Source: Changpingibacter yushuensis
Lineage (GTDB): Bacteria > Actinomycetota > Actinomycetes > Actinomycetales > Actinomycetaceae
DNA length: 64,000 nucleotides
Direction of reading: 5' to 3'
NCBI RefSeq assembly: GCF_014041995.1
Contig: NZ_CP059492.1
Coordinates: 744,001-808,000, forward strand
Below the pieces are notes generated by a model that was given only the letters and a program-made list of their open reading frames with translations, did no database searches and had not been told where the DNA came from. A program made the position numbers and the translations under genes. Numbering within the stretch: the first letter of the stretch is position 1; each line of letters starts with the position of its first letter. Positions 1 to 64,000 of the stretch are shown here, in pieces.

Positions 1-799
1 CAAGCAAATACTGCGACGCTAGATAGAGAACTTCAACCATCATGTTTGACGAGGACGGCCACGGTATTGAATCGATGGATGGTAGTCCAATTCTGCGTGC
101 CGCCCATGGCACAACGGTGTTGAGTAGGATGAAGCCGCCAACCGGAATCCACCAGGTAAACCGGACAAACAAGATCGAGCACACGTATCCCACCCACGTC
201 ACCGTGAGGGAAACAAGGAACGCCAACAGCGGAGCTAGCCACAGCGCGTGTTGGAGAATCGTGCCAGTGAAATCACCTGCCTCCAAACCGATGATGGATG
301 TGTCTGCGGTGGAATCGGCGAGGGAACTGACCACGAGGTTTCCGGAGAAGTCGCCGTAAACCGTCATGACCACTACACCAATCACCAGAGTCAAGAGTGC
401 GAGGAACACCGCGTTGAGGATCCAGATCGTGGTGAAGGTTGCAAAGCTCGACTTCCGAGTCATGCCAGAGCCTAGGTAGGTCCGGGTTGTTGCCGCGTCT
501 ACGATACCCGTGATGAATGAGACGATCGCGATGACCATTCCCAAGACAAGGAATGCGACCAGCCAGGTGGCATCACCGCCGTTGACTTCGATGTGTGGAC
601 TCAAGACGAAGCTGAAGTCGGTGGAGTCGATTCCTCGGATCACAACGACGAGGTAGGCGATACCTGCCACGATCGCAGGAATCACTATCGAAAAGATCAA
701 CGTTAGGGCGTTATCGCGAATTCTTGTTCGCACAAGCCTCTGCACGATCGACCAATTGATCAAACGGCCGGGGCTGGAAATGTTGTGTGTTGAAGTCAT
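1..799 (-). CDS. ABC-2 type transporter permease (partial, runs off window)
   Basis: I read an uninterrupted minus-strand frame from an ATG at 797-799 to the window edge, 266 codons with no stop. The start overlaps the stop of the upstream ATPase gene in an ATGA arrangement, which signals translational coupling. The N-terminus (MTSTHNISSPGRL...) is short and cytoplasmic. It is followed by hydrophobic stretches at about residues 32-50, 78-98, 120-142 and 185-225, consistent with a polytopic membrane subunit. No known substrate motif is visible. By position it is the membrane partner of the ATPase at 796-1560, and together they would form an exporter under the GntR protein at 1557-2006. Only the 5' part is present, so family and topology remain tentative. 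Confidence 0.8.
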   Translation of the reverse strand, partial: MTSTHNISSPGRLINWSIVQRLVRTRIRDNALTLIFSIVIPAIVAGIAYLVVVIRGIDSTDFSFVLSPHIEVNGGDATWLVAFLVLGMVIAIVSFITGIVDAATTRTYLGSGMTRKSSFATFTTIWILNAVFLALLTLVIGVVVMTVYGDFSGNLVVSSLADSTADTSIIGLEAGDFTGTILQHALWLAPLLAFLVSLTVTWVGYVCSILFVRFTWWIPVGGFILLNTVVPWAARRIGLPSIDSIPWPSSSNMMVEVLYLASQYLL

Positions 800-1560
800 T
801 GAATTGCACTCCGTCCCAGTGTGCTGCGTTGTTCGTCTGTGATCGTCAGGTCCATGAGGACCTCGGTTAGATTGGGCAGGCGGCCGTCAAGCATGTGCCG
901 CATCCGTACCTCGTCCACGTCTCCCATCTCCACCACACGGCCTTGATCAAGGAACACGACGTGATCCAAGAGGTTGTCGATCTCCTCAATGAGATGGGAA
1001 GAAAGAAGGATGGTCCGGGGATAGCGGGTGTAGTCCTCCAAGAGAGTTCGATAGAACAGTTCTCTTGCCACGGCGTCCATTCCGAGGTGAACTTCGTCGA
1101 AGATTGTGACGGGGCAGCGAGAGGCCATCCCGAGCGTGGCGTAGAACGCTGAGCGCTGCCCGCGCGACAACTTGTTGGGCTTCTTCTTTGGGGAGATGGC
1201 GAACATGTCAAGCAGTTGGTAGGCGAAGCCGTCATCCCAAGCTGCTCGCGTATCTCGCCAGAGTGCGAAGGTCTCCTTGATCTTCTCGTCATCGAAGATG
1301 CACGGATCGTCGCCCATGTAGCTGACTGTTGGCATTATCCGCGGGTTTTCGTACACGTGCTGACCGTCGATCAGAACCTGCCCTTCGCCCGGGTGGAGGA
1401 GACCAGCAATCAACAGGCTCAGAGTGGATTTGCCGCATCCATTGCGGCCGAGGAGGCCGGTGATGGAGTTGTGTTCCACGGTAAAGGACACGTCGTGGAG
1501 GACATTGGGACGGTAAATCTCATACTTGAAGCTGACGTTGGCTACGTCTATGGCAGTCAT
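796..1560 (-). CDS. ABC transporter ATP-binding protein
   Basis: A 254-residue nucleotide-binding subunit that would power the adjacent permease. Walker A is GRNGCGKST at residues 38-46. The signature loop is LSRGQ at 131-135, a variant of LSGGQ. Walker B is VTIFDE at 151-156, and the switch histidine is in SSH near 189. The middle gene of a three-gene unit, it overlaps both the GntR gene (1557-1560) and the permease gene (ATGA at 796-799). A GntR-ATPase-permease order is typical of YtrA-type exporters that respond to cell-envelope stress, but the ligand cannot be read from sequence. The C-terminal 50 residues after the H-loop are unremarkable. Confidence 0.93.
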   Translation of the reverse strand: MTAIDVANVSFKYEIYRPNVLHDVSFTVEHNSITGLLGRNGCGKSTLSLLIAGLLHPGEGQVLIDGQHVYENPRIMPTVSYMGDDPCIFDDEKIKETFALWRDTRAAWDDGFAYQLLDMFAISPKKKPNKLSRGQRSAFYATLGMASRCPVTIFDEVHLGMDAVARELFYRTLLEDYTRYPRTILLSSHLIEEIDNLLDHVVFLDQGRVVEMGDVDEVRMRHMLDGRLPNLTEVLMDLTITDEQRSTLGRSAIQ

Positions 1561-2006
1561 GATTGTTCCCTGTTCATGCTGGAAGTGTTGAGGTTCGTGG
1601 GTGTGCGGCCGGAACTGGTGGGCTGCGTGTGTTCGGCAGGCTGCGCTGTGGCAAGGAAGTCTTGCGCAAGCACCAAGATCTCTTCTGGCGAAAGCCCTAG
1701 CGCGAGGCCTTCCCCAAGGGCAGGGGCAAGTTGGTCGTCAACAAAATGCTCGCGGCCTGCCTCACGCAGGATCTTGGGTGCTCGTGGGGTCACGAACATG
1801 CCAATTCCGCGCCTCTTTTCGACCACGCCGGTATCGACGAGCAGCCCGAACGCCTTGTTTGCGGTGGCAGGGTTGATTCGATACTGCGTTGCGTACTGGG
1901 TAGTAGACATGAGTTGGTCACCAGGTTCGAGTTCGTCGGTCAGGATCTGGTGCCGAATTTCATCGGCAATTTGAAGATAGATCGGGCGATCGTCACTGAA
2001 GTTCAC
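1557..2006 (-). CDS. GntR family regulator, YtrA type
   Basis: A transcription regulator of 149 residues with an N-terminal winged helix (PIYLQIADEIRHQI through PATANKAFGLL to the RRGIGMFV wing, about residues 8-75) and only a short C-terminal part. That short tail is the YtrA subfamily pattern. I prefer the GTG at 2006 over the TTG at 2021 because GGGAGG sits about 8 nt upstream of it. It is first in a tight operon with an ABC ATPase and permease, so it probably represses its own exporter. The palindrome at 2029-2052, just upstream of the ribosome-binding site, is the likely operator. The far C-terminus is rich in Thr, Ser and Pro and may be disordered. Confidence 0.88.
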   Translation of the reverse strand: MNFSDDRPIYLQIADEIRHQILTDELEPGDQLMSTTQYATQYRINPATANKAFGLLVDTGVVEKRRGIGMFVTPRAPKILREAGREHFVDDQLAPALGEGLALGLSPEEILVLAQDFLATAQPAEHTQPTSSGRTPTNLNTSSMNREQS

Positions 2007-2028
2007 TCTGACACCTCCCAAGTATATC

Positions 2029-2052
2029 GGTTAGTTACATGACTAATTAACC
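2029..2052. promoter_or_regulatory. Inverted repeat, probable GntR operator
   Basis: The arms GGTTA.TTA and TAA.TAACC face each other across a short centre, directly upstream of the GntR gene. On the minus strand a TTGACA (2068-2073) lies just ahead of it, so the repeat would cover the -10 region and early transcript. YtrA-type regulators commonly bind such repeats in their own promoters. The assignment to this regulator is inferred. Confidence 0.6.
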
Positions 2053-2194
2053 ACGTAACCGGCTAGCTGTCAAGAACCGGACGTGTGGCGGCCTAGGGGT
2101 AAGCTTTGTGCGGGCGTTGCCACGCAATGGGACGGAGGCGACGAATTTTCTTGAGTGGCAGCGGTTTCTCCGCGCGCTCGCAGGGAGGAACGTG

Positions 2195-3199
2195 ATGAGC
2201 CGACCAACTATCGGGATCTTCGGAGTGGGGCGCATAGGCATCATGCATGCGAGGTTGCTTGCTCCCTATGCAGACCTCGTCGTGGCGGACCCGCGGCCCG
2301 AATGCGCGGCCCTCGCGCAGGAACTCGGTGCCACTATTCGCGATACGGGGGAGTTGCTTGCCTCCACAGATCTTGATGGCATCGTCATCACTACGCCTAC
2401 TGATACGCACGCGGACATGATCTGCGAAGCGGTCAAACTCGGGGTTCCCATCTTCTGTGAGAAGCCGGTTGCGCTGGACATTGCCTCAACGCAGCGTGCC
2501 AATGCGGCTGCGAAGGCTGCGGGTGTGCCGGTGCAAATCGGTTTTCAGCGCCACTTTGATGCGGCCTACACTCAAGCCCGGGAACGTCTGGCTGCTGGCG
2601 AGATTGGGGAACTGCGCCGGGTTCATATGGGAACTCTGGATCAGGCGCCAGCTCCTCGCGAGTTCTTGGCGGCCTCTGGCGGCATCTATACGGACTGTCT
2701 GATTCACGATTTCGATGCATTGCGGTGGGTTACTGGGCGTGAAGTCACTGAGGTATACGCCGTAGGTACGGACCTAGGTCAAGCCGACTTCGCCGATTTT
2801 GGGGACGTGGCTGAGACCGCGGTGATCCTAACTCTTCAAGACAATGTGTACGCTACTGCCCACTCATCGCGTTACAACGGTGCGGGATACGACGTGCGGA
2901 TGGAGTTGCACGGCACAAGGGGAACAGACTTCGTAGGCTTGGATGAACACTTTCCTGTCACCTCCGTTGAGCCGGGTGCCACCTACCCGCAGGGTGAACC
3001 ATGGACAGACTTCATCTTGCGTTTCAAAGACGCGTACGAACGCGAGCTTCTCGCGTTCTTGGAGATCGTTGCTGGGACGGCATCAGTCACCGCTACTATC
3101 GACGACGCCGTCGCCTCGCTGGAGATCGCGGCAGCTTGCGCCCTATCGCGTACTGAGCATCGGCCCGTCAAGCTGTCCGAGATCCGGGTGGGCGACTGA
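2195..3199 (+). CDS. Gfo/Idh/MocA family NAD(P)-dependent oxidoreductase
   Basis: A 334-residue dehydrogenase with the N-terminal Rossmann fold GIFGVGRIGIMHARLL (nucleotide-binding GxGxxG variant, residues 6-12) and the family hallmark EKPVALD near residue 90, whose Lys is the conserved catalytic or cofactor-contacting residue. The C-terminal half is the GFO_IDH_MocA_C substrate-binding domain, with a DCLIHDFDALRW motif whose His is typical of inositol 2-dehydrogenase relatives. I chose ATG 2195 because AGGGAGG lies 7 nt upstream; an upstream in-frame start would add 29 unlikely residues. The stop overlaps the ATG of the next gene, a sodium:solute symporter, so the pair probably takes up and oxidises a polyol or sugar such as an inositol. 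The exact substrate is not determined. Confidence 0.88.
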   Translation: MSRPTIGIFGVGRIGIMHARLLAPYADLVVADPRPECAALAQELGATIRDTGELLASTDLDGIVITTPTDTHADMICEAVKLGVPIFCEKPVALDIASTQRANAAAKAAGVPVQIGFQRHFDAAYTQARERLAAGEIGELRRVHMGTLDQAPAPREFLAASGGIYTDCLIHDFDALRWVTGREVTEVYAVGTDLGQADFADFGDVAETAVILTLQDNVYATAHSSRYNGAGYDVRMELHGTRGTDFVGLDEHFPVTSVEPGATYPQGEPWTDFILRFKDAYERELLAFLEIVAGTASVTATIDDAVASLEIAAACALSRTEHRPVKLSEIRVGD

Positions 3200-4902
3200 T
3201 GGATCTACGCCTGAATGCGACTCCGTTCGATTACGCCTTCGTAGCCGTCTATATCTTCTTCGTCATCGCGATCGGTGTTGTCACGCGCCGGAAAGTGCTC
3301 ACCTCCGAAGATTATTTTCTTTCTGGTCGCAGCCTTCCCGCATGGATCTGTGCGCTAGCGTTCCTTTCGGCAAACATTGGAGCCACGGAACTGATCGGAA
3401 TGTCGGCGAACGGATCTCAGTATGGGCTGGGAACGGTCCACTACTATTGGATCGGCGCCGTTCCAGCCATGGTGTTTCTCGGCCTCATTATGATGCCGTT
3501 CTATTACGGTTCGCGGGTGCGGTCAGTCCCCGAATATCTGCGCCTTCGCTTCAACAAGCAGACCCATATCTATCAGTCGATCGTCTTTGCGGTTGCCACG
3601 ATCTTGGTGGCGGGAGTGAACCTTTTTGCGCTCGCGTTACTGATCAACGTTTTGATCGGGATGCCGCTGTGGGCATCGATCATTGCCGCGGCCGGGATTG
3701 TGCTGCTGTACACCACGATGGGTGGTCTGACTGCCACGATGTACAACGAGGTATTGCAGTTCCTCATTATCGTCGCATTCCTCATTCCGCTCACCGTGGG
3801 TGGATTAGCTCGCGTGGGTGGAGTCTCCGGGCTCCTCGATACGTTGAACGCTACACAAGTGCTCGGCAAAGATGGCCTGACTGTGTGGGGAGGTACCGGT
3901 CTCGGAAACACCACCAATCCATATGGCAACTGGATCGCACTCTTGCTGGGCATGGGCTTCGTCAACTCGTTCGGATATTGGACCACGAACTTCACTGAAG
4001 TGCAGCGCGCACTTTCAGCAAAAGATATGTCTGCAGCTCAGCGCACTCCGATTCTGGCGGCAATTCCCAAGATGTTCCTCCCGCTTATCATCATCACGCC
4101 AGGCTTGCTCGCAGCCGTGTTGATTCCGGAGCTTTCCACCGGGGAGCTTTCGCATAACGAGGCTCTTCCGGCCCTCATTGGCGCAGTACTTCCTAACGGT
4201 TTGGTTGGGCTTGCCCTCGCAGCCCTCATCGCGGCGTTCATGGCTGGCATGGCCGCAAATGTCTCCTCTTTCAACACGGTTGTTACGTACGATCTGTGGC
4301 AGACATACATCCGGCCGGGCAAGTCTGACACCTACTATCTGCGGGTCGGACGCAAGTTGACCGTGGCCGGCGTGGCGATTGCTGTGGGCGCTGCCTTTAT
4401 CGCGGCGCGATTCAACAACATTCAGGACTATTTGCAGCTACTCCAATCCATCTTTAGTGCGCCACTTTTCGCTACGTTCATTTTGGGCATGTTCTGGAAG
4501 CGCATGAGCCCATCGGCGGGCTTGTGGGGGTTGGTTGCCGGTGCGGTGGGTGCCGCAGGAGTCCAGATCGGCTATATGACAGGCCTTCTTGTGTTTAACT
4601 CACAGCAGGCGGCCTCGTTCACAGGATCGGGAATGGCGTTTGTGTTCGACGTCGTCGTTTCAATCATCGTAACGATGCGAGGCGTTCCCAAACCGGAGGA
4701 TGAACTGGACGGCCTCGTATGGGGCAAGGTGAAGATGCCGATTCGAGGGACTCAGCCGGCCCCTGATCTTCACGCTGTTGCGGTCAAAGCAGAACGCGAG
4801 CGTGTGGCTACTGGCGAAGCTCTCAAGTGGTGGGAGAACCCCAAGCCGATTGGAATCGCGGTTCTGGTTGTTTTGGTCATTCTCAATGTGACGGTGGGCT
4901 GA
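3199..4902 (+). CDS. Sodium:solute symporter (SSS/SLC5 family)
   Basis: A 567-residue polytopic transporter with about 13 hydrophobic segments. It begins with the family-typical first helix and SEDYFLSGRSLP loop (residues 32-43), followed by AFLSANIGATELIGMSANG (the unwound TM1 region that binds Na+ and substrate). The first base of its ATG is the last base of the preceding oxidoreductase stop, so translation is coupled. The overall pattern resembles SGLT/YidK-like sugar or myo-inositol symporters rather than proline or pantothenate carriers, but I rely on general resemblance only. A small two-helix protein gene starts one base after its stop and may be an accessory subunit. Confidence 0.92.
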   Translation: MDLRLNATPFDYAFVAVYIFFVIAIGVVTRRKVLTSEDYFLSGRSLPAWICALAFLSANIGATELIGMSANGSQYGLGTVHYYWIGAVPAMVFLGLIMMPFYYGSRVRSVPEYLRLRFNKQTHIYQSIVFAVATILVAGVNLFALALLINVLIGMPLWASIIAAAGIVLLYTTMGGLTATMYNEVLQFLIIVAFLIPLTVGGLARVGGVSGLLDTLNATQVLGKDGLTVWGGTGLGNTTNPYGNWIALLLGMGFVNSFGYWTTNFTEVQRALSAKDMSAAQRTPILAAIPKMFLPLIIITPGLLAAVLIPELSTGELSHNEALPALIGAVLPNGLVGLALAALIAAFMAGMAANVSSFNTVVTYDLWQTYIRPGKSDTYYLRVGRKLTVAGVAIAVGAAFIAARFNNIQDYLQLLQSIFSAPLFATFILGMFWKRMSPSAGLWGLVAGAVGAAGVQIGYMTGLLVFNSQQAASFTGSGMAFVFDVVVSIIVTMRGVPKPEDELDGLVWGKVKMPIRGTQPAPDLHAVAVKAERERVATGEALKWWENPKPIGIAVLVVLVILNVTVG

Positions 4903-4903
4903 G

Positions 4904-5353
4904 ATGGAACTCGAAAAAACACCTGAAGAAGGAACAGTGGCAAATAGCGTGAACTCTGGGGCGCGTGGCGTGGATCCAATGGCACTGCGGCGTGGGCTTG
5001 CGTGGCGAGGAGGACGATACCCCCGGATCTCGCTTACGACCTTTTTGGACCTTCGCGCATGGATATCGGCGATGTTCTTCACCTTTGGCATCATGCTGAC
5101 TGTGTACGGCATCTTCTTTGTTACGGATGAGGACATGGCCAAGGGCGCAGGCATTAACCTCAACCTGTGGACTGGCGTGGGCATGATTGTGGTGGCGGCA
5201 GCTTTCGCGGGGTGGCTTCTCGCGAGGCCACCCGAGGTGGGGGAAGCGAAGATCGGTGATCCGAAGGAAGATGTGGACTACATGTTCCTGCCTATCCGCG
5301 AGCGCTCTGAGGGCGCGGAAGAGGCGAGCGAAGGCGAGTCGTTGCAGGAGTAA
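4904..5353 (+). CDS. Small membrane protein downstream of the SSS symporter
   Basis: Encodes 149 residues with a soluble, charged N-terminus (to about residue 50), two hydrophobic helices (about 56-75 and 88-107), and an acidic soluble tail ending in a run of Glu-rich sequence. It starts 1 nt after the symporter stop and so shares its transcript. I recognise no named family with certainty. Two-helix proteins of this size next to SSS symporters are often annotated as unknown or small-subunit proteins. A role in symporter assembly or stability is inference from position only. Confidence 0.7.
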   Translation: MELEKTPEEGTVANSVNSGARGVDPMALRRGLAWRGGRYPRISLTTFLDLRAWISAMFFTFGIMLTVYGIFFVTDEDMAKGAGINLNLWTGVGMIVVAAAFAGWLLARPPEVGEAKIGDPKEDVDYMFLPIRERSEGAEEASEGESLQE

Positions 5354-5765
5354 CGCGTGAGCCTTCATCGGCGAAACGGGTCAGCGACGGCATGAATAAC
5401 AGCGGTGTCATAGTTTTGGACTGTGATTTCCTATAATTATCAGTTCCGTAGTACAGTGGTGCGTACCGAGGTCGATGGAAGTACCCAGGCCTGGAGAACT
5501 CGCTGAGCGTTTTCCTGAGCAATCCATGTGATACCGCGGTTTCTCCGGCGGCTTTGGCCCCGGCATGCGCAGCAGGCAACGCCCCACGCCTGCTGGAACA
5601 ATGCGCACAACCCCTTTCGGCGCATTACTTGGTTGTTGACCGCTGTTGCGTCTTCTCGCCAGAATTGGGCATTGTGGATGTGACGGATCGGCACCAAGCA
5701 AATCAAAGGTATTGGCTAGGTGGCATTCTGTTTCCTGACCAAAATGTCTGAAAGTGAGTTGTGTG
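5354..5765 (+). promoter_or_regulatory. 412-bp gap upstream of fixA copy 1 with promoter-like TATAAT
   Basis: No credible gene fits here: the small frames are unlike their neighbours and have no ribosome-binding sites. A perfect TATAAT lies at 5432-5437 in an AT-rich patch, without a clear -35 at 17 nt. It could start a long 5' leader of about 320 nt for fixABCX copy 1. The leader contains no terminator I can see. A regulatory RNA element is possible but I cannot identify one. Confidence 0.4.
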
Positions 5766-6527
5766 ATGACTGTTGTAGTGGCGTACAAGTATGCGTCAAA
5801 TCCCCAAGACGCATCCGTTGGCGCAGATGGCGTTGTGGACTGGTCCCGCGCTAAGGCGTCCGTGAGCGAGTACGACCCAGTAGCCATCTCGTTGGGCCGT
5901 GAGGTTGCCTCTCAGAATGACTCCGAGCTGGTTGGTGTGAGCGTCGGCTCAAGTGTGGTCGGCTCTTCGATGGCGCAGAAGAACGCCATGTCCAGGGGTT
6001 TGGATCGGGGTGTTGTTGTGGCCGACGACGCCGTCGCCACGTGGAACGCGACGAAGATCGGTTCCGCGCTTGCGGAACTCGTCCGGGGGATTGAGGGTGC
6101 TGACCTGGTAATCACCGGCGACGCTTCGGTCGATGCTGGTGCACGCACGATGTCTGGACTCATCGCCGGATTCCTTGGCTGGCCATGCTTCCAAGAAGTC
6201 TGTGGGGTTGAGAAGTCAGAGAACGGTTGGCTTATCACTCAGGTCGTTTCCGGAGGAACGCGTCGGATTGACGTTTCTGGTCCCGTTGTCGTGGCAGCAA
6301 CGTCGGATGCTGTACCGGTCAAGGTCGCCTCAATGAAGGAGATTCTGGCAGCGGGCAAGAAGCCCGTGGATGTGGTCGAAGCCGGTTCGCTGGCTCTGAG
6401 CGATGCACAGCTCGAGGTGACCGGGCGTGCCAAGCCCGAAGCAAAGGCCCGCAAGAACGTGGTCTTCAGTGGTGAGAATGCGGCGAGCGAGCTAGTGGCT
6501 GCTCTCCGTGGCGATGGCGTTCTCTGA
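5766..6527 (+). CDS. fixA: Electron transfer flavoprotein beta subunit FixA, copy 1
   Basis: The small ETF subunit (253 residues). With FixB it forms the heterodimer that holds flavin and passes electrons to FixC/FixX. The start MTVVVAYKY at 5766 matches the N-terminus of copy 2 at 13391, so the upstream in-frame ATG at 5754 is rejected. Family motifs seen are the N-terminal AYKYASNPQDASVGADG strand-loop, the DLVITGDASVDAGAR nucleotide-contacting region (about residues 113-127), and the SMKEILAAGKKPV segment near 200, which is the usual C-terminal arm contact. It is first of four closely spaced genes fixA-fixB-fixC-fixX ending in a very strong hairpin at 9031-9082. Whether this complex bifurcates electrons cannot be settled from these motifs alone. 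Confidence 0.95.
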   Translation: MTVVVAYKYASNPQDASVGADGVVDWSRAKASVSEYDPVAISLGREVASQNDSELVGVSVGSSVVGSSMAQKNAMSRGLDRGVVVADDAVATWNATKIGSALAELVRGIEGADLVITGDASVDAGARTMSGLIAGFLGWPCFQEVCGVEKSENGWLITQVVSGGTRRIDVSGPVVVAATSDAVPVKVASMKEILAAGKKPVDVVEAGSLALSDAQLEVTGRAKPEAKARKNVVFSGENAASELVAALRGDGVL

Positions 6528-6554
6528 GTTTTCGAGGGTTGAGGAGTTTTTGAC

Positions 6555-7421
6555 ATGACGACATGGATTATTGCAGCAGATGAACGAGTCGCTTCCTTGG
6601 TGGAGGCAGCTCACACGATTGGCGGCGAAGCGGTCGCGGTGACAGTTGGCGCGGTGGCGGTGACTGGAGTAGACAAGGTTGTCCAGATTGAGGCTGGCGA
6701 AGGCGTGCCAGCTGAAGCTTTGGCTCCCCAAGTTGTGGCAGCTGTCCCAGCTGCTGCGGGCGACGTGGTGCTTGCGGCAAATCGGCCAGCTGAACGCGTT
6801 CTGGCAGCCGCTGTGGCAGCTTCCCTGAATGCTCCCATCCTCAATGGCTTGGTTTCCCTGCAGGCCCAGTCAGCCGAACTGGCTGTATATGGCGGCATCG
6901 GACTGGAGAGCGTTGCGTTTGCTGGACCCGTGGTGGCAATTCTTGACGGCGGGTTGGCATGCGAAGGCGAGGCGGTTGCCGCTGAGACCATTACCGGCCA
7001 AGGGTTCACAGCACGTGTGGTTGCTACCGAAGGCTCTGACGTAGCCGAGGTTAACCTCGCTGCAGCCAAGCGAATCGTGGCCGCAGGACGTGGATTCAAG
7101 GCAGAAGAAGACTTGGAGTTGGCGCGCGGCCTGTGCAGCGCTTTGGGCGCAGAGCTGGCGTGCTCCCGTCCGCTCGCCGAAGGCACCAACTGGCTCGCAC
7201 GCGATCGCTACGTCGGTGTTTCTGGGCAGAACGTTTCCCCAGATGTGTATCTTGCCGTTGGCATTTCAGGTCAGGTGCAGCACACCGCAGGGATGAACAA
7301 CTCAAAGGTTGTTATCGCAATTAACGATGACGAGAAGGCACCCATTTTCCAATTCGCCGACTACGGTGTTGTGGGCGACCTCTACACTGTCCTGCCTGCT
7401 TTGACGGCAGAGCTGGGTTGA
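6555..7421 (+). CDS. fixB: Electron transfer flavoprotein alpha subunit FixB, copy 1
   Basis: The large ETF subunit (288 residues), which carries the conserved FAD-binding C-terminal domain. That domain is evident from CSRPLAEGTNWLARDRYVGVSGQ (about residues 194-215), then GISGQVQHTAGM and INDDEKAPIFQFADYGVVGD near 232-272, the classic EtfA signature that contacts the flavin. The N-terminal domain is Ala/Val-rich and less conserved. It starts 27 nt after fixA and ends 10 nt before the GTG of fixC. It is closely similar to copy 2 (14161-15030) along its length. Confidence 0.95.
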   Translation: MTTWIIAADERVASLVEAAHTIGGEAVAVTVGAVAVTGVDKVVQIEAGEGVPAEALAPQVVAAVPAAAGDVVLAANRPAERVLAAAVAASLNAPILNGLVSLQAQSAELAVYGGIGLESVAFAGPVVAILDGGLACEGEAVAAETITGQGFTARVVATEGSDVAEVNLAAAKRIVAAGRGFKAEEDLELARGLCSALGAELACSRPLAEGTNWLARDRYVGVSGQNVSPDVYLAVGISGQVQHTAGMNNSKVVIAINDDEKAPIFQFADYGVVGDLYTVLPALTAELG

Positions 7422-7431
7422 GAGGCACGCA

Positions 7432-8721
7432 GTGGAATACGACTTTGATGTAATCGTGGTCGGAGGTGGGGTCGCCGGATCGGTGTGCGCTTACCTCCTG
7501 GCTCAAGCCGGGCGCGAAGTGTTGCTTGTTGAGCGCGGGGTGGAACCCGGATCCAAGAACCTATCCGGCGGAGTTTTGTACTGCCGGGTGATGGAGGAGA
7601 TCTTCCCTGGATTTGTGGAGAATGCTCCGGTGGAGCGGCATATCACCCGCAACGTCCTGAGTTTCCTGAATCCCAGTTCCGCAGTGAATGTGGATTATTG
7701 GGACTCGCGTCTGAATGAGCCAACCAATGCTGTGACCGTATTGCGCGCAAAGCTAGATCCGTGGCTTGCAGAGCAATGCGAGGAAGCTGGCGTTACCGTT
7801 ATGGCTGGCGTTAAGGTCGATTCCCTCCTGCGTGAGAATGGTCGCTTCGTTGGCATTCGTGCAGGTGAAGATGAGCTGCGCGCACGCGTTGTAGTGGCCG
7901 CGGACGGCGTCAACTCGTTCATCGCACGCTACGCTGGAATTCGTGACAAGGAGCCGGAGGAGAACCTCGCTGTTGGGGTGAAGTCGGTTATCCGATTGGG
8001 TGAAGGCGAAGTTGCAAAACGTTTCAACCTGACGGACAACCAAGGTGCGGCCTATGCGGTAGTCGGCGATTGCACGCAAGGAGTTGCTGGCGGTGGTTTC
8101 ATGTACACCAATACAGATTCGGTCTCAATCGGAGTCGTGCTTCGCCTAGACGACTTGGTGGCAAAGGGCTTGACCTCGTCGGACGTGCATGACCACTTCC
8201 TGACCCACCCGGCGATCGCTCCTTTCCTCGAAGGCGGCGAGCTGCTCGAATACGGTTGCCATCTGGTGGCCGAAGGTGGCCAGAAGATGCAGCACGGTTT
8301 GGTTCATCCAGGGCTGGTTCTCATCGGAGACGCCGCAGGATTCACGCTCAACACGGGCTTTACGGTGCGTGGTATGGATTTGGCTGCCGGTTCAGCGCGC
8401 GCTGCTGCCAGCGCTATTGACAAGGCTCTTGAGGCCGACGACGTCTCCGAAGCGGGTTTGAAGGGCTATCTAGACCTCGTGGCCGAGTCGTTTGTTGGAA
8501 AGGACATGGCCACGTATGCAAAGGCTCCTGCATTCCTTGAGAACGAGGAAATGTATGGGCCACTAGGGGAGATGTTGGCTGACGTGCTGCATGGGGTGTA
8601 CGACCTCGATCTGAGCCCGCGCCGTCACCTTCTGCCCACCGCATGGAGTGCGCTTAAGGGCTCTGGCCTCAAACTGAGGCGCCTCGCAAGTATCGGCTAC
8701 CAGGCAGTGAGGTCATTGTGA
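7432..8721 (+). CDS. fixC: FixC, ETF:quinone oxidoreductase-like flavoprotein, copy 1
   Basis: A 429-residue FAD protein of the geranylgeranyl-reductase/ETF-QO superfamily that takes electrons from FixAB to the quinone pool. The N-terminal dinucleotide-binding motif is VVGGGVAGSVCAYLLAQAG (residues 8-26), followed by ERGVEPGSKNLSGG, a conserved FixC motif near 35-48. The second FAD contact, LIGDAAGFTLNTGFTVRGMD, lies near residues 298-317. It begins with GTG after GAGAGGCACGCA and overlaps the fixX start by one base (TGATG). It is near-colinear with copy 2 at 15037. Confidence 0.95.
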   Translation: MEYDFDVIVVGGGVAGSVCAYLLAQAGREVLLVERGVEPGSKNLSGGVLYCRVMEEIFPGFVENAPVERHITRNVLSFLNPSSAVNVDYWDSRLNEPTNAVTVLRAKLDPWLAEQCEEAGVTVMAGVKVDSLLRENGRFVGIRAGEDELRARVVVAADGVNSFIARYAGIRDKEPEENLAVGVKSVIRLGEGEVAKRFNLTDNQGAAYAVVGDCTQGVAGGGFMYTNTDSVSIGVVLRLDDLVAKGLTSSDVHDHFLTHPAIAPFLEGGELLEYGCHLVAEGGQKMQHGLVHPGLVLIGDAAGFTLNTGFTVRGMDLAAGSARAAASAIDKALEADDVSEAGLKGYLDLVAESFVGKDMATYAKAPAFLENEEMYGPLGEMLADVLHGVYDLDLSPRRHLLPTAWSALKGSGLKLRRLASIGYQAVRSL

Positions 8722-9014
8722 TGGATTTTCCATACGGAAGCGTCCCTGAGCGGCTGGCGCGAAATGTCTACGAAGTGGATGAAGGTAACTCTCACATTCA
8801 CGTGAACCAGGAAATTGCTAAGGCAACTGGCACCGGCAAGAAGCTTGTGGCAGTGTGCCCAGCGCATGTGTATGCAGAAGAGGCCGACGGCACAATTTCA
8901 GTTGAGTATGCCGCGTGCTTGGAATGCGGCACGTGCCTAGCTGTGGCTGCCCCAGGTGCACTGGAATGGCACTATCCTGACAGCTCGATGGGTATTGCCT
9001 ATCGCGAGGGCTGA
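8721..9014 (+). CDS. fixX: Ferredoxin-like FixX, copy 1 (single-cluster type)
   Basis: A 97-residue ferredoxin-like partner of FixC. The C-terminal motif CLECGTC supplies three Cys and an isolated CP (VCPAHVY) supplies a fourth, enough for one [4Fe-4S] cluster. The position that would hold the last Cys of a second cluster reads Ala (CLAVAAPG). This matches the one-cluster FixX type, whereas copy 3 at 28042-28341 has cysteines for two clusters. I chose the ATG at 8721, overlapping the fixC stop by one base, since it aligns with copy 2; the GTG at 8718 is less likely. Confidence 0.93.
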   Translation: MDFPYGSVPERLARNVYEVDEGNSHIHVNQEIAKATGTGKKLVAVCPAHVYAEEADGTISVEYAACLECGTCLAVAAPGALEWHYPDSSMGIAYREG

Positions 9015-9030
9015 TTGGAAAGAGTCCAAC

Positions 9031-9082
9031 ATAGAATGAGTGTGGGCAGAGGCCATAAGGCCTCTGCCCACACTCATTCTAT
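9031..9082 (+). terminator. 24-bp perfect hairpin after fixABCX copy 1
   Basis: Two exact 24-base arms (9031-9054 and 9059-9082) flank an ATAA loop 17 nt after the fixX stop. No strong T-run follows. The length and perfection suggest a bidirectional transcription stop or an mRNA 3'-end stabiliser between this operon and the opposite-strand TetR gene. Confidence 0.85.
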
Positions 9083-9400
9083 CAAGGGTTCTGAGAAGAT
9101 TTGAGACAGTTGTGGTGTAGCTACTAAGGGTTGTGTGCGGACTAGATGCGCCCACAACCGTTCGTGATACAGCGTGGTAGAGCCAGGGATACAGCGTGGC
9201 GAGGCACATGCGCAGCGTGGCGAGGTACGGCTACACAAGGACCAAACAGATTGCGGTTCCCAGTTGTTCGGGGCCCGTGATGCTCGTCCTGCCTGTGCCG
9301 CGGCCTGCCTGTGCCGCGGCCTGCCTGTGCCGCGGCCTTCCTGTGGCTCGGCCGTTCTTTTCTGCGGCTCAGCCTTCCTTTGCCTCAGCCTGCCTGTGCC
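9083..9400. repeat. Intergenic stretch ending in a 16-bp minisatellite
   Basis: No gene is supported here. From 9290 the 16-base unit tgcctgtgccgcggcc repeats exactly three times (9290-9337). It continues as degenerate copies (for example 9338-9353 and units ending in CTCAGCC) to about 9410, where it touches the 3' end of the TetR gene on the other strand. Being a multiple of 16 and not of 3, it is not built as a coding repeat. Slippage-prone tracts like this vary between strains. Confidence 0.75.
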
Positions 9401-10051
9401 TCAGCCCTCTTGTGGGGAGAGAAGTAGGTCGCCCGAAACCTGTGCCAGGCGCAACTGCTGATCAACAATGATCGAAACGTACTCGTGGCAGTTCTCAAGG
9501 ACCTTGGGGACTTGATCACTTGAGACCCACATCGCGCGGTTGTAAATGGATCCCTCAATCGCATCTACCATTCTCACAATCGACGTATCTGCGGGAATGA
9601 AACCCTCGCTGCGAAGTCTGCGAAGCGATGACATGGCATTTTGTAATGGGGTTACGTAGAGCTCCTGCCGGATCTTCTGAAGGTCGGGGTCCGAGCTAAT
9701 TGAAAATTCCAGAGCTAGGCGTAGAACAGCGTTGCGATAGGGGCCAAGGTAGGAACGCAGACGAAACTCGCCATCTGCAATGAACCATTCCCGAACACTC
9801 ACCCGCGAGCTTGCAGGTTCACGGTCGAGGATCGATGTGAAAGCTGACTGTAGCAGCTTGCCCTTTGTTCCCCAGCGCGTATAGAGCGTTGACTTACCAA
9901 CGCCACCTTCTGTGGCGATCCGGGAAAGATTGGTGGCTGACCAGCCGTAATCTCCATATACCTTGAGGGTTGCAGCGAACACGCGTTCCTCTAAATGTAT
10001 ATCCGGCGGTCGACCCACGGATCGCGGTTCTGGTGGGTTCGTGATCACCAT
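9401..10051 (-). CDS. TetR/AcrR family transcriptional regulator (first)
   Basis: A 216-residue repressor with the TetR helix-turn-helix at about residues 20-65 (ERVFAATLKVYGDYGWSATN, then GGVGKSTLYTRWGTKGKLL). The rest is an all-helical ligand domain of the C-terminal TetR type, with the effector unknown. AAGGAGGG lies about 10 nt ahead of the ATG. It points away from a degraded acyl-CoA synthetase remnant and lies between fixABCX copies 1 and 2, so it may control one of them. The last codons run into the 16-bp repeat tract at 9290-9410, so its C-terminus may be length-variable or recently altered. Confidence 0.9.
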   Translation of the reverse strand: MVITNPPEPRSVGRPPDIHLEERVFAATLKVYGDYGWSATNLSRIATEGGVGKSTLYTRWGTKGKLLQSAFTSILDREPASSRVSVREWFIADGEFRLRSYLGPYRNAVLRLALEFSISSDPDLQKIRQELYVTPLQNAMSSLRRLRSEGFIPADTSIVRMVDAIEGSIYNRAMWVSSDQVPKVLENCHEYVSIIVDQQLRLAQVSGDLLLSPQEG

Positions 10052-10365
10052 GGCGGCAGGCCCTCCTTCGGCGCGGGCGGCCCAGTTAGCTGCTCGCGGA
10101 TGTCGGCTCTTCCATGATGGCGTACCCCTGATTGTAACGGCCGGAAGGGCTGATTCGGTGCGAAGAGAAGTGGCGCTGTACCGAACTTCTCGTTATAAAA
10201 ATATCATGTGGATCAACTCGCACAATGTGACCATGGGCCGATATTGATGCAATTTTGAGCAAATCCAGTCCAAAATCCAGAAACTCGCTTGGATAAGTGC
10301 ATTGGGGGACCTACTACCTAATTACAGATGAAAGTAGTCCCAAATAATGGAGGTGAGCGAGAGGC
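10052..10365. other. Gap between TetR gene and acyl-CoA synthetase remnant
   Basis: About 310 bp with no gene that I can support. It is AT-rich near 10190-10260 and would hold the promoter of the TetR gene reading left. It may also contain decayed sequence of the acyl-CoA synthetase whose tail follows, but I see no recognisable AMP-binding core motif in it. Confidence 0.5.
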
Positions 10366-10680
10366 TTGAAGGGGTTCGAGCGTCTTGCATCGTCAGGCAC
10401 TGTTCATTGGCGCGCACGGTGGCTGAAGCATTCCCTCAGCGGGAGTGCGGGGCAGCGGCTGTGCGCGTGCATAGTCAGCAGAGACGGCAAGATCGTGACG
10501 GTTTCCGAGCTATGCGACCACTTCGTTTCTCGCAACTTCGCAAAGTTCAAGATCCCTGAGAAGGTGGTCATGTTGCAGGAAATGCCGAGGACTAGTTCGG
10601 ACAAGGTCTCCAAGAGGGAGCTGCGCAACCGCTTTGCTGCCGGAGTTCCAGCAGGTTACGAGGTAAGCACTGCGGTGTGA
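10366..10680 (+). pseudogene. C-terminal remnant of an acyl-CoA synthetase (AMP-binding family)
   Basis: Only about 75 residues (from roughly 10447) resemble a family: GQRLCACIVSRDGK, FKIPEKVVMLQEMPR and TSSDKVSKREL. This is the small C-terminal lid of acyl/aryl-CoA and AMP ligases, with the final Lys that acts in adenylation. The large ATP-binding domain is absent upstream, where the frame has no family similarity, so the fragment cannot be a working enzyme. It lies between two TetR genes and near fix genes, fitting a former acyl-CoA pathway that has decayed here. An alternative is a small stand-alone protein, which I consider unlikely. Confidence 0.75.
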
Positions 10681-10697
10681 GCGCTGGCGGCATCGCG

Positions 10698-11369
10698 TTA
10701 CGGGAGGAGTCGAGGTTCCTTCATAACAAAGCGCAGCACGGCGTCTTCGATCATGTCACGGTTATGGTCCGTTTCGCTTGCGCCGAGCATGTCGCGGTCA
10801 AAGAGCAGTGAGAAGCTGGCGCGGTGCTCGATTCGATTAAGTGCCATGGCTGAGAGCACCTGGTGGACATCGGTGGCGTCGGGCGCGTGGGGATCATCGC
10901 GGAACACACCAGAAGCCCGGCCTCGGCTGAGGATATCTTCGAGGATGACCAAGGTCTTCTCATTGATGGTGGCCAGTTCGGGGGTAGCGGCAATAGTCGC
11001 AGCGTTGTACTGGAGATTCTCATAAGCAATAATCTTGACGGCCTCGATGTTGCGCTCAAAGTGCTGCAACGTGGCACGTGTCAGGATGCGGAGTGCCGCC
11101 TCTGGTTCAAGGGTCTCCGGGCGCAGGTCAATCTCCCGGCGCCGGATCTTCTCATATGCTTCTTCAAGGACTTCCCTGTACAGGCCTGCCTTGGACTCGA
11201 AGTAGTAGTAGATCATGCGCTTGGATGTGTTCGTCTTGGAGGCAATGACGTCGATTCGCCCGCCAAGAGGTCCCTTGTCCGCAAACTCTTCTGTTGCTGC
11301 ATCAATAATCTCACGGCGAGTGATTTCCGGTGCACGGCGCGAGTTGCGTGCGGAAGCGGATGTGGTCAC
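10698..11369 (-). CDS. TetR/AcrR family transcriptional regulator (second)
   Basis: A 223-residue regulator with a clear TetR DNA-binding domain at residues 14-62 (ITRREIIDAATEEFADKG, then TNTSKRMIYYYFESKAGLYREVL). The C-terminal ligand domain has the HFERNIEAVKIIAYENLQ pattern seen in RutR/NicS-like TetR proteins. It is transcribed leftward, the same direction as the iron-sulfur flavoprotein gene 135 bp upstream of it. The pair sits between fixABCX copies 1 and 2. The ligand is unknown; given the neighbourhood an organic acid or acyl-CoA is plausible. Confidence 0.9.
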   Translation of the reverse strand: MTTSASARNSRRAPEITRREIIDAATEEFADKGPLGGRIDVIASKTNTSKRMIYYYFESKAGLYREVLEEAYEKIRRREIDLRPETLEPEAALRILTRATLQHFERNIEAVKIIAYENLQYNAATIAATPELATINEKTLVILEDILSRGRASGVFRDDPHAPDATDVHQVLSAMALNRIEHRASFSLLFDRDMLGASETDHNRDMIEDAVLRFVMKEPRLLP

Positions 11370-11503
11370 GAGATTTCTATTCCTTCGGTTGGGTAAGTCA
11401 GCAAAACTCTACCTGTTCTTCATCGGGCTGGGCCGCTTCTTAGAGAGGCAGCTTCGTTTTGCTCTTCTTAAGTTGTATTTCTGGTGGCGCAGGTGGTAAT
11501 CGG

Positions 11504-12763
11504 CTACCGTTGCAGCGCAATGAGTTCAATTGCACCGCTTGGGCATTCTTCCACGCAGATTCCGCATCCCTTGCAGTAGTCCTCATTGATAACGTATCCG
11601 CCGGGGACTTTCACAATCGCGTTGTCAGGGCAGACTGCGTAGCAGTTATCGCATTCGAAGCAGGAGCCGCAGCTCATACATCGCAGAGCTTCTCTCACGA
11701 GATCCCGGGGAATCTGGCCGTCTATGAACTCGGCTGGCGTTAGACCACTGCGTGGTGGGGTATTGGGAAGAAGCTGGTTTTCCGCAGGTTCGTAGTACCA
11801 GTGATTCAGCAGATCAAATTGGGCAAGGATGGCCGGTTCGTCAACTGTGTGGGAGAGGCTTGGTAAGGGTAGTAACGATGGGGTTTGCTCCGTCGTGTTG
11901 CTGGTTCCTTGCGTGGGTGCGGGTACAGGTTCCTGCGCAGCCATAGGCTCGTGGGCGCGCACGGGTGTGGACGTGGATGCGAGATACGAGGTGAGTGCGA
12001 GCGCGGCGGCACGTCCCCGCCCGATCGAAAGCGTTGATGTTCGCCGTTGCCGCCCGCCGATGTGAACGGGCTGGCGCCAGATGGTTTCGCCGTCCACGAT
12101 GGCCATGCACATAGAGGCTCCGGTAGCCCAGATGAACCCATCAAACTGGTCCATGACGTTGCTGATGTGGCGGATTGTGTTGTGCATGCGAACAGTGACA
12201 CCGGCTGAAACAATGCGATTGATTTCGCCATGCAGTATCCACTGCGGCAGGCGATTCTCGCTGATTGACCTGCTGAGTGTGCCGCCCAACTTGTTCTGGG
12301 ATTCAAAGAGAGTGACGTTGTGGCCTGCTTGATGTAGCTGGTACATGGCGGAGATGCCGCAGGGGCCGGAGCCGATGACCGCCACATTGCGCTGGGTTGA
12401 CGGGCGAGGGGCCGGAAGTGCCCAACCCTCCCGAAGTGCGTGTTCGCCCAGAATGCCCTCGATCTCCCGGATCGAAATGGAACCGCCCAATTGCGTGCGG
12501 TTGCATGCCGATTCGCAGGAGGCATAGCAGATCCTGCCCATTGTGGCAGGCAGCGGATTCACTGAGACCATGAGGTTCCACGCGTCATGAGCGCCCTGAT
12601 CGGTGCCCAGTTGCAGAGCGGAGAGCCATTCGCGCACCGGTTCCTCCGAAGCGCAACCGTGCTCGCACGGGGGAGTGAGCGTGCGGTAGCGGGGAGTCTC
12701 CGTGCGCCACGTCCCGGTGTGGTTGTTGAGTGAACTGCCAGGCTCCAAATCCACAGCAAACAT
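11504..12763 (-). CDS. Iron-sulfur flavoprotein, glutamate synthase small-subunit (GltD)-like
   Basis: A 419-residue redox protein. The N-terminal part has Cys motifs CEHGC (near residue 32) and CYASCESACNR (near 80-90) like the cluster-binding Fer4_20 domain of GltD. A dinucleotide fold IGSGPCGISAMYQL follows near 130. The middle carries a Pro/Thr/Ala-rich low-complexity linker (about 265-300). The C-terminus has CMSCGSCFECDNCYAVCP and CKGCGICVEECP, enough for two [4Fe-4S] clusters. I set the start at ATG 12763 because AAGGGA precedes it closely; an upstream ATG at 12799 is possible. It is smaller than GltD-type oxidoreductases and its NAD(P)-binding half looks reduced. It lies beside fixABCX copy 2 and may feed or drain electrons from ferredoxin-like carriers (inference). 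Confidence 0.8.
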   Translation of the reverse strand: MFAVDLEPGSSLNNHTGTWRTETPRYRTLTPPCEHGCASEEPVREWLSALQLGTDQGAHDAWNLMVSVNPLPATMGRICYASCESACNRTQLGGSISIREIEGILGEHALREGWALPAPRPSTQRNVAVIGSGPCGISAMYQLHQAGHNVTLFESQNKLGGTLSRSISENRLPQWILHGEINRIVSAGVTVRMHNTIRHISNVMDQFDGFIWATGASMCMAIVDGETIWRQPVHIGGRQRRTSTLSIGRGRAAALALTSYLASTSTPVRAHEPMAAQEPVPAPTQGTSNTTEQTPSLLPLPSLSHTVDEPAILAQFDLLNHWYYEPAENQLLPNTPPRSGLTPAEFIDGQIPRDLVREALRCMSCGSCFECDNCYAVCPDNAIVKVPGGYVINEDYCKGCGICVEECPSGAIELIALQR

Positions 12764-13390
12764 GGTTCCCTTTGTCACTCCCTTCGTGTTGCTTTGCACC
12801 CCACGTGGTCGCAGAGCTTGAGCGTCAACGTGGCAGCACGGAGTCGCTTGCGTGACCGGGTGCTAGGTTGCCAGTTGTGCTTGGTAACCACATGTGCACA
12901 TGGGAGGCGCAGCCGCGGGCATCTTCAACCACCCCAGCAGCGATAGTCCACCGTGACAGCAACGATAAACGCTGCACCACTTTGTACGATCTGTTTCAGA
13001 TTTTAGGCCCACTCACGAGGAAGTGAAAGCGTTTAGTGAGAAAGTGAAGAGTTTAACGAGTTTCCACGTGGTAACTGGCGAGTCGCATAAGGGTGCCGAT
13101 GTGTGGGCAAAACAGGAAATCTATGTAATGAACAGTGAAAAAAGTCCCGGATCTGAGAGGTGTTCCGGGATACTATTGGCTTGTAACGTTTCTGTGGGAT
13201 CTCGAAGACGAGGTTAGTGGAGACTCCGCCAAGCGGCCAGAACGCAAGTCCAATACTCCTGAACATGGCTTCCTGTAGTCTTGGGTTTGTACCAAATGGT
13301 GAGTTTCTGTACGACCAGCTTTGAGCACCTGCATCGTTGCACGGTGGATGTTGGCACGCGCCGTGCAAGGTTAACCAGAGAGAGGCTGAA
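12764..13390. promoter_or_regulatory. 627-bp divergent intergenic region before fixABCX copy 2
   Basis: It separates the leftward flavoprotein gene from the rightward fixA copy 2 and holds no supported gene. A perfect 12-bp palindrome CATGTGCACATG lies at 12891-12902, about 130 bp upstream of the flavoprotein start, and could bind a regulator. A purine-rich stretch (about 13020-13060) and AT-rich sequence to 13150 could hold the fixA promoter, but I cannot place the -35 and -10 confidently. Confidence 0.45.
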
Positions 13391-14146
13391 ATGACCGTAG
13401 TGGTCGCGTACAAGTACGCAGCAAATCCGCAGGATGCATCCGTCGGTGCTGATGGAGTGGTGGATTGGTCCAGAGCTAAGGCAGCAGTCAGTGAGTACGA
13501 TCCCGTTGCTGTCCAGCTCGCCCGCACAGTTGCAGGCGATTCAGAAGTTGTGGGCATTAGCGTTGGAACAGCCGCTATTGCCAGCTCAATGGCCAAGAAG
13601 AGTGCGATGTCCAAGGGGCTTGATCGCGGCGTCGTCGTCGCTGATGATGCCACCCAAGGCTGGAACGCAACTCAGACTGCCGCGGCCCTCGCAGGGCTTG
13701 TGGGCCGGATCGATGGCGCAGACTTGTTGGTCACAGGCGATTCTTCGATCGACGACGGCGCACGGATGATGTCTGCGCTAACGGCGGGCTTCCTAGGCTG
13801 GCCGTGCTTCCAAGAGGTGACGGCAGTTGAGAAGACGGCCGATGGCTACGCGTTGACGCAAGCCATCACCGGTGGAACGCGGACCATTTCGGTTACTGGA
13901 CCAGTAGTGGTTGCGGCCACTTCTGACGCAGTCCCGGTCAAGGTGCCTTCGATGAAGGAGATTCTGGCAGCAGGAAAGAAGCCAGTAGAGGTTGTGAGCG
14001 TTGAGGATGTTGCGCCCGTTGAAATCGGCGTGACAGTCACCGGGCGGAGCAAACCTGCCCCAAAGGCTCGCAAGAATCAGGTCTTCACAGGAGAATCTGC
14101 GGTTGCGGATCTCGTAGCCGCACTCCGTACTAACGGCATTCTCTGA
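13391..14146 (+). CDS. fixA: Electron transfer flavoprotein beta subunit FixA, copy 2
   Basis: 251 residues, beginning MTVVVAYKYAANPQDASVG and nearly the same as copy 1 through the first 40 residues. It keeps the DLLVTGDSSIDDGARM nucleotide region and the SMKEILAAGKKPVEVV arm. The ATG at 13391 is preceded by AGAGAGG; the longer frame from 13337 is not family-like. It forms an operon with fixB, fixC and fixX (gaps 14, 6 and 1 nt). The similarity to copy 1 across all four genes argues for duplication of the whole cluster or recombination between the two. Confidence 0.95.
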   Translation: MTVVVAYKYAANPQDASVGADGVVDWSRAKAAVSEYDPVAVQLARTVAGDSEVVGISVGTAAIASSMAKKSAMSKGLDRGVVVADDATQGWNATQTAAALAGLVGRIDGADLLVTGDSSIDDGARMMSALTAGFLGWPCFQEVTAVEKTADGYALTQAITGGTRTISVTGPVVVAATSDAVPVKVPSMKEILAAGKKPVEVVSVEDVAPVEIGVTVTGRSKPAPKARKNQVFTGESAVADLVAALRTNGIL

Positions 14147-14160
14147 GAGGTTGAACAAAC

Positions 14161-15030
14161 ATGACTAACACATGGATTATCGCAGTTGACCCGGCAGTCT
14201 CCACGCTCGTGGAACTGGGGCGCACCATCGGTGGAACCGTCACAGCAGTCGTGGTGGGAAACGCCGTCGTCAAGGGAGTGGATGCGCTTGTGCGCATACC
14301 GCTGGCGGAAGGTACTCCGGCCGAAGCCGCGTCCCCGGCTGTGGCCGCAGCCGTGGCCGCTGAGCCGGGCGATGTTGTGCTGGCAGGTAACAAGCCCGCC
14401 GAACGCGTCTTGGCAGGTGCTGTTGCGGCGCTCAAGAAGCTGCCCGTTCTCTACGGTCTGAAGAAGGCTGGCGCAGGCACTGCAGAATTGTCACGCTTTG
14501 GCGGAATTGCAGTTGAGACCTGCGCGTTCGAATCCGCAGTAGTCGCGGTGATTGACGGCGGCGTGGAGCCGGAGGGTGAGGCGCCGAACGAACTAACTGG
14601 TCCTGCTCAGTTCCAAGCAGCCACGGTCACAAGCGTCGACAAGCGGGAAGTGGCACAGGTCAACCTCACTGCTGCAAAGCGAATTGTTGCCGCAGGGCGC
14701 GGATTCAAGGCAAAGGAGGATCTGCAACTCGCAGAGGATCTGGCGGCAACGCTTGAAGCCGAAGTGGCGTGCTCCCGCCCGCTTGCCGAGGGCAGCGAAT
14801 GGATGCCTCGCGATCGGTACGTGGGTATCTCTGGCCAGCAGGTCAGCCCAGAACTGTACGTTGCACTCGGCATTTCGGGTCAAATCCAGCACACGGCAGG
14901 CATGCAAGATTCCAAGACTGTAGTTGTGATCAATAATGACGAGAAAGCACCAATCTTTGCGGGTGCGGACTACGCGGTGGTCGGAGACCTCTATGAAGTT
15001 CTGCCTGCCCTCACCCAAGCACTGAAGTAG
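14161..15030 (+). CDS. fixB: Electron transfer flavoprotein alpha subunit FixB, copy 2
   Basis: 289 residues, the FAD-carrying ETF subunit of the second set. The C-terminal FAD domain has ACSRPLAEGSEWMPRDRYVG, GISGQQVSPELYVALGISGQ and INNDEKAPIFAGADYAVVGD, aligned position for position with copy 1. The N-terminal domain starts MTNTWIIAVDPAVSTLVELG and is more diverged, as expected for the surface that meets FixA and partners. It starts 14 nt after fixA. Confidence 0.95.
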   Translation: MTNTWIIAVDPAVSTLVELGRTIGGTVTAVVVGNAVVKGVDALVRIPLAEGTPAEAASPAVAAAVAAEPGDVVLAGNKPAERVLAGAVAALKKLPVLYGLKKAGAGTAELSRFGGIAVETCAFESAVVAVIDGGVEPEGEAPNELTGPAQFQAATVTSVDKREVAQVNLTAAKRIVAAGRGFKAKEDLQLAEDLAATLEAEVACSRPLAEGSEWMPRDRYVGISGQQVSPELYVALGISGQIQHTAGMQDSKTVVVINNDEKAPIFAGADYAVVGDLYEVLPALTQALK

Positions 15031-15036
15031 GAAAAC

Positions 15037-16338
15037 GTGGCCGAGGAACAAGATTACGACTTCGACGTCATCGTAGTTGGTGGCGGCATTGCAGGAAACG
15101 TGTGTGCGTACCTCCTCGCGAATGAGGGGCATGAGGTCCTGCTCATTGAACGTGGAATCGAACCGGGTTCGAAGAACCTTTCGGGTGGAGTGTTCTACTG
15201 CCAAGTCATGCAGCAGATCTACCCGAATTTCTTGGATGAAGCTCCGGTGGAGCGCCACATTTCACGCAATACATTGAGCTTCCTCAACGAGTCATCTGCC
15301 GTGAATGTGGACTACTGGGACAAGCGCCTGACCGAACCGGTCAACGCCGTCACGGTATTGCGTGCCAAGTTTGACCCATGGCTTTCCGAACAGTGCGAAG
15401 AAGCCGGCGTCACAGTCATGCCGGGAGTCAAGGTCGACGAACTGATTCGTGAAGGCGATAGGTTCGTAGGCGTCCGGGCCGGTGAGGACGAGCTTCGCGC
15501 CAAGGTAGTTGTGGCTGCTGACGGCGTCAACTCCTTCCTAGCCCGTTACGCAGGGCTTCGCGCCCAAGAGCCGACCGCAAACCTCGCTGTGGGAGTCAAG
15601 TCAGTTATTCAGCTTTCAGAAAGCCAGGTCCGTGACCGCTTCAACTTGAGCGGTAACGAGGGTGCGGCGTACGCCGTCGTCGGCGATTGCACTGAAGGCG
15701 TAGCTGGCGGTGGCTTCATGTACACAAACAAGGATTCGGTTTCGATCGGAATTGTGGCCAACCTTGAGGATCTGGAAGCCAAAGGTAAGTCTTCTTCAGA
15801 CCTTCACGATCATTTCCTCTCACACCCGTTCATCAAGCCGTTTATTGAAGGTGGGGAACTGCTCGAATACGGTTGCCACCTCATTGCGGAGGGCGGTCAA
15901 AAGATGCAACACGGCTTGGTTCACAACGGCCTCGTGTTGGTTGGCGACGCCGCAGGGTTCACACTCAACACCGGATTTACGGTGCGTGGGATGGATTTGG
16001 CTGCAGGTTCCGCACGAGCCGCCGCCACGGCAATTAATGCTGCATTGAAGGCTGGCGACTTCTCAAAGAGCGCTCTGCAGGAGTATGTGAGCGAGTATGA
16101 GGCAAGCTTTGTTGGCCAGGACATGGCCACATATGCCAATGCCCCAGCTTTCCTTGAAAACCAAGAGATGTATGGAGCAGTAGGGGAGTTACTGGCCGAC
16201 GTACTTCACGGTGTCTACAACCTAGACACCACTGCGCGCAAGCATCTACTGCCAACCGCGATTGGCGCATTTAAGAAGTCGAGGCTGAAGCTGACAAGGT
16301 TGGCGAAGATCGGCATCCAAGCAGTGAGGGCTTTGTGA
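15037..16338 (+). CDS. fixC: FixC, ETF:quinone oxidoreductase-like flavoprotein, copy 2
   Basis: 433 residues from a GTG start preceded by GTAGGAAAAC. FAD-binding VVGGGIAGNVCAYLLANEG is at residues 12-30, then GSKNLSGGVFYC near 46-57 and LVGDAAGFTLNTGFTVRGMD near 305-324. It would reduce the quinone pool with electrons from FixAB. One nucleotide separates its stop from the fixX ATG. Sequence agreement with copy 1 is very high in the FAD regions and lower near residues 180-260. Confidence 0.95.
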   Translation: MAEEQDYDFDVIVVGGGIAGNVCAYLLANEGHEVLLIERGIEPGSKNLSGGVFYCQVMQQIYPNFLDEAPVERHISRNTLSFLNESSAVNVDYWDKRLTEPVNAVTVLRAKFDPWLSEQCEEAGVTVMPGVKVDELIREGDRFVGVRAGEDELRAKVVVAADGVNSFLARYAGLRAQEPTANLAVGVKSVIQLSESQVRDRFNLSGNEGAAYAVVGDCTEGVAGGGFMYTNKDSVSIGIVANLEDLEAKGKSSSDLHDHFLSHPFIKPFIEGGELLEYGCHLIAEGGQKMQHGLVHNGLVLVGDAAGFTLNTGFTVRGMDLAAGSARAAATAINAALKAGDFSKSALQEYVSEYEASFVGQDMATYANAPAFLENQEMYGAVGELLADVLHGVYNLDTTARKHLLPTAIGAFKKSRLKLTRLAKIGIQAVRAL

Positions 16339-16339
16339 C

Positions 16340-16636
16340 ATGAGTGAGTTCTTTGAAGGATCTGTGACCGAACGTCTGGCTGGCAATGTGTACGAGGTCG
16401 ATGAGGGAAACTCCCACATCGAGATCAATCAAGAGATTGCTCGAGCCACCGGCACTGGAAAGCTTCTGGTGAAGGTGTGCCCGGCGCACGTCTACTCCGA
16501 AGAAGCCGATGGCACCATCTCCATTGAGTATGCAGCCTGCCTTGAGTGTGGAACGTGCTTGGCGGTAGCTGCGCCAGGTGCCCTGAAATGGCATTATCCC
16601 GCCGGTTCCATGGGGGTGGTCTTCCGCGAGGGCTGA
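16340..16636 (+). CDS. fixX: Ferredoxin-like FixX, copy 2 (single-cluster type)
   Basis: 98 residues with the same Cys set as copy 1: one Cys in VCPAHVY and three in CLECGTC. The position of a possible extra-cluster Cys is Ala again (CLAVAAPG). One [4Fe-4S] cluster is therefore expected. It starts one base after fixC and is last in the operon, followed by the hairpin at 16718-16759. Confidence 0.93.
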   Translation: MSEFFEGSVTERLAGNVYEVDEGNSHIEINQEIARATGTGKLLVKVCPAHVYSEEADGTISIEYAACLECGTCLAVAAPGALKWHYPAGSMGVVFREG

Positions 16637-16717
16637 GGGTGCCCTACGCGGATGTGCGTTGAGCTATCTGGGTGCTCGGCGTGCACAAGTGATGAGGTGA
16701 GACTCGTCGCGCCACGC

Positions 16718-16759
16718 AAGTGAGGCTGCGAACCCGTCGGACGGTTCGCGGCCTCACTT
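16718..16759 (+). terminator. Stem-loop after fixABCX copy 2
   Basis: A 17-bp stem with one G-T mismatch (16718-16734 with 16743-16759) and an 8-nt loop, about 80 nt downstream of the fixX stop. It has no long U-tract, but its position between two same-strand transcription units makes it the probable end of the operon. Confidence 0.7.
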
Positions 16760-16870
16760 CACTTGTGTTTGAGGGCCGTGGCGCGCGGGAGGGCTGGGAA
16801 ATCAGGTTTACCCTCTGGGCTGGCGGCTCGACGCTCCGAGAATCTTTCCTTAGGGAACACCACACGGTAG

Positions 16871-16884
16871 TGTTAGCGCTAACA
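16871..16884. promoter_or_regulatory. Perfect 14-bp palindrome TGTTAGCGCTAACA, LacI/CcpA-type operator
   Basis: TGTTAGCGCTAACA is a complete inverted repeat about 90 bp upstream of the phosphoketolase start. It fits the LacI-family operator form and the catabolite-responsive cre consensus with the central CG. Operators of this form are typical of sugar regulators in bifidobacteria and relatives. It is the only strong motif in the 337-bp gap (16637-16973), so it probably sets phosphoketolase expression by carbon supply. The regulator gene is not in the window. Confidence 0.75.
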
Positions 16885-16973
16885 ATTGTTCCTCACATTG
16901 ACGCTCAGGCACTGGTTCCCGTGTCCGTTTTGGGGAATGATTGCATGCGATGGTGCATATCTAAGGAGTCGAA

Positions 16974-19418
16974 ATGACTGTTGCTTCAGACCGAGCCCCC
17001 TATGAGCTGACGTCCGAGGTTCTGGAATCAATCAAGCATCCCACCCCATCTGAGATCGCATCTATGGATGCATGGTGGCGGGCAGACAACTACCTCACAA
17101 TTGGCCAGATTTATCTCCAGTCAAATCCGCTTAATCCGGCGAGCCTGACGTTTGACGACATCAAACCACGCCTGCTAGGACACTGGGGAACCTCGCCCGG
17201 CCTTGCTTTCCTATACACACACGTCTCCGACCTCATTAAGAAGTCCAACCAAGACTGCGTGTTCATTACGGGTCCGGGCCACGGCGGTCCCGCATTGGTC
17301 GGTGCCTCTTACTTGGAGCAGTCCTACACTCAGATCTATCCGGACATCACGGAGGACACCGCAGGTCTGACCCGGCTCTTCCGTCAGTTCTCAGCCCCTG
17401 GCGGCATCCCATCCCACGTCTCAGTGACCACTCCGGGATCCATCCATGAGGGCGGCGAACTAGGCTATGCGTTGGTTCACGCATTCGGAGCTGTGTTTGA
17501 CAATCCGGACCTGTTGGCGGTCGCCGTCGTCGGCGATGGTGAAGCTGAAACGGGACCGCTTGAAGGTTCGTGGAAGGGCATCTCATTCCTCAATCCTGAA
17601 CGCGACGGCGCTGTACTGCCGGTGCTGCACCTGAACGGCGCAAAGATTGCTGGGCCTACGGTTCTTGGGCGCAAAGATCCGGAAGAAGTCCGTAACATCT
17701 TCCGCGGTCACGGCTACGAGCCCATTGAGATCAACGTGGGCCTAGACGAATCGGACACCGATTTCCACGAGCGTTTCGCCGAAGTACTGGGCGATGCCTA
17801 TGCGCGGATCCGTGAGATTCAGAGCGAGGCGCGCGCACATGCCGGTGAGCCTGTGGAGCACAACGGTAAGCGCCCGGTGTGGCCAATGATTATCTTCCGC
17901 TCTCCCAAGGGTTGGACCGGCCCGCACGAGGTGGATGGAATCGTAGTTGAAGGCACGTGGCGTGCCCATCAGGTTCCACTTTCTGGAGTTAAGGGCGATG
18001 CCGCTCACTTGGATATTCTCAAGCAGTGGTTGGAGTCCTACCGGCCCAGCGAACTCTTTGACCAGAACGGCCATCCCACCGAAATCGTTTTGGCCGCTAA
18101 CCCTGAGGGCAGCAAGAGAATGTCGATGATTCCTGCGGTCAACGCGGGTGTGGACGAACCTCTCAGGATCCGGGATCTTCACGAGTATGAGGTTTCAGTT
18201 CCGGCACCAGGAACGCTCAAGGAGGAATCCACTCGCACGATCGGCAAGATCATGCGTGACATCTATGTGGACAATCCTGATAACTTCCGGCTCTTCTGCC
18301 CAGATGAGACCAACTCAAACCGGCTGGGTGCAGTGTTTGAAGCCTCTGACCGTTGTTCGATGGAACGCACTACGGATCTAGATGTTTCGATCTCGCGCGA
18401 CGGCCGGGTCATGGAGGTGCTCTCCGAGCACAACTGCCACGGCTGGCTTGAGGGATATGTATTGACGGGGCGTCATGGCCTGTTTGCATCTTATGAGGCG
18501 TTCGGACTGATCTCTGCTTCTCAGACCGTGCAGCACGGCAAGTGGCTTGAGGAAGCTGGCAAGCTCGAATGGCGCAAGTCGATTCCGAGCCTGAACATTC
18601 TGCTTTCATCAACATGTTGGCGCAACGATCACAACGGTTTCTCTCACCAAGGCCCTGGGCTCATTGAGAACGTGTTGTCTTTGCGTGGGGATGTGGCACG
18701 GGTGCTGCTCCCACCGGATGCCAACTCGCTTGCGGTAGTGGCGCGTGACTGCTTCAGTTCCACGGATCGGGTGAACCTGATTGTTCAAGACAAGCAGCCA
18801 CAGTTCCAGTACATGAGCATGGAGGAAGCCGAAGTCCACGTTGAGAAGGGATTCGGTATTTGGGATTGGTGCTCCAATGAGGGACCGGATAACAAGGTTG
18901 ATGTGATCTTGGGATGCGCCGGTGACGTGGTGACAATGGAAGTTGTAGCCGCCGCTCAGATCCTTCGTGAGAAGCTTCCAGACCTCAAGTTCCGCGTGGT
19001 CAACGTCGTGAACCTGACTACTTTGGCTCGTCCAAAGGACAATGTTTGCGGCATGAGTGATATCGATTTCTCCGAGCTCTTCACTGATTCTCGGGACGTC
19101 GTGTTCGCCTTCCATGGTTACCCGGGGGCTATTCATAAGCTCGTGCACGGGCGCCCGGATGCGGATCGATTCCATGTGCGTGGGTTCGTTGAAGAGGGTA
19201 CGACGACGACGCCGTTCGACATGGTCGTTCGTAACAAGGCCGATCGCTACCACTTGGTCATGGACGCCATTAACAACTCCAAGCACAAGCCGCGTGGCTC
19301 AGCAGACCTCAAGCGTTGGTGCCAGGCGAAGTTGGATCGCCACGAAGAATACAAGGTAGCCAACCTGCAAGATATGCCCGAGATCGCTGACTGGGTATTC
19401 GGCGCTCCTCTGGATTGA
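16974..19418 (+). CDS. xfp: Xylulose-5-phosphate/fructose-6-phosphate phosphoketolase
   Basis: An 814-residue TPP enzyme that splits xylulose-5-P or fructose-6-P with phosphate into acetyl-phosphate and an aldose phosphate, the key step of the bifid shunt. Family motifs are GHWGTSPGLAFLYTH (about residues 72-86), GPGHGGPALVGASYLEQSY (about 101-119, active-site His and Gly), and VGDGEAETGPLEGSWKG (about 184-200, the TPP/Mg site). The usual long C-terminal domain with HVRGFVEEGTTTTPFDMVV is present. ATG 16974 has AAGGAG 6 nt ahead. Acetyl-phosphate produced here can be used by AckA or Pta, encoded 16 kb downstream. Confidence 0.97.
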   Translation: MTVASDRAPYELTSEVLESIKHPTPSEIASMDAWWRADNYLTIGQIYLQSNPLNPASLTFDDIKPRLLGHWGTSPGLAFLYTHVSDLIKKSNQDCVFITGPGHGGPALVGASYLEQSYTQIYPDITEDTAGLTRLFRQFSAPGGIPSHVSVTTPGSIHEGGELGYALVHAFGAVFDNPDLLAVAVVGDGEAETGPLEGSWKGISFLNPERDGAVLPVLHLNGAKIAGPTVLGRKDPEEVRNIFRGHGYEPIEINVGLDESDTDFHERFAEVLGDAYARIREIQSEARAHAGEPVEHNGKRPVWPMIIFRSPKGWTGPHEVDGIVVEGTWRAHQVPLSGVKGDAAHLDILKQWLESYRPSELFDQNGHPTEIVLAANPEGSKRMSMIPAVNAGVDEPLRIRDLHEYEVSVPAPGTLKEESTRTIGKIMRDIYVDNPDNFRLFCPDETNSNRLGAVFEASDRCSMERTTDLDVSISRDGRVMEVLSEHNCHGWLEGYVLTGRHGLFASYEAFGLISASQTVQHGKWLEEAGKLEWRKSIPSLNILLSSTCWRNDHNGFSHQGPGLIENVLSLRGDVARVLLPPDANSLAVVARDCFSSTDRVNLIVQDKQPQFQYMSMEEAEVHVEKGFGIWDWCSNEGPDNKVDVILGCAGDVVTMEVVAAAQILREKLPDLKFRVVNVVNLTTLARPKDNVCGMSDIDFSELFTDSRDVVFAFHGYPGAIHKLVHGRPDADRFHVRGFVEEGTTTTPFDMVVRNKADRYHLVMDAINNSKHKPRGSADLKRWCQAKLDRHEEYKVANLQDMPEIADWVFGAPLD

Positions 19419-19431
19419 CGATGATTGCTGT

Positions 19432-19469
19432 GGCTGCGGGCGATCGCGCGGGCGATCCCGCCCGCAGCC
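19432..19469 (+). terminator. Stem-loop after phosphoketolase
   Basis: An exact 11-bp inverted repeat GGCTGCGGGCG...CGCCCGCAGCC, with a 16-nt GC-rich loop, starts 14 nt after the xfp stop. It lies between xfp and the next same-strand gene. There is no U-run, so it is a probable rather than certain terminator. Confidence 0.65.
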
Positions 19470-19498
19470 GCGGCGTCTCTGTTAATAATTCATAGTTC

Positions 19499-19510
19499 CC
19501 TGAATTCAGG
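19499..19510. promoter_or_regulatory. Palindrome CCTGAATTCAGG upstream of ArsR gene
   Basis: A perfect 12-bp palindrome in the promoter zone 22-33 bp before the GTG of the ArsR/SmtB regulator. The TGAATTCA core is a form of the inverted repeat often bound by this family. It is probably the auto-operator for the regulator and the metal exporter that follows. Confidence 0.6.
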
Positions 19511-19531
19511 AAAACGTGTACTATTGGTGGC

Positions 19532-20038
19532 GTGAGTACACAGATTAGCAACGCCCGCGTGGACGTGACGAGCGTGGGCGATGAGCCTGCGGATGGGCAA
19601 ACTACCGCGGACGGCGTGACGGCTGCGGCCGCACAAGGAGTTGCGCGCGTGCCGCTCAGGAGCACACAAAGCCACGTCGCGGCGATGGCACGGCTCGGAA
19701 CTGCGCTTTCCGAGACGGTGCGGGTGGCCACTCTGCTAGAGCTTCGCAGTGGCCGCATGTGTTCGTCGGATCTTGCTGAGGCTGTTGGTGTCACACGGCA
19801 GGTCATGAGTAACCATCTGAGTGCACTCAAGGAGTCGGGACTGGTTGTTGGTTCCCGGCAGGAGCGCCAGATGTACTACGAGTTGGCATCTCCCCACCTG
19901 TCTCACGCGCTTGAGGAACTCCTGACGGCAACGCTAGCCATCGAACCCGGTTGCTGCGACGGAGTGCATCGCCATCGTGATGGAGTGTTTGCTTGCTCGT
20001 GCATGGGTGGGATAACGGGGGAGGCCTGCGATGAGTGA
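19532..20038 (+). CDS. ArsR/SmtB family metal-sensing repressor
   Basis: 168 residues. The winged helix lies at about residues 60-125 (VRVATLLELRSGRMCSSDLAEAVGVTRQVMSNHLSALKESGLV, then MYYELASPHL). A Cys/His-rich tail follows: CCDGVHRHRDGVFACSC and a final C. Those ligands, together with Cys in RSGRMC, suggest thiolate sensing of zinc, cadmium or a similar metal. Typical members are about 100-120 residues; the extra 50 N-terminal residues are low-complexity and may be spurious, in which case an internal start would be used. The gene overlaps the CDF exporter start by 8 nt, so regulator and transporter are co-translated. Confidence 0.88.
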   Translation: MSTQISNARVDVTSVGDEPADGQTTADGVTAAAAQGVARVPLRSTQSHVAAMARLGTALSETVRVATLLELRSGRMCSSDLAEAVGVTRQVMSNHLSALKESGLVVGSRQERQMYYELASPHLSHALEELLTATLAIEPGCCDGVHRHRDGVFACSCMGGITGEACDE

Positions 20039-21035
20039 TCCGATTGAGACTCCGCTCTCAGAACCCGAGGGGCCGTGCTCCCCGGCGAGTGGGGGTAACC
20101 GAAGTGACCATCACAGAACTGACGCCCATTCGCATTCTCATTCCCATTCCCATGCATCAAGTTCTCGGTCTAGGCTGGCAGCTGCACTCGCGGTGACTTT
20201 CGTGATTCTGATTGCGGAGTTCGTTGGCGCGATGATCTCAGGATCGCTTGCCCTTGCGGCCGATGCCGGCCATATGCTTGTCGATTCGTCTGGGCTGGTG
20301 GTGGCCCTTATTGCAGCGCATCTCATGACTAAGCCGCGCACCGATCGCTACACGTGGGGACTAGCGCGTGCCGAGGTGATTGCGGCTGCGGTGCAAGCGG
20401 GAATGTTGCTTGTCATCTGCGTGGTTGTGGCATGGCAAGGCGTGACACGGCTTGGAAATCCTCCGGACATTGAGACGGGCCTGATGCTGGTCATTGGTGT
20501 GATCGGTCTGATTGCCAACGTGGTCTCGCTCGTTATCCTTTCGGGTGGCCGCCGCTCGTCGCTCAATATGAAGGCGGCGTTCCTGGAAGTTGCGAATGAT
20601 GCCCTAGGCTCCGTGGCGGTCATAATTGCGGCGGTTGTCGCATATGCAACGGGGTGGACTGGAGCTGACGCCATAGCGTCGCTCTTCATTGCCGCACTCA
20701 TGGCGCCACGCGCCCTAAAACTCCTGCGCACAGCGCTCGCCGTACTGATGGAACAGACGCCTACCGAACTTGATCTGGATGAGGTGCGCAGGCACATGCT
20801 AGGACTCACCAATGTTGTTGATGTCCATGATCTACATGTCTCGACCATCAATACGGGTACGCATGCACTAACGGCGCATGTGTGCACGCAAGCCGGACTC
20901 TCCGATTCTGAAAGGGCTACGCTTCTACACGCCCTAGAAGACTGCGCTTCCGAGCACTTCCCCATCTCCCTCACGCACACAACCTTCCAGTTTGACACCG
21001 CAGCGCATGAGCGGCATGAGCGACTAAACCACTGA
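20031..21035 (+). CDS. Cation diffusion facilitator (CDF) zinc/heavy-metal exporter
   Basis: A 334-residue exporter that swaps Zn2+ (or Cd2+/Co2+) for protons at the inner membrane. The N-terminal His-rich stretch HHRTDAHSHSHSHSHA (residues 26-41) binds metal. Six helices follow. The family TM2 motif DAGHMLVDSSG is near 81-91 and its TM5 partner VANDALGS near 185-192; these carry the tetrahedral metal site residues. A cytoplasmic C-terminal domain runs from about residue 240. GGGGGAGG lies 8 nt ahead of its start. It is paired with and overlaps the ArsR regulator. Confidence 0.93.
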   Translation: MSDPIETPLSEPEGPCSPASGGNRSDHHRTDAHSHSHSHSHASSSRSRLAAALAVTFVILIAEFVGAMISGSLALAADAGHMLVDSSGLVVALIAAHLMTKPRTDRYTWGLARAEVIAAAVQAGMLLVICVVVAWQGVTRLGNPPDIETGLMLVIGVIGLIANVVSLVILSGGRRSSLNMKAAFLEVANDALGSVAVIIAAVVAYATGWTGADAIASLFIAALMAPRALKLLRTALAVLMEQTPTELDLDEVRRHMLGLTNVVDVHDLHVSTINTGTHALTAHVCTQAGLSDSERATLLHALEDCASEHFPISLTHTTFQFDTAAHERHERLNH

Positions 21036-21063
21036 ACTCAAGGGGTCTATGAGAAGTGCAGTT

Positions 21064-21089
21064 CTATCGACAAACGATAGAAATCTATC
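21064..21089. promoter_or_regulatory. Nested inverted repeats before the DUF2975/Xre pair
   Basis: CTATCG (21064-21069) faces CGATAG (21075-21080) across a 5-nt loop, and GATAG (21076-21080) also faces CTATC (21085-21089). These alternative hairpins lie 10-40 bp upstream of the DUF2975 gene in an AT-rich zone. They could be an operator of the Xre protein encoded two genes on, or alternative RNA folds. Confidence 0.5.
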
Positions 21090-21101
21090 TATTATCGATG
21101 T

Positions 21102-21581
21102 ATGGACAAAGTAGTGGTTGCTGGGCTTCGAGCCCTGCTTATTGGACTCGGGCTAGGATGCATACTCGGCCAAGCGGTGATTATTCCGGTCATGGCATCG
21201 GACCTCGCGCGGGAGTTCCCGGAAGTCGCCTTCCTTCAAGTGCCATACACACTGGTGGCTGTGCTCATCATCCTGTGCATCGAAATAGCATTTGTGGCCG
21301 TATGGCGGCTCCTGACGATGGTGGCGCAGGAGCAGATTTTCGCGGAACGCGCGATCCCTTGGGTGAACACGATCGTATGGGCCGCCCTCGTTTCAACGGT
21401 TCTTAGTGTGGGATGCTGCATGCATCTGCTGTTCCTGATCAACGCAGGTGGCCCTGGAGTATTGCTGCTCATGGTGGCAGCCCTGATCGGCGGTCTCGCT
21501 TTCTCGCTCATCATGGTTGTGATGCGAGGCCTGTTGGTCACTGCAACGCGGATGCGATCCGAACTTGATGAGGTGATCTGA
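21102..21581 (+). CDS. DUF2975-like membrane protein
   Basis: 159 residues with four hydrophobic helices (about 6-32, 45-64, 80-104, 115-140) and little else. The size, the four-helix layout and the immediately following small Xre regulator match the DUF2975 (YoaS/YozG) pair. The function of this family is unknown. The stop overlaps the ATG of the Xre gene by one base (TGATG). Confidence 0.75.
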   Translation: MDKVVVAGLRALLIGLGLGCILGQAVIIPVMASDLAREFPEVAFLQVPYTLVAVLIILCIEIAFVAVWRLLTMVAQEQIFAERAIPWVNTIVWAALVSTVLSVGCCMHLLFLINAGGPGVLLLMVAALIGGLAFSLIMVVMRGLLVTATRMRSELDEVI

Positions 21582-21793
21582 TGCCTATCATCGTGGACGT
21601 TGATGTTGAACTTGCCAAGCACAAGATCTCCGTAGGGGACTTCGCACGCGCCATCGGGTTGACCCCGGCCAATGTTGCGGTGCTGAAGAACGGCCGGGCG
21701 AAGGCGATCAGGTTCAGTACGCTCGATGCGATCTGCCGGGTGTTGGAGTGCCAACCGGGGGACATCCTGAGGTGGGTTTCCGAAGAGCACTGA
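21581..21793 (+). CDS. Small Xre/Cro-type helix-turn-helix regulator
   Basis: 70 residues that are almost entirely a DNA-binding domain: LAKHKISVGDFARAIGLTPANVAVLKNGR followed by IRFSTLDAICRVLECQPGDIL. This is the YozG-like HTH that accompanies DUF2975 membrane proteins. The pair may act as a membrane protein that sequesters its regulator, which is inference. Translation is coupled to the gene before it. Confidence 0.88.
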   Translation: MPIIVDVDVELAKHKISVGDFARAIGLTPANVAVLKNGRAKAIRFSTLDAICRVLECQPGDILRWVSEEH

Positions 21794-21941
21794 GTAGGAC
21801 TACCCCATACTCGAGGCGCTGAGCACTAGACCCGTACGAGGCGTGACCGGTGGTGACATCATTGTGATGAGCGACACAATGACGTTCGCTCACATCGCGG
21901 CCTGTAGGTCATGCTCAGGCCAGAACAGTTTGGGGGCACAC

Positions 21942-22943
21942 ATGACACAGCACGCTCATCCGCTCAATGGACACCGCACAATCAAAGAGTGGCTCGCTCA
22001 CCCGGTGGGTGGGCCCATTCTTCGGGACATCTTCAGTAAGGCGGGTGTGGATGACGCCACGCTTAACCAAATGGGCTCCCTCCCGCTCGGCGGCCTCCCC
22101 GAAGTTAGCCACGGGCGATTCCCTCAAGCTTTGGTGGACCAAATTATCCGTGAAGCAAACGGTGGAAACGTGCCGCAAGAGGAACCACCCCTCGGCGCCA
22201 CAGGTTCCCGGTTCGCAGGCAAGGTGGCTGTGATCACGGGTGGTGCTTCCGGAATCGGGCACGCCACCGTCAAGCGCATTGTGTCAGAAGGCGGCACAGT
22301 GGTGGCCGTTGACGTCTCGGAGGAGCGCTTGGCCAAGGTGGTGAGTGAAGCTCCAGTCGGAAAAGTCATTCCCGTGGTCGCGGATATTACTGACGACGAC
22401 GGCGTCGAGCGGATAGTTTCCGCCGCCGGGCCACGCATCGACTGCTTGGCAAACGTTGCGGGAATCATGGACGGAATGGTGCCCCTCCACGAGGTGGATA
22501 ACGCGCTGTGGGACCGCGTGATGGCAGTGAACGTGACCGGAACGTTCAAGGTTTCGCGGGCAGTGTTGCCGATCATGTTGGAACAAGAGGAGGGCTCGAT
22601 CGTCAATGTTGCGAGCCAAGCCGCACTGCGTGGAAACGCCGCAGGCACGGCCTATGGCACGTCAAAGCATGCCATCGTAGGTATGACTAAGAGTGAGGCA
22701 TTCCTTTACGGACCGCATGGTATCCGCGTGAATGCGATAGCTCCCGGTGGCACAGCGACGGCAATCGAAGGTTCGTTCAAATCCGAGTTTGCCGAAAAGC
22801 GCATGGCACCCTTCCTTGGACTCATTCCGCCCATCACCACCGCAGATACGCAGGCGGCGGCTATCGCCTGGCTGCTGAGCGGTGACGCCGCAAACATCAA
22901 CGGAGTCATTCTGCCTACCGATGGCGGGTGGTCGGTCCAGTAG
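21942..22943 (+). CDS. Short-chain dehydrogenase/reductase with N-terminal extension
   Basis: 333 residues. The SDR domain starts at about residue 86 with VITGGASGIGHATVKR (cofactor-binding TGxxxGxG). It continues with NVAGIMDG and active-site Ser and YGTSK near 230-245, and ends in DGGWSVQ. The first 80 residues (TIKEWLAHPVGGPILRDIF and onward) form a helical domain that I do not recognise. GGGGG lies 6 nt ahead of ATG 21942, and an earlier ATG at 21843 has no ribosome-binding site. It stands alone on the plus strand and ends at a shared terminator. Substrate unknown. Confidence 0.85.
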   Translation: MTQHAHPLNGHRTIKEWLAHPVGGPILRDIFSKAGVDDATLNQMGSLPLGGLPEVSHGRFPQALVDQIIREANGGNVPQEEPPLGATGSRFAGKVAVITGGASGIGHATVKRIVSEGGTVVAVDVSEERLAKVVSEAPVGKVIPVVADITDDDGVERIVSAAGPRIDCLANVAGIMDGMVPLHEVDNALWDRVMAVNVTGTFKVSRAVLPIMLEQEEGSIVNVASQAALRGNAAGTAYGTSKHAIVGMTKSEAFLYGPHGIRVNAIAPGGTATAIEGSFKSEFAEKRMAPFLGLIPPITTADTQAAAIAWLLSGDAANINGVILPTDGGWSVQ

Positions 22944-22992
22944 GCCTCCGCTGCTCGGGTGCGCCGAGTGTGTGGTAAGTGAAGCGCACGGC

Positions 22993-23032
22993 GGGGGATG
23001 TTTGGGTGTCACGAGACACCCAAACATCCCCC
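22993..23032. terminator. Bidirectional 18-bp terminator hairpin
   Basis: Arms 22993-23010 and 23015-23032 pair exactly across the loop ACGA. It lies between the stop of the SDR gene (plus) and the stop of pyruvate oxidase (minus), where a two-way terminator is expected. Confidence 0.9.
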
Positions 23033-23047
23033 ACCACGAACCAAGAA

Positions 23048-24769
23048 TCAGAGAATCTGGCGGGCGTTGGCCTTTGTGAGCTCAATGAGCTCGTCGCCGC
23101 GTCCCGAAAGAAGAGTGCGCATGGCGTAGAGGGCGAATCCCTTGGCCTGGTCCAACTTGACCGAAGGTGGAATTGTCAGTTCTTGGCGCTCTGTCACAAC
23201 GTCGATGAGGGCTGGACCATCGTAGGCGAATGCTTCAGCTAGGACGGCTTCGAGATTCTCCGAACTGTCCACATGGAAGCCCTTCATGCCTGCTGCGCTG
23301 GCAATTCCGGCTAGATCGGGGTTCTCGAGGTCGGTTGCGGTGGTAACGAAGCCGGCTGCCTTCATCTCCAGCTCCACAAAGTTGAGGGAGGAGTTGTTGA
23401 ACACGATCACCTTGACCGGCAGTTTGTTCTGCACCAAGGTAAGGAGTTCACCAAGCAGCATTTCCACGCCGCCGTCACCGGACAACGCCACCACCTGACG
23501 GCCCGGGTAGGCTGCAGCGGCGCCAACAGCCTGCGGTAGGGCATTGGCCATCGAACCGTGGATAAACGATCCGATCACCTTGCGCTTGCCGTTCATTTTG
23601 AGGTAGCGCGCGGCCCAGATAACGGGAGAACCAACATCGGGGATGAAGACGGCGTCGTCGGACGCAACTTCGTCAACGAGCTTCGCAACGTACTGCGGAT
23701 GGAGCGCTTGCTTGGCCTTACGCGGCGTAGCCAGATCGTCCAACTTGGCGCGAGTCTTCTTGTAGTTTGTCAAAGACTGCTCCAGGTGTGAGCGTTCCGA
23801 ATGACGTTCCAGGAGCGGCAAGAGCGCCTCGATCGTATCTCCAACGTCTCCCACCAGCCCGAGCTTGAGGGGAATGCGGCGGCCCAAATGCTCACCACGC
23901 AGATCCACCTGAATTACCTGTGCGCCGTCGGGAAGGAAGGGCCGATAGGGGAAGTCCGTGCCGAGCATGAGCAAGGTATCGCAGCTCTCCATCGCCCGAT
24001 ACCCAGAGGCGAACCCGAGGAGGCCCGTCATGCCAACGTCAAAGGGGTTGTCGTATTCGATGAACTGCTTGGAACGCAGGGTGTGCACGATCGGAGCGCC
24101 GATCTGCTCGGCCAACTTGATGACCAAATCGTGTGCCCCTTCCACTCCTGCGCCAGCCAGAATCGTGACTCTCTTGGCTTTGTTGAGGAGCCCCGCGGCA
24201 TCGCGGAGTTCGGGGTCGCTAGGTGTGACCTTGGGGGTGGAAGCGTAGACCGGGGTGACGTTCGTATCAACGGCTTCGGCAAGTGCTACGTCGCCAGGAA
24301 TGACCACCACCGCCACTCCGCGCTGTGAGACCGCGGCCTGCATGGCTGTGCGCAGGATGCGTGGCATCTGAATGGGATCAGAAACGTATTCCGAGTACAC
24401 GGAGCACTCGCGGAAGAGTTCTTGAGGGTGCGTCTCTTGGAAGTATCCCGATCCGATCTCCGAAGTGGGGATGTGCGCCGCAATTGCGAGCACAGGCACG
24501 CGGGAGCGCTGCGCATCGAAAAGGCCGTTGATGAGGTGGAGGTTGCCTGGGCCGCAACTGCCGGCGCAGACTGCGATTTCGCCAGTCAATGCTGCTTCGG
24601 CGCCGGCAGCAAATGCTGCTGCTTCCTCATGGCGTACATGAACCCACTCGATACCGGATCCGCGCAGGGCATCCGTGAAACCGTTTAGAGAATCTCCGGG
24701 AAGTCCGTAGACGCGCTTCACGCCACTTGCGGCAAGGGTGTCAACCATGTTCTTCGATACTGTGACCAT
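23048..24769 (-). CDS. poxB: Pyruvate dehydrogenase (quinone), pyruvate oxidase PoxB
   Basis: A 573-residue TPP/FAD flavoenzyme that decarboxylates pyruvate to acetate and CO2 and reduces quinone. The length equals the E. coli enzyme. The N-terminal TPP-activating Glu lies in HVRHEEAAAFAAG (about residue 47) and the TPP/Mg motif is GDGGVEMLLGELLTL near 433. The C-terminus QAKGFALYAMRTLLSGRGDELIEL matches PoxB and includes the amphipathic region that binds membrane lipid in E. coli. I set the start at 24769 because GGGGAA lies 6-8 nt upstream; an earlier ATG at 24868 adds a 33-residue, non-homologous leader. A perfect hairpin lies just past the stop. Confidence 0.95.
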   Translation of the reverse strand: MVTVSKNMVDTLAASGVKRVYGLPGDSLNGFTDALRGSGIEWVHVRHEEAAAFAAGAEAALTGEIAVCAGSCGPGNLHLINGLFDAQRSRVPVLAIAAHIPTSEIGSGYFQETHPQELFRECSVYSEYVSDPIQMPRILRTAMQAAVSQRGVAVVVIPGDVALAEAVDTNVTPVYASTPKVTPSDPELRDAAGLLNKAKRVTILAGAGVEGAHDLVIKLAEQIGAPIVHTLRSKQFIEYDNPFDVGMTGLLGFASGYRAMESCDTLLMLGTDFPYRPFLPDGAQVIQVDLRGEHLGRRIPLKLGLVGDVGDTIEALLPLLERHSERSHLEQSLTNYKKTRAKLDDLATPRKAKQALHPQYVAKLVDEVASDDAVFIPDVGSPVIWAARYLKMNGKRKVIGSFIHGSMANALPQAVGAAAAYPGRQVVALSGDGGVEMLLGELLTLVQNKLPVKVIVFNNSSLNFVELEMKAAGFVTTATDLENPDLAGIASAAGMKGFHVDSSENLEAVLAEAFAYDGPALIDVVTERQELTIPPSVKLDQAKGFALYAMRTLLSGRGDELIELTKANARQIL

Positions 24770-25068
24770 AATGTTCCCCATGTTGTTGAAGTTCGGGGTA
24801 AATCCACGCATGCTCAACCGCCAGATAGTTGAGCAGACAGCGCACAGACCAGTTCGGTCATACACCACAATTCGCGGGAAAACCCACTTCCCATTGTACC
24901 CCAGCGCCTAGGTCCAAAGTCCCGGCATGTTCGTGTCCTCTTGCCCACAGCCTGTGCGCTCACTATTGACGTGCCGCCGCGCACAGTTGCTGCGTTTGAA
25001 GCAGGCGTTTCGTGTGTTTGTCGACGACGTCGTCGTTCTTCAAGCCATTGGTCAGCGGGGAACGAAAG
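24770..25068. other. Intergenic region between poxB and the acyl-CoA operon
   Basis: About 300 bp without a supported gene. It carries the poxB promoter region reading left, with no clear -35/-10 that I can place. The sequence around 25021-25034 includes a short palindromic TCGACGACGTCGTCG. The acyl-CoA operon's terminator follows at 25069. Confidence 0.5.
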
Positions 25069-25105
25069 GGGGCGGATCCATCTGAAGACCTGATGGATCC
25101 GCCCC
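25069..25105 (-). terminator. Terminator of the fixABCX copy 3 / acyl-CoA operon
   Basis: A perfect 14-bp inverted repeat (25069-25082 with 25092-25105) with a 9-nt loop, 20 nt past the crotonase stop on the minus strand. It ends the seven-gene operon read leftward from fixA copy 3. Confidence 0.85.
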
Positions 25106-25126
25106 GACAACATCTGAGGTGTTCGG

Positions 25127-25939
25127 TCACTCTCCGATGTATTCAGGTGCCCGCTTCTGCATTCCGGCTGCAACTGTTTCGCGGAAGTCGGCCGACAGAG
25201 CACCCAGGCACAGGTAGTCGGCTTCAACTTGGAAGTATGTCTCTATGGTGTAGTCCTCCATGTGATTGGAGATAGCCTTCGTATGGCTGATTCCCACGGG
25301 TGATAGGGCCGCGATCTCGGACGCCAAAGCACGAGCGGCTTCCATGACCTCACCGTGAGGGTAGACGTCCAGAACCATGCCGTATTCCTTGGCTTCAGCT
25401 GCCGTGACCGGAACGCCTCGCATAGCGAGCCACTTGGCACGCATCGGCCCAACCAACCGCTGCAGGGCCCACAGGCCACCCGTATCAGGGCTCAATGCGT
25501 AGTTCACGAAAAGCTCGTGGAATTTCGCATTCTCCGAGGCCAGAACAATGTCTGAGCTGAGCAGCAGATTGCAGCCACCGCCTTGGCATTCGCCTTGGGC
25601 AACACCGATGACAGGTTGAGGAAGGAACATGATCGAGCGAATGAGTTCGCCGATCTCCGTCATGACTTGACGGCCTTCGGGTAGCGATACAGCAAACTTG
25701 GAGCGCAACACAGCGAGGTCTCCAGGTCCAAATGACACTGGTCCGTTGCCGTTCAGGATCACCGCGCGGATCTCGCGATCCACCCGAATCGTATTGAAAG
25801 CCTGGCGCAGTTCGTCGATCAGTTGCTCCGAGAAGCGGTTGAGGTTATCCGGGCAATCGAGTGTGACGGTGGCGATGTGTGACGCGTGGTCGAGTTCAAG
25901 CAGAACCACGTGATCAAATGACTTTTCGTATGGGTACAT
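25127..25939 (-). CDS. Enoyl-CoA hydratase/isomerase (crotonase) family protein
   Basis: 270 residues with the crotonase fold. The oxyanion-hole loop GPVSFGPGDLAVLR lies near residues 71-84 and the core QGECQGGGCNLLLSSDIVLASENAKF near 119-145. Where classic hydratases have a second catalytic Glu (IP[E]xGG), this reads SPDTGG, so Asp replaces Glu, as in PaaG-type isomerases; hydration or isomerisation are both possible. It is the last gene of the operon fixABCX-ACAD-SDR-crotonase, 11 nt after the SDR. It would act on short- or medium-chain enoyl-CoA supplied by its neighbours. Carnitine-specific activity is not demonstrable. Confidence 0.88.
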   Translation of the reverse strand: MYPYEKSFDHVVLLELDHASHIATVTLDCPDNLNRFSEQLIDELRQAFNTIRVDREIRAVILNGNGPVSFGPGDLAVLRSKFAVSLPEGRQVMTEIGELIRSIMFLPQPVIGVAQGECQGGGCNLLLSSDIVLASENAKFHELFVNYALSPDTGGLWALQRLVGPMRAKWLAMRGVPVTAAEAKEYGMVLDVYPHGEVMEAARALASEIAALSPVGISHTKAISNHMEDYTIETYFQVEADYLCLGALSADFRETVAAGMQKRAPEYIGE

Positions 25940-25950
25940 GGTGTGTCCTT

Positions 25951-26802
25951 TCAGCGCTGAACGAGCTGGGGGTGCGAGCCGGATAGAAGTAGCTGGACTC
26001 GGCCTGCAATCGCAGGGTTGTAAGCCGGGTGGGTCAGGATGAGGAACGTGTTGGATTCGACGCCCTCAATGATGACCTCGACCGCATCTTCCACGGGCAT
26101 TCCCAAGGGCAACGAGCCTTCTACAACAGCCCACCGCTTCGTGTAATCGGTACTCTGAAGGTAGGGATGATCAGCTGGATTGAATTCAGGCTGGTTGCGG
26201 TGTTCGTTGCAGCGTCCCAGATCTGTGGAGACCACAGCCGGGCACACCGCATGCGCCCGAACCGGCGAACCGATTCCTTGGAGCTGAAGATCCAACACCT
26301 CGGTGAGCCCAAGAGCGGCAAACTTTGAAGCCACGTATGCCGGTGAGTTCTCTACTGTGAGGAGGCCCGCGATGGATGCCGTGTTGACGATGTCACTTGG
26401 GAAGTCCTGAGCGCTCATCCGCGCAGTGAATGCCTTTGCCGTATGAACAAGGCCCTTGACGTTCACGCCGAGTAGCCAATCCCAATCCTCCACGGGTTCT
26501 TCCCAGATTGTCCCGGCAGAAATCACACCTGCATTCGAAAAGACCAGATCCACGCGCCCAAACGATTCGAACACGCGGTCGGCGAAATCACCTACAGCGG
26601 CATAATCGGCGACGTCGCCGTGTACGGCCAGGACGGTTGCTCCAGTGGTCCGGAGTTCGTCGGCCATGGTTTCAAGAGCGGGAGCTTCAATATCGAAGAG
26701 GGCGATCGCAGCGCCCGCTTGTGCGTACCGTCTGGCGATTTCGGCACCAATTCCGTGTGCGCCGCCGGTAACGACGACGACCTTACCCGAGTAATCCTTC
26801 AT
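25951..26802 (-). CDS. Short-chain dehydrogenase/reductase in the acyl-CoA operon
   Basis: 283 residues with the NAD(P) site VTGGAHGIGAEIARR (residues 10-24), NAG near 91, Ser in NTASIAGL, and active-site YVASK near 158-162. The C-terminus is longer than in minimal SDRs. It starts 42 nt after the acyl-CoA dehydrogenase and ends 11 nt before the crotonase gene. In this setting a 3-hydroxyacyl-CoA or related oxidoreductase role is natural, pairing with the crotonase. The exact substrate cannot be read. Confidence 0.88.
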   Translation of the reverse strand: MKDYSGKVVVVTGGAHGIGAEIARRYAQAGAAIALFDIEAPALETMADELRTTGATVLAVHGDVADYAAVGDFADRVFESFGRVDLVFSNAGVISAGTIWEEPVEDWDWLLGVNVKGLVHTAKAFTARMSAQDFPSDIVNTASIAGLLTVENSPAYVASKFAALGLTEVLDLQLQGIGSPVRAHAVCPAVVSTDLGRCNEHRNQPEFNPADHPYLQSTDYTKRWAVVEGSLPLGMPVEDAVEVIIEGVESNTFLILTHPAYNPAIAGRVQLLLSGSHPQLVQR

Positions 26803-26844
26803 TGCTTCTCTCCTTTGAGATTTCTTACTGATTCTGTTGGACTT

Positions 26845-28008
26845 CTAGATCATTGCCCGCCGCATCATCTGCGACACAGCTTCGGTGAGGGCCTCGGCGG
26901 AAGCACCTCCAATTGCCATCACTTTGGCATCGCGCCAGAACCGCTCCACTCCTGTTTCGCGGATGACTCCAACCCCTCCCATGATCTGGATGGCGTCGCG
27001 CGCCACCTCTTCACTCACTCGAGCGCCTTCAACCTTGAGAAGGCGCCCGCGGGCGAGTTCGAGTTCGCCGGCATCTCGCTGCGCGTAGGTGGAGTAGACC
27101 AACCCACGCAGTGATTCGATTGCGGTGTACATCTTGACGAGCTTGTGGCGAGTGACTTGGAACCGGTCAAACTGGGTCTGGCCCATTTGGATGCGCTCCA
27201 TTGAGTAAGCTCTGGCCATCTCATATGCGCCCTCCGCGATGCCCAGAGAAACCGGACCACAGGAAAGGAACTCCGCAGTGGCGGAGACAAACATCGCCTG
27301 AAGCGCGCCATCCTGAGGTCCCAGGAGATTGGCAGCCGGAACACGGCACTGAGAGAAGGAGATCGATCCTGTCGCCGAGCCATGCCAGCCAAGTTTGTGT
27401 TCGGGCTGACCGATTCCAAGGCCGGGCGTGCCTGCCGGAACAATGAACGCTGACAAACCCGTCTTGGTTACGGGGTCAGGCTTATCTGCGGTCACAGCGA
27501 TGATGATGTACACGTCTGCCGCGCCGATGTTGGAAATGAGTACCTTTCCACCGTTGAGAACCCATTCGTCGCCTTCGCGAACGGCCCGCGTGGTGAACTC
27601 GGCTTGATCATCGCCACCCACTGCTTCCGTTGATCCGCAGGCAAGGATGATCTCACCCATGGCTGCGGGCTTGAGGTAGGTTTCCTTCTGCTCGGGTGTG
27701 CCCAGCATCTGGAGCAGTCCGCCCGCAAGCAGCGTGTGTGCTCCCATAGCCACCGTCAACACGGGAGACGTCTTTGCGATCTCCTCGAGTACAAGTGCGT
27801 GGGTAGTCTGATCCATACCTAGGCCGCCGTCGGCCTCAGGAACGGTAATGGCAAGGAGTCCGAGTTCTCCAGCTCGCTTGAGAAGATCGGTGGGGAACTC
27901 ATCGCTAGCATCGATCTCAAGGGCTCGGGGAGCCACTTCCTTCTCCACGAACTCTCGTGTTGTCTGGAGGACCGCTTCACGATCCTCATTCATGAACCAC
28001 ATTGACAT
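26845..28008 (-). CDS. Acyl-CoA dehydrogenase family flavoprotein
   Basis: 387 residues with the three ACAD domains. The N-terminal helical part starts MSMWFMNEDREAVLQTTREFV. The central beta domain includes LACGSTEAVGGDDQAEF and GWHGSATGSISF (FAD contacts). The C-terminal helical domain holds IMGGVGVIRETGVERFWRDAKVMAIGG. In most short/medium-chain enzymes the catalytic Glu sits in a Y/E-EGT motif after DAKV; here the motif reads IGGAS with no Glu, as in isovaleryl- or long-chain types where the Glu lies elsewhere. ATG 28008 is chosen because GGAG falls 8 nt upstream, inside a longer frame from 28020. It follows fixX copy 3 by 33 nt, so the FixABCX complex is its expected electron partner. 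Confidence 0.9.
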   Translation of the reverse strand: MSMWFMNEDREAVLQTTREFVEKEVAPRALEIDASDEFPTDLLKRAGELGLLAITVPEADGGLGMDQTTHALVLEEIAKTSPVLTVAMGAHTLLAGGLLQMLGTPEQKETYLKPAAMGEIILACGSTEAVGGDDQAEFTTRAVREGDEWVLNGGKVLISNIGAADVYIIIAVTADKPDPVTKTGLSAFIVPAGTPGLGIGQPEHKLGWHGSATGSISFSQCRVPAANLLGPQDGALQAMFVSATAEFLSCGPVSLGIAEGAYEMARAYSMERIQMGQTQFDRFQVTRHKLVKMYTAIESLRGLVYSTYAQRDAGELELARGRLLKVEGARVSEEVARDAIQIMGGVGVIRETGVERFWRDAKVMAIGGASAEALTEAVSQMMRRAMI

Positions 28009-28041
28009 GAAACTCTCCATTCGGATTGATGTTCTGATTGG

Positions 28042-28341
28042 TCAGGCTTCGGCGTAACTCACGCCGTGGGCGGTAGAGGGATAGGTCCATCGGACTATTC
28101 CGCCGGGGGTGCATACCACCGCGCACGTGCCGCATTCGAGGCATCCAGCGTGGTCAAAGTGCGTTTCACCGTCCTCGTCGCGCGAGAAGAGTGAGGCCGG
28201 GCAGGCCCACACGCAGGCGTGGTGAGGGCATGTGCTACAAGTGCGCGCGTCGATAGCGATGTGTGCGTAGGACTCGTCCACATCGAAACGGTCGAGTGCG
28301 AGTAATTCGGCAGTGCTGGGATCATACGGAAGAGTTGGCAT
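28042..28341 (-). CDS. fixX: Ferredoxin-like FixX, copy 3 (two-cluster type)
   Basis: 99 residues with eight Cys in two motifs: CSTCPHHACVWACP at about residues 35-48 and CLECGTCAVVC near 70-80. This is a full 2[4Fe-4S] ferredoxin pattern, unlike copies 1 and 2, which keep only four Cys. Directly adjacent to fixC copy 3, it shares the operon. A second cluster means a different electron route out of FixC. Confidence 0.93.
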   Translation of the reverse strand: MPTLPYDPSTAELLALDRFDVDESYAHIAIDARTCSTCPHHACVWACPASLFSRDEDGETHFDHAGCLECGTCAVVCTPGGIVRWTYPSTAHGVSYAEA

Positions 28342-29619
28342 TTATAGGCCTTTCACTGCGGCGCGCGCATCAGAGACTAGATCTCGGATGCGCAGAGGCG
28401 AGGAGCGGAACTCGCGCCGAACCGATGGCACGATGCGATCAGGTGCCTGAGGCGGGTTCGCAACGGCAAAGACATCGCGTGCAATGCCCATCGCGAGCTT
28501 GGGGTAATCCCCGTAGAGACGGCTCTTTTCGAGGAATGGCCCGTACCCGGAAGCCGCGTCCATGATTCCGGTAGCGCCGCAAGCGGCAAGCGCCGTTCGA
28601 TAAGATCCCTCAAGGTCTCCAGCATCTGCCCCGATTGCTTCAGCTGCGGCAATGCCAGAAAGCAACGCCACATCCATCCCTCGGATTGTGTAGCCGAGGT
28701 TCAAACAGAAACCTGCGGCTTCCCCCGCAACCAAGAAGCCTGGCAACGTGAGCTGTGGCGGAATCCCAGAACGGCCATCTTCCCGAACCAAATGGGCTGA
28801 GTACTCGCGCAGTTCACCGCCACGTACGAACGGCTCCACAAGAGGGTGGCGCAAGAGTGATTCGAGGAGCTCGCGCGGAGTGGATCGCACTGCCGGTAGC
28901 TTGGTTGGGTCCACGACAATCCCAATGCTGAGGCTTTCGCGGTTGGTGTAAAGGAATCCTCCACCGCGTGCACCATTGGTGCATCCAAGCATGAGGTGAG
29001 CAGCACCTTCGGCGCTGGAAACCGCAAACCGTTCGTTGATCGTGTGCTCTGGGAGACCCACGGTTACCTTTACTCCCGTGGCCACCTCGCCAGGTCGTGG
29101 TCTGTGGGTGAGTCCGGCGCTCGCGGCCAGCAAGGAGTTCACGCCGTCGGCAGCAACCACGTACTCAGCGTGCAGTTCATCCTCTCCTGCTCGGATTCCT
29201 TCCACCCGATTGCCGTTCATGACCAGGCCATCGACGGTCATGCCGGGGACCACCATGGCACCAGCTTCTTCAGCGCATCCCGCAAGCCAGGGATCCAGCG
29301 TAGAGCGGTTCACGGTGATCGAATCGGACCTATCGCATGGAGCTAAACCTACGTGAATGTCAGCGTGCGCTTCTCCGTCGAGAATCGAGATCCGCTCCGA
29401 CGTCACGTGCCGTTCTGCCGGTGCCTCAGCCGCCAACCCGGGTGAAAGCATGTCCAAGGCGGCGGTATATAACCTTCCGCCCGTCACATTCTTGGAACCG
29501 GGAGTTTCACCGCGTTCCAGCAGAATGACAGAGCGGCCGGTCTGTGCTAACCGAAGGGCGCATGCAGCTCCTGCGGGGCCAGCACCCACGATGATGACGT
29601 CGGCATCCATCTGGGCCAT
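28342..29619 (-). CDS. fixC: FixC, ETF:quinone oxidoreductase-like flavoprotein, copy 3
   Basis: 425 residues. FAD fold IIVGAGPAGAACALRLAQTG is at residues 8-27, then GSKNVTGGRLY near 40-50 and FLVAGEAAGFCLNLGYTIRGMD near 295-316. These match copies 1 and 2 in position but differ in many surface residues, so this set diverged earlier. It reads leftward directly after fixB copy 3 (2-nt gap) and ends immediately ahead of fixX. Confidence 0.94.
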   Translation of the reverse strand: MAQMDADVIIVGAGPAGAACALRLAQTGRSVILLERGETPGSKNVTGGRLYTAALDMLSPGLAAEAPAERHVTSERISILDGEAHADIHVGLAPCDRSDSITVNRSTLDPWLAGCAEEAGAMVVPGMTVDGLVMNGNRVEGIRAGEDELHAEYVVAADGVNSLLAASAGLTHRPRPGEVATGVKVTVGLPEHTINERFAVSSAEGAAHLMLGCTNGARGGGFLYTNRESLSIGIVVDPTKLPAVRSTPRELLESLLRHPLVEPFVRGGELREYSAHLVREDGRSGIPPQLTLPGFLVAGEAAGFCLNLGYTIRGMDVALLSGIAAAEAIGADAGDLEGSYRTALAACGATGIMDAASGYGPFLEKSRLYGDYPKLAMGIARDVFAVANPPQAPDRIVPSVRREFRSSPLRIRDLVSDARAAVKGL

Positions 29620-29621
29620 CG

Positions 29622-30515
29622 TCAGCCACGCGCCTGAAGTGCGGCAGTAAGTGCGGCAGTGAATGCGACAGCATCGCCAACTACTGCGTGGTCAGCTTCC
29701 TTCATGCTCGGAGCGTTAGGGTCCACATTCACTTCCACAACCACTCGTGAACCACGCATGCCCACAGCATGTTGAACCTGACCGGAGACTCCGAGCCCTA
29801 GATACAGCGCAGGTGCCACGTGTTGGCCAGAGATACCGATGTAGCGATCGCCGGGTAACCAGTGGCGATCCTCTGCAATTGGACGTGTGCAAGCGAGCGA
29901 TGCGCCGAGCACCTCGGTTAGTTTCTCAATATCCTGGAGGGATTCCTGAGAAGCTACTCCCATTCCCACACACACGATGCGGGATGCGTTGGCTACATCC
30001 TCTTCACGCGGAGGGAGCGGGTCAATGGCTTGGCGAACCACGCGATCATCGGCGTCGTTCACAACAGCGCCATCTTTGGTGGCTGTGGGTACGGGTGCGG
30101 GCCGTACCGAGACCGTGAAGATTGCTGGCCCCGACCATTCGACGTCTTGGATAGCACCACCTGCATAAACGACGCGTTCTGCGGTCCCTCCGTTGCTCGT
30201 GAGTGCAATGTGCTCGGCATCAGGGATGTAAGCAATGTCCAATCGCGTTGCAGCGCGTGGGGCGAACTCGCGAGCGGCGATCGTGGCGGCGCAGAAGATT
30301 GCGTCCACGCTCTGAGATGCCGCGAGCTTGGCTACCGGGCCGGCGAGGTCTTCAGGGCGAGAGGAGTTAGATGTAAGTGAGAAATCGGTGGCTGTGCTGC
30401 TTGGTGTGTCACACGCGAACGATGCGCTGACGATCTCTGTAGCGCCGGCTTCGGTAGCGATAGCGAGCAGCTCCGAAACGAGTTCGGGCCGTTCCGCGAT
30501 GATGAGTGCTTTCAT
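29622..30515 (-). CDS. fixB: Electron transfer flavoprotein alpha subunit FixB, copy 3
   Basis: 297 residues. The C-terminal FAD domain has ACTRPIAEDRHWLPGDRYIG, GLGVSGQVQHAVGMRGSRV and VNVDPNAPSMKEADHAVVGD, the EtfA signature. The more usual IN is replaced by VNVDPNAPSMKEAD, characteristic of ETFs working with acyl-CoA dehydrogenases. It overlaps fixA by an ATGA. The Ala/Thr-rich N-terminal domain is distinct from copies 1 and 2. Confidence 0.94.
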   Translation of the reverse strand: MKALIIAERPELVSELLAIATEAGATEIVSASFACDTPSSTATDFSLTSNSSRPEDLAGPVAKLAASQSVDAIFCAATIAAREFAPRAATRLDIAYIPDAEHIALTSNGGTAERVVYAGGAIQDVEWSGPAIFTVSVRPAPVPTATKDGAVVNDADDRVVRQAIDPLPPREEDVANASRIVCVGMGVASQESLQDIEKLTEVLGASLACTRPIAEDRHWLPGDRYIGISGQHVAPALYLGLGVSGQVQHAVGMRGSRVVVEVNVDPNAPSMKEADHAVVGDAVAFTAALTAALQARG

Positions 30516-31279
30516 GAGAGCAGACCTTCCTGATCGAGCGCGGATACAAGCGATGCTGCGGCTTCCTCCGGGGTACCTTCGTGAAGGATGCGGCGCCTGT
30601 CTGTGACAAAGCCGCGGGTTCGTGTGGCGTGAACAATGGGCTCAACGTCTGATTCGTGAAGGTTCAGACCTTCCAACGTGAGTGCTGTGCGGGGCTTCTT
30701 TGCTCCGGCCATAAGCGCTTTGAGCCCGGGGATGGGCGCTTGTGCGGCCTCTGGAATCACAGAAACGACGGCGGGAAGGGCCACTTCAACGGTCTCGATG
30801 GCATCTTCGAGCACACGGGTGGCCGTGAGGATCCCATCGCTAACCGCGAGTTTGCGGGCGTTGGTGACCACCGGCCACCCAAGGAGTTCGGCGATTCGCG
30901 GTGCTGTCTCATGAGCGTAGGTATCTGCGGCTCCCTCGCCGGTGATTACGAGGTCGACGTCGGGCACGGTGCCAATAGCTTTGGCTAACACTCGTGATGT
31001 CCCACGCCCATCTAACGCAAATGGTGTGGATACTGTGAGCGCTGAGTCCAGCCCGCGGCCAAGGGCCTCCTTGAGGCCATTGGCGCTGATATCACCAACT
31101 GTGATCCCCACAAGATCAGCTTCAACCGAGTCCGCCAGGATCCGAGCCGCTGCGATGGTGTTGCGGTCGTATGGTGAAATCTCGCTGCGTGCACGTGAGA
31201 AGTCGATGTGGTGCGTGAGCGGGTCGGTGCGAAGATCTTGATCCACGATCACCCATTTGAAGCAGGCAACGATCGTCAT
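30512..31279 (-). CDS. fixA: Electron transfer flavoprotein beta subunit FixA, copy 3
   Basis: 255 residues, beginning MTIVACFKWVIVDQDL. The DLVITGEGAADTYAHETAP nucleotide region is near 115-133 and the GLKALMAGAKKP arm near 190, homologous to SMKEILAAGKKP in copies 1 and 2. An AGGAGGG ribosome site precedes its ATG. It is first gene of the operon fixABCX-ACAD-SDR-crotonase. The palindrome at 31306-31319 lies in its leader, and an AraC-family gene stands upstream. Confidence 0.94.
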   Translation of the reverse strand: MTIVACFKWVIVDQDLRTDPLTHHIDFSRARSEISPYDRNTIAAARILADSVEADLVGITVGDISANGLKEALGRGLDSALTVSTPFALDGRGTSRVLAKAIGTVPDVDLVITGEGAADTYAHETAPRIAELLGWPVVTNARKLAVSDGILTATRVLEDAIETVEVALPAVVSVIPEAAQAPIPGLKALMAGAKKPRTALTLEGLNLHESDVEPIVHATRTRGFVTDRRRILHEGTPEEAAASLVSALDQEGLLS

Positions 31280-31305
31280 TGAAGTCCCTCCTGATGCTAT
31301 TTCCA

Positions 31306-31319
31306 GTAACAGCTGTGAC
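31306..31319. promoter_or_regulatory. Near-palindrome in the fixA copy 3 leader
   Basis: GTAACAGCTGTGAC is a 14-bp inverted repeat with one mismatched pair, 27-40 bp upstream of the fixA copy 3 start. It could be a regulator site or the dyad of an activator-dependent promoter. AraC proteins usually bind direct repeats, so the link to the neighbouring AraC gene is not certain. No other supported feature fills 31280-31564. Confidence 0.4.
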
Positions 31320-31564
31320 TCTAATCAGGGGGGAAACTGACATCTGCCCGAATCATGGTTGCTTTGCGACGTGATGTGGTAACTGTGTGCCACGCCTCAA
31401 AACAGGGTGGTAGGAGTGGGGCAGGTGTGGCGGTACAGCCGAGAAATCAGCAGCTCCCTGCTCTAGGGCGCGCAGAAGTGCCGGATGCTCTGTGCGCATT
31501 CAACGCGCGTACGCGCTAGTCGGTGAAGCCGCGGGCGTGTTCAGTGACGCCGTGTGCCCACTTG

Positions 31565-32416
31565 TCAGTGAAGCCGTGTGCGGCGGAACTCGCCGGGAGT
31601 CAAACCTGCCTGACGCTGAAAGAACTTGGAGAAATTGGCGGCATCGTCGAAACCAAGTGAGCGCCCAACTGCGGAGATTGGCGAATCCGAAAGAACCAGC
31701 AGACGCTCAGCTTCTTGGGCGATGCGTTCCGAAACAACTTGGCGCGGCGTGGCACCAAGTTCCTCGTAGCACAACCGATGAAGTGTGCGGGTGGAATATC
31801 CAAGTAGATCGGCGTACTTATCAACGGTGTGCATGGTGGCGTAGTGGTTTTCCACTAAGCCGAGGAACTGGCGCACCACAGGGTTGCCGAACTCCTCCGC
31901 CCACTCCTTGCGCGGCACATTATGAATGCGAATTAGGAGCGCCAAAAGGAGATGGCGGAGCAAGATATCCCCGCCGGCCTGCAGGTTTCCGGTGGGTTCA
32001 CTGATGAACCTGCGGTACTCGCGGCTGAGCACGTCCACCATGGCGCCGACCGTCACTCTGTCATTGCCCTCGAGGTGCCACACTCCACCCATCCATGGTT
32101 CCACGGTCATGCCCACAAACGCCGAGGTGAAGCATAGAGCCGTGCCGTTGAGCGCGGGCACTACTTGGTGGGGAGTTCCGGGTGTCAACCACAGCAAGGA
32201 TCCACTCGTATGGTGGAACTCATCGGAGTTTACAGTTTGCGTGGTGGTGCCGTCTTCGCACAGAACGAGGATGTGAAAAGTAGCCCGGATGAGTTCATCG
32301 GCGCGGCAGGTGCGCTGGCATCCGCTTGGTTGACTGAGCGGGGCAACGCATACTCCTAGGTCCTCGCGTGAAGGATTGCGCGCTTCGAGCACCATAGCTT
32401 GCTTCGTCGGGGCCAT
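31565..32416 (-). CDS. AraC family transcriptional regulator
   Basis: 283 residues. The N-terminal half resembles a cupin-type sensing domain (HTSGSLLWLTPGTPHQVVPALNG). The C-terminal half is the double helix-turn-helix AraC domain: VDKYADLLGYSTRTLHRLCYEELGATPRQVV, then ERLLVLSDSPISAVGRSLGFDDAANFSKFFQRQAGLTPGEFRR. It reads in the same direction as, and upstream of, the fixABCX-acyl-CoA operon, with 285 bp between. It is therefore the likely activator of that operon. The ligand may be the operon substrate. Confidence 0.9.
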   Translation of the reverse strand: MAPTKQAMVLEARNPSREDLGVCVAPLSQPSGCQRTCRADELIRATFHILVLCEDGTTTQTVNSDEFHHTSGSLLWLTPGTPHQVVPALNGTALCFTSAFVGMTVEPWMGGVWHLEGNDRVTVGAMVDVLSREYRRFISEPTGNLQAGGDILLRHLLLALLIRIHNVPRKEWAEEFGNPVVRQFLGLVENHYATMHTVDKYADLLGYSTRTLHRLCYEELGATPRQVVSERIAQEAERLLVLSDSPISAVGRSLGFDDAANFSKFFQRQAGLTPGEFRRTRLH

Positions 32417-32639
32417 GGCTCAACGCTAAGGGAGTTCACGTCACCGCGAAAGGGACCTTGGGCTAGCCGCTTTACACTCGCACCGATGTGTTAGCCAAGC
32501 CGCACATCGCCCACGTCCAGACACTTCACGCGCGTGGCGCTTCTGGAAGGCTAACTTGTGGGCAACTGGGGGCCAAGGCAGCGGTTCAGAGTTGAAGGTG
32601 CACATGGAGCTTATGCGTCAAGCGCAAGCGAGCGCGCCA

Positions 32640-34511
32640 TCATTCCTGGTTCTCGTTCTCATTCTCATCCTGATTCTCGTTCTGAACTGCGCGAACTCCA
32701 CTCACTTCCAGCCCACGGAAGCGGTTGATTGCCGCGCCAATATCTACCCGGCGTGGCCTCACCAGGAACGCGGCATGCTGCCGTCCACCGAACCGGGTCA
32801 GCGCGTCCAGTCCCTTTTCCGCAAACTCGGCTTCAAGCCGATCGAGTAGTTCAGGAAGTGGCGCTGTGCCGTCTGCCAAGTACTCAAGGACGCCGCGGAT
32901 GGCAAAACCGATTGCCTCTGTCTGGCCTTGGTCCACAATCTGGGCCACATCGGCGAGGTCCACGATCTTCTTATCGATCTGAACGCGATCCGGGCCGAGC
33001 ACTTTGGTTCGTGGGCGGTCTGATGTGGAACGCAGGTGCATGGGTACCCGCGGGTTGGCACGCCCGAAGTCCTCTGAATCGGTGCGCACACGCGGTTGAT
33101 GCGCGACGACGTCGGCAGCGCGGTCCGTGACGTCCACGCATCGGTACGTATCCATCATCAGCACAGTGTGTGCCACATCGAGGTAATCGCCAGAACCTCC
33201 CATGACCATCACTGTGGAGACGTGACGCTCGGAGTTAAGCGCACCAATCCGATCAACTAATGGTGTGATTGGCTCCTTTTCGGCGTGCACGAGTTCGCGC
33301 ATACGTGCGTCGCGGATGAGAAGGTTTGTAGCGGAGGTGTCCTCATCGATAAGCAAGAGGGGAGAGCCCAGCTCCGCGGCCTCCATGATAGCGGCCGCTT
33401 GGGAGGTTGATCCGGAGGCGTTCTCCGTTGAGAAGGCGGACGTGTCTGAACCGCCGGGCAGATGCGAGATGAAAGGCGAGACATCTACGTTTGTCACTGC
33501 GCGTCCGTCGGCGGCGCGCACCTTGACGGCGTCCGGGGCGGTTGCGACCAGTTCGCGCCCGTCACCAGGAATGTGCGCATACACGCCACGTTCGATTGCC
33601 GAAAGCAGTGTTGACTTACCGTGGTACCCACCCCCCACAATCACCGTAATCCCTGGGCGTAGGGCCATGCCGGTGATCTGACCCGCGTGGGGAAGGTCCA
33701 CGGTTACCCTCAAGGTCTCAGGTGATTCAAACGGCACTGCGCCACCCATGGGAGACTGCGATATTCCAGACCGGCGAGCTAGCACAGAGTTGTCGGCTAC
33801 AAACGTGATCCAGCCGTTCGAAGCCAGCTGGGAACTCAACGCGCGGTAATCCTCGTAGGCGTGAACGTGATTGCGAAGGTCAGAAAGGTTCGCCTTGCCG
33901 ACCTCGTCGGAATAGAAGTCGAAGGATTCCAACACGATGTCCGGAACATCGCGATCGAAGATCGCCGCTGCGGTTTGGCCAAGGATAGTGCGTCCGCGTG
34001 CCGGGAACTGGACTTGAAAACGCACCTCCACACCTTCACCTGAGACAGTGCATGCTGAACGTTGGAGAACCTCTTGGCCCGCGCGGGCGATGTTCACTAC
34101 ACCTGGATGGGCGAATCTCTTGATATTTCGCTCAAAGGTTCGCACAAGGTAATCAGCTGTGGCGAGGCGTTGATCGGGCGTGGAGTAGCAATCCTCTGGT
34201 AGGCCCATGGCGGCAAGCTGCGCGCTAGCCCGCACTGCCGAGGGCGGCGCATAGGGATCGGGCTGAACTCGATCAATAGCGAGCGAGAACTTGCCGTAGT
34301 CCCAATCTCCGATGAGTGACTTGTAGCCGCCATAGCTGCGCCCGTCTAGGCGGTGTAGCGAATCGATGAGTTCGCCGTCGTCGCCAGAACGGCGGCGGGC
34401 CGGGGCATCTGCGTACTGTGAATCACTGCGGCGAAATCCACCGCGGTGATCAGTGTTGCGCTGGTCTGCGCTGCGGCCGTGGCTGATGTGCTCTTCGAAC
34501 TCGTGACTCAT
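32640..34511 (-). CDS. Predicted ATPase of the ABC class
   Basis: 623 residues of the stand-alone ABC-class ATPase family (COG3044). The P-loop VGGGYHGKSTLL lies near residues 295-306 and the Walker B-type LLLIDEDTSATNLLIRD near 383-399. The N-terminal 60 residues are polar and low-complexity, and the C-terminus ends in a tail of repeated Asn-Glu units (NENQDENENENQE). No membrane partner is present, and the cellular role of this family is unknown. The gene is monocistronic and runs leftward, ending at 32640. Confidence 0.88.
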   Translation of the reverse strand: MSHEFEEHISHGRSADQRNTDHRGGFRRSDSQYADAPARRRSGDDGELIDSLHRLDGRSYGGYKSLIGDWDYGKFSLAIDRVQPDPYAPPSAVRASAQLAAMGLPEDCYSTPDQRLATADYLVRTFERNIKRFAHPGVVNIARAGQEVLQRSACTVSGEGVEVRFQVQFPARGRTILGQTAAAIFDRDVPDIVLESFDFYSDEVGKANLSDLRNHVHAYEDYRALSSQLASNGWITFVADNSVLARRSGISQSPMGGAVPFESPETLRVTVDLPHAGQITGMALRPGITVIVGGGYHGKSTLLSAIERGVYAHIPGDGRELVATAPDAVKVRAADGRAVTNVDVSPFISHLPGGSDTSAFSTENASGSTSQAAAIMEAAELGSPLLLIDEDTSATNLLIRDARMRELVHAEKEPITPLVDRIGALNSERHVSTVMVMGGSGDYLDVAHTVLMMDTYRCVDVTDRAADVVAHQPRVRTDSEDFGRANPRVPMHLRSTSDRPRTKVLGPDRVQIDKKIVDLADVAQIVDQGQTEAIGFAIRGVLEYLADGTAPLPELLDRLEAEFAEKGLDALTRFGGRQHAAFLVRPRRVDIGAAINRFRGLEVSGVRAVQNENQDENENENQE

Positions 34512-34548
34512 GTACCCAAGCGTATTACCCCAAGCTTGCGGAACTCGA

Positions 34549-34582
34549 AAAAGTGGGCAGCACCGAGGTGCTGCCCACTTTT
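34549..34582. terminator. Strong terminator between ackA and the ABC ATPase
   Basis: A 16-bp perfect stem (34549-34564 with 34567-34582), with A-run before and T-run after, so it would stop transcription from either strand. It lies downstream of ackA on the minus strand and ahead of the ATPase promoter region. Confidence 0.9.
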
Positions 34583-34629
34583 ATTCGACTATCGGACTGC
34601 TGCTCAAAACTGGGCAGCAACCTAGCCAA

Positions 34630-35805
34630 TTAGACGAGTGTCATAGCCTGACGCGCGATCGCTAGTTCTTCGTTCGTTGGAAGAACGATCAGCTTCACTG
34701 AAGAATCCGCGGTGGAGATGACGCGAGGCTCCTTCGAACGGACCGCGTTAATCTCCGCATCCAGCTTGACTCCGAATGGAGCCAGGCGTTCGGCTACCAT
34801 TGCGCGCAGCCTGTTGTCGTTTTCCCCTGCACCTGCGGTGAAAGTAATAGCGTCCAAACCGCCCATAATCGCCGTGTATGAACCGATGTACTTGACGATG
34901 CGGTGGGCATACACCTCTAGTGCTTCAATGGCGTTGGCATCTCCGGCTTCAGCCATGTCCCATACGGCGCGCATGTCATTCTCGCCAGTCAAGCCCTTGA
35001 GACCCGACTGCCGGTTGAACAGGTTATCGATCTGGTCAATGCTCATGCCAGCCACACGGGAGAGATGGAACACCACGGCCGGGTCAATGTCACCCGTGCG
35101 GCCACCCATCACGAGGCCTTCAAGTGGGGTCAAGCCCATGGAGGTCTCAACGGCTTTGCCATTAACAACTGCCGAGGCAGAAGCGCCATTGCCAAGGTGG
35201 AGAACAATCTGCTTGAGATCGTCGCGTTCCAGCAGTTCGGAGACCTTGCCAGAGACGTACTGGTGGGAGGTGCCGTGAGCGCCGTAGCGGCGGATCTCGT
35301 ACTTCTCAGCCACAGCACGATCCAGTGCGTACGTGGCTGCTTCACCTGGCAGGCTCTGGAAGAACGCCGTATCGAAGACAGCCACATGGGGAACATCTGG
35401 CAGGAGGCGGCGCGCCACAATAATGCCCTTGAGATGGGCAGGGTTGTGAAGTGGTGCGAGAGGGCAGAGCTGCTCGATGCGAGCCTGGACCTCATCGGTG
35501 ATGAGGGCAGGCCCATCGAAGTACTTGCCGCCCTGAACTACGCGGTGCCCGACAGCGGAAATGGAGCCGTCAGTCAACGAGGGGCCGACTTCGGCGAAGA
35601 GTCCAAGAACGGTCTCGAGGCCAGCTCCGTGATCGGGGACTGGGCCATTGAGCTCGCGAGTAACCTCACCGAAATGGTGCTCAATGTGACCGGATTCCTC
35701 ACCGATGCGCTCGACCAAGCCGGAAGCAATGGCTTCGCCGGTCTCCGGGTTCACGAGCTGGTACTTAATCGAGGAGGACCCCGAATTAATGACGAGTACG
35801 GACAA
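34630..35805 (-). CDS. ackA: Acetate kinase
   Basis: 391 residues. It converts acetyl-phosphate and ADP to acetate and ATP. Family motifs are the N-terminal VLVINSGSSSIKY (residues 3-15), the substrate-loop GHRVVQGG near 86, AHGTSHQYVSGK near 174-185, LHLGNGASASAV near 201-212, and TAGAGENDNRLR near 320-331. It lies 97 bp after pta and is probably transcribed with it. Together with xfp it makes the ATP-yielding end of the bifid shunt. Confidence 0.97.
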   Translation of the reverse strand: MSVLVINSGSSSIKYQLVNPETGEAIASGLVERIGEESGHIEHHFGEVTRELNGPVPDHGAGLETVLGLFAEVGPSLTDGSISAVGHRVVQGGKYFDGPALITDEVQARIEQLCPLAPLHNPAHLKGIIVARRLLPDVPHVAVFDTAFFQSLPGEAATYALDRAVAEKYEIRRYGAHGTSHQYVSGKVSELLERDDLKQIVLHLGNGASASAVVNGKAVETSMGLTPLEGLVMGGRTGDIDPAVVFHLSRVAGMSIDQIDNLFNRQSGLKGLTGENDMRAVWDMAEAGDANAIEALEVYAHRIVKYIGSYTAIMGGLDAITFTAGAGENDNRLRAMVAERLAPFGVKLDAEINAVRSKEPRVISTADSSVKLIVLPTNEELAIARQAMTLV

Positions 35806-35902
35806 TTTATCTCCTCAGTTGGCACGCGGCTTCAGGCGTGCTCTTCGTTTGGCCAGGCGTGCGGGGCCTGGGAAATTTTGACTGCACCGTGACGGTCTGA
35901 AA

Positions 35903-37537
35903 CTACTCGGCTTGTGCCTGAATAGCTGTGATGGCCACAGTGTTGACGATGTCTTGAACTAGGGCACCGCGCGAGAGATCGTTCACGGGCTTGTTGAGCC
36001 CCTGAAGGATTGGGCCAACGGCCACGGCACCAGAGGAGCGCTGCACGGCCTTGTAGCCGATGTTTCCGGCGTTCAGGCTAGGGAACACGAAAACCGTAGC
36101 CTTGCCTGCAACCGGCGATCCCGGAAGCTTCTTTGCGGCAACGGTGGCGTCCACAGCGGCATCGTACTGAATCGGTCCTTCAATGAGGAGGTCAGGGCGT
36201 GCCTCGCGCGCCAGCGCAGTAGCTTCCACGACGGCGTCGACGTCGGCCCCCTTGCCGGAGGTACCGGTGGAGTACGAAAGCATCGCAACGCGCGGATCCA
36301 CGCCGAACTGAACTGCGGTCTCCGCGGACGAGGTGGCGATCCCGGCCAGTTCTTGCGGTGTGGGGTTGGTGTTGACAGCGCAATCGCCATACACATACAC
36401 GCGATCCTCCATGAGCATGAGGAACACAGAGGAAACGATCGAGGCGCCTGGCTTGGTCTTGATGATTTGGAAGGACGGGACGATCGTGTGAGCGGTGGTG
36501 TGCGAAGCTCCCGAAACCATGCCGTCGGCGTCGCCCATCTTTACCATCATCGTACCAAAGTAGGAGACGTCCTTGAGCTTCTCAACAGCCTGTTCATACG
36601 TCATGCCCTTCTTGGCGCGAAGACGTGCGAACTCGGTGCCGTACTTCTCAATCCGGGCGGGATCGTTGAGAGAAACGATCTCCGCTTCTTCCAAGTTGAG
36701 GCCCAGTTCGCCAGCGCGCGCCAAAACCTGGTCCCGTTCGCCCAGAAGGGTGATGTCTGCAACGCCACGTGCCAGAAGCTCGTCAGCTGCCTGAAGGACG
36801 CGATCGTCTTCGGATTCCGGCATGACAATGCGGCGGCGGTCAGCGCGGGCGCGAGAAATGAGGTTGGCAGTAAAACTCAGGGGAGTGATGACGTCCGAGC
36901 CGTGCTCCATGGCCGCCTTGAGTATGGCAGCGGCATCTTCTTCGATGGATCGCGCTTCGCCGTCTGGGAAGAGCACCACGGGAGCGTCGGATTCGAGAGT
37001 TGCGACGGATTCTGAGAGGTCAGGGTTCGCATCGATCACCACAGTGGCAGCAATGGGAGCATGTTCGCCGGAGATCTCCTCCGCTGCGAGGTGTGCAAGA
37101 GTGACAACTTGGGATGGAGTGCGCATGGCACCGGAAAGTGCCATGACTGCAGCTGTGCCAAGGTTGGCAACAGCGCGGCCCGTGCGTGCTAGGACGCCGG
37201 GATTGACCGGGTCACCATCGAGGAGGCCGAGGATCAGAATCGCATCGAACCCATCCGAGTAGTCCGTGTAGCGCTTAACCAAAGCGTTCATAGCGTCCTC
37301 TTCGGATGCCACATAGGCCTGGCGGGTGGTGCCCCACGCATTCTCTGCGTCATCCGAGCGGCCGACGATTGCGAGCAACTCAAGGAAGGACGAATCCTGG
37401 CTGATTGGACCGTTGGTGAAGGCGCGGAAAACTCCGACGTTCTGGTACTGAGTGTTGAGGTATTCGAGGTAGGTCTTAGCCACGGACTGTGTGCCGCAAT
37501 TTCCTTCGGCAGCCGTGAAATAAACGCTATATGCCAC
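35903..37537 (-). CDS. pta: Phosphate acetyltransferase
   Basis: 544 residues. It interconverts acetyl-CoA and acetyl-phosphate. The C-terminal PTA_PTB domain (about residues 215-540) is clear, with MPESEDDRVLQAADELL, VSGASHTTAHTIVPSFQIIKTKPG (CoA/substrate loop) and DCAVNTNPTPQELAGIA. The N-terminal half has a degenerate P-loop (AAEGNCGTQSVAK) of the regulatory domain seen in long Pta proteins, but shorter than the 700-residue enterobacterial form. ackA follows on the same strand. It divides from the rluA-type gene on the plus strand at a shared promoter region (37538-37710). Confidence 0.95.
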   Translation of the reverse strand: MAYSVYFTAAEGNCGTQSVAKTYLEYLNTQYQNVGVFRAFTNGPISQDSSFLELLAIVGRSDDAENAWGTTRQAYVASEEDAMNALVKRYTDYSDGFDAILILGLLDGDPVNPGVLARTGRAVANLGTAAVMALSGAMRTPSQVVTLAHLAAEEISGEHAPIAATVVIDANPDLSESVATLESDAPVVLFPDGEARSIEEDAAAILKAAMEHGSDVITPLSFTANLISRARADRRRIVMPESEDDRVLQAADELLARGVADITLLGERDQVLARAGELGLNLEEAEIVSLNDPARIEKYGTEFARLRAKKGMTYEQAVEKLKDVSYFGTMMVKMGDADGMVSGASHTTAHTIVPSFQIIKTKPGASIVSSVFLMLMEDRVYVYGDCAVNTNPTPQELAGIATSSAETAVQFGVDPRVAMLSYSTGTSGKGADVDAVVEATALAREARPDLLIEGPIQYDAAVDATVAAKKLPGSPVAGKATVFVFPSLNAGNIGYKAVQRSSGAVAVGPILQGLNKPVNDLSRGALVQDIVNTVAITAIQAQAE

Positions 37538-37710
37538 AGTGCATTCCTTCCGGTTCAGCCGCGCCGAACCAATTTTTCGGGTGTTCTCCCGCCATTGATG
37601 TTCTCACAGAAATCGGGCCCAAAGACCTGCCTCGGATCACATTCTTGGCTCGCGTGAGCAATAGCACGTGTTGTTGCGGGCGTTTATGTTGCGCGGGCAA
37701 CATTTTGACC

Positions 37711-38595
37711 ATGAAACCACCACTGCGTCAGGGAATAGGGGCTCGTCCGATCCGAGTCTCCGAACCTGGAATCGCCAGGGATCTGGTCACCGCTTTTGTA
37801 CCGGCGAGTCCCAGTGAGGTTGGGGCAGCCTTCGTTCGTGGTGACATCGTATGGGACGACGGCGTCGCCGTCGAACCCCATGAGTATGTCCAGGCGGGGG
37901 ACGTCTTGTGGGCTTTCGCGGCCGCGCCGGACGAACCTGAAGAGCCAATCCGGCTCGAGGTGGTGGCACAGACTGATCGATGGATGGTGGTGGACAAACC
38001 GCACGGGATGGCGACCATGCCGCGGGGAAGCCACGTGGCGTCCACTGTTACTGTGGCTGCACGCAGGCAGTTTGGCAACGATGAGATTGTGGCGGCACAT
38101 CGGCTTGACGAACCGACTGCAGGCCTCATCCTGCTAACACTGGGTGAGCGGTGGCGCCGACCGTATCAGATGATGTTCGAGCGCCGAGCAGTGATCAAGA
38201 CCTACCTAGCTGTTGCGAACGATTCGCTTGCGGGCTTTCGGCGGGTCGAACTGTGCCTAGCAAAAGAACGCGGGAGCTTACAGACCCGAGTGGTGGCGGG
38301 GGAGCCGAACTCGATCACGGACATCTCTCTTGTTGAGTCTCATGATGGCCTCGGGCTATATCGCATATATCCTCTGACCGGACGGACCCATCAGATTCGC
38401 GTGACGATGGCTCACTTGGGTGCGCCGATTATGGGTGATGTGCTCTATCCTTGGGCAGTTGCGGAGAGTGACTTTGAAGATAATGCGGGCGGCTTCCCTT
38501 TGCAGCTCCTTGCTGCGGAGTTGACCTTCATTGATCCGGTGGATGGACATCAGGTCACAATGATGTCGCGGCGGGTGTTAGCTTCTTGGCAATAG
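37711..38595 (+). CDS. RluA-family pseudouridine synthase
   Basis: 294 residues. It isomerises specific uridines of rRNA or tRNA. The catalytic motif HRLDEPTAGLILLTLG has the essential Asp near residue 133 (HRLDxxTSG in most members; Ala replaces Ser here). LTGRTHQIRVTMAHLGAPIMGD near 226-247 is the second family motif. The N-terminal 70 residues carry an S4-like stretch (RGDIVWDDGVAV). The start at 37711 fits the homologous core; a frame from 37531 would add 60 unlikely residues. It is the same gene type as host ribosome-modifying genes and is unrelated to the later mobile element. Confidence 0.9.
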   Translation: MKPPLRQGIGARPIRVSEPGIARDLVTAFVPASPSEVGAAFVRGDIVWDDGVAVEPHEYVQAGDVLWAFAAAPDEPEEPIRLEVVAQTDRWMVVDKPHGMATMPRGSHVASTVTVAARRQFGNDEIVAAHRLDEPTAGLILLTLGERWRRPYQMMFERRAVIKTYLAVANDSLAGFRRVELCLAKERGSLQTRVVAGEPNSITDISLVESHDGLGLYRIYPLTGRTHQIRVTMAHLGAPIMGDVLYPWAVAESDFEDNAGGFPLQLLAAELTFIDPVDGHQVTMMSRRVLASWQ

Positions 38596-38777
38596 TGGAT
38601 ATGTAATGGCGTGGCTGGGCCAAGAATGCTGGTAGTGCGAATGAGCGCTGACTGTGCGAATGTAATTGGCTCAGTTTCACGATGTGGACGCCAGTTGAGC
38701 AGGTGGCGTCCAATAGTTGGCCAGTCTCACGTTTGTGCGGGCAGAAATGTGAACCGTCAGGCCGCTATCCTCTACAT

Positions 38778-40349
38778 GTGAGCATTGAGAATCCTGGCCC
38801 AGTCCTTGTCGTCGATTTTGGCGCGCAGTACGCGCAACTCATTGCGAGGCGGGTGCGTGAAGCGCATGTGTACTCGGAAATCGTTCCGCATTCGATGAGC
38901 GTTGCCGGAATGCTCGCCAAGAACCCGTCCGCGATCATTCTTTCGGGCGGGCCATCCTCCGTTTACGCCGATGGCGCCCCATCCATAGATCCTTCCATTT
39001 TTGATGCAGGCGTACCAGTGCTCGGCATCTGCTACGGCTTCCAAGTCATGGCGCAGTCGCTCGGTGGCACAGTGGGCCGCACGGGCACCCGCGAGTATGG
39101 CCACACCGATGCTGAGATCGCTGAAGGTTCGTGCCTGTTTGCCGGAACGAACGCCGAACAAGTGGTGTGGATGAGCCATGGCGACGCCGTCCAAGCAGCA
39201 CCGGATGGGTTTGTTGTCACGGCTTCCACCTCACAGACCCCTGTGGCGGCATTTGAGAGCCAATCGCGCAAACTCTTTGGCCTCCAGTGGCACCCGGAGG
39301 TCAAGCACTCTGAAGCCGGCCAGACGGCCCTTGAGAACTTCCTCTACGGCGGCGCGGGACTCGAACCCAATTGGACTTCGGATTCCATCATCGACGATCA
39401 GATCGCACGGATCCGCGAACAGGTGGGTGAGGCTCAGGTCATCTGCGCACTCTCAGGTGGAGTTGATTCCTCCGTGGCCGCTGCGCTGGTTCACAAGGCG
39501 GTGGGCGACCAGCTCACATGCTTCTTCATCGATCACGGCTTGCTCCGTGCTGGCGAACGCGAACAAGTGGAAAAGGACTATGCAGCTGGCATGGGCATCC
39601 GCATGTTCACCATCGATGAATCCGATCGATTCCTTGATGCTCTCACTGGAGTCTCCGATCCGGAAGCCAAGCGCAAGATAATTGGCCGCGAGTTCATTCG
39701 TTCATTCGAGGCCGCACAACGTCAGCTTATTGAGCAAGTCGGTTCCGAGGGTGGCGAAGTCAAGTTCCTCGTGCAGGGCACGCTGTATCCGGATGTGGTC
39801 GAATCTGGCGGTGGCGATGGCACAGCGAACATCAAGAGCCACCACAACGTTGGTGGCCTGCCTGATGACATGGACTTCGAACTGATCGAACCTCTCCGGG
39901 CGCTCTTCAAGGACGAGGTGCGGGCAATTGGCCGCGAACTTGGCGTTCCCGAGAAGATCGTTTCCCGCCAACCATTCCCGGGGCCGGGACTTGGCATCCG
40001 CATTATTGGTGAGGTGACGCGCGACCGGCTCCGCATCTTGCAGGCGGCCGACCTGATCGTGCGCGAGGAGCTGACGGCTGCTGGCCTCGACGAGGAAATC
40101 TGGCAGTGCCCAGTGGTGCTGTTGGCCGATGTGCGGTCCGTGGGTGTGCAGGGCGATGGGCGCACATACGGCCACCCAATCGTGCTTCGCCCGGTGAGCT
40201 CTGAGGATGCGATGACAGCTGACTGGAGCCGTTTGCCGTATGACGTACTGGCTCGCATCTCCACGCGCATCACGAACTCGGTTCCCGAAATCAACCGCGT
40301 GGTGTTGGACGCGACCTCCAAGCCGCCGGCCACTATCGAGTGGGAATAG
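38778..40349 (+). CDS. guaA: GMP synthase (glutamine-hydrolysing)
   Basis: 523 residues, GTG start, the usual length. The glutaminase domain holds the nucleophile Cys in [11 protein letters not shown] near residue 84. The ATP-pyrophosphatase domain has SGGVDSS near 226-232. The dimerisation domain ends PPATIEWE, the normal conserved C-terminus, so the gene is intact. The GTG at 38778 starts the family-like sequence [19 protein letters not shown]; the upstream frame from 38682 is not family-like. Its 3' end is a well-known integration site for genomic islands, and a mobile element begins directly after the stop. Confidence 0.97.
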
Positions 40350-40835
40350 CAAAAGGCCAAAAAGGCAAAGCCACCTGCAACCATTCACTGTGACGTATTG
40401 CAACACATAGCGTCGCAATGGCTATCACACCACCTGCAACAAACAAGAATAACAGGTTCGAATCAGCCTCGGAATCCGATGGTTTTCGGGGCTGATTTTA
40501 TGCTTATCACCTGCTGTTTTGATTCTTGATTGTTCTATGAAGTGACGAGCGTTTGAGCGATTTGGCGCGTACCGGACATTCGTGCTCGCCATGAAAGGAT
40601 ATAAAGCCACCCGCAATTACTCCCGAGCTGAAAACCGGCATTTTTCGAGTGATTCGAATCAAACCCGAATCATCGCCCTCCTTTGAAGGCAAAAATCGTA
40701 AAACCGCAGGTAAAGCTGGGGGAATAACAAATCGAGAAAAGGCGCTCTTTCAGGTGTATGTTCGCCCTTGACGAATATGAAAAAGCGACCCGGAGGTCGC
40801 TTGATTGATTCGCAATTATTCTCCAAGTGGCTTTC
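40350..40835. repeat. Element end adjoining guaA: three CCACCYGCAA repeats, no gene
   Basis: The 486 bp after guaA hold no gene. CCACCTGCAAC occurs at 40372-40382 and 40431-40441, and CCACCCGCAA at 40607-40616; the first and third share a longer context (AAAGCCACC-GCAA). Short direct repeats like this beside a tyrosine integrase are typical arm-type binding sites. GATTCGAATC (40651-40660) is a 10-bp palindrome, and AATCAGCC (40462-40469) faces GGCTGATT (40491-40498). The attachment core, by analogy with guaA elements, should lie in the last codons of guaA, with the second copy beyond the window. Confidence 0.65.
40783..40802 (-). terminator. Terminator for the element's Xre gene
   Basis: AAGCGACC (40783-40790) pairs with GGTCGCTT (40795-40802) around a CGGA loop. 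On the minus strand it is followed by a T-run (AAAAA on the plus strand), 34 nt past the stop of the Xre gene. Confidence 0.85.
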
Positions 40836-41261
40836 TCAGGACCCGAATTCGGCCTTCCATCCGTCGAGCTCCTCAGGGGTGATCTCGCCCGCGTTTTCCG
40901 AATCAAGCATCTTCTTCCACGCTTTGAGCACGGCAGCGAGTTTCGGCGACTTCTCCGCCCTCGTATCGAATCCTAGGACGAGCATGCCGTCCACCTCCAT
41001 GGGTTCGAGACCGAACTCCTCATCGAGCCTGAATAGAAGCTCCAGAGCCTGTCTGCTCGATTCCAGGGGCACGTCACGCAATGTCTCGGAAGATATGTCC
41101 AATGCTTTTGCGATCGCTTGAAGCTGAGGTTCCCCGGGTGTTCTATTGCCGAGCTCGTAGTTGCGGATGGCGGAATCGGTCTGCCCGCATGCTGCGGCAA
41201 GCTGCTTCTGCGTCATCTTGCGCAACTTGCGGTACTTCTTGATGAGCTCTCCGGTCTTCAA
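40836..41261 (-). CDS. Xre family repressor of the mobile element
   Basis: 141 residues. The Cro/C1-type HTH occupies residues 4-60 (LIKKYRKLRKMTQKQLAAACGQTDSAIRNYELGNRTPG). A C-terminal region of about 75 residues follows with no named domain. It is divergently placed to excisionase and integrase genes and so probably represses them, keeping the element integrated. Repeated ATTGAAC half-sites lie in the 149-bp shared promoter region. It ends in a clear terminator at 40783-40802. Confidence 0.9.
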   Translation of the reverse strand: MKTGELIKKYRKLRKMTQKQLAAACGQTDSAIRNYELGNRTPGEPQLQAIAKALDISSETLRDVPLESSRQALELLFRLDEEFGLEPMEVDGMLVLGFDTRAEKSPKLAAVLKAWKKMLDSENAGEITPEELDGWKAEFGS

Positions 41262-41325
41262 ACTCTACCTCCCAAGCCACGTTCCGTTGGAACCGTGATG
41301 AATCATGTGGAAACTATAGCACGTA

Positions 41326-41390
41326 ATTGAACGGTATGTATTGACAGTTCACAATTGAACTACTACCATGCAATTGCAAAACCGTTCAAT
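41326..41390. promoter_or_regulatory. Divergent operator region between Xre and excisionase genes
   Basis: ATTGAACGGT (41326-41335) faces its exact inverse ACCGTTCAAT (41381-41390), and a further ATTGAAC lies at 41354-41360. A rightward promoter fits TTGACA (41341-41346), 17 nt, TACCAT (41364-41369). The middle half-site falls in its spacer, so a bound repressor would block it. A TATAGT on the minus strand (41313-41318) could serve the Xre gene. Confidence 0.65.
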
Positions 41391-41410
41391 AACGAACGCT
41401 AGGAGGACAT

Positions 41411-41617
41411 ATGAGAGAGGCGGAGACCCGGCTGCTCGGAGCGGCGGAGGTTGCGGACAGGCTCGGCGTCTGCCGCACCAAGGCCTACGGGATCATCAGG
41501 GACCTCAACGGGGAGATGCAGAGGCGCGGGTGCAGGGTCATCGCCGGCCGCGTGAGCAACGAGATCTTCGAGGAAGCGTATTTCAAGCCGAAGGGAGGCA
41601 GCCGCCATGACCGTTAA
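41411..41617 (+). CDS. Excisionase-like helix-turn-helix protein
   Basis: 68 residues with an AGGAGGA site 4 nt ahead of the ATG. The central LLGAAEVADRLGVCRTKAYGIIRDLNGEMQ is a MerR/excisionase-type HTH, as in recombination directionality factors. Its stop overlaps the integrase start by 11 nt. It is likely the excisionase working with the integrase, under control of the Xre repressor. Confidence 0.82.
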   Translation: MREAETRLLGAAEVADRLGVCRTKAYGIIRDLNGEMQRRGCRVIAGRVSNEIFEEAYFKPKGGSRHDR

Positions 41618-42680
41618 GCAGGCGAAGAACGGGAGCTGGTTCACCCAGTTCCGCTGCAGGAACAAGTTCGGCGAGGAGGTCCACAAGTGCAAGCGTGGCT
41701 TTGACACGCCGGAAGAGGCTCAAGCCTGGGAGGACGATTTCATCGCCTCTGCCGGATGCACCATGGCGATGGCCTTCGAGCAGTTCTATGAGGTGTACAA
41801 GGCCGACGTGATGCCGCGCATCCGCGAGCACACGTGGCGCAACAAGGAGTACCTCATCAAGTCGAAGATCATGCCCCACTTCAAGAACTGCCGCATGAGC
41901 GAGATCCAGAGCATCGATATTGTCCGCTGGCAGAACGACCTCATGGACGGGAGCAACAACAAGGGCAAGGGCTACACGCAGACGTACCTGCGGACCGTGA
42001 ACAACCAGCTTTCCGCCATCCTCAACCATGCTGCGCGCTACTACGGGCTCCATCCCAACCCGACGGTGCGCACCATGAAGATGGGCGGCAAGGAGACCTC
42101 CGAGATGCAGTTCTGGACCAAGGACGACTACCTCAGGTTCGCAGACCAGATGATGGAGAAGCCACGGTCGTTCCTGATCTTCGAGATCCTGTACTGGACC
42201 GGCATACGCGAGGGCGAGCTGCTGGCTCTCATGCCCTCCGCGTTCGACCTCGAGCGCAAGACCATGCGGATCGACAAGTTCTACCAGCGCTTCGACGGAC
42301 GCGATGTCATCACCGACCCGAAGACGCCCAAGTCGATACGCACCATAAAGCTCTCGAATTTCCTTGTGGACGAGATCTCCGATTACCTCAGGCGGCACCC
42401 CGAGATTGGCCTCAACGACCGGATGTTCCCCGTCACGAAGTACCAGATATCCCGGACCATGAAGACCGGCTGCGAGAAGAGCGGCGTCAAGAAGATCCGC
42501 ATCCACGACCTGCGCCATAGCCACGTGAGTCTGCTCATCGACAAGGGGTTCACCGCGCTGGCCATCGCCGACCGCATGGGGCACGAGACGACCGACATCA
42601 CCTTCCGATACGCCCACCTGTTCCCGACGGTGCAGGAGAACATGGCCAACGTGTTGGACGATGCGAGAGGAGATTTCTGA
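41607..42680 (+). CDS. int: Tyrosine-type site-specific integrase
   Basis: 357 residues. The N-terminal part is an arm-binding domain (KNGSWFTQFRCRNKFGEE). A SAM-like core-binding domain is at about 55-160. The catalytic domain carries Arg in TGIREGEL (near 201), HDLRHSH (His near 300, Arg near 303), GHETTD (His near 325) and Tyr in FRYAH (near 335), so the pentad is intact. It should insert the element at the 3' end of guaA, which ends 1.26 kb upstream. It overlaps the excisionase gene by 11 nt and abuts a MobC-like gene (shared base). Confidence 0.95.
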   Translation: MTVKQAKNGSWFTQFRCRNKFGEEVHKCKRGFDTPEEAQAWEDDFIASAGCTMAMAFEQFYEVYKADVMPRIREHTWRNKEYLIKSKIMPHFKNCRMSEIQSIDIVRWQNDLMDGSNNKGKGYTQTYLRTVNNQLSAILNHAARYYGLHPNPTVRTMKMGGKETSEMQFWTKDDYLRFADQMMEKPRSFLIFEILYWTGIREGELLALMPSAFDLERKTMRIDKFYQRFDGRDVITDPKTPKSIRTIKLSNFLVDEISDYLRRHPEIGLNDRMFPVTKYQISRTMKTGCEKSGVKKIRIHDLRHSHVSLLIDKGFTALAIADRMGHETTDITFRYAHLFPTVQENMANVLDDARGDF

Positions 42681-43048
42681 TGCCCTGCCCCAACTACCGC
42701 AGGAAACGGACCATCTCCAAGGCGTTCCGCGTGAGTCGCGAGGAGAACGAGCGAATCGAGCTGCTTGCCAAGGCGGCGGGCGTCACCCAGCAGGAATACA
42801 TCATGACCAAGATCGAGGACAGGGAGTTCACCGTGGCGCCCGATCTGCGTACCTACAAGATGCTCAAAGACTCCATGCATCTGGTCTACCAGGAGCTCTG
42901 CTGTCTGCGCGATTGCTCGACCATGGACGAACGGCTGATTGCGAAGATCGAGCTGCTTGCGGACCTGTTCGTCGGTATTGCCGGCGATAGTTCGCGCAGC
43001 CAGTTGGAGGCGGAAGACGCATTGATTTCTGATATGGAGCGCGGATAG
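42680..43048 (+). CDS. MobC-like plasmid mobilisation/relaxosome protein
   Basis: 122 residues, with an N-terminal basic ribbon-helix-helix stretch (KAFRVSREENERIELLAKAAGVTQQEYIMTKI) as in MobC and other relaxosome accessory proteins. The remainder is helical. It starts at the last base of the integrase stop. It suggests that the element can be mobilised by conjugation, although no relaxase is visible within the window. Alternative: an RHH regulator. Confidence 0.6.
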   Translation: MPCPNYRRKRTISKAFRVSREENERIELLAKAAGVTQQEYIMTKIEDREFTVAPDLRTYKMLKDSMHLVYQELCCLRDCSTMDERLIAKIELLADLFVGIAGDSSRSQLEAEDALISDMERG

Positions 43049-43214
43049 ATGGGCGCGGTAGAACTATGAACCCATAGAGAGGACTCGCACATGATGGCCT
43101 GAGGTCGCAAGATAGAGACGATTCATCAGCATCGTCTTAATACCACTAGTAGCCCCTTGATTCCAGTGGCGGGCATCAGGAGCGTTACGCTACAAAATAT
43201 ATCTGAACATGCTT

Positions 43215-44048
43215 TCATCCAGAGAAAGGCAGCTGAATTCCACCATTTGAGAAGAATTCGATAATCTGCGCAACTGCGGCAGCGAACTGGGTACCACCAC
43301 TTATGCCATTTAGGAATCCAACGAAGCTTTTAACAACTCCGCGTTTAGGTGCTCCATTTTCGACTTGTACCCGAATGGTCTCCACGTTATCCCTCAAATC
43401 TTCGAGGGTCTCTTTATTATCCAATTCTGCTGTTGCAGCAGCCAAAAGGGCGTCGAGCAAGGCGTTAAGGTCGCTAGCGTTTATGCCATTCGTCTGCGTT
43501 GAGTTAACTGTAGAACCGCCTATTGCTTGGTTGAGCTGCATATTCTGAACCGGTCCGTTTATATTTGTCGTTGCGGTTTCGCCGTTATCTAGGCCCATTT
43601 CGATTCCCTTTATGGTCAGAAAGCTTCCTATGTTAGTGATGAGACGCCTGACAACCTTCTCCAGAAAACCTTTGTACATGTCGGCATATTTGTTCCCATG
43701 AGCATAACCATAGAAGAAACTGCTGCGTCCACATATGTTTTGAGCGACAACCTCTTTGAGTATGAGGTAGACTTCTGCGCTTTCTTCCTCGGGGACGGTG
43801 CTGAAGCTTACAAACATCGTGCCAAAGTCCTTCGCTACTGCACTGACATCTTCAGCAGCATCCAGTCCATCTGGTGTGTGGTTCGCAACGCAATCATCAA
43901 GATACTTCTTTATCTCTGTTTCTGCCTCTATGCGGTCAAGGAATCTCTTGAAGGGCAAAGGCGATTCTTCCCAGTTTGATTGCATGAGCCTGTTCGATTC
44001 TTGGTTGAACAGATGTAACGTCTTCTTGAAGTTTGTCTTATCAGTCAT
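43215..44048 (-). CDS. Uncharacterised protein downstream of BREX (277 residues)
   Basis: I do not recognise a family. The first 165 residues are helical and charged. Residues about 158-205 are Asn/Thr-rich and low complexity (ATTNINGPVQNMQLNQ, then GGSTVNSTQTNG). This is the kind of linker seen in several defence-associated proteins of unknown function. The C-terminus (about 225-277) is Gly/Phe/Ala-rich and ends FFSNGGIQLPFSG. It overlaps the zinc-ribbon gene before it (ATGA-type overlap) and shares the direction of the BREX operon. It may be an accessory factor or an independent two-gene module. Base composition is lower in GC than the BREX genes. Confidence 0.75.
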   Translation of the reverse strand: MTDKTNFKKTLHLFNQESNRLMQSNWEESPLPFKRFLDRIEAETEIKKYLDDCVANHTPDGLDAAEDVSAVAKDFGTMFVSFSTVPEEESAEVYLILKEVVAQNICGRSSFFYGYAHGNKYADMYKGFLEKVVRRLITNIGSFLTIKGIEMGLDNGETATTNINGPVQNMQLNQAIGGSTVNSTQTNGINASDLNALLDALLAAATAELDNKETLEDLRDNVETIRVQVENGAPKRGVVKSFVGFLNGISGGTQFAAAVAQIIEFFSNGGIQLPFSG

Positions 44049-44499
44049 TAAAGTTACTCACCCCGCACAATGGACAGACGAACATTGACATAGAAAGAAG
44101 CCGTGAGACTTTTGACTGCCTCCCACAATGCTTGCATGTAGTGATTGCAAGAGCGTCGATTGAAGGCCGCAAGACCGGTTCATCATCAGGCTTTGGAGAC
44201 TTCCCGACCTTGAACGAAACAGGTTTGCCCTTGGTTTTCCGTTCAAGCTCCTTCATTTCCTTGTGCAACATTGAGAAGGCTTGGTTCTTTGCGATAACCA
44301 CGGCGAGCTCCAAGACATCGTCGGTGATGTAATTGTCTGAGGCGATGCCGCAAGCAGGGCAGCAAATCTCCGCAACATCGTCGGACTCATAGTCGCTCGG
44401 TCTCAGTTTGAAGAGCTCGCTGCATTGGGGGCACTGCAGCAGTACATAACCTTCGTCATCGCAAGGTATTTCCACAGTGAAGCTAAGATCGTCAGCCAT
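44041..44499 (-). CDS. Zinc-ribbon protein downstream of BREX
   Basis: 152 residues with four Cys pairs: C at DD-EGYVLLQCPQC, CCPAC near 54, TCKHC near 120 and CPLC near 142. These could form two zinc ribbons. No catalytic domain is visible. It is 8 nt after the 70-residue gene and overlaps the 277-residue gene, so the three form one transcription unit with the end of BREX. It may bind nucleic acid or a partner protein. Function unknown. Confidence 0.75.
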   Translation of the reverse strand: MADDLSFTVEIPCDDEGYVLLQCPQCSELFKLRPSDYESDDVAEICCPACGIASDNYITDDVLELAVVIAKNQAFSMLHKEMKELERKTKGKPVSFKVGKSPKPDDEPVLRPSIDALAITTCKHCGRQSKVSRLLSMSMFVCPLCGVSNFND

Positions 44500-44507
44500 C
44501 AGAACTC

Positions 44508-44720
44508 CTAAGTGTGTTGCCGGCCAAACTTGCCGTCTGCCTGGTTAATTGACCGCAGGCGCAAAAGCCATCGTTCGACATGACCAGAATCACAGAAATC
44601 TAGAAGTGCGCATTCGCAGAATCTAGCAGCACGTACAGCACCAACGAGAAGAGTCATAATAGCGCGGCCGTCCAGAGCTGTGACATCCGCCTTCTTGCCT
44701 TTTTCAATGTTACTCAGCAA
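44508..44720 (-). CDS. Small protein between brxL and the zinc-ribbon gene
   Basis: 70 residues: MLSNIEKGKKADVTALDGRA followed by a helical LLVGAVRAARFCECALLDFC and HVERWLLRLRSI. The last part resembles a small helical DUF (possibly DUF6508), but I cannot be sure. It starts 10 nt after the brxL stop, in the same direction, with the zinc-ribbon gene 8 nt on. Confidence 0.55.
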   Translation of the reverse strand: MLSNIEKGKKADVTALDGRAIMTLLVGAVRAARFCECALLDFCDSGHVERWLLRLRSINQADGKFGRQHT

Positions 44721-44730
44721 TGAATTCCCC

Positions 44731-46902
44731 TTACATTCCCAATGCCTTTCGGGCAGCAGCTATGACGTCTCCGTCTTGGTAGAAATCGGGGCTCACGCTG
44801 CTCGCCAACTCCATGGGAACGTCTTGCAAATCACGAATCGCGCTGAATGGAAGCAGGATACGTTTTGCTCCGGCGTTCTTTGCAACCCTCAGGATGTCTT
44901 CCAGGCCCTTCAGCTCGTCCATGGAGCCGGAGAGGCGTACTATGCCAGGGATGACCGTGGAAGCCGCTACAGGGCGATTGCAGGCGGCTGAGCACAGGCC
45001 GACGAACTCTGCCAGACTCACCTCGTCGCTCGGTCCCTTTGCCTGCAGGTCGTTCACGAACAGCAGATAGTCCTTCTGACGCATGTGCATACCAGCGGCG
45101 ACGCGGTCGCCGTTGTTCTCGAAGCAACGCCAAGCTGCCTCAATGCTCTCCTTGGCTGCGCGGTTGCTGCCGATGCCTTCGTTTTCGAACCGGAACGAGC
45201 CGGCCACGGCCTTGTTCTCCAGCTTGTACACAGCATATTCGTCATTCACACTACGGCCCACGGCAAAAACATGACCGGGCTGCAACGGAGCCTCCGGCAC
45301 AAGCGTGTTCTCGGATTGCTCAGGGACGAAGATGATGCGCGCATCTGCGGGGTTCTCGACATCGACATAGCCCAGGTTCACGTCCATGAACTCCACGCCA
45401 GCCATGATTTTCAGCTGTTCCTTGACGCGCCGCCTTCCCTCGACCGCATAGTCAAGAATCATTCGCGCGTCCTCCTTGCTCATGTCCTCGTCTGGGAAAA
45501 TGAGCTTCATGAGGCCGCTGAACGTCTTGCGCACTCCTATCTCATCGCGCGTGTTGAAATCGCTGGTCAGTCTGAAGAAGTCGTCGATGTGGTGGGTGTA
45601 GTCGCGCTTGCGCATCTCTTTGCAGAACTCGCTCAGGCAGTCGGTGATCAGCCCGTAATGTTCAGTGAGCAAGTCGCTGCGCATCTTCGGAACCTCCCAG
45701 CCGGGAAGGTAGCAGTGGATGCGATCGAAGAACGCGGAGTCATTGTTGAATTCAGGAGGGAACGGATCGAACAGGTGCGTTGTCTTGAGAATGTTCTGCG
45801 CACTGTCGTTGATATTACCCTCGAACACCATTGAAGCATCGCCGGTAAATGACTCGCGACCACGTGCATAGGTGCCACCCGCCATGTAGCCTTTGAGTAT
45901 CTGCACGGCGTTCGCATCTTTGAAATGCATGCCCGCAACTTCGTCGAAGGTGACGCAATCCCAGTTGCCCACGAGACCGGTGCGTTCCATGCTCGTGGCG
46001 CGTCTGACGCTTGCATTCAGACGACCGAACAGGTTGGCTGTCGTGGTCTGCCCTCCGGATAGAAGGATCGCATACGGGCTCACTTCATTGTAGACATGGC
46101 TTTTGCCCGTGCCGCGAGGACCGAGCTCGCACATGTTGTAGTTGCGCTCGATGAGCGGGACCATCCGCTCTAGGAAATGGAGCTTCGTCCTCAAATCCAA
46201 CCCTGCTGGTTCATAACCCACGCTGCGGAGAAGCAGGTCTATCCATTCTTCCGTTGAGAAACTCGGCCGTTGGCCGATGATCGAGTCGAGATCCAGCCGA
46301 GGCATCTGGATGGGAGTCAGGTTGGCGACCTTGAACGGATTGTCTTCTGGACCTGCGTTCTTTTTCGGTGCCTGGCGAGGCTTCTTCTGATCGCCGAAGA
46401 CGTCAGCCAGTTCATCTTCCAGCTCATCCTCAAGACGGAAGTACTCCATCTGGAGGATGCACCACATCCCACCGGAAAGCATCTTGGGATATTCGCGCAC
46501 GTATTCGTCGGGCATGACCACGGGATCGATCGCGAGATTCGAGAAAGTCGCCACGTGGATGTCGCGGTACTCGTCTACCTTGGCGGTCACCTTGTCGATG
46601 ATCGTGTAGGTGCGCAGGTCGCGGATCTTCGACTTGATGCGCTCCGATTCGTCGGGGCGTACGTAGTTCTGAGCCAAGATGCGCCGGATGCGGTCGAGCC
46701 CTTGCTCGACCGATTCGCCGTCGTCGGTGGAACAGTACATGCCCAGGAGGTACTCAAGCACGAACGTGGGCACGTTTGCCCCACGCTTCATCAGGGCAGT
46801 CAGGTCTTTGCGCACGATCTTGCCGGGGAATGCTTCCAAGACCTTGCGGTCGAGGCCGTCTGTCTCGAGAGTGGGCACCACGTTGTTCTGGGTTTCTTCC
46901 AT
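44731..46902 (-). CDS. brxL: BREX protein BrxL (AAA+ / Lon-like)
   Basis: 723 residues, the expected BrxL length for type 1 BREX. The AAA+ Walker A GPRGTGKSHVYNEVSP is near residues 258-273 and Walker B VTFDEVAGMHF near 318-328. The C-terminal Lon-like domain has GSMDELKGLEDILRVAKNAGAKRILLPFSAIRDL, which resembles the Lon protease C-domain. The position of the Lon catalytic Lys (GLKEK) reads GLED, so protease activity is not obvious. It is the last canonical BREX gene, 10 nt after pglZ, transcribed leftward. BrxL acts with PglZ in phage exclusion. Confidence 0.95.
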   Translation of the reverse strand: MEETQNNVVPTLETDGLDRKVLEAFPGKIVRKDLTALMKRGANVPTFVLEYLLGMYCSTDDGESVEQGLDRIRRILAQNYVRPDESERIKSKIRDLRTYTIIDKVTAKVDEYRDIHVATFSNLAIDPVVMPDEYVREYPKMLSGGMWCILQMEYFRLEDELEDELADVFGDQKKPRQAPKKNAGPEDNPFKVANLTPIQMPRLDLDSIIGQRPSFSTEEWIDLLLRSVGYEPAGLDLRTKLHFLERMVPLIERNYNMCELGPRGTGKSHVYNEVSPYAILLSGGQTTTANLFGRLNASVRRATSMERTGLVGNWDCVTFDEVAGMHFKDANAVQILKGYMAGGTYARGRESFTGDASMVFEGNINDSAQNILKTTHLFDPFPPEFNNDSAFFDRIHCYLPGWEVPKMRSDLLTEHYGLITDCLSEFCKEMRKRDYTHHIDDFFRLTSDFNTRDEIGVRKTFSGLMKLIFPDEDMSKEDARMILDYAVEGRRRVKEQLKIMAGVEFMDVNLGYVDVENPADARIIFVPEQSENTLVPEAPLQPGHVFAVGRSVNDEYAVYKLENKAVAGSFRFENEGIGSNRAAKESIEAAWRCFENNGDRVAAGMHMRQKDYLLFVNDLQAKGPSDEVSLAEFVGLCSAACNRPVAASTVIPGIVRLSGSMDELKGLEDILRVAKNAGAKRILLPFSAIRDLQDVPMELASSVSPDFYQDGDVIAAARKALGM

Positions 46903-46911
46903 ATCAGTCTC

Positions 46912-49548
46912 CTACAGCCCGAAGTCGATCGTCGGAGTGAACGCCATGTCGATGGTGAATTCTTCTTTCCAGACGATGCCGTCCGTCTCCTTGTCTCTGC
47001 AGACAAGGTAATAGCGCTCGCCGGGCGGGTAATCCACACCGGCCTTGAGCGTGAACATCGGCCGTGACACGCGGGCACGCTCGTCGGTCGTCGTCATGTC
47101 GGCGTGCGTCTTCTGCACATCGGTCACAGGGTTTCCGGACCCGTCGGTCAGGCAGAGCTCGTACTCGGCTGGAAGCACCTTGCCCGAGACCGGTTCCTTC
47201 TGGAACAAGTCGACATGGAACATCGAGCTTGTGATGCGCCGCTTGGTGGACACGAGCGACATCATCGCCTTTTCCTGCTCAACCCGTGCCTTCGACTTGA
47301 CGTTGCGGTTGCGCAGCTCGATGACAGGCACGCATACCTCCTGCAAGCTCACGCCGCCGTGCGCGTAGTTCTTATTGCCCGATGCGCTCTTCATGCGGAT
47401 GCACTCGCGAAGAGCGAGGCCGTAGTATTCGCCGCCGTGAATGTCTCGCAAATCCATCTTGACGAACATCAGATTGTCGATGTTCTCCCGTGAGAGTATG
47501 TGCCTGCGATGCAGCTGCACATCGTTTCCGCCGACGTCAGCCTTCGACACCTTGTCCTGCTCTTTCAACGGTCCGCGCGTGTAGATGAATCCATGATCGG
47601 CAGTGACGATGACGCGATTGATCTTCAGGTCGTTGATGGCGATCTTACAGAGCGCAACTAGCTCGTCGACCGTATCGCCGCAAGCCCTGAAGACTTCGTG
47701 CTCGAGCTTCGGCTTCTCGCCGGTCGAGTCGATCTTGTCCTGATAGACGTACACGAGCGGGGCATCACCCACAAGTTCCTTGCGCGCTGCACGGTTTCCG
47801 GCACGCAGGTTCTCAGAGAGCACCGCTCTCGCACCTGCTACCTTTGCTTGCAGTATCGCCTCCCTCTCGGGAGTGGTCCTGGTCGGTTTACCGTCGACGA
47901 AGACCTGGCCGTCATCCCACGAGTAGGAGATCTCTCCGTGCGGGAGAAGCGCCGCCATCCCGAACTCCGTCACCGAGGGAAACGATGATTGGAACGAATC
48001 GAGGGATACGGTGCTCTTCGTCTCCTGCTCAAGCCGGCGGGAGAGCTCGCGACCGACCTCGTAGCGCATGCCGTCTGCGATGATGACAAGCGTATGCTTG
48101 TATTCCTTAGTATCGTGCGACGGGTGTCTCTGGAAGAAATCACGTTGGATCTCGATGCCTTTCGCGAAGCCGCATTCGGCCCAGTCGGGTTCGGCGCAGT
48201 TGATCCAGCAGCCGTTGACGTTGGGCAGAAACCAGTTCACATACACGTTCTCGACCCGTTCGGCCAGCCTCTCGGCGGCGTCACGTAGCGAGTCGGGGGT
48301 GTCTTCGGTGTTGAGCAGGCAGGCGTCGAGCGCCGTGCAGAACCCGCGGTATGCCGAATCCATGGCGCACCAGTCCGTCGTATATGCCTTCCAGACATCT
48401 GCGGGCTTGGTCGCGTGGAATCCCTGCGGGTGATCTCGGTAGAACCCCTCGGAATCGGCAGCAGCAGCGAGAAGGTCGTAGTAGCTCTCCACGCGCTTGT
48501 ACCATTTCAGGTCCTTGCGTTTCTGACGGGTGCTGAGAGCTTCTGAGCTCCTGTCCGAACCGTCGGCCAGACTCGACATCAGGCTGGTCAGAACCGCCTC
48601 GTTAACGCATGGGAAAACATCGGTGTCGATGAGGGCGGAGACTTTCGCGTCTGTGAGTCGTTCGGGGATGCTGAGTTCGGTTTCAACGGCTCGGGCGATC
48701 TCATAGAGCGTCTCACAGCTCGCCTGGTCGCCCATCCAGTCGCGCACGATGCTCATGCAGAAGCGGGCGTAGGGCTTGGCGATATGCGCATCGTAGCCCG
48801 AGAGCAGCTCCTCGGGTAAGGTGCAGGACGCCGCGGAGAGCAGCAGATGCTCGGCCAACTTTATCTCCGACGATAGGTCGTCCTCATAACCGAGACGCTT
48901 CTTCAGAATCGACGACAACGCGCTCAGTGCGCCGAATCGCTCGAAATCAGCGAGCACGGAATCCGGCCCCGAGTCATGCAGAGCGCATAGATATGCCCTC
49001 GCGATGTCTTCCATTTTTGCAGTAGGGGCTTTCAGGATGACCGAGACTACACCGATTGCCACGTCGACGGGTGTGTTCGTCTCGGGCATGCGTCTGAGGT
49101 ATGCCGTCCTTCGGTCTGCCGCGCCGAAGAACTTCTCGAACTGTGCGACTGCATCTCTCGCGGCGTTGCTTGCATTGATGTCACCGAGCAGCATGGATGC
49201 CTTGTCCGCCTGGAAATGCTCGGCGGTAAGCTCGATGTCAGCCAACCAGTTTCCTTCGAGCCCGCCCTCTGAGAAGTCGCGCGGTTTGCGTGTGTAGACG
49301 AGGAAGTCATCCGATGGCTTGCCTCTCAGAACCTCTCTCTTGAGCTCGAATTGAGACCCAACCTCAGCCTTTGCGAAGGTGAGCGGTCGCACGAGTTCGC
49401 ATCCTATACCGTTCTCCCCCAGCCGGTCGAAGTCCTCCTCGAAGGACCCGGCAACATCGTGCCAGAATACGACGCGCCTGATTTCGTCATCGGATAGGGG
49501 CTGTGTCAGGGCATCCTGTATGAGTTGGATTGCATCGAGGTCTGCCAT
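46912..49548 (-). CDS. pglZ: BREX protein PglZ (alkaline phosphatase-superfamily)
   Basis: 878 residues, matching type 1 PglZ in length. The alkaline phosphatase core shows IIADGMRYEVGRELSRRLE near residues 487-505 and VIVTADHGFIYTRG near 646-659. These carry the metal-binding Asp/His residues of the family. The N-terminal 350 residues are helical. It lies 3 nt from the Fic gene and 9 nt before brxL. PglZ is an essential, possibly phosphodiesterase-type, subunit of BREX whose exact reaction is not known. Confidence 0.95.
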   Translation of the reverse strand: MADLDAIQLIQDALTQPLSDDEIRRVVFWHDVAGSFEEDFDRLGENGIGCELVRPLTFAKAEVGSQFELKREVLRGKPSDDFLVYTRKPRDFSEGGLEGNWLADIELTAEHFQADKASMLLGDINASNAARDAVAQFEKFFGAADRRTAYLRRMPETNTPVDVAIGVVSVILKAPTAKMEDIARAYLCALHDSGPDSVLADFERFGALSALSSILKKRLGYEDDLSSEIKLAEHLLLSAASCTLPEELLSGYDAHIAKPYARFCMSIVRDWMGDQASCETLYEIARAVETELSIPERLTDAKVSALIDTDVFPCVNEAVLTSLMSSLADGSDRSSEALSTRQKRKDLKWYKRVESYYDLLAAAADSEGFYRDHPQGFHATKPADVWKAYTTDWCAMDSAYRGFCTALDACLLNTEDTPDSLRDAAERLAERVENVYVNWFLPNVNGCWINCAEPDWAECGFAKGIEIQRDFFQRHPSHDTKEYKHTLVIIADGMRYEVGRELSRRLEQETKSTVSLDSFQSSFPSVTEFGMAALLPHGEISYSWDDGQVFVDGKPTRTTPEREAILQAKVAGARAVLSENLRAGNRAARKELVGDAPLVYVYQDKIDSTGEKPKLEHEVFRACGDTVDELVALCKIAINDLKINRVIVTADHGFIYTRGPLKEQDKVSKADVGGNDVQLHRRHILSRENIDNLMFVKMDLRDIHGGEYYGLALRECIRMKSASGNKNYAHGGVSLQEVCVPVIELRNRNVKSKARVEQEKAMMSLVSTKRRITSSMFHVDLFQKEPVSGKVLPAEYELCLTDGSGNPVTDVQKTHADMTTTDERARVSRPMFTLKAGVDYPPGERYYLVCRDKETDGIVWKEEFTIDMAFTPTIDFGL

Positions 49549-49551
49549 CGA

Positions 49552-50646
49552 TCAGTTCTCCTCCCCGGCTCCATGACGCTTGATCGAGTACCTTCTGCCG
49601 CTGCTCTTGCCCTGAGCCTGCACCAGCCCGAGCTCTGTCAGGTGCCCGTTGATGCGTTGTAGCGAGCGAGATGGTATCTGCAACTCGGAGGATATCTCCG
49701 CAGGACGCGACGGCCCGTGTTCGTGTAGGTATGCCAGCACCTGGCGGTCGGGTTCGGACAGATCATAGAGTACGTCAGCCAACTCCGGCCAACTCCGGCC
49801 AAGTTCAGCCAAGATGTCTGGAGTATGTTTGCTTACCAGTGCGGCGTCCGGCACGCTTACCTCTGCAGTATGCTCGCTCGCGGAGCCGACCTCCTCGAGT
49901 GCACCCACGAAGAGCCCAAGCATGAACTCCACGAACCCCGAGGAGTCCGCTTGCGCGTCCGCGGTGCCGAGCGCGTCGTAGTAACCTTGCTGGTTCTTCT
50001 GGATGAGCTCCTCGACGGGCAGCCAGTAGAACACGGGGTTCCACCGCCCCAGAAGCGCCGTGTGCCAGAATCTGCCCATGCGGCCGTTCCCGTCCTGGAA
50101 GGGGTGGATGAACTCGAACTCGTAATGGAACACCGCGCTCTTGACCAGCGGAGGGAGCGTCGATTCTCCGTACCATGCGATGAGGTCGCTTATCTGGCCT
50201 GCGACGAACTCCGCCGGAGGGACCATGTGCACGAGCTGGTCACCGTCGAAGATGCCGACTCCTTGAGTTCGGAACATGCCCGCTTCCTCGGCGAGGTCGT
50301 CCATCATGGCGTGGTGGACCGCAAGAAGGTCCTTCACACTCATCGGATCGGTATCAACGAGGAGGTCGTATGCGTCAAAGGCGTTCTTCACCTCGCAGAT
50401 CTCACGTGGGTCGCCCAGCACGCGCTTTCCGTCCAGAATCGCTGTAACCTGCCCCAGCGTGAGCGTGTTGTGCTCGATCGCCAGTGACGAGTGAACGGTG
50501 CGTATGCGGTTCTGACGGCGCAGGTGGACGGAATGGTCGTCCTGCATCATCACCGATGCCCTGCCCAGCTCGTATGAAGCGTGCGATACCAGGTCGACGA
50601 TCTCGTCGCTCATTGTGAAAGGGGGCTTGTATTCTGATTCGCTCAC
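49552..50646 (-). CDS. Fic-domain protein (AMPylase type) inside the BREX operon
   Basis: 364 residues. The active-site motif is HPFQDGNGRMGR at residues 181-192, which retains the catalytic His. An N-terminal inhibitory-helix motif, SSLAIEHNTLTL at 53-64, suggests a self-inhibited class II Fic enzyme. The C-terminal 60 residues are a winged helix (DRQVLAYLHEHGPSRPAEISSELQIPSRSLQRINGHL). Such proteins AMPylate targets such as gyrase, or regulate partners. It sits between pglX (9 nt) and pglZ (3 nt), so it is co-transcribed. It is not part of the standard BREX set and is probably an accessory or guard gene. Confidence 0.92.
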   Translation of the reverse strand: MSESEYKPPFTMSDEIVDLVSHASYELGRASVMMQDDHSVHLRRQNRIRTVHSSLAIEHNTLTLGQVTAILDGKRVLGDPREICEVKNAFDAYDLLVDTDPMSVKDLLAVHHAMMDDLAEEAGMFRTQGVGIFDGDQLVHMVPPAEFVAGQISDLIAWYGESTLPPLVKSAVFHYEFEFIHPFQDGNGRMGRFWHTALLGRWNPVFYWLPVEELIQKNQQGYYDALGTADAQADSSGFVEFMLGLFVGALEEVGSASEHTAEVSVPDAALVSKHTPDILAELGRSWPELADVLYDLSEPDRQVLAYLHEHGPSRPAEISSELQIPSRSLQRINGHLTELGLVQAQGKSSGRRYSIKRHGAGEEN

Positions 50647-50655
50647 GGCATCCCC

Positions 50656-53600
50656 TTACTTTATCTTGGCCAAGGCGTCTTGGAACAGGGCGTAGTTGTG
50701 ATTCACACCGTCGTCGAGGTCGATTTCAATCATCTGGTCGGCCAGGTGGTGAACCTTCTCCTCGTATGCGTTGGTTTCTGCAAGTTGCTCCGATATCTTC
50801 TTGTGCTCTTTACGCAGCGTTGCTTGTTCACGTTTGTCCGCTGTCTGCATTGCGTCATTAATGCGTTCCAGCTGAGTGCGATAGCGCTCCTGTTGTGGAT
50901 GCACGTACTCCGTACGAAGGCGAGCCAACAGATCGGGAGTGTATCGATGCATGTAGAACAATGCCCGGAATCCGCCCTTCTTACCGGAATCGAAAAGCCA
51001 GTAGATGGGCCTTTTCCCCGCGCTCGGTACGCTATAGGTCTTGCAGTGATCCGCAAAGAAATCATTGCGAAAATACGCGCGAATAATCTGACGCGGCGTC
51101 CCTTCGCCACCAAGCGCGTCTGCAATGAATTTCAGGTTTTCTTCCAGATGCTCATCGCCATAGGCAGCACGCAGGAAGTCGACGAACAACCCCATGGCAT
51201 CATCATGGAAGTACTCGATGTCCGTGAGGGGGATGATCCCGTCTGCATCGGGTTTGAATGTGGGATCCGGTACCTGTTCCAAATACTCGTCCAGCCCATC
51301 GCCTTGGTTTGCAAGCACGAGCCCCGGCCTGTCGAGCGAGTAGCGCCCAATGATGCAGCCGACTGCGTAGCTGATGAGTGATTTCACGTCGCGGACAAGG
51401 TCAGCGCGACGTACGGATACCTTGTCATCGGGGACCTCGATGGGGACCTCGTCCTCCATGTGGTAGATGCGTGCGAAAATGCGATTGAGCTCCTCCTCGT
51501 TAGCCTTGAGCGTATCGAAGCGCTCTTGGCATTCGGTTGACCAAGTGTCGAAAGCCTTGGAAACGAGTACTCCGCGCAAAAGCGGATGTCGCTCGAAATC
51601 CCATGAGATTTCGAATGAATCCCAATCGACATGGGCAATATCGATGCAATACTCAGTTAGATTATTAATCACCGCTGATTCATCTTTAACAAATGGCAAG
51701 GCAAGAAGGTTTCCGCTTTTAAAATGGATAGTGGGATTTAATACATTGCTCCATCTTTGAACAAGCGAAGAATTAAAATATGCTAACGCATATTGATAAC
51801 TAACGTTTCTCGGCAGAGCTGCATTTGCAGATGCGTCAAAAATAAATCCGCTCTTATACCACCGGAAAGAAATCCCCCCGGTACAAATATCTCCCCATGA
51901 AATCTGAGGCTTAAAATAATAATCCGTTCCTACAACGCGCCCACCACTAGCATCACGAGTTGCGTATCTAATATCTTCCCCATTATTGTAGAAATTCACG
52001 ACATATTGAAGATTACCGTACCATTTCCTATAATTACCTGCCTTGTTGTAGGGGAACCAACGACATTTCTTGTCGCACGTTTCACTAACTGCTTTGTATC
52101 CAAACCCGATGTCTGACCAGTCAACTTCATACCATAATCTCAAAAACTGCTCATTATTTGATGTGCCCATTCCACAACGAGCATCTATATCTTTAGAAAC
52201 CTTACTGTTGTTAGAAAAAGCAGCGACTTCATTTTCGGATAACCAATACGCAATTGGCCAGCCAGGGATGGACTTGAAGTTTTCAGCATCAGTATGGTAA
52301 AACCAACCACAATCGGGGTTCTGGATGGCTTCGCGCAACTCAGCGGCTTTCTCTGCTTCATTGGAACCGTCAACGAGTCTGAAATATGCACCTTTACCCT
52401 GTGCCTTGTCATTGGTAAACACCGTTGCCGTCGTGGAAACGACCTCACCACCGATGGCATCAAACGCATGTGCTCCCAGGTGGGCCATCGAAACAAGGTC
52501 ATAACTTCCGATAATCTTCTTACGCATTTTCTCGTAGGAGCTCAAAAACATCCACGATTGCATGGTTATCTCTGCTACATAGCCGTTGCGCCGAGTGAAC
52601 TCAAGTCCACGTTTGATGAAGCAAGTACACAGGTCGTTGTTTTCTTCAGGGTATTGCTCCTTAACCCATTCCGACGCCCATGGTTCCAGTGCGCTCTTTT
52701 GTAGATATGGCGGATTAGCAATTACAATGTCGTATTTCGTCGCTAAAGGTTCGAGCTCGGCGAGGGCTCTACTGATCAGCTCCTTTGCCTTGAAACCGAA
52801 AATGCTGGTCTCTTCCTCCAAGCTAGCGGCGGTGGCACGTAAGGCGGCCATGTCCTCTGCTGTTGGTGTCAGCAGACTCCCAACCTCATCGAGGTGGAAA
52901 AGCGCTTCCAGCAACTCGGTCTTTTCGAGCAAAAATGATTTGCCTAGCTTGTCCTGCTTATGGTGCGCGCCAGCGACAGCTCGACGCTGCTCTTCATCAA
53001 ACTCCACCTTTTCAAGCACTGTGATACGTGGCCTCACGCCTCGACGTAGGAACCGGCCATCGTACTCGCATGCCCTCATCGTCAACGCGAAGCTCGCCAT
53101 AGCAGCGGCGCGTGGATCGATCTCGATGCCGGTCAGATTCTTCTCCAGCACCAGCTGTGGGATATCGCGTCGCGCATAGCCACGCTCCTCGTACATGGCT
53201 GCCAGCAGGTCGAACGCGTACACCAGGATGTGACCCGAACCGCAAGCAGGGTCGAGGACCGTTATCTCCTCGGGATCCTCGATTTTCAGGAACTCGCCCG
53301 CGTCACCCTCCGGCACGAGATAGTAGTCCATCTCGGATGCCAGCCCGCTCTGGGGATTGTTGAGCATCCAGAGCCTGCCGAGGGAGTTCTCGGTTAGATA
53401 GCGCACGATCCACTCCGGCGTGAACAGCTGCGTAGCGCAGGGTATATCCTCGGCAGAAGCCTTGCGCTTGGAGACGAAGTAGTCATCTTTCTTCTCGGAA
53501 ACGTAGTATTGGTACATCCAGCCTACGATCTGCACGCCCTCGTGCCAGTCGCTTTCGAGGATGTCCGTCACGATACGATTGACGACACCGCCCTCGCGCA

Positions 53601-54132
53601 GCAACCCGTCAGGGAGCAGCAGCTCCATCGCAGCGCCCACTTTTTCGAACACGCCGGGCATGCAATCGGCGAGCTCGGCGCATTGCGCCAAAAACAGGCA
53701 TCGGAACGTCGCTTCGTCATCGCCTCCTTGGACAAGCTCGGCTGCGCGCGCTCGGTCCAACCCCTCGATATCGACCGATAATGCCTCTGCAAGGACCTGT
53801 GGCTTGAAGGAGCCGTCGTTGGCGGAAAGTATCCGGGTGCGGGATGGCAGGAGGTCGTTTACCTCCATGAACCTGATGGCCATGATGCGGTTGAACCACG
53901 TGTAGGCGGCTCGCTCGACTATCTGTTCGTATCCCTCTTCTCGAATGGTGCCCAGGAGCTCCTTGCGCTGCGCTTTTTCTGCGCCGGTGAGAACAAGCCC
54001 GTTCACCGCGTCCGCATCCGCAGGGTTCATGGGGTTCTCGGAGATGTCGTATATCGCGCATCTGCGCTCCACCTCGGCCATAAGTTCCCTGCGTGCCCAG
54101 ATGCAGTAGGATTTGATTGCGGAGTCGTTCAT
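50656..54132 (-). CDS. pglX: BREX adenine-specific DNA methyltransferase PglX (BrxX)
   Basis: 1158 residues. The SAM-binding motif DPACGSGH is near residues 293-300 and the catalytic NPPY near 470-473, giving the N6-adenine methylase order. It marks host DNA and is needed for phage exclusion in type 1 BREX. Residues about 560-830 (51640-52450), where target-recognition would lie, are encoded by strikingly AT-rich DNA, while both flanks are GC-rich; this suggests a swapped recognition module. It starts 1 nt after brxC. Confidence 0.95.
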   Translation of the reverse strand: MNDSAIKSYCIWARRELMAEVERRCAIYDISENPMNPADADAVNGLVLTGAEKAQRKELLGTIREEGYEQIVERAAYTWFNRIMAIRFMEVNDLLPSRTRILSANDGSFKPQVLAEALSVDIEGLDRARAAELVQGGDDEATFRCLFLAQCAELADCMPGVFEKVGAAMELLLPDGLLREGGVVNRIVTDILESDWHEGVQIVGWMYQYYVSEKKDDYFVSKRKASAEDIPCATQLFTPEWIVRYLTENSLGRLWMLNNPQSGLASEMDYYLVPEGDAGEFLKIEDPEEITVLDPACGSGHILVYAFDLLAAMYEERGYARRDIPQLVLEKNLTGIEIDPRAAAMASFALTMRACEYDGRFLRRGVRPRITVLEKVEFDEEQRRAVAGAHHKQDKLGKSFLLEKTELLEALFHLDEVGSLLTPTAEDMAALRATAASLEEETSIFGFKAKELISRALAELEPLATKYDIVIANPPYLQKSALEPWASEWVKEQYPEENNDLCTCFIKRGLEFTRRNGYVAEITMQSWMFLSSYEKMRKKIIGSYDLVSMAHLGAHAFDAIGGEVVSTTATVFTNDKAQGKGAYFRLVDGSNEAEKAAELREAIQNPDCGWFYHTDAENFKSIPGWPIAYWLSENEVAAFSNNSKVSKDIDARCGMGTSNNEQFLRLWYEVDWSDIGFGYKAVSETCDKKCRWFPYNKAGNYRKWYGNLQYVVNFYNNGEDIRYATRDASGGRVVGTDYYFKPQISWGDICTGGISFRWYKSGFIFDASANAALPRNVSYQYALAYFNSSLVQRWSNVLNPTIHFKSGNLLALPFVKDESAVINNLTEYCIDIAHVDWDSFEISWDFERHPLLRGVLVSKAFDTWSTECQERFDTLKANEEELNRIFARIYHMEDEVPIEVPDDKVSVRRADLVRDVKSLISYAVGCIIGRYSLDRPGLVLANQGDGLDEYLEQVPDPTFKPDADGIIPLTDIEYFHDDAMGLFVDFLRAAYGDEHLEENLKFIADALGGEGTPRQIIRAYFRNDFFADHCKTYSVPSAGKRPIYWLFDSGKKGGFRALFYMHRYTPDLLARLRTEYVHPQQERYRTQLERINDAMQTADKREQATLRKEHKKISEQLAETNAYEEKVHHLADQMIEIDLDDGVNHNYALFQDALAKIK

Positions 54133-54133
54133 G

Positions 54134-57100
54134 CTAGTCTCCCAGTCTTACTGCGTCGCTATCTTTGAGGGCATCCATCAGGGCATTGCGAAGGCCTTCG
54201 ACGTAGGCATCAACCTCTTCTGCGGTTCGCATGGTTTTCGTCGGGCATACCCTGCTACGGTGAAGCACCTTCGTTCTGGGCTTTGGCTCTGCGGGGATTG
54301 CGCTGCCTGTACTGCCTTTTTTCTCTTCCTTCTTGCACCGTGCTTCGGCGATGGCGTTGTCGACTTTCGCGAACTGTTGGTTGGTCCATGTCGCGAGCTG
54401 GCTCACCTGCGCATCCAGCTGGCTGCAGCTCTCCGTACGGTGTGCGGAGTCGCGCTTCGCGATGGCAGCCTGCTTGACCTGCGAGACCACATAGTTTGCA
54501 ACGCCCTCGAACTCGCCGCACTCGTCTTCTGCATAGCGTTCGATCTGCTCAACGGCGTCATCGATGCTACGAAGCAGGTCATCACGCTTGACGCTTGCTG
54601 CAGCTGAAAGCTCTTTGGTGACGGTGTTGTTGAGGCTGTTGAGGTCCTTGATGTGCCCATAGGGTTCGTCCATGGCAAGGATTTCGCAGATTTGGGAGAT
54701 AGACTCCTGGGCTTCGTCGCTGCCTTCGATGTAGATACCCTCGGTGGCGAGCGACTCGATGAGTTTCCTTGAGTCGTCGTAGAGCCGCACCTGCGTGGCG
54801 AAAAAGCCGTGGATCTTCTCAAGATCCTCGGCAAGGTCGAGCAGGCTGTCGCCAGTCTGCTTGTTGGCAAGCGACATGCAGAACAGAACAGGATCGGCCG
54901 CGTCGGAAAGCAGATTGTCGATGAGCTTGCGGCCGTCGGCTACGATCTGCTTTCCAGGGTAGGGGTTGTGCGAGTACCACTTCGCCAGCATCTCCTGGCA
55001 TCCATCGGAAGAATTTTGGAGGTGCTCCTTTGCGAACACGACGAGGCCGTCCTCGTCTCCGGGGACTTGGTTGGTATCGGCGAAGTCCTTCATGAGACGC
55101 TGAACGGACGCGAGAGTGGTCGCGTCGATGGCCTCACGCTTCTTGACCTGCGCCTTGTCAGCGTCCCTGCGCAGATGCTGCATGATGGTGTGGACGTCAC
55201 CGCTGTCGAGCTGCTTCCCGCCGACGGACATTGCGATGCGCTGTCTGTTCAGCAGCTGCGCCATGACGGCCGCGATGTCGATCTCACGCCAGCCATAGGG
55301 CGCTTTCTGGTACTTGCGCTGAAGGTCTCCCATGTTGGTCGCCTGGTGGCTGTACGCCTGGGCGTCGAGGTAGAGCATGACCTCGTTCATCGCCCTCCAG
55401 TTGGGCTCATGACCGTCCGTGTCGATCTGGGCGCCCGTCTCGCCGCGATACATCGCATACAGGTCGGAGTCGGTGTTCGCCGGCAGGTCGATGTAGTCTG
55501 CCTTGGTGTAGGTGCTCGTCACGAGCTCGTCGAGTACGGCGTCGAGCCTCTTGTCCGCTGCCTGTTCCTTCACGGTCAGGCTGCGTCCGTCGACCGCGAG
55601 CCTGCCGTGCGCGATGGCGTCCTCGAGGGATTTCTTCGCGGCTTTCTCGTTCTCGCGAGCCTCCTCGCGCTTGCGCTTGACGATGTCCTGCTTGGAGGGT
55701 GACCATTGCGAGGTGGTGCTCATGCGTACGTACTTCTCCACGCGGCACGACATGTCGAGAAGATCGTAGTAGTCGCCTTCTTCCAGACCCACCAGCGCCT
55801 GCCCGGTGGACTTGAACGCGAACTCCGGCTCGGAAAGTCGCGACCACTCGTGCGCGTAGGTGATGACGTTCAGCTTCATGCCGCCCTGGTCCTTGCCATG
55901 CACGCTGTCGTCGACGTATCGGTCGAACGGGAAGTCGTTCTGTCCCACGCGGTGCTTGGTTGTGGTGTAGATTCCGTCGAAGAGGATGCGCTTTATCTTG
56001 TCGGTGACCTCGCTGGCATCGATCTCGACTTTGGATATCTCGTCTGCGACATCCTGTTCCTCGCTGGTGAGGAAGTTGTACTTGTCGCCGTTGCGGGCGA
56101 CCTTGTTCTCGCGCACCAGGCGCTCGAGCGATTCCAGGACCTGCTTGCGCAGGGCGATCTTGTCGACGTCGACCGAATCGATCATGAGGTTCGCGATATT
56201 GTTCACGTCAGGGGTGATGTCGCCGATGTAGCGGATGAGATAGAGCGCCTTGATGACGCGCACGTCGTACTCGAAGAGCCCGTTCCCATCGTCGGCGGCA
56301 TCCTGGCAGCGGCTTATCACCTGCCGGATGCCGTAGTCGAGCGATGTCTCGATGGTGTCGTAGAAACGCCAGAACGGTACGAGCACGCCGGGTTGCTCGT
56401 CCTGCACGCGCTGTGCTGACTCCTGGAACGCCGATATCATCGAACGCTCGCCGCTTGACATGTGCTTTCCGGAGAAGCCGTGCTCGCGCGTCTTGGTGAA
56501 GACGTCGGGCAGGATGCGGAACTGGTAGCCCACGAACGGGTAGCTCTCCACGTAATCGCGCGGACCGGCATAGCCGAACAGGTCGCTTGTCGAGTCGTCG
56601 AAGCTGAAGAGGTTCTTCAGAACCGTCGCCTGCTTCTGGTACTCCGTTTCCAGAAGCGCCGTAGCCTCGTCGGTCTTTGCAAGCACGCGCTCCTTGATGA
56701 TCTCGTCCACGTCGCTCGAGGACAGCGATAGACGCGTGTCGAAGCGACCCTGGATCTTGGAGAAATCCATACCGACGATATCGGTGATCGAATCGATGGC
56801 CTGCTGGCTTGTGACCAGCACCCACACGTCGCCGCCGCATTGGGTGCCAAGGTCCTCGGCCATCGTTTGCATGTCCAGCGTGAGGCTGTTGTCAGAGCCG
56901 ATGAACTGGCCGATCTCGTCTGCCAGGAACACGAGACGGAAGCTTCCGAGCTCTGCCTTCTTCTTGTCTATGTATGCCTTCACCTGCCTGGAGAATGTGT
57001 CGGAGGACACCACATCGGTCTCAGTGCCATCGAACCAGTGCTGGGCGGCGTCGCGACTCATGCCCAGTGCCCGCATGAGTGTCTCGACCATGTCGTCTTC

Positions 57101-57715
57101 GTAGAACGACCAGCTGTCACGGTTCCCGAGCCAGTCGAGTCCGCTGATGTCCTCGAATGCCTCGCGGAACTCTCGTGTCTTGTCCTTGGAATCGATGAAC
57201 GCCTCAAGCCTGGCGAGTTTCAGATCCTCGCCGTAGAAGCCCTGGTTCTCATAGAAGACGCGTTGGAAGGAGCGCATGAGCGCGGTTTTGGCACTCTCGC
57301 CTTCCTTCCACTTGCCGCCTTTAGAGTCCACGTTGAAGAGAATCGTCTCGGTGGGCACCGAGGCTGCGCGCCTCATGCGTGCATAGACCATCTCGTCGTC
57401 GATCTTGCCATCGAAGTAGTCGACCGCGCGCTTGCCCTTCACTTCCGGGTTGGAGAGGAGGTAGCTCAGCATCTTGAGGAAGTGGGATTTGCCAGACCCG
57501 AAGAAGCCGCTGATCCATACGCCCGTCTTGCTCGTAGGTTCGTCGAGCGATCGCTCGTAGTTTCGGAAGAATGTGGAGAAGTGTCCTTGCAGTTCCTTGG
57601 CCACGACGTATTCTTTGAGTTCCTGCTCCACGAGGTTCTCGTCGATGTCGCCGACCTTGACCACGCCGTTGATGTTCCTGTTGATGTCATGCTCGAACAT
57701 GTTCTGGATATGCAT
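54134..57715 (-). CDS. brxC: BREX ATPase BrxC
   Basis: 1193 residues, typical for BrxC/PglY-type P-loop ATPases. Walker A GFFGSGKSH is at residues 70-78 and Walker B LVFLADEIGQF near 260-270. The N-terminal MFEHDINRNINGVVK matches BrxC openings. The C-terminal third is helical with repeated Asp/Lys/Glu and may be coiled coil. It follows brxB by 18 nt and precedes pglX by 1 nt. BrxC supplies ATP-driven function in the BREX complex. Confidence 0.95.
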   Translation of the reverse strand: MHIQNMFEHDINRNINGVVKVGDIDENLVEQELKEYVVAKELQGHFSTFFRNYERSLDEPTSKTGVWISGFFGSGKSHFLKMLSYLLSNPEVKGKRAVDYFDGKIDDEMVYARMRRAASVPTETILFNVDSKGGKWKEGESAKTALMRSFQRVFYENQGFYGEDLKLARLEAFIDSKDKTREFREAFEDISGLDWLGNRDSWSFYEDDMVETLMRALGMSRDAAQHWFDGTETDVVSSDTFSRQVKAYIDKKKAELGSFRLVFLADEIGQFIGSDNSLTLDMQTMAEDLGTQCGGDVWVLVTSQQAIDSITDIVGMDFSKIQGRFDTRLSLSSSDVDEIIKERVLAKTDEATALLETEYQKQATVLKNLFSFDDSTSDLFGYAGPRDYVESYPFVGYQFRILPDVFTKTREHGFSGKHMSSGERSMISAFQESAQRVQDEQPGVLVPFWRFYDTIETSLDYGIRQVISRCQDAADDGNGLFEYDVRVIKALYLIRYIGDITPDVNNIANLMIDSVDVDKIALRKQVLESLERLVRENKVARNGDKYNFLTSEEQDVADEISKVEIDASEVTDKIKRILFDGIYTTTKHRVGQNDFPFDRYVDDSVHGKDQGGMKLNVITYAHEWSRLSEPEFAFKSTGQALVGLEEGDYYDLLDMSCRVEKYVRMSTTSQWSPSKQDIVKRKREEARENEKAAKKSLEDAIAHGRLAVDGRSLTVKEQAADKRLDAVLDELVTSTYTKADYIDLPANTDSDLYAMYRGETGAQIDTDGHEPNWRAMNEVMLYLDAQAYSHQATNMGDLQRKYQKAPYGWREIDIAAVMAQLLNRQRIAMSVGGKQLDSGDVHTIMQHLRRDADKAQVKKREAIDATTLASVQRLMKDFADTNQVPGDEDGLVVFAKEHLQNSSDGCQEMLAKWYSHNPYPGKQIVADGRKLIDNLLSDAADPVLFCMSLANKQTGDSLLDLAEDLEKIHGFFATQVRLYDDSRKLIESLATEGIYIEGSDEAQESISQICEILAMDEPYGHIKDLNSLNNTVTKELSAAASVKRDDLLRSIDDAVEQIERYAEDECGEFEGVANYVVSQVKQAAIAKRDSAHRTESCSQLDAQVSQLATWTNQQFAKVDNAIAEARCKKEEKKGSTGSAIPAEPKPRTKVLHRSRVCPTKTMRTAEEVDAYVEGLRNALMDALKDSDAVRLGD

Positions 57716-57734
57716 GTCTGTTGCCTTTCGTGAT

Positions 57735-58331
57735 CTAGATCAGGTCGAATGCCCGGTAGTAGTTGCCGTCGCTCAGCCGTCCGAAGAGCGACAACGCCTG
57801 TCCGTTGAACCGTCCCGGGTAGGCGACTATCACGGGAATCTCCTCGAACAGGTACTGGATATTGTCGAGGATGTTGTGCGCTCTCATGAACGGGTACACC
57901 TCGCCGATGCCGGTGATAAGGAGCACATCGCCGGGTTGGTTGGGCTTATCGGCAATCTTTCTCGCGAAAGCCTCTGGACTTGCAACAGTAGATAGCTGCC
58001 TGAGCATCTGCGCCTGGCCCTTCTTCGCCTCCATCTTCGGAATGGCGGCCGCGATGCGCTTCTCGTCGCAGATCGCAAGCAGGATGTCGTAGAGGTTCTT
58101 CTCGCGGATGTTGCATGGCAGCGATGGATCCGCCTTGAGCTTGTCGAAGAAGCGTCGGGCTTTGTTCTTGAGCCTGGGGTCATAGCAGAAGGTGTATATG
58201 CCGACCTCGTTGCCGAGCCCGCGGTTGTGCAGGAAGTCCGCCTGACGCAGGCGTGCCTTACATGCTTCGCAGCGGGCCTCGAACTCGGCGACAGCCTTGT
58301 CGCTCGGCTTGTCGATATAGGTTGCAGGCAT
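57735..58331 (-). CDS. brxB: BREX protein BrxB
   Basis: 198 residues of the DUF1788 family: a helical N-terminus, then QPGDVLLITGIGEVYPFMRAHNILDNI near 132-158 and IPVIVAYPGRFNGQALSLFGRL near 165-186, the family's conserved end. It starts at the base where brxA stops (58331) and ends 18 nt before brxC. Its molecular role is not established beyond being needed in BREX. Confidence 0.92.
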   Translation of the reverse strand: MPATYIDKPSDKAVAEFEARCEACKARLRQADFLHNRGLGNEVGIYTFCYDPRLKNKARRFFDKLKADPSLPCNIREKNLYDILLAICDEKRIAAAIPKMEAKKGQAQMLRQLSTVASPEAFARKIADKPNQPGDVLLITGIGEVYPFMRAHNILDNIQYLFEEIPVIVAYPGRFNGQALSLFGRLSDGNYYRAFDLI

Positions 58332-58939
58332 TAAAGAGCCTCCCTTATTCCGAATGAAGCAAGGGCAGCGAAGTCCTCGCGCTCGCGCAGGATGTCCTCG
58401 AAATCAGGATCAAGAAGTACTTGCTGCAGATGCCCGTCCTTGGTGAGGACGTCGGCCTCAAGCAGGCATCTGCGCAGCACCGACTTGAGCTTCGTCACGG
58501 TAGAGTCCGCAATGGTCGCGAAGTTCTCGTACTCCGCCATTAGCTCCGTGAAGTAAGCATTCATGTCCGTACGCGTGAAGCTGTAATCTAACTCTGCGTA
58601 ATGACGCGCGATCTCGGTGGTCATGAAGTGTCGCATCAGCGGGTATGCCGACATCATCGCATAGAGGTTCACCTGTGCAGCCACCCCAGGCATGCCGTCG
58701 GAGATGATTCGCGTGAGACGTTCATCGGCCAGTGCGTCAATGCGCTTGTTGCAAACTCCGGCAATGTTGCGAAGCATGCGCTCGGTCGGGTATTGGAATA
58801 GATTCTCCGTTTGAGCCTTCTCGATGACTTCCTTTTCGCTTGCGCCGTCTAGACGCATACGAGCCACTATTCTCGTTTCCTTGAGGAGCCATTGTTCACG
58901 GGTCATGACTCCGCCGGACAGCTTTTTATTCTTCGCCAT
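58331..58939 (-). CDS. brxA: BREX protein BrxA
   Basis: 202 residues of the DUF1819 family, which is a DNA-binding small protein in BREX. The opening LKETRIVARMRLDGASEKEVIEKA and the later RHYAELDYSFTRTDMNAYFTEL are typical. The gene overlaps the RHH gene ahead by 14 nt. BrxA is the first of the canonical BREX genes. Confidence 0.93.
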   Translation of the reverse strand: MAKNKKLSGGVMTREQWLLKETRIVARMRLDGASEKEVIEKAQTENLFQYPTERMLRNIAGVCNKRIDALADERLTRIISDGMPGVAAQVNLYAMMSAYPLMRHFMTTEIARHYAELDYSFTRTDMNAYFTELMAEYENFATIADSTVTKLKSVLRRCLLEADVLTKDGHLQQVLLDPDFEDILREREDFAALASFGIREAL

Positions 58940-59123
58940 CGAACAGCTCCTTGTTGGCGAGGACCTCTTCGACGGCGAGCGAGGTCAACAGGGCTGAAAG
59001 GCTCACGCACTTCTCCTGCGCGATGGTCTCCAGCGTCTCTTTCATCTCCGGCGTCGCAGCGAATATGATCCGCTCCGTCTTCTTCGCGCCGAGTACGCGT
59101 TTTCTCAGCTCCTGCTCGTCCAT
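58926..59123 (-). CDS. Small RHH-like protein at the head of the BREX operon
   Basis: 65 residues: TERIIFAATPEMKETLETIAQEKCVSLSALLTSLAVEEVLANK, a pattern of a ribbon-helix-helix protein (strand RIIFAA, then two helices). The gene's end overlaps the brxA start by 14 nt. It may be the operon's own regulator, in place of the WYL-domain BrxR found in other type 1 systems. No other regulatory gene lies between here and 59850. The 28-bp imperfect palindrome at 59154-59181 could be its binding site. Alternative: an antitoxin-like leftover. Confidence 0.72.
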   Translation of the reverse strand: MDEQELRKRVLGAKKTERIIFAATPEMKETLETIAQEKCVSLSALLTSLAVEEVLANKELFDGEE

Positions 59124-59153
59124 CGAAGTACGCCCTTCCCGGTCGCGCTTGTT

Positions 59154-59181
59154 GTGATAAATCTTATGAAAATTTTAGCAC
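59154..59181. promoter_or_regulatory. 28-bp imperfect palindrome upstream of the BREX operon
   Basis: GTGATAAA at the left faces TTTAGCAC at the right, 7 of 8 paired, across an AT-rich centre. On the minus strand TAAAAT resembles a -10 box. It is 30-57 nt upstream of the RHH gene start, so a repressor bound here would block BREX transcription. Confidence 0.5.
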
Positions 59182-59849
59182 AGCTGGGTGTCTTTGTAGT
59201 CGGAGTTTACGGTTTTCGGGGCATCGGCTCCTCAATTCACCTCGTCAAACCGCAGCCGACGATCCCAGACTCGAAGCAATGTGACAGCTCAAGGCGTTCC
59301 TCGAACCGATACCAGCAGCATCCGTCGGCAAACGGAACCTCGGACGTCATCATCGACGCCGCACACGCACATGACCGCAATCTCCATGCGCGCGAGTTCT
59401 GTTACCTTGCCAGACGTCCATCTTCGGCGAGCACTTCCACATCACAGGGCGATGGCATTCCACGTTCCATCATCGGATAAATGCCCCACCCTGTCATCCA
59501 CGCCTCGATTCCACGTAACCGCGGCGAACCAACATCCGGCCTTGACGCCTTCGCAAGTTCAGCTGACGCCTCCTGACGCATCGGTGCCCCAATGGCTTCT
59601 CCTTGGACACGCATTGCCGCACGGAACCCACCGGACGTGCAAGGACCCGCGATGTTTTCGAAAGACTTTTCCCGGGAGAACCGATTCATCCAAGACCGTC
59701 AAAACTCTTTGGAAAACACCGGAGGAAGACAGCTATTCCAAGTCCTCCTTCGCTTTCCACCCTTGCACGCTCGCTGGAGCCCGAGCGTCAGCCGCGCCAC
59801 AAGGCGGAAGGCCAACGGGGCGAGCCGCCGAGAAACCAGGAGGTCAATC
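59182..59849. other. 668-bp stretch without a supported gene
   Basis: Several open frames cross this GC-rich stretch on both strands (for example about 95 codons at 59402-59689 on the minus strand), but none has a convincing ribosome-binding site, family motif or codon pattern. It lies between the BREX operon promoter and a yraN-like gene. It could hold an RNA gene, an origin or regulatory sequence. I can name no element. Confidence 0.5.
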
Positions 59850-60239
59850 ATGTCAGAACTCAAGCAGAAGGCCATCAAGGCAGCAGGAGCGTTCCTTACC
59901 CGCCGCGGCTACGAAGTACTCGAGACCGAGTGGAGATCCGAGGACGGAGGCGCCATAGATGTGGTGGCACGCGACGAGGACGCCATCGTGTTCTGCGACG
60001 TGGAGGCGAGAAGCGGCATCGAGAAGGGCATGCCCGGCGAGGGCGGCGAAGGTGCCCGCGAGCGGATGGAGATCAACGCGGCCAGATGGCTCAGCGAGCA
60101 CGGCGACGATCCCGACAACGTGGACATCACCATTCGTTTCGACCATATCTCGATGCTGGTAGTCGGCGAGAACCGCGCCCTTTTGAGGCACCACATCAAC
60201 TGCCTCGGGTCCGACCTCACCGCCAGCTCGGCCGACTGA
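59850..60239 (+). CDS. YraN (UPF0102)-like protein
   Basis: 129 residues from ATG 59850, with AGGAGG 7 nt ahead. The core GAIDVVARDEDAIVFCDVEARS (about residues 31-52) resembles the nuclease-fold core GEIDLIA...FVEVKTR of the UPF0102 family. In the standard motif the catalytic triad is Asp, Glu and Lys of ExK; here those last two are Asp and Glu (DVE), so nuclease activity is doubtful. Only one such gene is normal per genome, and here it is carried on the element. It may be a decoy or a DNA-binding derivative. Confidence 0.7.
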   Translation: MSELKQKAIKAAGAFLTRRGYEVLETEWRSEDGGAIDVVARDEDAIVFCDVEARSGIEKGMPGEGGEGARERMEINAARWLSEHGDDPDNVDITIRFDHISMLVVGENRALLRHHINCLGSDLTASSAD

Positions 60240-60269
60240 GGCATCCCGGCTGAAGCCGGATTCCCAAAA

Positions 60270-60298
60270 GCCGCCTCGGGCATCCCGCCCGTGGCGGC
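60270..60298 (+). terminator. Weak hairpin after the YraN-like gene
   Basis: GCCGCC (60270-60275) pairs with GGCGGC (60293-60298), with an inner GGGC/GCCC, 30 nt past the stop. No T-run follows. Confidence 0.4.
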
Positions 60299-60330
60299 CT
60301 CCAAAAATGACTGCGAAAGGAATGATTGAT

Positions 60331-60552
60331 ATGACCGAAGCGACAATGGAAATGCGCGACGAGACGATGGGGCTCGAACCGCTCTTCACGATCAGGGATC
60401 TTGCCGGTTATCTGCAGGTGAGTACGACGACGGTCTACCGTCTCATCAAGGACGGCGCGCTCACCGGGACGCGAATCGGGCAGAGCCTGCGCTTCACCCG
60501 CAAGAACATCGAGGACCTGCTCGAACTCTGCGTCTTCGGCGAGGACCGCTGA
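60331..60552 (+). CDS. Excisionase/MerR-type DNA-binding protein
   Basis: 73 residues. LFTIRDLAGYLQVSTTTVYRLIKDGALTGTRIGQSLRF is the standard HTH_17 DNA-binding domain found in excisionases and plasmid regulators. I chose ATG 60331 because AAAGGA lies about 10 nt upstream; ATG 60307 is an alternative. It differs from the one at 41411. It may regulate transfer or partition genes on the element. Confidence 0.82.
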   Translation: MTEATMEMRDETMGLEPLFTIRDLAGYLQVSTTTVYRLIKDGALTGTRIGQSLRFTRKNIEDLLELCVFGEDR

Positions 60553-60567
60553 CAACGCGGCGGCCAT

Positions 60568-60593
60568 AGGCCCCGGGCATGCGCCCGGGGCCT
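60568..60593 (+). terminator. Hairpin after the excisionase-like gene
   Basis: AGGCCCCGGGC (60568-60578) pairs exactly with GCCCGGGGCCT (60583-60593) across an ATGC loop, 16 nt past the stop. A strong G+C stem with short T-poor tail. Confidence 0.75.
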
Positions 60594-60688
60594 TAGCGTA
60601 CGTGATGGATGCCGATTGCTGCCAAGCGGTTTCCCGAGACTGCGCGCCCCGGTCCTGCGGCAAGGTGCAAGCACCCTGCACCCAGCTG

Positions 60689-60719
60689 CCGTTTCGGGAT
60701 GTTGTGGGTCCCGAAACGG
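60689..60719. terminator. Hairpin between the HTH gene and the broken membrane-protein gene
   Basis: CCGTTTCGGGA (60689-60699) pairs exactly with TCCCGAAACGG (60709-60719), followed by TTTCG. It lies 41 nt beyond the stop of the leftward gene at 60760, so it may terminate that transcript or the rightward one. Confidence 0.65.
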
Positions 60720-60759
60720 TTTCGTTGGAGGCCCGACTAGACGTAAGTATATTCAGGGG

Positions 60760-62295
60760 CTAGGACACTACGTATCCGACTTTGTTAACCCCGATTACGT
60801 CACGGCTGAGCTGCTTTACTCCAAGAGTATGTAGTCCTGTCAGTTTGACGTTCGCCGCCCGCGCGCGAGTTTCGCCGTACCCCTCTTGTTTGAACTCTGA
60901 AGTCTTGAACCTCGCGCCTTTTATGTCAAGTTCCTTGAGCATTTGAGGCGGGACACTCTCATCTTGCTCGACCAAGCCGAAGAATGTCAGACCCGAAGCG
61001 ATTGATGCCTTCAGCAGACATGCCTTGAGAGGCGTGAACGCAAGGCATCCCACTGCGGAGCCGACTGCTGATCCGATGAGCATCGGAATAACGGCTTCTG
61101 GCGCTATGGCGGATGCTATCGCAGCGCCGACAAGCGAAAGGATAGAAACGAAAACGCCCTGTGCAAGATTGTTGGCAAAGTCGCTTGTCATCTTTTTCCC
61201 GAGGGCAAGTAGATAGGCGCCCTTGCATGTCTCAATCGTCAGCACCACCAATGTGCCCACCACAGCAGGGCCAACTGGCTTCGAAATCATCTTCTTGATG
61301 ACTTCGCCAAACATGCCCTTTCCAGCAGCCACGGTTATCGCAGCTGTCGCTGACCCGTTTACGAAGCCCGTTGCGCCGCCATCCAGCGTTGCCGCCCCGA
61401 TTGCGCGAAGGCTATTTTCATCCAGCTCGCCTTTGGCGATTAGATAGTCGATCGCTTTGTAGATTTCGGGAACCATCTTCACGGCGGCGGAGATGGCCGC
61501 CGCCGTTGCGCCGGCCTTAAGCGCTTGCGCCATCAAGTTCTCAACCTTGACGAGCTCGGCTGCGGTCATGCCGTCGGCTTCCGGATTGAGCTCCTTGCCG
61601 CTGCTTACCGCTATCGCCTTTTGACGCGCATCATCGAGCGTGAGTGGGCTGCTCGTTACGCCGTCCTTCGTCTCGACCCTGTCCGTCAGTGCATCGGAAA
61701 CCTTTTGCCACCTCGAGGCCTCTTCCATCCTGCCAAGGGCTTTCGCTTTGGCAAGTCTTTTGAAGGCATCGGCCTGGCAGTCGGCGAGCTTGTCGGCGGC
61801 AACCAGGTTTCATTGTCCATCGTACAAAAGATCGGTGGGCAACTTGCCCCCAAAGCCCTTGGAGGCCGCCCATTCGCTGAAACTCAGATTCGAGCTTGCT
61901 TTCGACCTCTCGTAAACCTCGCGAAGGGTTGTCCCTAAGACCTTCACGGTTTCCTTGGGGTTGCTGTAGAACTTGAGCTGATAAGACCCATCGACGAGCG
62001 CCCCCACGTCAGCGGATCCGAGTCTAGTCGACTTTAGGACCTCCATCACGGAATCCTTGCCCTTTACCGCCGCATCGACATTCGCAGTTCCGGAAGCCCA
62101 TTCTTCAGCCAGGAACCCTTTGAGTGATTCTTGTGCCGGTACAGTCGCCTTGTAGTAGTCGTAGGCGTTCATACACCTGTAAAGCTCGTTAATAGACTTT
62201 TCAACTTGCCCGATGTACTCAGAGCCAGCCGCTGCGCCCCATGTCGCTGCGCCTTGCTTTACAGCAAACGCATATCCCTGTCCAAATTCGCTCAT
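60760..62295 (-). pseudogene. Uncharacterised membrane protein gene interrupted by one in-frame TGA
   Basis: Two parts on the minus strand, 161 codons (62295-61813) and 349 codons (61809-60760), lie in the same frame. A single TGA at 61810-61812 separates them, and no stop occurs for the next 349 codons. The N-terminal part is helical. The C-terminal part contains Ala/Gly-rich hydrophobic segments (GFVNGSATAAITVAAGKG, VGTLVVLTIETC, VGAAIASAIAPEAVIPMLIGSAVG), so the full product of about 510 residues would be a membrane protein. The function is not recognised. The break is either a real nonsense mutation or a sequence error. Its upstream neighbour (62298-63023) is 2 nt away, so they may be a two-gene system. 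Confidence 0.75.
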
Positions 62296-62297
62296 GA

Positions 62298-63023
62298 CTA
62301 GGCCTCGACGAACGAACGTAGATGCTCGAGGTAGAGCAACTTGACAGCAAATCGATACTTCTGATCCTTGATGTCACCGCCCTTTTTGACGAGAGTAATC
62401 TTGCTGCCGGCAAAATCAGCAGCTTTGCCAGCAAGCCACAAGGGAGCAATCTTTTTCTGCTCGTTTTCTGGCTCGGATCTTGGTCGCAATTCAGAAAGCA
62501 GGTTATCGAGATCTTGCCCGCATTCATGGGCATATTCGAGGAATTCCCGGTACCCGTTGTCACTGAGGTTCTTCTCGTCGACGTAAACGCAAGCTTGCTT
62601 GCCACTGATGCAGATGCTTATTCCATGTTCGACAATCTTGGTTGTAGCTTCGGTCTCGATCGCATCGACGTAGTCTCTTGCGGTCTTGGGGTGGCCGATG
62701 AAGATAATTTTCTGGTCTGAGGAGAGCGGCGTCGCAGCGAATCTCTTCTCATCAAAGACCGAAGCTTCGACAGAACCATCGACAGGGCCAACGATGTTCT
62801 CGCCGTCATCATCATTGGCACCAATCAGAGTATAGAGCTGCTTGCTATATTTCCCGCAGCCTTTTGCCTCGACTATTACAACCGATTCTTTGGTTCCAAA
62901 CATCTTTGCGCCTTCCGTACCGTATTTCTTCTTGAAGTTGATTATAGAAGAGCCGCTGCACGCTAATGTGATTACGCCGATAGATTGTTCTATTTCTTCC
63001 TGTTCAATATTAAAAGCGTTCAC
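62298..63023 (-). CDS. Uncharacterised protein next to the broken membrane gene
   Basis: 241 residues from GTG 63023, the nearest start with a plausible (weak) AAGAG site. The longer open frame to 63986 is antisense to parA and is spurious in its first half. No domain is recognised. The middle (about residues 30-150) looks like an alpha/beta fold (KESVVIVEAKGCGKYSKQLYTLIG, then KIIFIGHPKTARDYVDAIE). The C-terminus is charged and ends LEHLRSFVEA. It probably works with the gene that follows. Confidence 0.65.
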   Translation of the reverse strand: MNAFNIEQEEIEQSIGVITLACSGSSIINFKKKYGTEGAKMFGTKESVVIVEAKGCGKYSKQLYTLIGANDDDGENIVGPVDGSVEASVFDEKRFAATPLSSDQKIIFIGHPKTARDYVDAIETEATTKIVEHGISICISGKQACVYVDEKNLSDNGYREFLEYAHECGQDLDNLLSELRPRSEPENEQKKIAPLWLAGKAADFAGSKITLVKKGGDIKDQKYRFAVKLLYLEHLRSFVEA

Positions 63024-63122
63024 TATTGAACTCTTTTCTGATATGATGGAGAACGTGATAGATAAACGTCCGGCGAACCTCTTCCACAATCCGCTCGCCG
63101 GACCCGGTGCAAGGGAGGGCTT

Positions 63123-63890
63123 ATGCGGACTCTCGCGATAAGCAACTACAAGGGAGACGTGGGCAAGACCACGACCGCCGTGAACCTGGCGACCATCTAC
63201 GCCGGGCAGGGGCGGCGGGTGCTGCTCATCGATCTCGATCCGCAGGCATCCGCCACCGACTTCTTCGGGTTGTACGGGCGCGCCGAGGAAGAGAGGAGGA
63301 CTTCGGTCGAGCTGCTCTACGGAAACACCACCGTGACAGATGTGGCCTATGGCACCGATGTCGACGGACTTTCCGTGGTGCCCTCGGTCATCGACCTCAT
63401 CGACCAGAACGAGCTGCTGCTGCGCGAGCAGCGCCTGAAGTTCGCGCTCGACGACGCGGCAGACGACTTCGACATCTGCATCATCGACTGCAGCCCCGTG
63501 ATGAAGCGCCTGGCCTTCAACGCCTATCTCGCGACATCGGGCGACGGCATGATCGTCATCCCCGTGAAACTGGACGGCTCCGTCATGCGCGGCACTGCAC
63601 TCACGGCGAACGCCACGCGCGCCATCGCCGATGCACTGCGTATGCCCACGCCCAAGTACCGCATCCTGCGCACCTGCGTGCCGGGGCGGCAGACCCGAAG
63701 CGAGGCGATCGGGACCGACGTGCTCGACAGCTTCTTCCCGGATGAGCAGTTCCGCACCGTCATACATGCGTCCACGAAGGTGTGCGAGGGGTCGTGGCAG
63801 TGGAGGCCCGTTGTGGCGTTCGAGCCGAAGAGCCGTCCCGCCCGGGAATATCTGGCGCTCGCGGAGGAGATCGACCATGAGTGCGCGTAG
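63123..63890 (+). CDS. parA: ParA-family partition ATPase
   Basis: 255 residues. The deviant Walker A motif is YKGDVGKTTTAVNLA at residues 8-22; the common KGGVGKTT has Asp in place of the second Gly here. Walker A' and B follow at RRVLLIDLDPQASATDFFGL (residues 32-51) and ICIIDCSPVMKRL (about 118-130). GGGAGGG precedes the ATG closely. It overlaps the start of parB by 14 nt. Partition ATPases occur on plasmids and integrative elements, where they aid maintenance. Confidence 0.93.
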   Translation: MRTLAISNYKGDVGKTTTAVNLATIYAGQGRRVLLIDLDPQASATDFFGLYGRAEEERRTSVELLYGNTTVTDVAYGTDVDGLSVVPSVIDLIDQNELLLREQRLKFALDDAADDFDICIIDCSPVMKRLAFNAYLATSGDGMIVIPVKLDGSVMRGTALTANATRAIADALRMPTPKYRILRTCVPGRQTRSEAIGTDVLDSFFPDEQFRTVIHASTKVCEGSWQWRPVVAFEPKSRPAREYLALAEEIDHECA

Positions 63891-64000
63891 CGACGTGGCG
63901 GCGGGATTCTCCATCAGCGGGCTGCTGGACTCCACATCCAAGACGCGCAGCCGCTTCCCCGTCGTCGAGATAGCGGTGGACCTCATCGCAGACCATCCGT
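63877..64000 (+). CDS. parB: ParB-like partition protein (partial, runs off window)
   Basis: Only 41 codons are inside the window, beginning MSARSDVAAGFSISGLLD and reaching SRFPVVEIAVDLIADHP, the usual start of a ParB N-terminal domain. The ATG at 63877 lies inside parA in another frame (14-nt overlap), a common parA-parB layout. The remainder is not visible. Confidence 0.75.
   Translation, partial: MSARSDVAAGFSISGLLDSTSKTRSRFPVVEIAVDLIADHP

Follow-up and report, generated by a model that had tools for sequence, protein, structure and literature searches.

A class II-type Fic gene in the pglX–pglZ slot of a BREX type 1 operon, a possible back-up effector

In the 64,000-nt stretch of DNA analysed here (the window), a gene for a Fic protein is lodged between pglX and pglZ of a BREX type 1 operon, at the junction where, in the surveyed BREX-1 loci, extra genes are most often inserted. 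Judged by its motifs, the protein is probably an AMP-transferase and probably self-inhibited, of class II type. The combined reading, namely a self-inhibited class II-type AMP-transferase plugged into this slot as a back-up effector, is given an even chance. The enzyme family is known and so is this type of role; the novelty lies in meeting them in BREX, for which no report of Fic or AMPylation was found in the open-access literature (preprints and most subscription papers being outside the scope of the search). An earlier, sequence-only reading of this DNA was aware of no described role for Fic in BREX, and within that literature its remark holds. Two papers were set aside: PMC6863613, where BREX, pglX and Fic occur together, is irrelevant, a Fic/YhfG pair being listed apart from the plasmid BREX locus in the available portions of the text, and PMC13335696, in the portions available, lists SoFic and reports no BREX.

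The BREX type 1 gene set of the window is complete and in order, as established by profile matches, and is encoded on the (−) strand. It comprises brxA (58331..58939; PF08849), the first core gene of the cluster, brxB (57735..58331; PF08747), brxC (54134..57715; NF033441, 1093 bits), the adenine methyltransferase gene pglX (50656..54132; 1158 aa; NF033452, 1315 bits, and PADLOC PglX), pglZ type A (46912..49548; 878 aa; TIGR02687, 462 bits, and PF08665) and the Lon-like brxL (44731..46902; TIGR02653, 826 bits, PF20442 and PF13337). The fic gene (49552..50646, (−) strand; GTG start, 364 aa, from its open reading frame and translation) has pglX directly upstream and pglZ directly downstream, with gaps of 9 and 3 nt, respectively, between the ends of these co-directional reading frames. 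The placement, frame, strand and spacing given in the sequence-only reading were all correct. At both junctions, the sequence holds a Shine–Dalgarno-like motif embedded in the preceding gene: AAGGGGA overlaps the pglX stop codon ahead of fic (50647..50670, (−) strand), and GGAGGAG lies in the last codons at the 3′ end of fic, ahead of pglZ (49549..49572, (−) strand). Consensus scans for a promoter or terminator of its own found fic no richer than shuffled sequence. The gene is packed into the BREX operon as an in-operon, co-directional member. Its base composition does not look foreign: with a GC content of 0.606 and a GC3 of 0.762, close to the values of brxC and pglZ, fic is no compositional stranger. 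As to island ends, there is no tRNA gene in the window and no repeat pair resembling island boundaries. An integrase-like open reading frame, recognized by eye (41607–42680, (+) strand), flanks the BREX cluster and is adjoined by a guaA-like gene (38682–40349), also recognized by eye.

Assignment to the Fic family relies on the Pfam profile PF02661 (76 bits for a cut-off of 24) and on two motifs. The Fic motif HPFQDGNGRMGR occupies residues 181–192 of the translated protein, and its defining residues (H181, P, F, D185, G, N, G, R189, G191 and R192) are invariant in the 73 aligned subfamily members, window included, which bears out the earlier claim of an intact HPFxDGNGRxxR active site. The textbook inhibitory motif of class II Fic proteins is (S/T)xxxE(G/N), ending in Gly or Asn and situated N-terminal to the Fic core. 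In the window protein, the corresponding motif SSLAIEHN (residues 53–60) also precedes the core; its Glu58 is present in all 73 members, and the residue that follows is His, as against Asn in 42, His in 18, Gln in 12 and Ser in 1 of the 73 when all are counted. That the inhibitory motif is intact, as had been claimed, is therefore correct for the glutamate and only loosely so for the last residue. Because the glutamate never varies and His at the next position recurs within the subfamily, the inhibitory helix of the window protein looks functional despite its terminal His.

In the AlphaFold2 model of the protein (35-row alignment, mean pLDDT of 87.7), a helix formed by residues 40–57 runs up to the inhibitory motif, and the C-terminal part (about residues 294–355) is folded as a winged helix. 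This fold, together with a Pfam match to TrmB that is barely over threshold (26.4 bits for a cut-off of 25.6), agrees with the earlier claim that a winged helix follows the Fic core; MarR_2 is under threshold (22.5 bits for a cut-off of 27). The closest solved structure is PDB 4rgl, the Fic protein Dde_2494 of Desulfovibrio, which carries the motifs SLAIEN and HPFxDGNGRMGR. Its sequence match to the window protein is far beyond chance (E 3.8e-85), and VIA-align superposes the two with a Z of 34.5 over 315 residues (rmsd of 8.6 across both domains); however, the inhibitory motif of 4rgl ends in Asn while that of the window protein ends in His. Matches over fewer residues were obtained with FICD (4u0u; Z 26.4, rmsd 2.4 over 242) and with Shewanella SoFic (3eqx; Z 25.4, rmsd 2.4 over 245), the latter showing about 20% identity to the window protein when the two are aligned by structure. 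SoFic (Shewanella SO_4266, PDB 3eqx and 3zcn; E. coli Sofic in the available portions of PMC12249575) shares with the window protein an N-terminal inhibitory helix placed before a class II core and a C-terminal domain. The PADLOC SoFic profile PDLC03963 is matched over its full length (E 2.5e-39, residues 10–353 against positions 18–349 of 361), whereas the NCBIfam SoFic equivalog NF046030 gives 47 bits and does not reach its cut-off of 550. The window protein therefore looks SoFic-like in build and is not a SoFic orthologue.

The occupancy of the pglX–pglZ slot was surveyed in loci sampled with the BREX-1 pglX profile NF033452. Over the cut-off were 16 of the 213 genomes searched in the window's own family (window included), 6 of 394 in its class, 39 of 397 in the Lachnospiraceae family draw, 28 of 391 in the Anaerovoracaceae class draw, 4 of 293 in the Ruminobacter class draw and 5 of 247 in the Bacteroidales class draw; one Collinsella record (L133) was added. 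Matches below the cut-off, such as those of G125, G189, G617, G618, G1384 and G1447, were left out of the count, and some genomes contributed two loci. From the 107 pglX loci taken, 26 were dropped (contig ends or no PglZ match) and 81 had both pglX and pglZ resolved. A slot was considered filled when it held a same-strand open reading frame of at least 90 aa, as found by a simple longest-first caller, so that the counts are approximate. On this basis, the pglX–pglZ slot is filled in 49 of the 81 other resolved loci (35/55 and 14/26 in the two sets), or in 50 of 82 with the window. The corresponding figures for the other junctions are 0/40 for brxA–brxB, 0/60 for brxB–brxC, 12/84 for brxC–pglX and 10/70 for pglZ–brxL. 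The slot between pglX and pglZ is thus the main insertion slot of BREX-1 in the surveyed loci, and the count turns one odd gene into a testable rule, according to which BREX-1 takes up exchangeable genes mainly at this site.

The contents of the slot are varied. Pfam scanning covered 78 slot proteins, window included, in sets of 53 and 25, where one protein may match several families. The set of 53 contains SLFN_AlbA_2 (15), AAA_21 (6), AAA_13 (4), YhcG_C (3), RhuM, SduA_C and Fic (2 each), and TIR_2, YobI and DUF3990 (1 each); PADLOC profiles matched in the same set include AriA (6), AbiLi (5), PDC-S06 (4) and PDC-S02 (3). Defence-type families in the set of 25 are SLFN_AlbA_2 (3) and SduA_C, YhcG_C, AbiEii, AbiH, HEPN and PIN (1 each), and the others include GYF_2 (3), DUF805 (2) and WYL, DUF29, DUF488 and DUF2971 (1 each). 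AAA_13 is the domain of the PrrC/RloC tRNA nucleases, and DUF3990 has an ADP-ribosyltransferase-like fold; the single slot protein with the latter domain is possibly another protein-modifying effector. Some occupants look unlike defence genes (e.g. those with GYF_2, DUF805, DUF29, DUF488 or DUF2971). Since the contents vary in this way and many belong to abortive-infection or defence families, the slot appears as a socket for exchangeable genes, of which Fic is among the rarer occupants.

Several slot proteins have no Pfam match. Four of them, of 278–462 aa and without a match at E 0.001, are candidate new effectors (L226 9418–10407, L176 7937–8851, L179 7975–9363 and L163 9660–10496). In L162 (3280–4513) and L170 (9222–10461), two others are relatives of the candidate defence pair PDC-M14A/PDC-M14B that lies downstream of brxL in the window (43215..44499, (−) strand; PADLOC PDLC04447 and PDLC04453), with identities by tblastn of 43–44% for M14A and 29–31% for M14B. 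The presence of these relatives in the slot makes the pair behind the window brxL look like a second exchangeable BREX module. A further M14A relative lies between brxC and pglX in L199 (15063–15515), so that this candidate module is seen at three different positions across BREX operons.

Fic itself is found in the slot in 1 of the 81 other resolved loci, L148 (genome G795), from the Lachnospiraceae family draw. Its order is pglX–fic–pglZ, with overlaps of 4 nt at the pglX–fic junction and 14 nt at the fic–pglZ junction. The encoded protein belongs to the same subfamily, is 43% identical to the window protein in pairwise alignment and has the motifs HPFMDGNGRTGR and SLAIEQN. A Fic profile of our own matched three slots; two of these, L152 and L197, were rejected as Fic, their proteins being of AlbA_2 type with only the C-terminal winged helix in common. 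The same winged helix is shared with Fic proteins by three AlbA_2-type slot proteins (L113 8482–9963, L152 8248–9678 and L197 8379–8966), and Pfam Fic-like_C is matched by 7 of the 53 slot proteins; it is as if one DNA-binding tail had been swapped among effectors. By a rough estimate, 0.06–0.1 Fic genes would be expected among 77 random slot genes (2–3 Fic genes per genome, with an assumed 2,400 genes), and the single recurrence could be luck and is weak on its own.

The relationship of the two BREX Fic genes was examined in an alignment and tree of 73 rows, made up of 69 of the 80 Fic loci described below (11 proteins outside 300–380 aa were left out) and of the window, L148, L134 and L135. 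The nearest relatives of the L148 protein are encoded by two Lachnospiraceae genes, L047 and L064 (support 100/95). These two and L313, also a relative, lie outside BREX operons, although L047 (G612) is about 19 kb from the BREX-1 pglX of L178, apparently on the same contig and beyond the 10-kb flank examined. One of the 16 other genomes searched in the genus of G795 has a close relative of the L148 gene (74%), with no BREX genes within about 9 kb on either side. An AU test rejects a common clade of the window and L148 proteins (p-AU 2.1e-8), the window row being a long branch. Subject to that caveat, a common origin for the Fic genes of the two BREX loci is rejected by the tree and the AU test, and this, with the L148 relatives outside BREX, indicates that fic probably entered the pglX–pglZ slot twice, independently, from outside.

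Conservation in loci related to the window was checked as well. By PglZ, BrxC and BrxL, the nearest complete locus among the plasmids and the surveyed loci is that of Collinsella (L133), in which the slot is empty, the last pglX piece ending 23 nt before pglZ. Of the 1036 plasmid records matched by a query joining the PglX C-terminus to Fic, none covers at least 80% of it, and no such adjacency was seen.

The wider occurrence of the Fic subfamily was assessed in the best 80 Fic genome loci among the matches listed, with flanks of at most 10 kb (both flanks longer than 3 kb in 57 of the 80). None of these 80 loci has BREX genes in its flanks. In 16 of them, type I restriction genes are found no more than three genes away from fic, and in 13 they are its immediate same-strand neighbours, by an approximate count that rests on profiles seeded from L134. 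Among operon neighbours, HsdM_N (6) and Methylase_S (4) were matched in the 48 upstream proteins and HSDR_N (6) in the 54 downstream proteins, and two Azotobacter plasmids have the orders hsdS–fic–hsdR and hsdS–fic–nuclease–hsdR. The subfamily, whose members are scattered across phyla, thus occupies several genomic contexts, type I restriction operons included. Among 80 Fic loci from viral contigs, one, on an IMG/VR contig (L239), has a brxA-B-C-like set some 6.5 kb beyond its SoFic-like gene, where the locus ends. A PglX search of viral contigs found no relative, and a PglZ search of phage records gave 8 matches with 24–29% identity.

In light of the single occurrence among the 81 other resolved loci, Fic as a strictly conserved BREX partner is ruled out, and the survey of BREX loci that had been proposed as a check gives no support for conservation of the position in related loci. 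The rarity of Fic in the slot, the empty slot of the Collinsella locus and the absence of BREX beside the best-listed relatives speak against Fic as a built-in subunit of BREX or as an enzyme devoted to modifying it. A role as BREX regulator, in which Fic would modify a BREX subunit (e.g. PglX or PglZ) or its winged helix would control the operon, is in keeping with the location between pglX and pglZ, the presence of the winged helix and co-expression as judged by position; however, 80 of the 81 other resolved BREX-1 loci lack Fic in the slot and the same subfamily occurs outside BREX, which makes such a role improbable. Least probable of all, by a little, is a selfish gene with no part in defence, which would act in the manner of a toxin: once inside the operon, it would be retained because cells that lose the locus pay a price. 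Fic proteins do include toxins of toxin–antitoxin pairs (available portions of PMC12249575), and the scatter of relatives across phyla would fit, but the window has a single gene with its own inhibitory helix, leaves no room for a separate antitoxin gene since both fic junctions are shorter than 10 nt, and has many anti-phage families for slot mates.

In the main rival explanation, fic is a SoFic-like defence gene in its own right that came to lie in an expressed defence operon, senses phage by itself and is linked to BREX by co-expression only; this is less probable than the preferred explanation and still a substantial contender. It draws on the 80 best-listed relatives free of BREX genes in the flanks examined, on the full-length match to the PADLOC SoFic defence profile, on the relatives of the L148 gene outside BREX operons (with the reservation already made for L047) and on slot contents that differ from locus to locus. 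By analogy, BrxU, a GmrSD-type enzyme that cuts modified DNA, acts independently of BREX in the BREX locus of E. fergusonii and widens its protection (PMC8565348, available portions); like the window fic, its gene is an extra one embedded in a BREX-1 operon, though between brxC and pglX instead of pglX and pglZ. On the other hand, the tight operon packing of both BREX Fic genes and the strong slot preference suggest more than random lodging, even if co-expression alone could explain both.

The back-up effector reading is favoured because the slot is the main insertion site and many of the genes found in it have established or candidate roles in abortive infection and defence. It also draws on the tight junctions, the second insertion in L148, the subfamily members beside hsd genes and the full-length match to the PADLOC SoFic profile. 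Weighing against it are the rarity of Fic in the slot, the empty Collinsella slot, the lack of BREX genes in the flanks of the 80 best-listed relatives and beside the 74% relative of the L148 gene, the absence of a PglX–Fic adjacency among the plasmid records, and the slot occupants that do not resemble defence genes or have no Pfam match. Of the fail-safe interpretation offered in the sequence-only reading, the part that stands is a probable AMP-transferase in the main slot among defence genes, with one independent recurrence in L148; conservation of fic there in related loci is not supported. According to this scheme, Fic would be made together with BREX and would be kept off by its own inhibitory helix, possibly also by contact with BREX proteins, in the way that PrrC is held by its restriction enzyme. 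Should infection proceed or BREX be neutralised, Fic would be released and would AMPylate a host (or phage) protein, and growth of the infected cell would stop. A more elaborate version makes Fic a guard of BREX that would be silenced through contact with PglX or PglZ, freed when a phage blocks BREX, and would then AMPylate an essential host protein and abort the infection; this version is rather unlikely. If it were true, Fic would do for BREX, by modifying proteins, what PrrC does for type I restriction, and the pglX–pglZ slot would be a regular docking site for interchangeable guards, among them Fic, which hsd operons have as well.

Known systems offer parallels for the back-up effector reading. 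BREX operons carry back-up effectors proposed to step in once the primary effector has been blocked (Rakesh and Krishnan 2026, PMC12839542, available portions), and these resemble the window fic in being extra genes inside or beside the BREX core. The effectors of that catalogue, in the portions available, are nucleases (HNH, HKD, PD-(D/E)XK, TOPRIM/OLD, HEPN, PIN and Schlafen) while the window gene encodes a Fic protein; the terms Fic, Fido and AMPyl- are absent from its main text. A Fic enzyme would thus add protein AMPylation to the repertoire. The anticodon nuclease PrrC is encoded in the type I hsd locus EcoprrI and is latent until released by inhibition of restriction (available portions of PMC12707154 and PMC3506569). 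It is a toxic effector inside a restriction locus, where relatives of the window Fic are likewise found: among their hsd genes, type I restriction operons may harbour prrC or fic. PrrC differs in being a tRNA-cleaving enzyme that its restriction enzyme keeps silent, while the window Fic is a predicted AMP-transferase. Sofic is a toxic anti-phage protein thought to AMPylate unidentified targets (PMC12249575, available portions). In contrast to SoFic, the window fic is embedded in BREX and, as seen above, is too tightly flanked to leave space behind it for a small antitoxin gene like AS1. If the fail-safe reading is true, the operon would offer a simple system for studying how an immune layer is set off by failure of the one before it, and a handle on the signals and targets of class II Fic proteins, a question that is open even for Sofic according to the same portions of PMC12249575.

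Apart from the slot, the survey gave observations on pglX itself. A near relative of the window BREX, L128 (G116), with PglX pieces 60–61% identical, has the C-terminal PglX piece ahead of the N-terminal one; the contig ends there and its slot is unreadable. In the window's family, a split pglX with an inverted pglX fragment is seen in L122, L123, L125, L130 and L132, and in L123 a tyrosine integrase gene (6963–8168, Pfam) lies between the pglX pieces. This arrangement looks like specificity switching by inversion.
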